From: an uncultured Holophagaceae bacterium
GTDB taxonomy: Bacteria; Acidobacteriota; Holophagae; Holophagales; Holophagaceae
Direction of reading: 5' to 3'
DNA length: 37,204 nt
NCBI GenBank assembly: GCA_903873655.1
Contig: CAIQPH010000055.1
Coordinates: 1-37,204 of the forward strand
Shown: positions 1 to 37,204 of the stretch, in pieces
Numbering within the stretch: position 1 is the first letter of the stretch
Layout: every line of letters starts with the position of its first letter
Program-made: the position numbers and the translations under genes
Notes under the pieces: generated by a model
What the model was told of the DNA's origin: nothing
Database searches by the model: none
What the model saw: the letters and a program-made list of their open reading frames with translations, nothing else

Positions 1-2
1 GC

Positions 3-695
3 CAGGCCCCGCGCGATTCCATGGCCATCAAGGTCACCGCCCGCCAGTGGAGTTGGTCGTTCGAGTACCCCAACGGCAAGCAGACCAAGGTGCTCTTTGC
101 CCCCATCGGCAAGCCCATGAAAGTGGAGGTCCGCAGCGCCGACATGGTGCACGGCTTCTACGTGCCCTCCTTTCGTCTCAAGATCGACGCCGTGCCCAGC
201 CGCACCAACACCACCTGGTTTCAGGCCACCAAGATCGGCTCCTACGACATCGAGTGCACCGTCATCTGCGGCGTGGACCATAGCCTCATGCTGAGCAAGG
301 TCATCGTGGTGCCCGAGGAGGAGTTCAAGGCCTGGTACTTCGGCGGCGAGAACGCCCCGGAGCCCGGCAAGAGCCTCCGCGCCAGCGAAGCCCATCCCGA
401 CCTGAAGGACCTGCCACAGGGCCTGGCGGTACTCACAGCCAAGGGCTGCGTCGCCTGCCACTCCGTGGACGGCAAGCCCAAGGTGGGCCCCACGCTCAAG
501 GGCCTCTACGGCCGGGAGGAGCAGGTGCTGATCGCCGGTGTCGCCAGGACCATCACCGTGGACGATGCCTACCTGCGCCAGTCCATCACCGACCCCATGC
601 TGCAGACGGTGCGGGGCTATCCCCCCGCCATGCCCAGGACCCCGCTCACCGAGCAGGAACTGAACGAAGTCGTCCGCTACATCAAGAGCCTATGA
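3..695 (+). CDS. coxB: Cytochrome c oxidase subunit II, C-terminal part (5' truncated by window), CuA domain fused to a cytochrome c domain
   Basis: QWSWSFEYPNG; CuA-type motif CTVICGVDHSLM (CxxxCxxxHxxM); haem motif CVACH followed by GPTLKGLYGR; frame open to the window edge. Confidence 0.93.
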   Translation, partial: QAPRDSMAIKVTARQWSWSFEYPNGKQTKVLFAPIGKPMKVEVRSADMVHGFYVPSFRLKIDAVPSRTNTTWFQATKIGSYDIECTVICGVDHSLMLSKVIVVPEEEFKAWYFGGENAPEPGKSLRASEAHPDLKDLPQGLAVLTAKGCVACHSVDGKPKVGPTLKGLYGREEQVLIAGVARTITVDDAYLRQSITDPMLQTVRGYPPAMPRTPLTEQELNEVVRYIKSL

Positions 696-713
696 CGGTC
701 CGGGGGACCGGGC

Positions 714-1682
714 TTGCGCCCTACACCCCCAGGACCCCCGCGGCTTCGCCCAGCCAAGCTGGGCTCCGACTTGACCAGGAGCGATGATTTGAGCGTGGCT
801 GCCCTCCCTGCCCCAAAGTCCAGCCCGGTTTCGATCTTTCTCGAGCTAACGAAGCTCCGGATCTCCGGTGCCTCCACCTTCACGGCGGCGGCGGGCTATG
901 TGGCCTTTCTCCGGGGTGCGAACGCCGGCCTGATCACGACGCTCATCGGGATCCTCCTGCTGGCCATGGGCAGCAGCGCCCTGAACGAGGTCCAGGAACA
1001 TCGCCTCGACGCCCTCATGCCTCGCACCGCGAACCGACCCATCCCCCGGGGAGATCTCTCTCCGGCCAGGGCGGCCCTCATCGCCATCGTGCTCGCAGTA
1101 TCGGGCTTCCTGGTTCTCCTCCTGGCTCACAACCTCACCTCGGCCCTGCTGGGGGCCTTGGCCCTGGCCTGGTACAACGGCTTCTACACGCCCCTGAAGC
1201 GCGTCAGCGCCTTCGCGGTGGTGCCGGGTTCTCTTATCGGCGCGCTGCCTCCAGCCATCGGCTGGACGGCCGCGGGCGGAAACGTCTCGGATCCGACGGT
1301 GCTGGCCCTCGCCTTCGTCTTCTTCATCTGGCAGGTGCCCCACTTCTGGCTGCTGGTGGGCCTGCATGCGGAGGGCTACGAAGAAGCTGGCTACCCCACC
1401 CTGGTCGGCCTCTTCGGCCGGTCCAGACTGTCGCGCCTCACCTTCACCTGGACCTGCGGCACCGCCGCGGCCTGTGGCCTCCTACCGATGTTCCGCGTCC
1501 TGGTGTCCTGGCCCGCAGAGATCATGCTCGGCCTTGGCGCCATCTGGCTGATCGCCGGTTCATTGCCTCTCCTGCGGCAGGACCAGGACGCGCCCCTCTA
1601 CCGCCGCGTCTTCATGAACATCAACCTGTTCGCCCTGGTCCTCACCGCCGCCGTGATCCTGGATCCGTTGTTCAGTCGTTGA
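714..1682 (+). CDS. ctaB: Protoheme IX farnesyltransferase (haem O synthase); true start may be downstream (e.g. near 780-790)
   Basis: UbiA-type motif NEVQEHRLDALMPRTANRPIPRG, multiple TM helices, location next to coxB. Confidence 0.9.
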   Translation: MRPTPPGPPRLRPAKLGSDLTRSDDLSVAALPAPKSSPVSIFLELTKLRISGASTFTAAAGYVAFLRGANAGLITTLIGILLLAMGSSALNEVQEHRLDALMPRTANRPIPRGDLSPARAALIAIVLAVSGFLVLLLAHNLTSALLGALALAWYNGFYTPLKRVSAFAVVPGSLIGALPPAIGWTAAGGNVSDPTVLALAFVFFIWQVPHFWLLVGLHAEGYEEAGYPTLVGLFGRSRLSRLTFTWTCGTAAACGLLPMFRVLVSWPAEIMLGLGAIWLIAGSLPLLRQDQDAPLYRRVFMNINLFALVLTAAVILDPLFSR

Positions 1683-1791
1683 TAGGAAATAAAGAGACAA
1701 ATTGATCTTCAAAGAAACAATGGTTCGATTGCAATAGCTTGCCTTGCGGCTCATTGGTTCGCCTATGATTAGGTCCAATCTGAAGGCAATC

Positions 1792-4365
1792 ATGTCCCTA
1801 CAGCCAGGTACCCATCTTGGCCCCTACGAGATCCTCACGCCCCTGGGCGCAGGCGGCATGGGCGAGGTGTGGAAGGCACGAGATCCCAAGCTTGATCGCT
1901 TCGTGGCCATCAAGGTGCTGCCTCCAGATTTCGCGGCTGATGCGGACCGGTTGCGGCGCTTCCAGCAGGAGGCGCGGGTGGTGGCATCGCTATCGCATCC
2001 ACACGTGGTGCACGTGTACGAGGCTGGCGAGTTTGAGGGCGCGCCATACCTGGTGATGGAACTGCTGGAAGGCGAAACACTGCGAGAGCGGCTACGGGGC
2101 AAGGCTATTCCACCCAGGCGCGCGGCAGAGCTGGTGCGGGATGTGGCGTTGGGTCTTGCCGCTGCTCACAGCAAGGGCATCCTCCACCGCGACCTGAAGC
2201 CCGAGAACATCTTCCTGATGAAGGACGGCCGGGTGAAGGTGTTGGACTTCGGCTTGGCGAAGGCCCGAGTGGCTTCCACCGACAGCCGGGTCGAGACGGC
2301 AGCCTTCACAGCCGCGGTCAGCGAACCGGGGCAGGTCGTAGGAACCTCCGGCTACATGAGTCCCGAGCAGGTGCGAGGCGAGGTCTTGGACGCCCGCAGC
2401 GACCTCTTCAGCCTCGGCGTGGTGCTGTGGGAGATGGTGACGGGTGATCGACCGTTCAAAGGCGATTCCTCCATCGAAGTGATGCACGCGATTCTCAAGG
2501 ACGATCCTCCCGAACTTACAGCGGACCTGAAGATCCCCCCCGCTTTGGAGCGCATCCTCTATGGCTGTCTCGCGAAGGCTCCAGAAGGCCGCTTCCACAG
2601 CGCCCACGACCTGGCCTTCGCACTTGAGGGTATGTCCAGCTCGGGCATTTCAGCTTCGGGTGTCGCCGGTCTGCCCCTGGCCAGGGCCCGGAAGCAGACC
2701 CTCCTCTGGGCCGTTGGCCTCACCCTGGCAGGATTCCTGGGGGGGGCTTCCCTCTGGTTCTTCCGTGCGGGCCAACCTTCCCCCGCACCAACCTTCAAGG
2801 CCCTCACCTTCCGCCGTGGCAACCTGGTAACCGCCAGGTTCACGCCGGACGGCCAGAGCATCGTGTATTCCGCTGCCTGGGAGGGTCGGCCTTCCGAGAC
2901 GTTCTTCTGCCGTGCAGACGGCACCGGAACCCGGTCCCTGGAGCTCGTCCGGACCTCAGTCCAGGCGGTCAACGCCAGAGGCGAGCTGCTGGTGCTCCTG
3001 AAGCCGGAACGCTGGGCTTCCACCTCGAACGGCTGGGGCACCCTCGCCCTGACCTCCCTGGACGGAGGCATGCCCAAGGAACTTCTTGCCCAGGTTCAAA
3101 GCGCCGATTTCGGTCCCGACGGCCAGAGCATCGGGGCCCTCATCCATACCGGGGAAGGCAACCAGCAGCGCCTGGAATACCCGCTGGGACACACCCTGCT
3201 GGAAACCAGCGAAGGCATCCTGTCCAGGCTGCGGATCTCTCCCGATGGAGAGCAGGTCGCCGTACTCCTGCAGGAGAAGGGGGAGTATGTACTCACACTC
3301 CTCAACCGGCAAGGCGCACGCCGGGACCTATACCGTTCCCGAGAGGGCCTTGGCCAGCCGGTCTGGATCCAGGGTGGGCGGGCCCTGGCCTTCCTGAAGA
3401 CGGACTTCGCCAACAGCGGGAGCCCCCTCCTATCCGTGGATCTGGCGGGACGGGTGCGCCGGCTCCACTCCGACTCGACCCTCGGAACCGTCTGGGATGC
3501 CTCGCCCAAAGGCCAGTTGCTGTTCGAGCGCACGCCCTATCGGACGGAAGTGACCGTCCGGCGAGGCGCAAAGGAGGTGGATCTCTCCCAGGGCATCCAG
3601 ACCTTCCTCAGTGGTCTCTCGGCCGACGGTGATTGGGCACTGTTGACGGATTTCGACGATGGGCAGCATCCGCACACCTACCTGCGCCGCACCGACGGCA
3701 GCCCGGCCAAATCCCTTGGCGCCAGTGCGGGTGCCGCGCTGAGCCCGGACGGAAAATGGGTGCTTCTATTTGGAGACGGGCCACAAGGAAAGGTTCGTCT
3801 CGTTCCCGCCGGGCTTGGGGCGGAACGAGAGTTCAAGCAGGAGGGCCTGGAGCCTACAGGTGGTGGATTTTCACTGGACGGGCGCACCCTCTGGATTGGC
3901 GGCACCATGGGAAAGGGTGGGGTCGTCCTCGTCCCCTTCGACCTGGAGGGGCACGCCCGCCAACCGGTATCCATCCCCTCCCAGAACATCCACGCTTTTT
4001 CCCCCGCCGGTGATCGGGTCCTGTGGACCGACAAGGGCGGTCGGGCCTTCCTCTCCCCCCTCCAGGGGGGTGCGCCCATGGCGCTGCCCTGGTCTCTGCA
4101 GCCGGAGGAACGCATCGCCGGATGGGACCGCCCCGGAGAGGTGCTCGTCCTCCATCCTGTGGACGCCGTCCACGAGCGAGTGGACCTCCTGGAGCCCCTG
4201 ACCGGGCGTCGTTCCGTCCTGGCCACTTTCACTCCGAAGGACCCGGTGGGGGTCATCCGAATCGAATCCGTCCGGCTGAGCCGGGACCGGAAGACCGTGG
4301 CCCTCACCTGCGCCAGGATCGATCGCTCGGATCTCATCCTGGCCGAAGGCCTGGTGCCGAAATGA
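1792..4365 (+). CDS. Hanks-type Ser/Thr protein kinase with TM helix and C-terminal WD40/PD40-like beta-propeller
   Basis: GAGGMGEVWKA P-loop, VAIKVL, HRDLKPEN, DFGLAK, APE-region MSPEQVRG; TM LLWAVGLTLAGFLGGASLWFF; propeller-like repeats (FTPDGQSIVYS, ISPDGEQVAVLL). Start at internal ATG matching the paralogues (MSLQPGTHLGPYEIL). Confidence 0.93.
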   Translation: MSLQPGTHLGPYEILTPLGAGGMGEVWKARDPKLDRFVAIKVLPPDFAADADRLRRFQQEARVVASLSHPHVVHVYEAGEFEGAPYLVMELLEGETLRERLRGKAIPPRRAAELVRDVALGLAAAHSKGILHRDLKPENIFLMKDGRVKVLDFGLAKARVASTDSRVETAAFTAAVSEPGQVVGTSGYMSPEQVRGEVLDARSDLFSLGVVLWEMVTGDRPFKGDSSIEVMHAILKDDPPELTADLKIPPALERILYGCLAKAPEGRFHSAHDLAFALEGMSSSGISASGVAGLPLARARKQTLLWAVGLTLAGFLGGASLWFFRAGQPSPAPTFKALTFRRGNLVTARFTPDGQSIVYSAAWEGRPSETFFCRADGTGTRSLELVRTSVQAVNARGELLVLLKPERWASTSNGWGTLALTSLDGGMPKELLAQVQSADFGPDGQSIGALIHTGEGNQQRLEYPLGHTLLETSEGILSRLRISPDGEQVAVLLQEKGEYVLTLLNRQGARRDLYRSREGLGQPVWIQGGRALAFLKTDFANSGSPLLSVDLAGRVRRLHSDSTLGTVWDASPKGQLLFERTPYRTEVTVRRGAKEVDLSQGIQTFLSGLSADGDWALLTDFDDGQHPHTYLRRTDGSPAKSLGASAGAALSPDGKWVLLFGDGPQGKVRLVPAGLGAEREFKQEGLEPTGGGFSLDGRTLWIGGTMGKGGVVLVPFDLEGHARQPVSIPSQNIHAFSPAGDRVLWTDKGGRAFLSPLQGGAPMALPWSLQPEERIAGWDRPGEVLVLHPVDAVHERVDLLEPLTGRRSVLATFTPKDPVGVIRIESVRLSRDRKTVALTCARIDRSDLILAEGLVPK

Positions 4366-6551
4366 CCCTCTCCCCCGGCACTCGCCTCGGTCCCTACGAG
4401 ATCCTCACGCCCCTCGGCGCGGGCGGGATGGGCGAGGTGTGGAAGGCCAAGGACACGCGGCTCGATCGCTTCGTGGCAGTGAAGGTGCTGCCGGAGCATC
4501 TCGCGGGCAGTGCCGAGGTGCTGGCTCGCTTCGAGCGGGAGGCCAAGGCCGTAGCAGCGTTGAACCATCCCAGCCTCCTGGCCATCTTCGATGTGGGCCG
4601 CCAGGGCGACACCGCCTTCATGGTGATGGAACTGCTTGAAGGCGAAACGCTCCGTCATCGCCTCGCAGGCGGAGGACTTCCATGGCGGAAGGCCACGGAG
4701 CTGGCCATCCAAATGGCCCACGGGCTGGCGGCCGCGCACGGCAAGGGCCTCATCCACCGCGACCTGAAGCCCGAGAACCTGTGGATCACTTCGGGCGGTC
4801 ACCTCAAGATCCTCGACTTCGGCCTGGCCAAGCAACTGCAGGCTCCCGGCGCGAGCTCGCAGTCCATCCTGCCTACCGAGGCATTTGGCCAGGCGAATCC
4901 CACGCAGAACGGGATGATCCTGGGCACCTTCGGCTACATGAGCCCAGAGCAGGCGCGGGGCGAACCCGTGGGCGCCGCCAGCGACCTCTTCGCCTTCGGC
5001 GTGGTGTTCTACGAGATGCTCACAGGCCGCAAGGCCTTCGCCCGGGCGACCGCGGCCGACACCCTCGCGGCAGTCCTGCGGGAGGATCCACCGGCCCTGG
5101 ACTCGACTCCCGGTGGCCTGCCGCCCGCTCTGGACCGCATCGTCCGCCACTGCCTGGAGAAGCGCCCGGAGGCCCGGTTCCAGTCCATGCGCGACCTGGC
5201 CTTCGCCCTGGAGTCTCTCTCCGATGGGTCCGCCCAGCCCTCGGCACCGGCCCAGGACACCACCCCTTCCATCGCGGTGCTGCCCTTCCGGGACATGAGC
5301 TCCAGCAGGGACCAGGACTACTTCTGTGAGGGGCTGGCCGACGAGTTGATCCATGCGCTGACGAGGATCCCGAACCTGCGCGTCGCCTCCCGCACGGCCT
5401 CCTTCCGATTCAAGGAGAACGCCGGGGACGTGGCCGCCATCGCCCAGCAGCTGCACGTCGCCACCATCCTCGAGGGGAGCGTGCGGAAAGCGGGTGAGCG
5501 CCTGCGCGTGTCGGTCCAGCTCATCAGCGCAGCCGAAGGCTTTCATCTCTGGTCAGAGCGGTTCGACCGGGACATGAAAGATGTGTTCGAGGTCCAGGAT
5601 GAGATCACCGAGCAGGTGGTTAAGGTTCTCAGGCTGGTCCTGACGGAGCAGGACCGGAAGATCATCGCCAGGCCTCAGACCAGCCAGGTGGAAGCCTATG
5701 AGCACTACCTCCGCGGCCGCCAATTCTTCTACCGCTACGGGCGCAGCAATCACACGGAGGCCATCCGCCTGTTCGAGCTGGCTGTCGCCATCGACCCGGA
5801 GTATGCCCTGGCTCATGCCGGGATCGCTGACGCCAGCAGCTTTCTCTATGCCTACCACGGAGGGCGCCCCGAGGATCTGGAACGGGCGGAGAAGGCCAGC
5901 GCCAGGGCCTTGAACCTGGCGCCCCAGTTGGCGGAGTGCCATGCCTCCAGGGGTTTCGTGGCCACCATCAGCAAACAGTACGAGGTGGGCGAGCGGGAGT
6001 TCCGAACGGCCATCGCTTTGGATCCCAAACTCTACGATGCCAAGTACCTCTACGCCCGCATGTGCGTTGTCCAGGGACGCATGGAAGAGGCAGCGCGGCA
6101 TTTCGAGGAGGCCCTTGAACTGCGACCTGAGGACTATGTAATCCCCCTTCTCATCGTCATGGTCTACCGATCCCTCGGAAGGTTGGATGAGATCGAGCCC
6201 ACCTCACGCAGGGGCGTCGCTGCCGCCGAGAGGTTTGCCACAGCGAACCCGAACGATCCCCGCCCCCTCTATCTCGGCGCTGGGGGCCTGCTGCTCATCG
6301 GTGAGCGGGAAAGGGGCTTGGAGTGGGCGGCTCGGGCCAGGGCCATCGGCCCCGAGGATGACGGCATCCTCTACAACCTGGCCTGCGTCTATGCGGTCGC
6401 CGGCGAAGCCGACACGGCCCTCGACTGCCTGGAAGGAGCCGTCCGGAATGGCTTCACGGGGCGTAGATGGATCGAACATGACACGGACCTCGATTTAATT
6501 CGCAATACCGATCGCTTCAAGACCCTCCTGGCTGGAATGAAGGACGCCTGA
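4362..6551 (+). CDS. Ser/Thr protein kinase with TolB-N-like domain and TPR repeats (no obvious TM)
   Basis: MTLSPGTRLGPYEIL; HRDLKPENLW; DFGLAKQL; then IAVLPFRDMSSSRDQDYFCEGLADELIHAL...ILEGSVRKAGERLRVSVQL and TPR-like repeats. ATGA overlap with the upstream stop. Confidence 0.92.
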   Translation: MTLSPGTRLGPYEILTPLGAGGMGEVWKAKDTRLDRFVAVKVLPEHLAGSAEVLARFEREAKAVAALNHPSLLAIFDVGRQGDTAFMVMELLEGETLRHRLAGGGLPWRKATELAIQMAHGLAAAHGKGLIHRDLKPENLWITSGGHLKILDFGLAKQLQAPGASSQSILPTEAFGQANPTQNGMILGTFGYMSPEQARGEPVGAASDLFAFGVVFYEMLTGRKAFARATAADTLAAVLREDPPALDSTPGGLPPALDRIVRHCLEKRPEARFQSMRDLAFALESLSDGSAQPSAPAQDTTPSIAVLPFRDMSSSRDQDYFCEGLADELIHALTRIPNLRVASRTASFRFKENAGDVAAIAQQLHVATILEGSVRKAGERLRVSVQLISAAEGFHLWSERFDRDMKDVFEVQDEITEQVVKVLRLVLTEQDRKIIARPQTSQVEAYEHYLRGRQFFYRYGRSNHTEAIRLFELAVAIDPEYALAHAGIADASSFLYAYHGGRPEDLERAEKASARALNLAPQLAECHASRGFVATISKQYEVGEREFRTAIALDPKLYDAKYLYARMCVVQGRMEEAARHFEEALELRPEDYVIPLLIVMVYRSLGRLDEIEPTSRRGVAAAERFATANPNDPRPLYLGAGGLLLIGERERGLEWAARARAIGPEDDGILYNLACVYAVAGEADTALDCLEGAVRNGFTGRRWIEHDTDLDLIRNTDRFKTLLAGMKDA

Positions 6552-6555
6552 ATCC

Positions 6556-9153
6556 ATGACTCTCACACCCGGCTCCCGCCTTGGCCCCTACGAGATCCTC
6601 GCGCCCCTCGGCGCAGGTGGCATGGGCGAAGTCTGGAAGGCGAAGGACACGCGACTGGACCGCTTCGTGGCCGTGAAAGTTCTTCCGGAGCACCTCGCCA
6701 AGCACCCCGAATCCCTGGCCCGCTTCGAGCGCGAGGCCAAGGCCGTGGCGGCTCTGAATCATCCGAACATCACGGGCATCTTCGACATCGGGCGAGTGGA
6801 TGACACTGCCTATGCCGTGATGGAACTGCTCGAAGGCGAGTCGCTGCGGACGCGACTGGACAGTGGCCCGCTCGCCCCACGCAAGGCCACGGAGCTCGCG
6901 ATTCAGATGGCGCAGGGCTTGGCCGCCGCCCACGAGAAGGGCGTCGTCCATCGCGACCTCAAGCCCGACAACCTCTGGATCACCAGGGAAGGCCGGCTGA
7001 AGATCCTCGATTTTGGCTTGGCCAAGCAGTTGCCCGATATGAAATCGGTTTCGGATTCCTTCCTGCCCACGGCGGCTATCAGCCCCGGCCACCATACCGA
7101 GAAAGGCATGATCCTCGGCACGCTGGGCTACATGAGCCCTGAGCAAGTCCGGGGCGAGAGTGTCGATGCCAGGAGTGACCTCTTCAGCTTCGGCGCGGTG
7201 CTCTTTGAGATGCTCACGGGCAAGCGGGCTTTCGCCCGGGACACGGCCAGCGACACCATGGCGGCGATCCTGCGGGACGATTTGCCGGAGCTCGAAAGCG
7301 GCAGCCGGCCCCTGCCTCCCGGTCTCCACCGCCTTCTCCAGCATTGCCTTGAGAAGCGTCCGGAGCAGCGGATCCACTCGGCTCACGACTTGGCCTTCGC
7401 GCTGGAGAGTCTCGCGGGCGGGGAGAGCTCGCCCTCGATCAGGGCACCCTTTGCGCCCCAGCATCGCCGGGTAACGACCGTCTGGGCCGCGACGATGGCC
7501 GTACTGGTCCTCGGTGCGGGGTTAGGAGGATGGTCCCTCAGGCCCCAGGCGGGTCACCCCCCAACCTTCCTGCCACTCACCATCAACAGTGAACCGGTTT
7601 TTGCCGCCCGCTTCGCTCGCCAGGGCCAGTCGGTCTTCTTCAGCACCTTCAACCTGGAAACCCAGGCCAGTCACGTCCAGACGGTGGACGTGGGCAACCT
7701 GGTCCCCCGCGAGATCCTCGGGCCGGATGCCTGGCTGCTCGCCCTCGGCCCCAAGGGCGAGATGGCGGTGCTGACCTCGAACCGCTTTGACGTGCGGATC
7801 GATAAGCCCACAGGCACCCTGGGGCGCTGCCTTCCGGGTGGCGCCCTCCCCCGCCCCGTTTCGCAAGACATCCTCCAGGCGGACTGGAACGCGGAGGGGC
7901 AGATGGCCCTGGTCCGCCAGACCGGGCCATTCAAATGCCAGCTGGAGTTCCCGGAGGGGAAGGTGCTCGCGGCCGAAGCCCAGGGCTGGCTCGGGGACCT
8001 GCGCTTCAGTCCCGATGGAAGGCACCTGGCCTACACCCGTCATCCCAACTCCGAGGACGACATGGGGTTCGTCGCAGTCGTGGACTTGGCCACTGGAAAG
8101 GTCCGGGATCTGGGCCCTGTCTGGGCCACCCTGCAGGGCCTGGCCTGGCGGCCCGACGGACGCGAGATCTGGTTCACGGCCTCGCCCAGCGGCTCCAACC
8201 GGGATCTCCACGGTGTGGACCTGCGGGGTCGCGAACGGACCATTCTCACCTCCCCGACCGGGGTCCAGCTGTTCGACATCGCGTCAGATGGCAAGGTCCT
8301 CCTGGCCTCCTTCGACGTGGCCGCACGAACGCTGGCGCAGCGATCCGGAACCTCCGGCCCATTGGACCTCACCATCCGGACCTATTCACAGATCAGGGAC
8401 CTGAGCCCCGACGGCCGCTGGGTCGTGGTGGATGACGAGGACGACTCCCTCGGTCCGAACTATCCCCTCTACCTGCGCCCCACGGATGGCTCGCTGCCCA
8501 CCCTGCTGGGTCAGGGTTTCGAAACGCACATCGCCCCAGATAGTCAGAGTCTCTGCCTGTTCAAGCAGGAGGGCGAGACCTGGAGGCCCTTCCTGCTCAA
8601 CCGGGCCGGGGGCGAGACGCCCCTCCCCCTCGGGGAATTGAGCTTCGCCCTGAGGCAGTATCCGGCCTGCGTCTGGACGTCCCGGGGCGTACTGGTGGTG
8701 GCGAGGAAGGGTAAGGAAGCGCCACGCCTCTGGAAGCTCACGCCCGCAGGTCCCGAAGCCATGCCGCTCAACGGTTTCGCTGAAGATGTGGAAGAGATCT
8801 GGGCGCCCCGGACCGGTGTGCAGCAACTGCTCACCCGGACCGCCGCTGGCTACTGGGCGCTCCTTGATCTGGACCATCCGAACCTGCCGCCTCGCGCCTT
8901 GCCAGCCCTCTCCTCCAAGGACCGGGTGCTGGGACTCATCGACCAGGGTCGCAGTGTGGTGGTATCGGAGGGTCGCGTGGGAGCCTTCAGGAAGGTGGAC
9001 CTCGCCACCGGGCGGGTGGAGCCGTTCAGGGCTTTTGATGCGGCCAGACTCCCGGCCCGCGCCAAGTGGCGGATCAGTGAGGACGGGACCCTGCTGTTGT
9101 ACACGACCTTTTCCGTTCACTCGCGTCTCTTTCTGGTAGAGGGCCTGAAATGA
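6556..9153 (+). CDS. Ser/Thr protein kinase with TM helix and beta-propeller-like C-terminus
   Basis: MTLTPGSRLGPYEIL; HRDLKPDNLW; DFGLAKQL; TM VWAATMAVLVLGAGLGGWSL; FSPDGRHLAYT repeats. Confidence 0.93.
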   Translation: MTLTPGSRLGPYEILAPLGAGGMGEVWKAKDTRLDRFVAVKVLPEHLAKHPESLARFEREAKAVAALNHPNITGIFDIGRVDDTAYAVMELLEGESLRTRLDSGPLAPRKATELAIQMAQGLAAAHEKGVVHRDLKPDNLWITREGRLKILDFGLAKQLPDMKSVSDSFLPTAAISPGHHTEKGMILGTLGYMSPEQVRGESVDARSDLFSFGAVLFEMLTGKRAFARDTASDTMAAILRDDLPELESGSRPLPPGLHRLLQHCLEKRPEQRIHSAHDLAFALESLAGGESSPSIRAPFAPQHRRVTTVWAATMAVLVLGAGLGGWSLRPQAGHPPTFLPLTINSEPVFAARFARQGQSVFFSTFNLETQASHVQTVDVGNLVPREILGPDAWLLALGPKGEMAVLTSNRFDVRIDKPTGTLGRCLPGGALPRPVSQDILQADWNAEGQMALVRQTGPFKCQLEFPEGKVLAAEAQGWLGDLRFSPDGRHLAYTRHPNSEDDMGFVAVVDLATGKVRDLGPVWATLQGLAWRPDGREIWFTASPSGSNRDLHGVDLRGRERTILTSPTGVQLFDIASDGKVLLASFDVAARTLAQRSGTSGPLDLTIRTYSQIRDLSPDGRWVVVDDEDDSLGPNYPLYLRPTDGSLPTLLGQGFETHIAPDSQSLCLFKQEGETWRPFLLNRAGGETPLPLGELSFALRQYPACVWTSRGVLVVARKGKEAPRLWKLTPAGPEAMPLNGFAEDVEEIWAPRTGVQQLLTRTAAGYWALLDLDHPNLPPRALPALSSKDRVLGLIDQGRSVVVSEGRVGAFRKVDLATGRVEPFRAFDAARLPARAKWRISEDGTLLLYTTFSVHSRLFLVEGLK

Positions 9154-11786
9154 CACTTGCACCCAACACCCACCTTGGTCCTTACGAGATCCTTGCTCCG
9201 ATCGGCGCGGGGGGCATGGGCGAGGTCTACAAGGCCAAGGACGCGCGGCTGGACCGCTTCGTGGCGGTGAAGGTGCTACCGGAGCACCTGGCGAAAAATC
9301 CCGAGGCGCTCGCCCGCTTCGAGCGCGAGGCCAAGGCCGTAGCGGCCCTGAACCATCCGAGCATCATGGGCATCTTCGACATCGGGCATCTGGAGGATAC
9401 CGCCTACGCGGTGATGGAACTGCTCGAGGGCGAGTCGCTGCGGACGAGGCTGGAGCAAGGTCCGATCGCGCCCCGCAAGGCCACGGAACTGGCCATCCAG
9501 ATGGCGCAAGGCTTATCCGCCGCGCACGAGAAGGGCGTGGTCCACCGCGACCTGAAACCGGAAAACCTCTGGATCACCAAGGAGGGCCGCCTCAAGATCC
9601 TCGATTTCGGCCTGGCCAAGCAGCTGCCAGCCCTGGTGGTGGACTCCGGCTCACTTCTGGCCACGGAAGTATTCAGCCAGGGACCCCGTACGGAAAAGGG
9701 CATGATCCTGGGGACCCTGGGCTACATGAGCCCGGAGCAGGTGCGCGGTGAAGCTGTGGACGCCCGGTCTGACCTGTTCAGCTTCGGGATCGTGCTCTTC
9801 GAGATGCTGACCGGCCGGAAGGCCTTCGCCCGAGCCACGCCGGCGGACACCCTCTCGGCGATCCTCAAGGAAGATCCCCCTGAGTTGGAAGAGCAGAGCC
9901 GACCCATCCCTCCTGGGCTGCGGCGGATCCTGGACCACTGCCTGGAGAAGGCGCCCTCCCGGCGCTTCCACAATGCCGAGGATCTGGCCTTCGCCCTGGA
10001 AAATCTATCCACCGGGTCGACCAGTCACGCCCCCTTCACTGCTCCCTTTGCCCCGAAGAATCGCAGGACCACCTGGATCTGGGCGGCTGTGGCAGCCATT
10101 CTGTTGGCAGGCTCAGTTCTCCTGGGCTGGTACCTCCGCGGGGGACCAGCCCGCCCGAACCTGATCCGGTTCGAGATCGCCAATCCCCCCGAAGTTACCA
10201 AGATAGACGCCCCCCGCATTTCCCCGGATGGGCTGCATCTGGCCTTCAGTGCCGTTGACGCCTCCGGGAAGAGCCGCATCTGGGTGCGGTCCCTGAACGC
10301 CCTCGTGGCACAGCCTCTGGCGGGAACAGAAGGCGCCTCGCGGCCCTTCTGGGCCCCGGACAGCCGGTTCATCGGCTTCATGGCGGAAGGCAAGCTCAAG
10401 AAGATCGATGTCGCGGGAGGCCCCGCCCAGAAAATCTGCGATGCCCCAGGCGGGTCCGACGGCTCCTGGAGTTCCGAAGGGGTCATCCTCTACGACGGCT
10501 CGGGCTCCCAGCCCATCAACCGGGTCTCCGCGGCCGGGGGCACTCCTGCCGTGGCAGTCAAGATCGAACCCTCCCGTAAAGAGACGATGGTGGGCTGGCC
10601 GGAATTCCTCCCGGACGGTCGGCATTTCCTCTACCTGGCCACCGGCGAGAAACCCGATGACAGCGTCTACCGCGTGGGCCGGCTCGATTCCATGGAGACG
10701 CAGATCCTGGCACCGGCTCAGACCCTCGTCACCTATGCGCATCCCGGCTATCTCCTCTTCGTGCGGGACAAGACCCTCCTGGCGCAGCCCTTCGATGCCA
10801 AGTCCCTACGGATGAAAGGAGAACCGATCCCCATTGCCGAACACATCGGCACGGACAATGTCGGCCTTGCGTGTTTCTCGGTCTCCCGGAATGGGACCTT
10901 GATCTACCAGACGGGTGAATCCGGCGATCGGTTCCTCTGGGTGGACCGCTCGGGTCGGGAAGGGGAGTCGGAGGGTGAACCCGGCGATTATCACAACCCC
11001 GCCTTCGCTCCGGGAGGGGATCGCCTCGCGTTCGACCTCGCTGATAAACACATCGGGAAGACTGACATCTGGATCCGGGATCTCAAACGCAAGGTCAGCT
11101 CCCGGTTCAGCTTCAGCAGCGGGGCCTTTTGCCCCCTGTGGTCACCCGACGGCCGCACCATCGTCTTCACCGTGGGCAATGATCTCTTCGAGAAGCCCGT
11201 CGAGGGCCAGGGGGAAGAACGGCTGCTCCTCAAGTCCGAAGAACAGAAGTTCGCCTGCGGCTGGAGCCGCGATGGACGCTACCTCGCCTACACGAGCATG
11301 GGCAAAGAAACAAACTGGGACATCTGGGTGCTGCCCCTCTTCGGCGATCGCAAACCCTTCCTGTTCCTGAAGACACCGTTTGCCGAGCTGATGCCCACCT
11401 TCTCGCCGGATGGCCGGTTCCTGGCGTATCAGTCCAACGAGTCCGGACGGATGGAGATCTACATCCAGAGCTTCCCCGGCCCGGGAGGCAAGTGGCAGAT
11501 CTCCGCTGCCGGGGGCACCGATCCCCAATGGCGGGCCGACGGCAGGGAACTCTACTACCGCGCCCCGGACCAGAAGGTGATGGCGATCGACATCCAGGCA
11601 GGCAACGGCATCACCGCTGGCACACCGCAGCCCCTCTTCCCGGGACGCTTCGACTCGGGTCTCGCCCGGAACCGCTACCTCCCGACCGCCGACGGGAAGC
11701 GCTTCCTCACCGTCGCCCCCCTGGGCCGCGAGTCCATGACTCCGACGACGGTCGTGCTGAACTGGAACGCTGAGCTGGGCCACTGA
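9150..11786 (+). CDS. Ser/Thr protein kinase with TM helix and TolB/PD40-type beta-propeller C-terminus
   Basis: MTLAPNTHLGPYEIL; HRDLKPENLW; DFGLAKQL; repeats ISPDGLHLAFSAVD, WSPDGRTIVFT, FSPDGRFLAYQSNESGRMEIYIQSFP; ATGA overlap with the upstream gene. Confidence 0.94.
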   Translation: MTLAPNTHLGPYEILAPIGAGGMGEVYKAKDARLDRFVAVKVLPEHLAKNPEALARFEREAKAVAALNHPSIMGIFDIGHLEDTAYAVMELLEGESLRTRLEQGPIAPRKATELAIQMAQGLSAAHEKGVVHRDLKPENLWITKEGRLKILDFGLAKQLPALVVDSGSLLATEVFSQGPRTEKGMILGTLGYMSPEQVRGEAVDARSDLFSFGIVLFEMLTGRKAFARATPADTLSAILKEDPPELEEQSRPIPPGLRRILDHCLEKAPSRRFHNAEDLAFALENLSTGSTSHAPFTAPFAPKNRRTTWIWAAVAAILLAGSVLLGWYLRGGPARPNLIRFEIANPPEVTKIDAPRISPDGLHLAFSAVDASGKSRIWVRSLNALVAQPLAGTEGASRPFWAPDSRFIGFMAEGKLKKIDVAGGPAQKICDAPGGSDGSWSSEGVILYDGSGSQPINRVSAAGGTPAVAVKIEPSRKETMVGWPEFLPDGRHFLYLATGEKPDDSVYRVGRLDSMETQILAPAQTLVTYAHPGYLLFVRDKTLLAQPFDAKSLRMKGEPIPIAEHIGTDNVGLACFSVSRNGTLIYQTGESGDRFLWVDRSGREGESEGEPGDYHNPAFAPGGDRLAFDLADKHIGKTDIWIRDLKRKVSSRFSFSSGAFCPLWSPDGRTIVFTVGNDLFEKPVEGQGEERLLLKSEEQKFACGWSRDGRYLAYTSMGKETNWDIWVLPLFGDRKPFLFLKTPFAELMPTFSPDGRFLAYQSNESGRMEIYIQSFPGPGGKWQISAAGGTDPQWRADGRELYYRAPDQKVMAIDIQAGNGITAGTPQPLFPGRFDSGLARNRYLPTADGKRFLTVAPLGRESMTPTTVVLNWNAELGH

Positions 11787-11820
11787 CCCAATCATTCTCA
11801 AACTCGCCTCACGGAGCACC

Positions 11821-11901
11821 ATGTCACTCTCACCCGGCACCCGCCTCGGCCCCTACGAGGTCCTCGCGCCCCTTGGCGCGGGCGGCATGGGGGAGGCCTA
11901 A
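11821..11901 (+). pseudogene. 5' relic of a fifth kinase paralogue (MSLSPGTRLGPYEVLAPLGAGGMGEA*)
   Basis: 26 codons closely matching the first codons of the four upstream kinases, then abrupt loss of homology within the P-loop and an immediate TAA. Confidence 0.88.
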
Positions 11902-11927
11902 TGGGGCCTGCCACGTTTCATGTGAAC

Positions 11928-11968
11928 CTCACCGCTGGGTAAAGGGAGCACCCTCCCCACCCGGTGAG
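11928..11968 (-). repeat. Right-end hairpin of the tnpB element, possible omega-RNA scaffold
   Basis: ctcaccGCTgggt-aaa-gggag-cac-c-ctccc-c-accc-ggtgag: nested inverted repeat between the tnpB 3' end and the kinase-relic junction. Confidence 0.55.
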
Positions 11969-12020
11969 ACTGCCGTCTGACTGCTCCCCATGGATGAACG
12001 AGGGGGTTCCAGCTGACTTT

Positions 12021-13753
12021 TCAGGCAGCATGGGGACCTCCATTCTTCACTCCGGGTTGAGAGGTCTTCGGGAGTTGGAGCCCAATGGGGCTCGTTCCCA
12101 GCGCTCTTCGTCTCCCGATGTTGATTGGGACGCTCTTACGCCGTTGTCCAGACCTGTTCGCGAGCGAACCACTCTGACCCCTCATCTCCTTGGGGCGGGC
12201 CCGGCGCTGCCGTGCCTCTCGCGGTTTGTGCGTGGTCGAACTGCTTTCGCCGCTTGCGCGGCTCCCACACACGTCACTGGACGACGATCGCAGGAGGCAG
12301 TCGGCCCCCCAGGACAACCAGGCTTCCCTGGCTTTCCCTTCGTCCAGCAGGTCGCCCTGGCAGTGCATCGCCAGGAAAGCCGAGAATTCATCCCGGTCTG
12401 CGTGCATCCCATTTGGGATGAACTCACAGCCGCATTCATGCTTCCGCTCACTCTGCGGTTTCTTCTTCCGCTTGCCGCACAGGCAACGCGAGGAAAGGTA
12501 GGTCTTCCAGGTGGAGACCAGTTCCAGACTTCCTCCTGAAGCCTTGGCCAGCAGTCCGGTCCGGCTCTCGAACCGGCCCGGGGCCTTGTGCCCCACCGAC
12601 CGTCCCCAGAGCTTCTGCCAGGCCTTCTTGCTCACCTTCTCCGAGCTCAGGTCGTTGGCCATGCTTAGGACCACATGGACCATAGCCCCCTGCAGGGACT
12701 CCCGCTCCGCGGCCATGGCCCGCTGGACCTCGGCCAACTCGACTTTCGTGGACTTCTGCCGGTGGGATTCCACCCAGCGCTTCCGTTCGTTCCGGGGCTT
12801 TATCGTCCCGTCCTCCTGGTAGTTCTCCTGGTTGTTGGCCCGGCGCTGCCGGTCCGACCGACGGCGGTAGACCCGGAGCGCCTTCTCCTTGCGGTCCAGC
12901 CCGGCGCAGAAGTCGAAGGACTTCGCCTCCCCCTCCGTGACCACGGCCACATGGGAGGGCCCCAGGTCCAGCCCGCCACGGCGGCGCTGGACGGTGTGCT
13001 TGGCCTTCTGGAAAGGAACACCACGGAAGACGAGCTGGGCAAAGACCCGCTCCTCGCCTCGGATGGTCCGGGACAGGAGGCGGACATACTTCACGCCCGA
13101 CTCCTTGACCACATTGCCGTCCTTCGTAGTCCGGCAGCTGATGGCGTTCGCGATGGCCAGGGCATGAGCCTGGACGGGATCGTTCGGGTCCACGATCAGG
13201 GGCAGAACCAGGTTGGCGAAAGTCCCGTTCCACTCGATCCGGCCGCCCTCGACGGGCCGGAACCGGATGCCAGCGGCGTTGGACTTCCCCTCCACGGATC
13301 CAGTTCTCCATACCGCTTGAAACGGGGCTTGCCGGATTTAGCGAAGGACCACCGCTCCGCTGTCGCGAAGGCCCGGGAGGCGATCTTCTGCTGGGTGTGG
13401 ACATCGAGGTGGTCCCGGAGCCAGCAGTCCTTCGCCAAGGACCGGTGCTGGTGCAGCGCCGCCTCCGTGAAACCGTGCTTCACCCGGAGGACAGAGAAGG
13501 CCTCCTGCTTGGCTTTGGCCTTGGCTTTCTGCTCGGGGGTGGCATCCTCCTTCGTGGAGCCATGAGGCATGGCCTTGGCCAACTCGAAGCCGGGGTCCCG
13601 GCGCATCGCCGCCAGCCGCCGGAGGGCCTCGCCTTCCACGGCGTTGTAGATCTGCCGGCCCACCTCCTTCCGCAAGCGCAGGACGCAACGGTCCTTCGAG
13701 GTGGACTTGACCTCGACCTCACAGATGAAACTTGGGGTTTTCACTCGGGGCAT
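12021..13753 (-). pseudogene. tnpB: TnpB-family RNA-guided nuclease gene, split by a 1-nt frameshift into ORFs 13196-13753 and 12021-13295
   Basis: RuvC-I GLDLGPSHVAVVTE; likely RuvC-II SSEKVSKKAWQKLWGRSVGHKAPGRF; zinc ribbon CLCGKRKKK...CGCEF; RuvC-III HADRDEFSAFLA; N-terminal ORF ends ...GKPRFKRYGELD and continues in the other frame as VEGKSNAAGIRF. Confidence 0.85.
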
Positions 13754-13836
13754 CGGATCCTACAATTTCATTATCGGCACATGGCTTGGACATTTTCTGT
13801 CGTGTTCGGATTGCGCAAAGAAATGCAAATCGCTCA

Positions 13837-13857
13837 CCCCATGGCTAAAGCGAGGGG
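13837..13857 (-). repeat. Left-end imperfect palindrome of IS200/IS605 type
   Basis: On the tnpB-sense strand: GCCCCTCGCTTTAGCCATGGGG; resembles the Y1-transposase-recognised hairpin of IS608-like elements. Confidence 0.6.
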
Positions 13858-13899
13858 CTTGCGCTCACTGTTTGGTCACCTATCAGCCCGGAGGAAACC

Positions 13900-15279
13900 A
13901 TGGGCCTGTCGCGCTCCCTTCAGAACGCTCCAAACCTCGGCGCCAGGGCATTGTTTGCTGCAACCCTCGCCCTGGCGCTCGGACTCGCCGGAAGCCTGGG
14001 ATGCGGCAGTTCCTCTGGCGGTGGCGGCTACAACCTGGGCGCTGTAACACCCACCTGGACCCATGCCATGGCCTTGGTGGCCGTGGATCCCGCCGTGGCG
14101 GTGAGCCCCCAAGGCAACGCCCTGGTGGCCTGGAACGAGATCACTTCCCACAGCGTGGTCAAAGCGCAGTGGCTCGCGGCCGGCGCCAGTTCCATCAGCT
14201 TGAGCGACCCGACTCTGGACAGCGGGGCCCCCGCCGTCGCCACGGATGGCACGGGTGCGGCTCAGGTGCTCTGGCTCCAGATGGACCAGACGGGCGGCGG
14301 CGTGGGTCATGTCTGGGGTCGACGGTGGAGCGGCGGCAGTTGGAGTGCGGCGGTCCAGCTCTCGACCAATAGCTTCGCCTATGCGTCAAACCCCCAGGTG
14401 GCCTGTGATGGTGCGGGCAATGCCCTGGCCCTTTGGGCTGAAGGCAGCGCCATCAATTCGAACCACTTTGATCTTTTTGCGGCACGGTTCAGTGGCGGCA
14501 GTTGGAGTGTTCCCATCCGGCTGAGCAACGGAACCAACAGCACCTACTCGCCCCGCATCGCCATGAATGCCACTGGTCAGGCCATCGCGGTGTGGACCCA
14601 GACCGAGGACGATGGATCCATCTCCAACGGCCCCCAGGACACCTGGGCCGTCACCTTTAGCGCCAATGGAACCCCCGCTACGCCGGTTCAACTCAACACG
14701 GTCTCCGGCGCCACCGCCCTGGCCACCGCTGGTGCGGGCGTGGGCATCAATGCCACAGGCCAGGGGGTTGCCGTGTGGATCCAGGACGACAGCGGCACGG
14801 GCACCTCCCAGGTCTGGGCCTGCACATATGCTCCTGGCTCGGGATGGAGTCTTCCCACCGAGGTCACGGTGCCTGTGCCGGGTGCAGGCGCCTCTGCCCC
14901 GGATGTCGCCCTGGATAGTTCTGGCCACGCCATGGCCGTGTGGCAGTGGCAGGAGCCCAGCTCCGCGACCATCGCGGCGAGCCAGCTGACACTCGGAGGC
15001 ACCTGGAGCTGGACTACACCGAAGGTCATCAACTCCGGTATAAACGCCTTCGACCCGCATGTGGCCTATGGTTCCTCCGGCAATGCCACCGCCGTGTGGT
15101 ACCAGGTCGAGACCTCGGGCTGCACGGTGCGGTCCGCCGTCGCCATAGGCAATGTCTGGAGCACGCCGAGCCTTGTGGATAGCCTGGCCATCACCTACGG
15201 GTCTCTCTATCCCGTGCCCACCCTGGCCAGCAATCCGGTGGGGACCTCGGTCATCGTGTGGGGTGTAGACAGCATGTAA
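13900..15279 (+). CDS. Putative lipoprotein made of repeats (predicted beta-propeller-like)
   Basis: N-terminal hydrophobic segment with LGCGSSSGGGG lipobox-like site; eight repeats of the type GNA..AVWxQ. Confidence 0.75.
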   Translation: MGLSRSLQNAPNLGARALFAATLALALGLAGSLGCGSSSGGGGYNLGAVTPTWTHAMALVAVDPAVAVSPQGNALVAWNEITSHSVVKAQWLAAGASSISLSDPTLDSGAPAVATDGTGAAQVLWLQMDQTGGGVGHVWGRRWSGGSWSAAVQLSTNSFAYASNPQVACDGAGNALALWAEGSAINSNHFDLFAARFSGGSWSVPIRLSNGTNSTYSPRIAMNATGQAIAVWTQTEDDGSISNGPQDTWAVTFSANGTPATPVQLNTVSGATALATAGAGVGINATGQGVAVWIQDDSGTGTSQVWACTYAPGSGWSLPTEVTVPVPGAGASAPDVALDSSGHAMAVWQWQEPSSATIAASQLTLGGTWSWTTPKVINSGINAFDPHVAYGSSGNATAVWYQVETSGCTVRSAVAIGNVWSTPSLVDSLAITYGSLYPVPTLASNPVGTSVIVWGVDSM

Positions 15280-15308
15280 CACATAGCGGTTGCTGGAAGG
15301 GTACTCGA

Positions 15309-15677
15309 GTGCACATCGCCATCAGCGAGGACAGTCGAATCGAGCGATGCTATGTGGCGGCCTGTCTTCGCAAGGCCGGCTGGACCGTGGATTCCATCGA
15401 GCCGAAAGGAACCATTCCCATTGTCGGCCAGCTACTGAAAAACCCACCTGCCCTCCTGGTGCTGGACTACATGCTTCCCCAAGTCCGGGGAGACAGCATC
15501 GCCGATGTGTGCAATCGGCATCCCGAGCTGAAGAACATTCCGATTCTGGTCCTCACCGCCCACCAGGATCCGGCCCTGACCCAGCGTTTGATGGTGCTCG
15601 GAGTGCGTGATGTCTTGTACAAACCCATCAAGGCGAACCAACTCATCGAGGCCGTCAAGAAGCATCTGGCCCAATGA
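15309..15677 (+). CDS. Single-domain response regulator (receiver/CheY-like)
   Basis: ISEDSRIERC, VLDYMLPQVRGD (phospho-Asp), VLTAHQD, LYKPIKANQL; likely GTG start in frame with the longer ORF. Confidence 0.88.
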   Translation: MHIAISEDSRIERCYVAACLRKAGWTVDSIEPKGTIPIVGQLLKNPPALLVLDYMLPQVRGDSIADVCNRHPELKNIPILVLTAHQDPALTQRLMVLGVRDVLYKPIKANQLIEAVKKHLAQ

Positions 15678-15713
15678 CCTTCAGGACTCAACCGGGAAGG
15701 AGGAAATCTCCCA

Positions 15714-15938
15714 TCAGGTCATCCCACCCAAGTCTGCGGAGAAAATCCCCTTGCACTCCGGGCAGACGATCACATGACCCCGCCTGGGGAGGGTCGAGAC
15801 AAAGCTGACTTTGGTCCGAAGCAGGCGGACCACGTGAACGCACTGAATTTCCTTATGGCAATGGAAGCAGTTCAGGGGTTCTTCCAAAGCGTACTCCGCT
15901 AAATCCTTCGATGAAATTGGCCGCGCATCTTCAGTCAT
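15714..15938 (-). CDS. Small zinc-ribbon-like protein, 74 aa
   Basis: Two CxxC knuckles, CFHCHKE and CPECKG; start MTEDARPIS chosen inside the longer ORF. Confidence 0.5.
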   Translation of the reverse strand: MTEDARPISSKDLAEYALEEPLNCFHCHKEIQCVHVVRLLRTKVSFVSTLPRRGHVIVCPECKGIFSADLGGMT

Positions 15939-16113
15939 CGGTGGCTCCAGAGGGAGGATCCTGAATGGACTATCGGCAATTCTCCAGGCTTTCTTACCCT
16001 TGATTTCGCAATTGCTGGTTGGTAAAGGTACGCCTGCTTGGGAGTCAACCTTATCGCCGAAGGCCCCTTCTAAAGTGCAAAGGCCTGATCTCTTTGCCCA
16101 TGGGAGGAAAGCC

Positions 16114-16932
16114 ATGACTATCTTCCGGAATTCCAGCCCGTCTTCTCCTATTCCTGGGCCCACGGTTCGAGTTGCAGGTGTGCATACCGTTTCGAATTTG
16201 AATCGAGGGCTTGTCCCTTCGATCGCCTGCTCAATCCTGCTCCTGGGAATCGCCTGGGTACGGCCCTTGGAAGCACAAGGGTCTCCGGTCGTTCCAGGTC
16301 GGGTAAGCCAACAGCCGGCACCGGAGCCAAAGCCCGCGCCCGCTGTCACCTACCGGCTGGAGGGTTCCTCGCCGAAGCCCGCGGGCTCCATCCCAAATCA
16401 TCCAGAGGGGACGACGGCGAAACCGATGGATCAGCACTTGCGCGCAGACCGCGGAGGTCAGTGGGTGACGCCCGACTACTACGATCCGCTCCTCCAGCCC
16501 ATGACGATGGAAGACGCGATGGCAGTGGCGGAGGGGGCTACTGGCGGCGGCGCGGTTTCCGCGCGCCGCATTGATCTGAATGCCGCCTCCGGCGGGTACG
16601 AGGTCCTGGTCCGGCGGACAAGGGATGGGAGGGACTATCGCGTGGTCATCGATATCGATACCCGCAGGGTTCGAAACACCTACGCCATCCCGAATTCAAC
16701 GAATAGGAACAGCCATTCCAAAGAGGCCAACCCCGGCGGATCAATCCAGAACGTGGCCACCCGGCCCGAGACGGTGAAGGACCAGAGGGTCGCATCGGCC
16801 CCACAGGTGCCAACTGCGGCAGCCTTTACTGCTCATTCTGATCTGTATGTCTGGCGGGACGCGAAGGGCACCGTCAACATCACCAGCTACCCGCCTCCGG
16901 AAGGGTGCAAGGAAATCCGGCCTGGTGGATAA
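16114..16932 (+). CDS. Exported protein with C-terminal DUF4124-like segment
   Basis: Hydrophobic N-terminal signal (SIACSILLLGIAWVRPLEAQG); C-terminal DLYVWRDAKGTVNITSYPPP typical of DUF4124. Confidence 0.6.
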   Translation: MTIFRNSSPSSPIPGPTVRVAGVHTVSNLNRGLVPSIACSILLLGIAWVRPLEAQGSPVVPGRVSQQPAPEPKPAPAVTYRLEGSSPKPAGSIPNHPEGTTAKPMDQHLRADRGGQWVTPDYYDPLLQPMTMEDAMAVAEGATGGGAVSARRIDLNAASGGYEVLVRRTRDGRDYRVVIDIDTRRVRNTYAIPNSTNRNSHSKEANPGGSIQNVATRPETVKDQRVASAPQVPTAAAFTAHSDLYVWRDAKGTVNITSYPPPEGCKEIRPGG

Positions 16933-17150
16933 GAGCGGACCGAAGCAAGGACTCATCGCTGGCGACTCTCCCCGGGTCTGGATCATGCGCTCAGGGGAAG
17001 GCGATGGCTTAGGCGCCTTTGCCTTCAACCTCGCCCGCGTACTTGGGGTCCGTTACCTTCGTGGGGTCAGGCAAGAGCCCGTTTGCCTTTCTCTACAGGT
17101 GATTCTCGGGGAACTTCCTTTTCCACCTCATGCTGGTCTTTGGAACCCCC

Positions 17151-20100
17151 ATGTCCTCATCCGACACACACGAGCTTCCCGCGCCTCCGGTGGCTCTGTC
17201 GCCCGAGGAACGGGCTCTGCTGATTGGACCCTTCTCGGGCCCTCCTTTCGATTCCGCGCTCACCCGCGACGAGACGCTGCAACAGATTTTCGCGGAGACA
17301 GCCCTGCGATCCGGCGCTCGGCCCGCCATCGAAGAGGATGGACTTCGGATCACCTATGCCGAACTGGAAGCTACGGCCAATCGCATCGCCCACCTGCTGC
17401 GGGCCAGGGGTGTTGGCCGCGGTTCCCTGGTGGGTCACTGGTTCCCCCGCGGAGCCACGGCCTACGCGATCCTGCTCGGCATCCTGAAAGCCGGAGCGGC
17501 CTATGTCCCCCTGGATCCGGAGCTGCCTCCGGCGCGGGTGCGCCAGGTGGCCACGGAATGCCGTATGGACCTGCTCTTGGCGCCAGCAGCGGTGAGCGAG
17601 GGGCTTGGGCTTGCCTGTCCCGTCCTGGACCCGACGGCACCGGCCTCTAGCCTGAGTGACCTGCCCGACATCGCGCCTCCCCTTGCCAGCGGACCGGAGG
17701 ACCTCGCCTACGTCATCTTCACCTCCGGTTCCACCGGCACGCCGAAGGGCGTGCCCATCTCCCACCGCTCTGTTTGCACCCTCGTCCGGGCGGAACAGCG
17801 CCTGTTTCAGGTCCAACCCGACGACCGGGTCTTCCAGGGCTTCTCCCTCGCTTTCGACGCCTCCGTGGAGGAGCTGTGGCTGGCCTGGGCCAACGGGGCC
17901 TGCCTGGTGTCGGGAACCAAAGCCCTGATGCAATCGGGGCCGGACCTCGGGCAGCGGCTGACCGAAGCGGGGGTCACGGTGTTGTCCACCGTGCCCACGC
18001 TCCTGGGCATCCTCGCGGACCTCATCCCTTCCCTGCGCCTGCTCATCCTGGGCGGGGAGGCCTGTCCTGCGGATCTGGTGGCACGCTGGTGGCGCCCCGA
18101 TCTCCGCCTGGTCAACACCTACGGCCCCACGGAGGCCACGGTCATCTCCACCTGGACCGAGCTGCGGCCGGATCGCCCGGTCACCATCGGCAAGGCCGTG
18201 CCCAACGCTCGGGTCTACGTCCTGGACGGCGCGGGCCGTCCCTGTCCCATCGGCGTGCCAGGAGAGCTGCACCTCTCGGGGGTCGGCCTCTCGAAGGGCT
18301 ACCTGGGTCGACCGGATCTCACTGCGGAGCGGTTCATCCCGAACCCCTACGCGGACGGCCCCTATACGGAGCGCCTCTATCGTACGGGGGACCAGGTCTG
18401 CTTCAATTCGGACGGCGAGCTGGAATTCCTGGGACGCATCGATGCCCAGGTGAAGCTGCGGGGCTTCCGCATCGAGCTCGAAGAAATTGAAGCCTCGCTG
18501 CGCCAGGACGCATCAGTGCTTGTCGCGGCGGTCGCCCTCTGGACAGAGGTCGGCCTCGAACGCCTGGTCGCCTATGTCGTCCCTAAGCAGGGTTGCTCGG
18601 TGGACGAAGCCGCCCTGCTGCGGGGCCTGCGGGAGCGCCTGCCGGTCTACATGGTGCCCGCCAGCGTCGAATGCCTGGATGACCTGCCGGTCCTGGCCAG
18701 CGGGAAGCTGGATCGGAAATGCCTGCCGGCGCCCCGGAAACGGGCCCAGGACGCTCCAACCGGGGAGTACCTGACTGACCACCAGCAGCGCCTCGTGATG
18801 AGCTGGAGCCGGTTGTTCCAGGGCAGGACGCCGGGGCTGGACGAGGACTTCTTCATCGACCTGGGCGGGCATTCCCTCCTGGCCGCGGCCATGGTCTCAG
18901 AGCTCCGGAAGGAGTCTCCCTTCGAGGGCCCGTCCGTCCCCGATGTCTACGCCTTCCCGACCATCGGAGCCCTCGCAGCTGAACTGGAGGCCCGGGTCCA
19001 GCATCGGGCCGCATCTCCTGTTCCGCCGACGGCAATGTCCGCACCGATTCCCAGATGGCGGCACAGGCTCTGCGCAGTGGCCCAGGCGCTTGCCCTCTAT
19101 CCGCTCCTCGGCTTCTATGCCCTGCAGTGGCTCACTCCTTATCTGGTCTACAGTTGGAGCCAGGACCAGGACTTCCCCCGCTCGTTCGGCATCGCGGCGG
19201 CCCTCGCCTCCCTGGTGCTGATCTATCCTGCGATGTTCGCGCTCTCCATTGCCGCGAAGTGGATCCTGCTGGGACGAATCAAGCCTGGCCGCCACCCGAT
19301 CTGGGGCTTCTATTACTGGCGCTGGTGGCTGACTCAGCGGATCATCGCCGCGACCCCCCTCGACTACCTGCTGGAGTCGCCCTGGCTGCCGAGGTACTTC
19401 CGGCTCATGGGAGCGCGCATCGGCAGGAACGTCCACCTGGGGACCACCTCCCTGGCCGCTTACGACCTGGTGGACATCGGGGACCATTCGAGTGTCGGCC
19501 TGGACGCACGGCTGAGCGGCTACTCGCTGGAGGGCGGCTTCCTTGAGATCGGCGGCATCCGCATCGGACACCGGTGCTATGTGGGAAACCGGTCCATCCT
19601 CTCCCCAAATACCCTTTTGGAAGACGGCGCCGTCCTGGAGGATCTGAGCCTCCTCCCAACCGGGACACGAATCGCCACGGGTCAGCATTGGATCGGCTCC
19701 CCAGCGAAACCCCTGCCACCTGCGCAAGCGGATCGCCAACGCATGACGGCGGACCCGCCCGAACCATCCCCCACCCGGCGGTTCTTGGTCGGCGCAGCCC
19801 AGGCCTTGGGTGCCTTCATGGTCCCCGTAGCCTTCCTCGCGTCAATTTTCCCAGGCCTGATCCTCATCAACGAGCTTTATGCCAATACGTCCGGCTACTT
19901 CGCCTATCTTGTGGTGGCGCCTGTGGTGGGACTCTCTTTCGTGGTGCTCCTCGCGCTGGAAATCGCCGCAGCGAAGTGGCTGCTTCTGGGGAAGGTCCAG
20001 CCTGGCACCTACGACCTGCACAGCGGGTTCATCCTGCGGAAGTGGTATGTCGATCGCCTCATGGATATGGGCCTGGATCTGCTGGCTCCTCTATACGCAA

Positions 20101-21758
20101 CGCTCTACCTGGCGCCCTGGTTCCGCCTGCTGGGCGCGCGTCTTGGGGCCTGGGCTGAGGTGTCCACCGCCGGGTCCGGATGCCCCGATCTGCTCGACAT
20201 CGGCGAACAGAGCTTCCTCGCCGACTGCGTCTCCTTCGGACCGCCCCGGGTGGACCTGGGGCGCGTCACGCTCGCCGCGACCAAGGTGGGCCGCCGGGCC
20301 TTCGTGGGCAACAGCGCCCTGGTCCCGGCCGGCACCATCCTCGGGGAAAGCGTCCTCGTGGGCGTGCTGTCCGTGCCCCCGACTGATCCGATGGAGGCGG
20401 CCAGGGTGGACAGCGCCTGGCTGGGCTCACCGGCCATTGATCTCCCCCGGCGCCAGGCGAGCGCGACCTTCAGCGAGGAGGCCACTTTCCGACCCCCGAA
20501 ACGGATGATCCTGCTGCGGGCCTTCATCGAGCAGTTCCGGGTGATCGCACCCGTCACGGGCTTTGTGGTGCTCACGAGCCTCCTGCTCACGGCCATGACC
20601 GAAATCGAGGATGCCTATTCCCTTGCGGCCGCAGCACTCTCCCTGCCCGTCCTGTATTTCCTTGGCGGACTCCTGGCCTGCCTCTTCGTGGTCGCCGTGA
20701 AGTGGTTGGTGGTGGGGGTCTACCGCTCCGGCGAGAAACCTCTCTGGTGTAGCTTCGTGTGGCGGACGGAACTGGTCAGCGGGCTCCATGAGAACCTCGC
20801 CGACTCCTGGCTGCTGCAGCTCCTGCTCGGCACGCCCTTCGTCCCCATCTACTTTCGGCTCCTGGGCGCCAGGATCGGCCGGAGGGTCTGCCTGGAGAGC
20901 ACCTGGCTCACGGAATATGACCTGGTGGACATCGGGGACGAGGCCAGCCTGAACGCAGACTGCACCGTCCAGACCCATCTCTTCGAGGACCGGGTCATGA
21001 AGATGGACCGCATCGACATCGGCGCAGGCTGTTCGGTGGGCGCCGATTCCGTGGTGCTGTACGGGTCACGCATGGAACCGGCCTCGGTTCTCGGAGATCT
21101 GTCCCTGCTGATGAAAGGGGAGACCCTCCCGGCGGGCACGCGGTGGGAAGGCTCCCCGGCCCGCCCATCCCAGCAACTGCAAGCCCCCGCTGCGCAGCCC
21201 GCAAGACCACGCACCAGCCGGCAGACCGGCGTCCAGCTCATCCTGGAGGCGGACCCGACTTCGACAAGGGTGCGCCATCCATTAGTAGAGAACCTCGTCC
21301 TTCTGGAGCCCGACGTTCATGGCCGCCCCCGGGCCCAGGATGGCCAGGGCCGAAGGCTGGCCATCAGCCAAGCCAAGGCCCCCGGCGCCCGGGTCCTGGC
21401 CATCGCCCCGGATGGGCGGATTGGAGTCGATCTGGAGCCGCTGCGGCCATCCCAGGCCCTCGAGGCCGCCTCGGAGCTGTTCCTCCCATCCGAGCGCGCC
21501 TGGGCCGCAGATTTGCCGGAAGCCAGCCGCTGGCGCCGACTGCTCGTCCTCTGGACAGCCAAGGAAGCGGTGCTGAAAGCCCTTGGCCAGGGTTTCAGCT
21601 TCAGCCTGGACCAGGTCGAACTGGGGCCCGATGGCGACGGCAGCCTCAGGCTGCAGCGTCTCTGTGGCAGTGAGCGCCTTGCCCTGGGCTGGAGCCTCGA
21701 GGTGCACGAACGCCACCTGGACGGCCGCGACTACCTGCTGGCCTTGGCCAGGAACTGA
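17151..21758 (+). CDS. Pls-like NRPS-like synthetase: adenylation - PCP - three tandem (2 TM + left-handed beta-helix) domains - C-terminal Sfp-type 4'-phosphopantetheinyl transferase
   Basis: A domain: VIFTSGSTGTPKGVPISHRS, NTYGPTEATV, YRTGDQV, GRIDAQVKLRGFRIELEEIE, SGKLDRK; PCP: DLGGHSLLAA; three repeats (FRLMGARIGRNVHLG..YDLVDIGD / FRLLGARLGAWAEV..DLLDIGE / FRLLGARIGRRVCLE..YDLVDIGD), each preceded by two hydrophobic helices; C-terminal IGVDLEPLRP and LWTAKEAVLKALGQGF. Confidence 0.92.
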   Translation: MSSSDTHELPAPPVALSPEERALLIGPFSGPPFDSALTRDETLQQIFAETALRSGARPAIEEDGLRITYAELEATANRIAHLLRARGVGRGSLVGHWFPRGATAYAILLGILKAGAAYVPLDPELPPARVRQVATECRMDLLLAPAAVSEGLGLACPVLDPTAPASSLSDLPDIAPPLASGPEDLAYVIFTSGSTGTPKGVPISHRSVCTLVRAEQRLFQVQPDDRVFQGFSLAFDASVEELWLAWANGACLVSGTKALMQSGPDLGQRLTEAGVTVLSTVPTLLGILADLIPSLRLLILGGEACPADLVARWWRPDLRLVNTYGPTEATVISTWTELRPDRPVTIGKAVPNARVYVLDGAGRPCPIGVPGELHLSGVGLSKGYLGRPDLTAERFIPNPYADGPYTERLYRTGDQVCFNSDGELEFLGRIDAQVKLRGFRIELEEIEASLRQDASVLVAAVALWTEVGLERLVAYVVPKQGCSVDEAALLRGLRERLPVYMVPASVECLDDLPVLASGKLDRKCLPAPRKRAQDAPTGEYLTDHQQRLVMSWSRLFQGRTPGLDEDFFIDLGGHSLLAAAMVSELRKESPFEGPSVPDVYAFPTIGALAAELEARVQHRAASPVPPTAMSAPIPRWRHRLCAVAQALALYPLLGFYALQWLTPYLVYSWSQDQDFPRSFGIAAALASLVLIYPAMFALSIAAKWILLGRIKPGRHPIWGFYYWRWWLTQRIIAATPLDYLLESPWLPRYFRLMGARIGRNVHLGTTSLAAYDLVDIGDHSSVGLDARLSGYSLEGGFLEIGGIRIGHRCYVGNRSILSPNTLLEDGAVLEDLSLLPTGTRIATGQHWIGSPAKPLPPAQADRQRMTADPPEPSPTRRFLVGAAQALGAFMVPVAFLASIFPGLILINELYANTSGYFAYLVVAPVVGLSFVVLLALEIAAAKWLLLGKVQPGTYDLHSGFILRKWYVDRLMDMGLDLLAPLYATLYLAPWFRLLGARLGAWAEVSTAGSGCPDLLDIGEQSFLADCVSFGPPRVDLGRVTLAATKVGRRAFVGNSALVPAGTILGESVLVGVLSVPPTDPMEAARVDSAWLGSPAIDLPRRQASATFSEEATFRPPKRMILLRAFIEQFRVIAPVTGFVVLTSLLLTAMTEIEDAYSLAAAALSLPVLYFLGGLLACLFVVAVKWLVVGVYRSGEKPLWCSFVWRTELVSGLHENLADSWLLQLLLGTPFVPIYFRLLGARIGRRVCLESTWLTEYDLVDIGDEASLNADCTVQTHLFEDRVMKMDRIDIGAGCSVGADSVVLYGSRMEPASVLGDLSLLMKGETLPAGTRWEGSPARPSQQLQAPAAQPARPRTSRQTGVQLILEADPTSTRVRHPLVENLVLLEPDVHGRPRAQDGQGRRLAISQAKAPGARVLAIAPDGRIGVDLEPLRPSQALEAASELFLPSERAWAADLPEASRWRRLLVLWTAKEAVLKALGQGFSFSLDQVELGPDGDGSLRLQRLCGSERLALGWSLEVHERHLDGRDYLLALARN

Positions 21759-21795
21759 ACCGGAGCTGACCCTGAAGGATCCAGTGGCCGTGCTC

Positions 21796-22143
21796 CTAGA
21801 CCTTGATGTCCAGCTGGGACCCCGGCTGGGGCGTCTTCTGCATCCCGGATTGGTTGCCGGCCTGTCCCAAGTGACCAAAAGGCGAGACGGAGGCTTTGGC
21901 GAATAGGCCTTCCCCAGTCAGCGAGCCCACCTCTGGAAGTTTGTGCACCGGTGCCTGCGCCGTGGCAGGAGGAGTGACTGCGGGCAGTTGTACCTGAGGA
22001 CTTTGCGTCTTTGGAGCCACAGAACCAGTCAGCATGGGCTTGCCAAATAGCTGGGAATCATTCGTACCAAACCGCTGGAACCGAGCGTCAGGGTTCGCCT
22101 GGATCGGGTTCATGGGAATGATGGGAGTGAAACCGATGGCCAT
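21796..22143 (-). CDS. Hypothetical P/Q-rich small protein (cluster member 5)
   Basis: Start MAIGFTPIIPMNP; low-complexity composition like its neighbours. Confidence 0.5.
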   Translation of the reverse strand: MAIGFTPIIPMNPIQANPDARFQRFGTNDSQLFGKPMLTGSVAPKTQSPQVQLPAVTPPATAQAPVHKLPEVGSLTGEGLFAKASVSPFGHLGQAGNQSGMQKTPQPGSQLDIKV

Positions 22144-22243
22144 GAGGTGACACCTCAAGCATCTGTCCCAATTTCGATCTTCTGAAGGCCCGCGTCAACG
22201 GCATCATTCCCGAGAAGGAACATGCCGTCCTGAAGCCTGACCG

Positions 22244-22846
22244 CTACGCGAGCAGGTTCAGCGTGCTTCGGAACAAGCTGGTCTGAGCGCCTTGGATGGC
22301 GGTCTGGACGTCAGCTGGCTGGTTCGGGTTAATGTTCGAGGCTGCCGCAGTTGCAGCAGCTCCGAGGGTGCCATTTGGAATGTTATTCAGCTGGTTGGAA
22401 TAGGCGGTCAAAGCCAGGACCGTATTCATGTTGATGGCTGAAGAGGTGAGGTTATCCCGCCCTTGGCTGCCGGTCCCGGCGAACAGGATGGAGGCGGCCG
22501 TGGCATTCAGTCCCCCAACCGACGCGGCTGTGGCGGAAAGAGCGGACAGGTCGGGGGTGGTATTGCCGTTGGCGGCGGATAACTTGTAGATTCCACTCGC
22601 GAGCGAACCTAGGGCGCCACTGCTGCCGGCCAGCGAGGCGAGCGTATCGGGCGCAGGCAAGAAGCCGTTCGAATTGGAAGCCAGACCGGAATAGGCGCTG
22701 ACCAGCGCCTGCAGGGCGGCCGCATCCTGGGCATTGCTCGAACCGGAGGTCGCACTGCTCGAAGTGGCGTTCGAACCCTGGCCGTAGCTGCTGACGGCTG
22801 TTTGGTAGTTGTAGGGGGCCAAAGCGCTCGCAGTTCCAATAGCCAT
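22244..22846 (-). CDS. Hypothetical A/S/N/G-rich protein (cluster member 4)
   Basis: MAIGTASALAPYNYQTAVSSYGQGSNATSSS...; open frame with low-complexity composition and no signal peptide. Confidence 0.6.
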   Translation of the reverse strand: MAIGTASALAPYNYQTAVSSYGQGSNATSSSATSGSSNAQDAAALQALVSAYSGLASNSNGFLPAPDTLASLAGSSGALGSLASGIYKLSAANGNTTPDLSALSATAASVGGLNATAASILFAGTGSQGRDNLTSSAINMNTVLALTAYSNQLNNIPNGTLGAAATAAASNINPNQPADVQTAIQGAQTSLFRSTLNLLA

Positions 22847-22987
22847 GGAAACTACCTCGGTTTCTTCCTTTCGGCAATTTCGACCAGATCCATGAGGGGC
22901 TCGATCGAATCCCGCCCCGGATGACTACATGGTAAGTCCAAGCTAAGAGGGTGTAGCCCGTATCTTGCGAGTGCCGCGTTCTGTTAA

Positions 22988-23395
22988 TCAGGCCGTGAGG
23001 TTGACCGGGGATTGGAGATTAATGCCGGGGAGGGCGGACGCGGGTGTGACCTCGGGGGCAGCGGCGGGGTTCGAGTTGAATTGAGGGCTCTGTTGGCTAG
23101 CCCGAGCCTGCTGAATCTGAGCATAGGCCTGCTGCGCACCGGCCAGATTCCCGGATTGGAGAGCCTGGCCCAAAGCGGCGAAGGGACTCGGCCCGGAACT
23201 CCCCTGGCGGACCTGGGACAGGGCCCCCTGGGGAGCATTCTGCTGGAGCGCGGTGTAGACCTGCTGGGCACCAGCCATATCGCCGGACTGCAGCGCCTTG
23301 CCGAGTTCTTCGAACAGGCTCTTCGTCTGGCTCCACTGGCTCTGCTGGCTCTGCTGCGTAGAACCGACCGCAGAGGAAACACTCAGATCCGACAT
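22988..23395 (-). CDS. Hypothetical Q/S/A-rich protein with two internal repeats (cluster member 3)
   Basis: Repeats LGKALQSGDMAGAQQVYTALQQ and LGQALQSGNLAGAQQAYAQIQQ. Confidence 0.65.
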   Translation of the reverse strand: MSDLSVSSAVGSTQQSQQSQWSQTKSLFEELGKALQSGDMAGAQQVYTALQQNAPQGALSQVRQGSSGPSPFAALGQALQSGNLAGAQQAYAQIQQARASQQSPQFNSNPAAAPEVTPASALPGINLQSPVNLTA

Positions 23396-23499
23396 GGCCC
23401 CCTCCTACAGGGAGAGGGGATCAAAAATCCTCTGCGCCCCAGTTAATATGCCTTAAATATCGGCAACCCCGGGGCGTTTCATGAGGCCCGAGCGGACCC

Positions 23500-23664
23500 T
23501 TATCGCAGATCCAAATACCGACCAAGGGGGCTCAGGCTGTCGTTACCTGAGGTCTGGGACGAACTCGCCTGGGCAGGCTGGATGGCAGAGGTTTGTGTGG
23601 GCTGCTGGGCCCCGAGCAACTGAGACAGGGCAGAGATGCTCTGCAGTGGGTTGTTGCTGATCAT
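23500..23664 (-). CDS. Short Q/S-rich protein, 54 aa, below the supplied ORF-track cutoff (cluster member 2)
   Basis: MISNNPLQSISALSQLLGAQQPTQTSAIQPAQASSSQTSGNDSLSPLGRYLDLR*; composition matches flanking genes. Confidence 0.5.
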   Translation of the reverse strand: MISNNPLQSISALSQLLGAQQPTQTSAIQPAQASSSQTSGNDSLSPLGRYLDLR

Positions 23665-23730
23665 GGGCGTTCTCCACTAGAGTCCCGACGACCGCACTGA
23701 GAGTTGGGTGGCCTGCTTCCGGAGGGTTGC

Positions 23731-24234
23731 TCAGCCAAAGATTGAGAGAGGACTGCCGCTGGATCCGCTCCCAGAATTCCCCATGATGTCGAAGAGCGAG
23801 TTCTGGCCCTGGTTTCCGGAGAGGAGGTTCAGGAGGGCGGTGGGGTCCGAGCTGTTGCTCTGCCCGTTCATCAGGGCCGTCAGAAGGGCACTCTTGGAAC
23901 CGCCGGCATTGGCGGTGCCGTAGGTCCCTGTGCCAGCCTGGAGACTGTTCAAAAGGTGGATCAGGCTCTGAGGGTTTTGCTGGAAGTAGCTCTTCAACTT
24001 CGTGAGATCACCCTGGATGTCCTTCTGGCCCGAGAAAAGATCCTGCATGGCCTGGGTCACGTCTGCGGGTGCCTGTGTGAGTTGCTGAGCCGCCGGGGAG
24101 AGGGTCAGCAGATCCCCGAGGAGACTGGACGTGCCGCTGGTGCCCTGGGCACCGGCTTCATTGGCCACCAGCTGCTGCAGGAGGGTGCTGCCGATGGTTT
24201 GGGCCTGGTTCGAGGCCACTGAGGGAATGCTCAT
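23731..24234 (-). CDS. Hypothetical Q/S/L-rich protein with LSPAAQ motif (cluster member 1)
   Basis: MSIPSVASNQAQTIGSTLLQQL...LGDLLTLSPAAQQLTQ...; no signal peptide. Confidence 0.6.
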   Translation of the reverse strand: MSIPSVASNQAQTIGSTLLQQLVANEAGAQGTSGTSSLLGDLLTLSPAAQQLTQAPADVTQAMQDLFSGQKDIQGDLTKLKSYFQQNPQSLIHLLNSLQAGTGTYGTANAGGSKSALLTALMNGQSNSSDPTALLNLLSGNQGQNSLFDIMGNSGSGSSGSPLSIFG

Positions 24235-24429
24235 GGGAACTCCTGGGCAATCATTGCTGGGAGCCCCCCAGCGCGCAAAAACTCCGCCATCCGCGTGAAC
24301 CTCCAACCAGGCCCGCTCCCATGGACCAGCCGGCCTTCCCGAATCCCCAATGACGGGTCAGCCATTCGGTGGTTTCATGGAGGGCCACGGCTTCGACCTA
24401 TCAGGCTTCGACCTTCCAGCGGAGACCCC

Positions 24430-25293
24430 ATGAGCCACCTGCCAGCCGAATCCCGCCCCCGCGTGACCCTGCCGCAGTTGCATGCATGGCAACACGCGGG
24501 GCGGAAGTTGGTGATGGTCACAGCCTACGATGCCGCCACGGCGCGCATCGCTGATGCCGCAGGGGTGGACATCATCCTGGTGGGCGACAGCGTGGGAAAC
24601 GTCTGCCTGGGCTTCGACAACACCCTGCCCGTCAGCATGGCCATGATGAACCACCACCTGGAGGCCGTGGCCCGCACCCATCCCTGCGCGTTCCTGATGG
24701 CCGACATGCCCTACCTGAGCTTCCACCTCAGCGTGGAGGACACCGTCCGCAACGCCGGCGGCTTCCTTCAGCGGGGCGCCCAGGCCGTCAAGCTCGAGGG
24801 CGGCGCCAAGCGTCTGCCCATGATCCACGCCCTCATTGATGCCGAGATCCCGGTGATGGGACACCTGGGACTCACCCCCCAGAGCGTGAACCCCATGGGC
24901 GGGTTCAAGGTCCAGGGCAAGCAGAAGTCGGATGCCCTCCGCCTGCTTGAAGATGCCCAGAAGCTCCAGGAAGCCGGCTGTTTCGGCCTTCTGCTGGAGG
25001 GCATCCCGGCCGATCTTGCCGCGAAGGTGACGGAGACGGTCGAGATCCCCACCATTGGCATCGGAGCCGGCCCTCAATGCTCGGGCCAAGTGCTGGTCTT
25101 CCACGACGTGCTCGGTCTGCTGCCAGGCACCTCGGCGAAATTCGTCCGACGCTATGCCAAGGGATTCGAGGATCTACGCGCGGCACTGGCAGAGTGGGCG
25201 GAAGATGTCCGCGGGGGAGGCTTCCCTGATGAGCGGGAATCCTATACCCTTCCTGAAGCGGTTCGCCCGGCTATAAGCCAGTGGCGGCCCTGA
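24430..25293 (+). CDS. panB: 3-methyl-2-oxobutanoate hydroxymethyltransferase
   Basis: VTAYDAATARIADAAGVDIILVGDSVGNVCLG, EGGAKR, PVMGHLGLTPQSVN, IPTIGIGAG. Confidence 0.96.
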   Translation: MSHLPAESRPRVTLPQLHAWQHAGRKLVMVTAYDAATARIADAAGVDIILVGDSVGNVCLGFDNTLPVSMAMMNHHLEAVARTHPCAFLMADMPYLSFHLSVEDTVRNAGGFLQRGAQAVKLEGGAKRLPMIHALIDAEIPVMGHLGLTPQSVNPMGGFKVQGKQKSDALRLLEDAQKLQEAGCFGLLLEGIPADLAAKVTETVEIPTIGIGAGPQCSGQVLVFHDVLGLLPGTSAKFVRRYAKGFEDLRAALAEWAEDVRGGGFPDERESYTLPEAVRPAISQWRP

Positions 25294-25344
25294 TACCTCT
25301 CTTGGCAATCGAGAGGCGCCACCTGAAGGGTCCCGTTTTTGTCC

Positions 25345-26229
25345 ATGCGAATCGTCCGCACCATCGCTGACCTGCGTGCCCTCCTCAGGCCCTTGAGGGA
25401 AGAAGGCAAGCGGATCGGTTTCGTCCCCACCATGGGCTTCCTTCACGAGGGCCACGGCTCCCTGATCCGCCAGAGCGCCGCCCGCTGTGACGTCACCATC
25501 GTCTCGATCTTCGTGAACCCGACCCAGTTCGGTCCTGGCGAAGACCTGGCCAACTACCCCCGGGACCTGGAAAAGGACCAGAATCTGTGTCTGGAGGCCG
25601 GAGCGAGCGTGCTCTTCCTCCCCGAAGTCTCCGAGATCTACCCCACGGGGTTCCAGACCCATGTCGAGCCCGGCCGGCTGGCGGAGCCGCTCTGCGGGGG
25701 ATTCCGGCCTGGCCACTTCCGGGGCGTGGCCACGGTCGTGGCCAAGCTCTTCAACATGGTGCAGCCCGATCTGGCCTTCTTCGGCCAGAAGGATTACCAG
25801 CAGACGGTGGTAACCCGCCGCATGGCCCGGGACCTGAACATGCCCGTGGACGTGGTGGTGGTGCCGACCGTCCGTGAAGCCGACGGCCTCGCCATGAGCA
25901 GCCGCAACGCCTACCTCGATGAGGATGCCCGGCGCCGGGCCCTCTGCATCAGCCAGGGACTCCTGGCCGCCAAGGCCGCCTTCGACGCCGGCGAACGTTC
26001 CACTGAGCGTCTCCTTGAGATCGTCAGAAAATCCCTGGCTGAAGTCGACTCGATCCAATACGCCGAGCTGGTGGACACCCAGAACCTGGAACCTCTTCCC
26101 GAGCAGGTGGACCGGGCCGCCGTCCTCTGCGTCGCTGCCTATGTGGGCACCACCCGGCTGATCGATAACGTGCTCTTCACCCCAGCCAGCCCTGGGACCG
26201 GGTCTGCACCGACGCTAAAGAGTTCCTAG
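25345..26229 (+). CDS. panC: Pantothenate synthetase
   Basis: GFVPTMGFLHEGHGSLIRQ, SIFVNPTQFGPGEDL, FGQKDYQQ, SSRNAYL. Confidence 0.96.
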   Translation: MRIVRTIADLRALLRPLREEGKRIGFVPTMGFLHEGHGSLIRQSAARCDVTIVSIFVNPTQFGPGEDLANYPRDLEKDQNLCLEAGASVLFLPEVSEIYPTGFQTHVEPGRLAEPLCGGFRPGHFRGVATVVAKLFNMVQPDLAFFGQKDYQQTVVTRRMARDLNMPVDVVVVPTVREADGLAMSSRNAYLDEDARRRALCISQGLLAAKAAFDAGERSTERLLEIVRKSLAEVDSIQYAELVDTQNLEPLPEQVDRAAVLCVAAYVGTTRLIDNVLFTPASPGTGSAPTLKSS

Positions 26230-26234
26230 GGGAA

Positions 26235-26612
26235 TTACACCCGAAGAACGAGGTCGGAATAGGGCTCCAGCTGGCGGTCGGAAGTCAGCAACCGCAAGGG
26301 TTCGCTGATTGCTTGTGCCACCAGCATCCGATCGAAGGGATCCTTGTGGTGCCATGGTAGAGCGGCACTAGCACAGGCATGTTCGACGGTGATGGGCAGG
26401 ATGGTGAAGGGATTGCTGTAGAGCGCTGACCTCAATTCCTCCAGATCCGCTACCAGATCGCCACGACTGATTTTAATGGCGAGTTCCCAGAACACAACCG
26501 AAGACACGAAGACCTCGTGAGCCTCGTTGATTAGATTCCTCGCTTTCCTCGTGAGTTTGGGATCATCCGTGTTCAGCCAGAGAAAGATGTGGGTATCCAG
26601 CAGCAGCTTCAC
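26235..26612 (-). CDS. PIN-domain toxin (VapC-like)
   Basis: MKLLLDTHIFLWL, FWELAIK, DPFDRMLVAQA; 4-nt overlap with antitoxin. Confidence 0.9.
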   Translation of the reverse strand: MKLLLDTHIFLWLNTDDPKLTRKARNLINEAHEVFVSSVVFWELAIKISRGDLVADLEELRSALYSNPFTILPITVEHACASAALPWHHKDPFDRMLVAQAISEPLRLLTSDRQLEPYSDLVLRV

Positions 26613-26851
26613 TTGGATCCGCCGTAGAACAGAGCCTCGATGTCTGGGTTCGGAGCGTCGAAGTCACCCGGAACCGTTAGCTTGCCCTTGAGGAGTCCGA
26701 ATTGGATCTTGCCTTTGGCTGGCACCAGGGATGTTATTCGCGCTTGGGGCTTGCCATTGCGAGCGATGATCACGTCCTTTCCGCTAGCCGCTTGATCCAC
26801 CAGTGCCGAAAGCTGGGTCTTGGCTTCGTAGATGTTGACGACCCTTTTCAC
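26609..26851 (-). CDS. Phd/YefM-family antitoxin (GTG start)
   Basis: VNIYEAKTQLSALVDQAASGKDVIIARNGKPQARI. Confidence 0.9.
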   Translation of the reverse strand: MKRVVNIYEAKTQLSALVDQAASGKDVIIARNGKPQARITSLVPAKGKIQFGLLKGKLTVPGDFDAPNPDIEALFYGGSK

Positions 26852-26869
26852 TTTGCACCTCCACTACTA

Positions 26870-26884
26870 AGTCTAGTCTAGTTT
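26870..26884 (-). promoter_or_regulatory. Putative TA operator (CTAGTCTAG element) upstream of the Phd/PIN module
   Basis: CTAG-T-CTAG at 26873-26881 inside an AGTCTAGTCTAGT tandem, with TTGACG/TTGACC -35-like sequences on the minus strand further upstream. Confidence 0.35.
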
Positions 26885-27041
26885 GGTCAATCGTCAAGTT
26901 GGACGGACCTTGGTGAACCCGACGCTCCAGATTACACATGAAATTTGCATTGGAAAAATTCGAGGGTGGACCTGGGGTAATCCTGGGTTCATTCTTAGGT
27001 CTTGGCCGGGACTCCCGTTTAGAGCCTGGACCGGAGGATGT

Positions 27042-27440
27042 ATGCTGCGCCACTTCCTGCTCGGAAAGATCCATCGTGCCACCGTGACGAGGGCCGATCT
27101 GGATTACGTAGGGTCGATCACCCTGGACCCGCTGCTCATCGAGGCCGCGGGGTTCATGGAGAACGAGAAGATCGACATTTACGACGTGACCAACGGGTCC
27201 CGGCTGTCCACCTACGTGATCCCCGGGGTATCCGGTTCCGGCGAAGTCGGCATCAACGGTGCCGCCGCCCACCTGGTCAAGGCCGGGGATCTGGTGATCA
27301 TCGCTGCCTACGGGTGGATGAGCCCCGAGGAAGCCGAGGCCCTGGCCCCCAAGGTCGTTTTCGTCGACGAACGCAACCGCATCACGGAGTTGCGGACCCA
27401 GGAGCGCACCCCCCTCTGCATGGCCGCTTTCACGGACTGA
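27042..27440 (+). CDS. panD: Aspartate 1-decarboxylase precursor
   Basis: [29 protein letters not shown] with Gly-Ser self-cleavage site; [20 protein letters not shown]. Confidence 0.96.
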
Positions 27441-27598
27441 GCAGGCCTGGACAGAATGAAACCTGATCCTGGGACCATTGTCCGTTGACGCGGCTTGTCA
27501 AGATCATGGTAAAAAGAGTCACCCTTCGGTCCGGTACGACCCCGGGGTCCGCGGTGAGGGCATGGCGCCCGACCGCAAAGTTCTGAAAGGTTGGTTTC

Positions 27599-29128
27599 AT
27601 GGAAGTCCGCAAGTCCCTGGTGGTCAATTCGACCCCCCTGGAGACGCGCATCGCCCTGCTTGAGAACGGTCAGCTTTGCGAACTGTTCCTCGAACGGACG
27701 ATGAACAAGAGCCAGGTGGGGGATGTCTACAAAGGCCGGGTGGCCAAGCTGCTCCCCGGCATGCAGAGCGCCTTCGTCAATATCGGCGGGGCCAAGGACG
27801 GGTTCCTCTACCTGGATGACCCCGTGGCGCCGCGCCTTGGCGCCGACGCGACTGTCGAGGAAGAGGGCGAAGAGGTCGCTGCTGAAGACCTGCCGCCACC
27901 GCCGCCACCCCTGCCGCCCCTGAAAGAGGGCGAGGAGACGCTGGTCCAGGTGGTGAAAGATCCCATCGGTTCCAAGGGGCCCAGGCTTTCGCGGCACCTG
28001 AGCTTCCCGGGCCGGTTCCTGGTCTTCATGCCCGGCATCGAACACATCGGCATTTCCCGCAAGATCACCGACCCCACCGAACGGGACCGATTGCGCGAAC
28101 TGATCCGCTGCCATGTCCAGCCCAACGAGGGCTTCATCGTCCGCACCGCGGCCATTGGTGAGAAGGACGAGGATCTGGTGGGCGACGTGATCTTCCTCCG
28201 GAGGCTCTGGGAGGGGATTCAGGCCAAGGCGGAGATTGTGCCTGCGCCTGGCCTGGTGTGGCAGGATCTCCGACTACTCCAGAAGATCATGCGCGACATC
28301 TTCCGCGAGGAAGTCTCCACGTTCTGGGTGGACCATGACACCGCCTATCGAGAGGTGATGTCCTTCGTCGAGAACCTACATCCGGAGTGGTCGAACCGCG
28401 TGAAGCGCTTCACCTCGGACCTGCCCATCTTCGACGCCTTCGGCATCGAGGCCGAGATCGATTCCGCCCGCCAGCCCAAGGTCTATTTGAAGCACGGCGG
28501 CTCCATCGTACTGAACCAGACCGAAGCCCTGGTCAGTGTGGACGTGAACACCGGCAAGTTTGTCGGCAAGAAGGATCTGGAGGAAACGGTCTACCTCACG
28601 AACCTCGAGGCCATCCCGGAAATCGTGCGGCAGCTACGGCTCCGCAACCTGGGCGGCATCGTGGTCATCGACTTCATCGACATGGTGGATCCCGTCCATC
28701 GCGACGAGGTCCTGGCGCGGTTCCAGGAAGAGCTGAAGCGCGACCGCAACCATGCCCGGGCCGGAGGCATTTCCGAGTTCGGTCTGGTGGAGCTCACCCG
28801 CAAGCGCACCGGGCCTTCCCTGGAGCGGCTGCTCACCCAGCCCTGCCCCACCTGCAGCGGCGCCGGCCGCACGCCCAGCCCCGAGACTTGCCTGCTCAGG
28901 GCCTACCGCGAGTTGGTGCGCCTGGGCGAGCGGCTGCGGGGCGCCGAGGTGCGCCTGATCCTGCACCCCGACCTGGCCGCCTCCCTCAACCAGGAATCGC
29001 GCGAGGGCCTGATGCAGCTTGCCCACCTGCTCGGGGCCCGCATTACTTGGCTTGAGCGCACCGATGCCCCAAGGCACGTCGTGGTGATGGATCTGCAGAC
29101 CGCCGGATCGGACTCAGCCAGCGCGTAA
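27599..29128 (+). CDS. rng: Ribonuclease G/E family protein
   Basis: S1-like GDVYKGRVAKLLPGMQSAFVNIGGAKDGFLY; GISRKI; VSVDVNTGKFVGKKDLEETVYLTNLEA; IVVIDFIDM; Zn-link CPTCSGAG. Confidence 0.95.
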   Translation: MEVRKSLVVNSTPLETRIALLENGQLCELFLERTMNKSQVGDVYKGRVAKLLPGMQSAFVNIGGAKDGFLYLDDPVAPRLGADATVEEEGEEVAAEDLPPPPPPLPPLKEGEETLVQVVKDPIGSKGPRLSRHLSFPGRFLVFMPGIEHIGISRKITDPTERDRLRELIRCHVQPNEGFIVRTAAIGEKDEDLVGDVIFLRRLWEGIQAKAEIVPAPGLVWQDLRLLQKIMRDIFREEVSTFWVDHDTAYREVMSFVENLHPEWSNRVKRFTSDLPIFDAFGIEAEIDSARQPKVYLKHGGSIVLNQTEALVSVDVNTGKFVGKKDLEETVYLTNLEAIPEIVRQLRLRNLGGIVVIDFIDMVDPVHRDEVLARFQEELKRDRNHARAGGISEFGLVELTRKRTGPSLERLLTQPCPTCSGAGRTPSPETCLLRAYRELVRLGERLRGAEVRLILHPDLAASLNQESREGLMQLAHLLGARITWLERTDAPRHVVVMDLQTAGSDSASA

Positions 29129-29165
29129 CGTCCTCCCCGACATGAAGGACGGGGGTCCCCAGCTT
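29128..29165 (-). repeat. Possible relic of an IS200/IS605-type end (palindrome)
   Basis: Minus strand GGGGACCCCCGTCCTTCATGTCGGGGAGGACGTTA: CCCCGTC/GACGGGG-type hairpin plus flank resembling IS605-family ends. Confidence 0.35.
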
Positions 29166-29263
29166 GCGTTTTGGGCTTCCTGTATTGAGCAGGCTGTTTC
29201 CAGGGGCCATTTGGGGTACTGGCGTCAGAAACGACCATTTCTGAGGAGCAAGACCAAGAGGAA

Positions 29264-29557
29264 TCAGGCTGACTTCACCTTGGCCTCAGCGATGGCTTCC
29301 GCGATGACCTGATCGTCCACGCCGTGGCGGCGCAGGCTTTCCACGACCAGCTTCACCTGGTCATTTTCCAGCCGGGCAAGATCCTTCCGCAACCCCTGGC
29401 CGATGTAGGCCCGAATTAGGGGCTGGTAGCCGGAGAAGCCGAGGGTGGGGGCGATGGCCTTCATGTCCTCAATGACATCCTCCGGGATCCGAAGGCTGAT
29501 GCTGGTCATGGGGCGGTCCTTCCGGAGCCGTTTCTGGATGCGCTCATTCATGCTCAT
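29264..29557 (-). CDS. brnA: BrnA-like (CopG/RHH-type) antitoxin
   Basis: MTSISLRIPEDVIEDMKAIAPTLGFSGYQPLIRAYIGQGL; overlaps the toxin 3' end. Confidence 0.85.
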   Translation of the reverse strand: MSMNERIQKRLRKDRPMTSISLRIPEDVIEDMKAIAPTLGFSGYQPLIRAYIGQGLRKDLARLENDQVKLVVESLRRHGVDDQVIAEAIAEAKVKSA

Positions 29558-29840
29558 AGTCCCTCCTTTCCGAGGGTGTGGCCGGGCGGGCCGAAATAAT
29601 GCGGATGGTGTCCTCGTGCCGGACGACATGGACAACGAATAGGGGCGCCCAGTCCTCCGTGAGTCCAATGGCGGCCTCCCTTGGCTCACCCTGATCACTG
29701 GCGTCCACCAAGCTGACGAAGGGGTCGAAGAAGACCTCGCAGGCCTTCTCGAAGGAGATGTGGTGCTTGCGGATATTAGCCGCAGCCTTTTCGGGGTCCC
29801 ACTCAAAGATCTGGCCCTGGAGTTCGAAGGTGACGTCCAT
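29544..29840 (-). CDS. brnT: BrnT-family toxin
   Basis: FEWDPEKAAANIRKHHISFEKACEVFFDP...IRIISARPATPSERRDYE. Confidence 0.9.
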   Translation of the reverse strand: MDVTFELQGQIFEWDPEKAAANIRKHHISFEKACEVFFDPFVSLVDASDQGEPREAAIGLTEDWAPLFVVHVVRHEDTIRIISARPATPSERRDYEHE

Positions 29841-29847
29841 TGGAGTA

Positions 29848-29876
29848 AGTGTATATACGTTGTAGATGCGCGTCAA
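29848..29876 (-). promoter_or_regulatory. Putative brnTA promoter/operator
   Basis: Minus strand TTGACG (29876-29871), 17-nt spacer, TACACT (29853-29848), overlapping palindrome GTATATAC (29851-29858). Confidence 0.4.
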
Positions 29877-29922
29877 GGGGTGGACAAGGGACCCTCCGTC
29901 AAGGGACGTGAGGACGGCGCAA

Positions 29923-30603
29923 TCATCCCAGGCAAGTCGGACAGCGCATGCCTTCCTGCAACCCACGAATGAGTTCGGGCACGCGGGCAAGGCTCCGGAC
30001 TTCATAGATGGGGAGATCAAGCGAGTGGGCTGGACGGGGTTTTGCCTCCCGGTTCACCCAGATGGCTGCCCAGCCAGCGTCCACCGCGCCGAGGACGTCG
30101 TCGGTCCAACTGTCGCCCACCATGGCCAGGTTGCCGGGAAAGAGCCCCAGCTTCCGCTGCACCGCCTCGAAAGAGGCCAGTTCGGGCTTCAGGGCTCCGA
30201 TCTCAGCGCTGAGCATCCGCGTGCGGATGCGCTCTGCGATGCCAAGCCGATCGAGTAGTTCCAAGCCGAAGGTCTGGGTATTGGAGAGCAGTGCCACTCG
30301 CGCCAGATCCCGGACCGCCCCGACGGCCTCGGGCGTTCCAGAGAAGCACTCAGCCTGAGCACCAGCCTCCAGGAAGGCCTGGGCCATGGCTTCTTCCTGT
30401 GCCTCGTCGAAGTTAGCGGCCTCCTTCCAGGCTTCGAGGAATGCCCGCACGGACGGATAGGGCTGCACCATGCCGTCCCGGACCAAGGCCTGGAAATGGT
30501 GCGCCTGCTCGGGGCGGAGGAGGTCCTTCAGCCGCTGGAAAGGACTCCCCCCCGGGCTGAAGACCAGCGTGTTCCAGAGATCGAAGACGACTGCTCGGAT
30601 CAT
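29923..30603 (-). CDS. HAD-superfamily hydrolase
   Basis: VVFDLWNTLVF, ALLSNTQTFG, GALKPELASF, MVGDSWTDDVLGA. Confidence 0.9.
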   Translation of the reverse strand: MIRAVVFDLWNTLVFSPGGSPFQRLKDLLRPEQAHHFQALVRDGMVQPYPSVRAFLEAWKEAANFDEAQEEAMAQAFLEAGAQAECFSGTPEAVGAVRDLARVALLSNTQTFGLELLDRLGIAERIRTRMLSAEIGALKPELASFEAVQRKLGLFPGNLAMVGDSWTDDVLGAVDAGWAAIWVNREAKPRPAHSLDLPIYEVRSLARVPELIRGLQEGMRCPTCLG

Positions 30604-30616
30604 TGGGACACGACCC

Positions 30617-31162
30617 TCACCGTCCACTCTCCTTCCGGGTGCTGAAGGGCACTCCGAATTCGATGCCCATCACCTCGAAACGGGCTTCGCCGGCCAGGGT
30701 CCAGATGGCGGGCTCATGGCGCTGAACAGCAGCGGACAGAGGGCCCCAGGCGCCCTTGAGATCGGCGTAGCGGAACGCCACTTCGACCTTAAGGATGCTC
30801 CGGCCCTTGGGGGCGATGTCGGCGCCCTCGGGAAAGCTCACCAAGCCCAGCGCATGGTCCCCGCCCTGCCCGTTCAGATGCAGATCCCCCGCCACACGCC
30901 GCGTGCGCAGCCGCTGGTCCGAAGGGTTGTCCACGCCCACTTCAAGCAGCAGGCGCAGGCGTGACTGCTCCAGGGGAAAAGCAAGGTCAACCTTTGGTTC
31001 CACCCGATCCAGCGAGAAGCGCAGCTGCCGGGCCGCCTCCTGGTAGCGCAGGGTTGGATTGATGGCGTCACAGCCCAAAGACAGCAGTCCCGCCAGCATC
31101 ATCCCGGAAACCAGGACGAGCATCGGCCATAGCCGGGAGCGAAATAGGGAACTCGAATCCAC
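30617..31162 (-). CDS. LEA14/WHy-like lipoprotein
   Basis: Lipobox-like LLSLGC; LRLLLEVGVDNPSDQRLRTRRVAGDLHLNG. Confidence 0.65.
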   Translation of the reverse strand: MDSSSLFRSRLWPMLVLVSGMMLAGLLSLGCDAINPTLRYQEAARQLRFSLDRVEPKVDLAFPLEQSRLRLLLEVGVDNPSDQRLRTRRVAGDLHLNGQGGDHALGLVSFPEGADIAPKGRSILKVEVAFRYADLKGAWGPLSAAVQRHEPAIWTLAGEARFEVMGIEFGVPFSTRKESGR

Positions 31163-31185
31163 GAATACCTCCCGAAACTGCGACG

Positions 31186-31575
31186 TCAGGAAACGAGATG
31201 GGCGCCTTCTAACTTTCCTAGTGCCTTGTCGAAGGTCGCCAGGGGCAGGTGGCCAGCCTTTCGGGCACTTTCAAGAATCATGCAGTCTTCGAAATGCACC
31301 CTTCTTTCGGTTTGGTAGAGTGCCAGGGCCGCCCGCACGATGGACGGCTCCTCCAGGAACAGGTCTTTGTTGTCGATGATTCGCGTCATGGCTTCGATCA
31401 ATTGCGGTTTCCTGCAACCGTAGACCGATTCCAGAACCCGGATGGTCTCCACCAGGACATGGTGGGAAACCCAGATGGGTGCCTGACCCCGGAGGAAGGC
31501 TTCCGCAGCCGGGCTCTGCTGGGGGTCATCGCGGGTCAGGGCCCGGACCAGGACCTTGGTATCAACGGCCTGCAT
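31186..31575 (-). CDS. PIN-domain toxin (VapC-like)
   Basis: MQAVDTKVLVRALTRDD...VSHHVLVETIRVLES...FEDCMILESARKAG..LATFDKAL. Confidence 0.9.
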   Translation of the reverse strand: MQAVDTKVLVRALTRDDPQQSPAAEAFLRGQAPIWVSHHVLVETIRVLESVYGCRKPQLIEAMTRIIDNKDLFLEEPSIVRAALALYQTERRVHFEDCMILESARKAGHLPLATFDKALGKLEGAHLVS

Positions 31576-31822
31576 GCTTGGTCCTGATCCTGGCCTTGAT
31601 GCCTGCCCGGATCTCAGCATCTAACTTGTGTATGCCTTGGCGGATCTCTAGGGCGCTCTGGATATCCGCTAGGGTGTAATGACCCGCCTTCTCGATGATT
31701 AGGTGCCCATCCAGGGTGTCCCAGGTGATGACCTCTCCGGGCGCCAGGCCGAACTGCCGCATGACGCTCACGGGAATGGAAACCTGTCCCTGGGCTGTGA
31801 TTCTTGATTGCGCAAGACTCAT
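31562..31822 (-). CDS. AbrB/MazE/SpoVT-type antitoxin
   Basis: SRITAQGQVSIPVSVMRQFGLAPGEVITWDTLDGHLIIEK; 14-nt overlap with toxin. Confidence 0.9.
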   Translation of the reverse strand: MSLAQSRITAQGQVSIPVSVMRQFGLAPGEVITWDTLDGHLIIEKAGHYTLADIQSALEIRQGIHKLDAEIRAGIKARIRTKHAGR

Positions 31823-31912
31823 GAATTGACCTCTTCCGGCACAAGATGGAGCCATTACCTCGACAATGCAACTTGAGAATCCTACACTTGCTCCAGACAG
31901 GGAGTTGAGATC

Positions 31913-32173
31913 ACGCCAACCGTCAGCGTTTTCTACGGCATCATTATTCGCATGTTTTTTGATGAACATGCTCCTCCTCGTTTTCATGCAGAGTATGCTG
32001 AATTCAAGGCAACAGTAGACATTCACCAACTTTGCACTCTTGCTGGTTTTCTACCCAGACGTGCCCAAGAACTGGTACTGGACTGGGCCGAACTGCATCA
32101 GGCCGAGTTGCTGGCTGATTGGGAATTGTGTCGCGAGCACCAACAGCCAAAGCCTATCGAACCTTTGAAATAG
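31913..32173 (+). CDS. DUF4160 family protein; homology begins at an ACG codon (31913) upstream of the first ATG (31952)
   Basis: Conceptual (T/M)PTVSVFYGIIIRMFFDEHAPPRFHAEYAEFKA...; DUF4160 proteins typically start MPTIS.FYGI.I.MY..DH.PPHFHA. Confidence 0.75.
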   Translation, partial: TPTVSVFYGIIIRMFFDEHAPPRFHAEYAEFKATVDIHQLCTLAGFLPRRAQELVLDWAELHQAELLADWELCREHQQPKPIEPLK

Positions 32174-32184
32174 GAGGCCCCATT

Positions 32185-32439
32185 ATGGATTGGGATGTCG
32201 TCTCCGCTGCAGTTATCGAACACCTGAAATTCTCGGTGACTTTTTCTGATGGGCTTTCGGGCCAAGTCCGGTTGTTGCCGTCTCATCTGTACGGTGTGTT
32301 CGCTCCCCTCAGTGATCCAGCCCTGTTCGAGCAGATTAAGGTAATGGACGGCTTTGTTTCCTGGCCAGGAGATATCGAGCTTGCTCCCGATGCGATGCAT
32401 GAAGCCATTCGACAACATGGTGAGTGGGTTCTAGCCTGA
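32185..32439 (+). CDS. DUF2442 family protein
   Basis: Pairing with DUF4160; LKFSVTFSDGLSGQVRLLPSHLYGVFAPLSDPALFEQIKVMDGFVSWPGDIELAPDAMHEAI. Confidence 0.8.
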   Translation: MDWDVVSAAVIEHLKFSVTFSDGLSGQVRLLPSHLYGVFAPLSDPALFEQIKVMDGFVSWPGDIELAPDAMHEAIRQHGEWVLA

Positions 32440-32469
32440 TTGTTCCTCGGGGTATCCCGGCGTGGGCCC

Positions 32470-32817
32470 TCATTCCCCGCGGTAGATCACGCAGTTGTCG
32501 GTCGTTTCAAAGACCTCGATCTGGCAGAGCTGTGGCAGGGCGGGCTTGAGCTGCTCCCAGATCCAGACCGAGATGTTCTCGGCGGTGGACAGGGGGATCA
32601 GGTCGTTCAGGAAGCGGTGGTCCAGCTTGGAAATCACCTGCTCCACGACCACCCGGGACAGGTCATCGAAGTCGATGATCATGCCGGTATCGCGGTCCAC
32701 CTGCCCTTCCAGCAGCACGAAGAGCTTGTAGCTGTGGCCGTGCAGGTTCCGGCACTTGCCCGGGTGGTTGTAGATGAAATGGGCCGCTTCAAACCAGTAT
32801 TCTTTGCGCAGGATCAT
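32470..32817 (-). CDS. queD: 6-carboxy-tetrahydropterin synthase / PTPS family
   Basis: FEAAHFIYNHPGKCRNLHGHSYKLFV, DTGMIIDFDDL, LDHRFLND, PTAEN-like STAENIS, Y/C-terminal E motif VFETTDN. Confidence 0.92.
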   Translation of the reverse strand: MILRKEYWFEAAHFIYNHPGKCRNLHGHSYKLFVLLEGQVDRDTGMIIDFDDLSRVVVEQVISKLDHRFLNDLIPLSTAENISVWIWEQLKPALPQLCQIEVFETTDNCVIYRGE

Positions 32818-32825
32818 GGCGCTCA

Positions 32826-32857
32826 CGAAGAAAAGGCCCCGCATGGACGGGGCCTTT
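32826..32857 (-). terminator. Rho-independent-type terminator hairpin after the SLBB gene and directly in front of queD
   Basis: Perfect 10-bp inverted repeat AAAGGCCCCG-catgga-CGGGGCCTTT; minus strand continues TTTTCTT. Confidence 0.75.
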
Positions 32858-32886
32858 CATTCTAAGCCAAGCAGGGAAGAGAAAGC

Positions 32887-35385
32887 CTACAAGTGACCCG
32901 AAGCCGCCAGGGCGTTGAGGATCAGACCTACCGAGGTGAGGGCCGTCAGGTTCTCCTGCCAGTTGGATTCCCGCCGGATCCGCTGGGGCACAATCAGCGT
33001 GTCACCGGGTTCCACCGCCTTCCCACTCACCCAGGAGTCCAGAATCTGGCCGTTGGCCTTCACCAGGCGGATGTTCCAGGTGTCCGCGTTGCGGGTGGTT
33101 CCGCCCGCAAACCTGAGCAGTTCTGACGCTTTCATGCCGGACTTCAACTTGTAGGAGCCAAAAGGACTGGCGGTCTCGCCCACGACGTAAGCCACGTCCA
33201 TCTTCCGGGGAATGATGACTTCATCTCCATCCAGGAGTTCTGTATCGAGATCTTTGTCGCCCTTCAGCGCCCCCTCGAAATCCACCACCATTCGGTTGAG
33301 CTTGGTGGTGCTCAAGTCATGCAAGATGGGCGGCCGCATTAACGTTCCCTTCTGCGTTTCTCCCGTCGGCGTCTTATCGAGCACCATCTTGGTCTCGTTC
33401 AGGCGACCCAGGATGTCGCTGATGGCAATAGAGTAGGGGCTGGCCCCAGCCTGTAGGGAGCGGAGCAAGATTCCTGCCTTAGGCATGGCTTCCACCGTCA
33501 GCCCACCAGCCCGCTGGATCACCTGGGTTAAGGTCGGCTTGTCCTGATCCATCACGTAGAACCCAGGACGAGCCACCTGGCCGGTGACATGCACGGTGCG
33601 GTGGATGTGGTAGTCCGGCTTCTCGTAGAGGCTGAGAACGTCGAACGGCTCGACCTTTGGGTTGAGCGTGTCGTCCTTCAGGGAGACGGGGCTGCCAGCC
33701 TCCGTGGAGAGCAGCTTGTCCAGGTCCAGGCGCAGGACCAAGCTGGGCTTGCCGTCCTTGGTGTGGGCCAACTCGGCGTAGAAACGGTTGGCCGAGAGCT
33801 GGGGAATGCCGGCGCGGAAGACCAGGTCCGAGGCCCGCATACCTTCGACCCAGGGGAACGTGCCCGGATGGGTGAAGGGTCCGCTCACGGTGACTTCACG
33901 GGGCAGGCGGAGCTCCGTGATGGCAAAGAAGGAGAGACGGTCCCTGGGTTCCAGAGCCAAGTTGTGGACCGGGTCCCCTTGCAGGGCCTTGGCTACATCG
34001 AAGGTGAAGAGTTCCTGGCGCTCGTCGCGGTAGGTGCGCACCACCTCGCCCCGGCCCAAATAGGTATCCGGCAGGAGCTGGTCCTGGCCCACCAGCAAGT
34101 CCTTCACCCGCATTCCGGGCTTGTGTTCGAAGCGCCCGGGCACGCGGACTTTGCCTGCCACTTCCACCACGCCTTCGGTCCGTTCCGTCTGAGCCAGAGC
34201 GCGCAGGGTGTCATTGAAGAACAGCTTCGTGCCGCGAAGGATCTGTTCCGTATTCGGCAGGTTCTGGACACTGATCACGCCACTCGGATTCACCCGCTGC
34301 AAGGTGAGGTAGCTGGCATAGGCCGAAGGCAGAACGCCGCCCATGAAACGGACCGCATCCCAGGCGCTCTCATTGGGGAGAATTTCCAATTCAAGGTTTG
34401 GTCCAGGAGACTCTGGTCTTACAGAGATATCAATCCCTGAGGCATCTTTCACCTTCCCGGACTTTTCAATGCCCTGGTCCTGTGTCAAACGCAGCACCGC
34501 CACCCGCAGGAAGGCTCCTTCCATGAGGATCCGCGTGCCCACCACCGGCACGAACACCACGTCCCCGCTCTGCAGGCTGAAGTTCACATTGCCCAAGCCC
34601 TCGGCCCGCAATGGGTAGAGGTCGAGGCGGTGAATCACTTGCCCGCCACGCACCACGCGAATGTCGCGAAAACTACCTGTAGCAGTTGGCCCACCGGCCA
34701 GGCTGAGCACGTTCACCAGCGAGCTGAGGCTCGGTACCAGGAACGAGCCGCCCTTGTAGACCTCGCCCAGGACAAAGACCCGCACCTCGCGCAGCTTCAT
34801 CACCTGCATGTCTACCGTGGTACGGGAGTATTGGCGGCCCACCAGTGCCTGAACAGCCTGCTTGGCCTTGGCCAGGGTCAGACCCGCCACTTTGACGCTG
34901 CCCACCTTGGGGATGACGACCTCGCCCCGACCGTCCACCTGGGCGGGAACCTCGAAGGTGGCGCTGCCAAAAACATTCAAGGACAGGGTATCCCCCGTGC
35001 CCAGAACATAGTCCTCGGAGATTCCTCCTTCCGCAGTGGCCGAAGGGTTGGCCTGACGCATCCCGAAAAGATCCGAGGCGAACCGCTGCGGCCCCTTTTC
35101 CTTGGCCTTCAGGACCTTGATCTCGGCATCGATCCGGGCATTCTCGCGGGCCTCAAGCTCATCCTTTGACAGCCCACCCTTGCTGGATTCAGCGTCCTTG
35201 CTCTCGGCGACCCTGGCTGTCAGCGCACCCTTGTTTGGCGTGGGATCCAGTGTCTGCTGCAACTGGTTCTGCGGGGCGCCGACATACTGCTTCAGGTTCT
35301 GCAGGTCCAGGTCCGAAGGCGCCTGGGCGCCAGCTACCAGGCACGTGCACAACAGTCCCAATCGAATCGTCAGACGCATCGTCAT
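32887..35385 (-). CDS. Polysaccharide biosynthesis/export outer-membrane protein with multiple SLBB domains
   Basis: Signal peptide; SEDYVLGTGDTLSLNVFGSATFEVPAQVDGRGEVVIPKVGSVKVAGLTLAKAKQAV; repeated VTGQVARPGFY / VSGPFTHPGTFP / VAGKVRVPGRFEHKPGM. Confidence 0.9.
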   Translation of the reverse strand: MTMRLTIRLGLLCTCLVAGAQAPSDLDLQNLKQYVGAPQNQLQQTLDPTPNKGALTARVAESKDAESSKGGLSKDELEARENARIDAEIKVLKAKEKGPQRFASDLFGMRQANPSATAEGGISEDYVLGTGDTLSLNVFGSATFEVPAQVDGRGEVVIPKVGSVKVAGLTLAKAKQAVQALVGRQYSRTTVDMQVMKLREVRVFVLGEVYKGGSFLVPSLSSLVNVLSLAGGPTATGSFRDIRVVRGGQVIHRLDLYPLRAEGLGNVNFSLQSGDVVFVPVVGTRILMEGAFLRVAVLRLTQDQGIEKSGKVKDASGIDISVRPESPGPNLELEILPNESAWDAVRFMGGVLPSAYASYLTLQRVNPSGVISVQNLPNTEQILRGTKLFFNDTLRALAQTERTEGVVEVAGKVRVPGRFEHKPGMRVKDLLVGQDQLLPDTYLGRGEVVRTYRDERQELFTFDVAKALQGDPVHNLALEPRDRLSFFAITELRLPREVTVSGPFTHPGTFPWVEGMRASDLVFRAGIPQLSANRFYAELAHTKDGKPSLVLRLDLDKLLSTEAGSPVSLKDDTLNPKVEPFDVLSLYEKPDYHIHRTVHVTGQVARPGFYVMDQDKPTLTQVIQRAGGLTVEAMPKAGILLRSLQAGASPYSIAISDILGRLNETKMVLDKTPTGETQKGTLMRPPILHDLSTTKLNRMVVDFEGALKGDKDLDTELLDGDEVIIPRKMDVAYVVGETASPFGSYKLKSGMKASELLRFAGGTTRNADTWNIRLVKANGQILDSWVSGKAVEPGDTLIVPQRIRRESNWQENLTALTSVGLILNALAASGHL

Positions 35386-35436
35386 TCCCTTGCATAAGTC
35401 CCGTGGGGCCAGTTCCACGCTAGCATGCGCCCGCAC

Positions 35437-36507
35437 TCATGCCACGTGGTTTGGGCCAGTGGCTTCCTTCAAGTCCTGCAGCGGTCGCAGCGGCAGGATC
35501 ACTCTGGCTGGATCCACCCGATCCCGGAAGGCCCGGACAGCCAGATACAGCAGACCCACAAGGCCCAGCAGGGAGACGAACGAGTGGCCCGGGAAGCGCA
35601 GCACCCGGGTCATGGTGAGCAGGGCAAGCCCCAGCAGGATCAAGGGCACCAACCAGGCCCGCTGCAGCCCGAGCCTATCCAAGAGGTAGTGATGCATGTG
35701 GCTGCGATCGGCGGTGCCCAAGGGCATCCCCTTCCATTTCCGCACGGACATCACCAGCGCCACGTCCACGGCAGGATAAGCGAGCACCCAAAGCATGAGG
35801 TTGCCATCGGTCACCGCAAAGATCTTGGCGGCAAGGATCGCGAACAGTGAGCCGAGCATGAGGCTGCCGCAGTCCCCCAGGAAGTGACGGGCCCGTGGGT
35901 AGTTCAGCAGCAGGACTCCCAGCAACCCGCCCGAGAGGTAGCCGCCCGAGGGGGCGTAGCCCAGCGCGGCACCAATGACCAGGAGCAGCAATAGGCTATA
36001 GCCCATGGACAGTCCGTTGACTCCGTCGATCAGGTTGAAGGCCTGCGGAACCGACCAGAACCAGAGGGCGAGCAGGGGGACCGTCAGCAGCAGGTGATTG
36101 GGCAGAATCAGACCCAGGAAATGGACTCCCGTCGCTTGTTTGGAGAGTTCTGGGGCGATGTGCAGCGCCAGGGCCACGGCCACGAGCAGCCCCAAACCGG
36201 CCTTGTAGCGCGACGGCAGGTTGAAGCGGTCATCGAGGAACCCCATCAGGGCCATGGCATGCACAGCAGTCCACTCAGCCCTTTCCAAGGGCAGGGGGCA
36301 TTGGCCCACGGCCAAGAGACCAATGAGCAGGATCCACAGGGCCAGACCGGCGGTCCGGGGGGTGGGCTGATGATGGTGCTTGCGAGGATCGGGATGATCC
36401 GTCCAGCCCAGGGGAGCTACCCAGCGGATGCAGGCCAGGGAAGCCGCCAGAGCGAGGGAGACGCCGATGACCAGGGGGGCGAGGGTCGTGCCAGGGATGA
36501 ATGGCAT
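35437..36507 (-). CDS. WecA/MraY-family polyprenyl-phosphate sugar-1-phosphate transferase
   Basis: RKHHHQPTPRTAG, MGFLDDRFNLPSRYK, FNLIDGVNGLSMG, HFLGDCGSLMLG; multiple TMs. Confidence 0.92.
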   Translation of the reverse strand: MPFIPGTTLAPLVIGVSLALAASLACIRWVAPLGWTDHPDPRKHHHQPTPRTAGLALWILLIGLLAVGQCPLPLERAEWTAVHAMALMGFLDDRFNLPSRYKAGLGLLVAVALALHIAPELSKQATGVHFLGLILPNHLLLTVPLLALWFWSVPQAFNLIDGVNGLSMGYSLLLLLVIGAALGYAPSGGYLSGGLLGVLLLNYPRARHFLGDCGSLMLGSLFAILAAKIFAVTDGNLMLWVLAYPAVDVALVMSVRKWKGMPLGTADRSHMHHYLLDRLGLQRAWLVPLILLGLALLTMTRVLRFPGHSFVSLLGLVGLLYLAVRAFRDRVDPARVILPLRPLQDLKEATGPNHVA

Positions 36508-36677
36508 TCAAAGGCCCCGTGACAACATAAGGAGAGGGAAAAAGTCCCTGCAATCAGAAGAACGGTGGGCATTAGAAGAGAAAGGAAGTTAGAAAGACAA
36601 TGATCCTGCGGTCTGATCTGACCCGCAAGGAGATTTCCGGTGACTGAAAGCGGAGGGTCTTTCGAATTTTGGATCGG

Positions 36678-36723
36678 TTGAGAGGTTTCTGTTTCTGTCG
36701 GCATCTCTCAATAAGGCTATAAT
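36678..36723 (+). promoter_or_regulatory. Putative promoter with consensus TATAAT and upstream inverted repeat
   Basis: TTGAGAG (36678-36684) / CTCTCAA (36705-36711) perfect IR followed by TATAAT at 36718-36723; ~240 nt upstream of pnp. Confidence 0.4.
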
Positions 36724-36960
36724 CCCTAGTCAATAGAGTTGCTCATCATTCCGGCCTGGGTCGCCCGGCAGGTTGCGTCGTGTTATGCTGACCAAGCCGA
36801 TTTTCACTTGCTTCCCTTCGGCGGCGACCTCTGCAGGAAGCCCACCTCCCCCTCCTGATCCAGGACTCGGCGGAAGGGTTTCATGGAGCGATCGCGGGAG
36901 ATCCGGACGCGTGAGCCGGTCTCAGGGGAGTCCATTGGGCCTGAGGGCCCAGGAGAACGC

Positions 36961-37204
36961 ATGAATGCATTGAAATTCCACCCCACCACCGTCTCGGTGG
37001 ACCTGGGCGACGCGCCCATCAGTCTCGAGACCGGCCGCATCGCCAAGCAGGCCCACGGCGCCGTCGTGGTCCGCCAGGGCGACACCATGGTCCTCGTGGC
37101 CGTGTGCTACGGCACCCCCCGGGAAGGCATCGACTTCTTCCCCCTGACCGTGGACTACCGTGAGCCCGTGCTGGCCGCAGGCAAGATCCCCGGCGGCTGG
37201 TTCA
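36961..37204 (+). CDS. pnp: Polyribonucleotide nucleotidyltransferase, N-terminal part (3' truncated by window)
   Basis: [62 protein letters not shown]. Confidence 0.94.

Follow-up and report, generated by a model that had tools for sequence, protein, structure and literature searches.

Synthetase and phosphopantetheinyl transferase domains in one reading frame

Does a single gene of an uncultured Holophagaceae bacterium encode both a poly-amino-acid synthetase and the phosphopantetheinyl transferase (PPTase) that would prime it? The question is raised by an open reading frame at 17151-21758 (+ strand) of the window, by which we mean the whole 37,204-nucleotide stretch of DNA that was analyzed. 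The initial annotation had read it as an adenylation domain (A) and a peptidyl carrier (PCP), followed by membrane units of the type found in the ε-poly-L-lysine synthetase Pls and by an Sfp-type PPTase. The frame runs uninterrupted for 1,535 codons (1,535 amino acids); an alternative in-frame ATG lies at 17130, and homologues favor the start at 17151. Pfam and NCBIfam searches matched, in order along the protein, AMP-binding (residues 47-385, E = 6 × 10−77), AMP-binding_C (445-519), PP-binding (562-611, E = 4.5 × 10−7), TIGR02353 and ACPS, so that all four profiles expected from that reading (AMP-binding, PP-binding, TIGR02353, ACPS) were recovered. Condensation and thioesterase domains, described as absent, indeed had no Pfam match in the frame. 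Together with conservation in congeners, the frame and profile matches give the layout A-PCP-[2TM-LbH]x3-PPTase, and each sequence feature by which we judged membership of the Pls/PosA family was present.

The adenylation domain (residues 47-525; 17289-18725, +) was delimited by PF00501/PF13193, TIGR01733 and alignment to Pls (7wew) and PosA (8g97). From this alignment we read its specificity code as DAESIGTVIK, in which Asp and Glu at positions 1 and 3 denote a pocket for a basic amino acid and position 2 is Ala, as in lysine-activating members of the family (PMC10522769). Four positions differ from PosA, and one conservative position differs from the solved ε-poly-lysine synthetase 7wew, whose code reads DAESIGTVV in the alignment, followed by the usual Lys. 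Because the code is one conservative residue away from that of an ε-poly-lysine synthetase, the predicted substrate is L-lysine, which agrees with the cationic product first proposed for this gene. The carrier domain (18783-19025, +; PF00550) has its attachment Ser in a conserved DLGGHSLLA motif.

The membrane region matched TIGR02353 over the full length of the model (positions 1-695 of 695) at residues 643-1337 (670.7 bits, E = 2.5 × 10−201; curated cut-off, 423.1 bits), as expected of the Pls architecture. An AlphaFold model of residues 640-1338, built with 30 homologues (pLDDT 91.1, pTM 0.91), contained exactly three repeats of a helix pair and a beta-helix: unit 1 at 19071-19730, unit 2 at 19770-20450 and unit 3 at 20499-21161 (all +). 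The helix pairs lie at residues 641-706, 874-946 and 1117-1188, with helices of about 30 residues, and a short-strand beta-helix follows each. Top Foldseek matches of this model were left-handed beta-helix proteins, for example gamma-carbonic anhydrases and hexapeptide acyltransferases; model and structural search thus agree with the three tandem units of two helices and a left-handed beta-helix noted from the letters.

A reduced PPTase domain of the Sfp lineage

The ACPS profile (PF01648) matched residues 1423-1532 (21417-21746; 62.4 bits, E = 4.8 × 10−17; cut-off, 25 bits). The GVDLE motif lies at 21423-21437 and is followed by the catalytic helix WTAKEAVLK. AlphaFold folded the last 198 residues as a PPTase (pLDDT 85.8, pTM 0.82), and the best PDB matches of that model in Foldseek were human AASDHPPT (2cg5, E = 4 × 10−8) and Sfp (4mrt, E = 1 × 10−7), followed by AcpS enzymes and the PPT domain of fungal fatty acid synthase (FAS; 2wat). 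Profile match and fold therefore bear out an Sfp-type PPTase in the same polypeptide. Its first proposed extent, about 21227-21758, was right for the domain and wrong for the start: based on profile, alignment, AlphaFold and Foldseek, we place the Sfp-lineage single-lobe domain at 21303-21755 (+), beginning at about residue 1385, after a variable linker (21168-21302, +) with 21-41% identity between less close species pairs.

The catalytic acidic residues, whose loss would have counted against the domain, are present: D1427, E1429, W1468, E1472 and K1476 are invariant in an alignment of 28 sequences. In a sister genus the motif is GVDLV, with V for the second acidic residue, and this can be tolerated because the first and third residues of the PPTase acidic triad are essential and the second is dispensable (PMC4103896). 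The dN/dS of the PPTase domain (0.18-0.40) is similar to that of the A and PCP domains, with values of up to 1.04 in the linker, which indicates that the domain is under purifying selection.

Judged by the two lobes of an Sfp-type PPTase, the fused domain falls short, as most of the N-terminal helical lobe is missing. About 89-96 residues precede GVDLE in the fused form, some 45 of them linker, versus 111-151 in separate PPTase genes of other phyla (stop-to-stop reading), and Q, R, K, V or T stands in place of the S-H-S histidine (Sfp His90 position). The short form is common to the sister genus and the fused clade, and therefore the reduction of the lobe predates the fusion. We consider the fused PPTase likely to be catalytically active, and say no more than likely in view of the shortened N-terminal lobe and the missing Sfp histidine. 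Since single-lobe PPTases such as AcpS and the fungal FAS PPT domain act as oligomers with the active site between subunits, the reduced domain may, by analogy, depend on oligomerization of the synthetase.

Proposed self-priming and the PPTase complement of the genomes

The reading that we favor, and hold to be probable, is that the product of this open reading frame is a membrane-bound poly-L-lysine synthetase of the Pls/PosA family, made from a single gene and carrying an integrated, self-priming PPTase, and that the fusion arose once. The C-terminal domain would take phosphopantetheine from CoA and attach it to the GGHSL serine of its own PCP, in cis or across protomers. Adenylation of L-lysine by the A domain and loading of the amino acid onto the holo-PCP would follow, and the membrane helix/beta-helix units would join lysyl units iteratively through isopeptide bonds and release the polymer or export it.

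We searched 47 genomes of the genus to which the window belongs (a Holophagaceae genus, Geothrix and its kin, soil and sediment bacteria) with PF01648. Each had one AcpS-type match, the type being confirmed on 15 loci, and an additional PPTase turned up in the 14 genomes that have this synthetase and, beyond these, in G009 alone. The one in G009 is the only further non-AcpS PPTase that we saw in the genus: at locus L159 (3103-6591) it lies about 0.5 kb downstream of an A-PCP gene.

A second Pls-like family, here class II, also occurs in Holophagaceae (L155, L156, L157 and L158, in G043, G037, G059 and G065, respectively). Its code, DSECYGGVTK, is that of a Bdellovibrionales enzyme reported to have modest arginine activity (PMC10522769). 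Class II genes have no adjacent PPTase, and in several of their genomes AcpS was the only PPTase found; therefore, a Pls-like protein can apparently work without an Sfp-type partner. The carrier motif is GGHSL in the class of the fusion versus GGDSL in class II, and a DSL motif is typical of AcpS substrates. This difference between the carriers may explain why only the class of the fusion travels with a PPTase.

These class II genomes, together with the truncated lobe, the lost histidine and the GVDLV of the sister genus, would suit a PPTase domain that is a degenerate remnant, or has only a structural or regulatory role, with the housekeeping AcpS priming the carrier. We regard this as unlikely: the essential first and third triad residues, the W and the K are invariant, the dN/dS is low, the carrier lacks the AcpS-like GGDSL of class II, and a congener in which the two genes are separate still has an uninterrupted PPTase gene, its start overlapping the synthetase. 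It is less likely still that the PPTase acts mainly in trans, on other carriers or on neighboring Pls molecules, such that "self-activating in cis" would be wrong. Apart from the fused domain, only AcpS-type PPTases were found in these genomes, some of which also hold a partnerless class II Pls, and the single-lobe form of the domain resembles the oligomeric AcpS and fungal FAS PPT domains in Foldseek; however, among its matches the genome of the window showed no further full A-PCP protein, and across phyla the PPTase follows the synthetase as a neighbor. A stronger form of the favored self-priming reading, which we put forward tentatively and with somewhat less than even confidence, is that these are autonomous poly-lysine synthetases throughout the genus, whose single AcpS-like lobe would function only within the synthetase oligomer, and that the polymerase would need no helper enzyme.

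Distribution and history of the fusion

The fusion is present in one intact frame in 12 of the 47 genomes of the genus, namely the window and eleven others at 68-80% identity; one of the copies is from the isolate Geothrix limicola Red804 (L015). A 13th genome (G034) carries it in fragments, and in a 14th (G031) synthetase and PPTase are separate ORFs on one contig. Although the window comes from a fragmented metagenome-assembled genome and related genomes have two separate genes, an assembly or sequencing error such as a frameshift joining two genes is wholly improbable, as the same frame is intact in all 12 genomes, an isolate assembly among them, and the fusion is real.

Outside the genus, we found no such fusion in our sample of 396 Acidobacteriota, 338 Verrucomicrobiota and 396 Bacteroidota genomes, so the search for further TIGR02353-ACPS fusions that the initial annotation had suggested was positive within the genus and negative elsewhere among these genomes. 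The PPTase profile had no match in the N-terminal extensions of some Bacteroidota homologues, and the best 10 plasmid-borne Pls matches all end before the PPTase region. In one subclade, that of the window, the fusion keeps coxB/cyoE and panBCD as neighbors. The idea that the fusion is transferable as a single gene found no support: in the sampled genomes it is confined to one genus, its neighbors are constant in the subclade, and those 10 plasmid-borne Pls proteins are unfused. No conserved partner gene, for lysine supply or export, was common to all fused loci.

Unfused relatives indicate how the fusion may have formed. The synthetase of the sister genus (G073, G077) has 57% identity, and its TGA overlaps the GTG start of the PPTase by 4 nucleotides (GTGA). 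In G031, the PPTase starts at ATGATG, overlapped by the stop of the synthetase, and is an open gene. The Pls tree nests G031 within the fused clade, next to a fused copy (SH-aLRT 100); the PPTase tree agrees on this placement and puts the sister genus closest outside the clade (bootstrap 92, SH-aLRT 81). A stand-alone PPTase directly adjoins Pls in 17 or more of the loci examined from other phyla, with further cases in the wider genome sample; it lies downstream in Verrucomicrobiota, Bacteroidota and Obscuribacterales and upstream in Myxococcota/Desulfobulbaceae. The simplest history runs from an operonic pair through an overlapping pair to a single fusion at the root of the genus and one later fission. 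Because one congener split the genes again, the covalent linkage is dispensable. By a Rosetta-stone argument from these recurrent neighbors, the PPTase would serve the synthetase. In one Verrucomicrobiota genome (G415; L168, 1360-6006), Pls and PPTase lie in the same frame with a single TAA between them, which is either a near-fusion of independent origin or a fusion that split recently.

Other genes in the window

Upstream of the fusion, four successive PknB-like Ser/Thr kinase genes (1744-11786, +) have similar N-terminal kinase domains and differing C-termini, an apparent tandem expansion; the kinase domain was checked on the first of the four. A TnpB/OrfB-like transposase gene, recognized from its translation, is split over two overlapping frames (12021-13753, -) and is probably broken; 12021-13295 had no Pfam match. 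Convergent with the fusion, three short proteins rich in Gln, Ser and Ala are encoded at 22244-24306 (-), and a homologue of the one at 23731-24306 directly follows the PPTase in G031 and L037. The pantothenate synthesis genes panB, panC and panD (24295-27440, +) lie some 2.5 kb downstream from the fusion, and their place is kept in the subclade of the window. We considered a functional link, as pantothenate is a CoA precursor, and rejected it: the synteny is limited to that subclade, and we treat it as a coincidence of vertical descent.

Significance and comparison with known systems

The predicted product is a lysine polymer of antimicrobial type, and the fusion predicts poly-lysine production in Acidobacteriota; we found no paper naming both Geothrix and polylysine. 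The locus also gives poly-amino-acid synthetases a dedicated priming partner, with neighboring genes, 4-nucleotide overlap, fusion and re-split forming a natural series that links the PPTase functionally to the synthetase. A polymerase and its primer on one gene would suit heterologous poly-lysine production, and the shortened PPTase offers a test of the minimum Sfp fold needed for activity. No account of a Pls joined to a PPTase domain, or of such a domain cut down to a single lobe, was found in the open-access papers searched, consistent with the first impression of an undescribed class. What we describe is apparently an inherited, undescribed fusion of known parts.

The closest of these parts are the Streptomyces Pls and the cationic homo-polyamino-acid (CHPA) synthetases PosA, PDAP and PDAB (TIGR02353), which likewise consist of A, PCP and three tandem membrane units without condensation or thioesterase domains; Pls shares a nearly identical lysine specificity code. 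Unlike the fusion, the Pls/PosA synthetases have no PPTase domain described in the literature examined, and PosA was primed in vitro with added Sfp (PMC10522769). Integrated PPTases are known from the enediyne polyketide synthase CalE8 and from PfaC-type fusions in polyunsaturated fatty acid (PUFA) synthases (PMC3107222, PMC3098273). Together with the PPT domain of fungal FAS, these likewise hold a carrier and its own PPTase in one polypeptide. They are polyketide or fatty acid synthases, whereas the fusion is a nonribosomal peptide synthetase-like amino-acid polymerase with a membrane domain, and its PPTase, unlike theirs, is a shortened member of the Sfp lineage. The operonic pairs of Verrucomicrobiota, Bacteroidota, Myxococcota and Desulfobulbaceae place the same two proteins side by side, but there the PPTase is unfused, longer and retains its N-terminal lobe.
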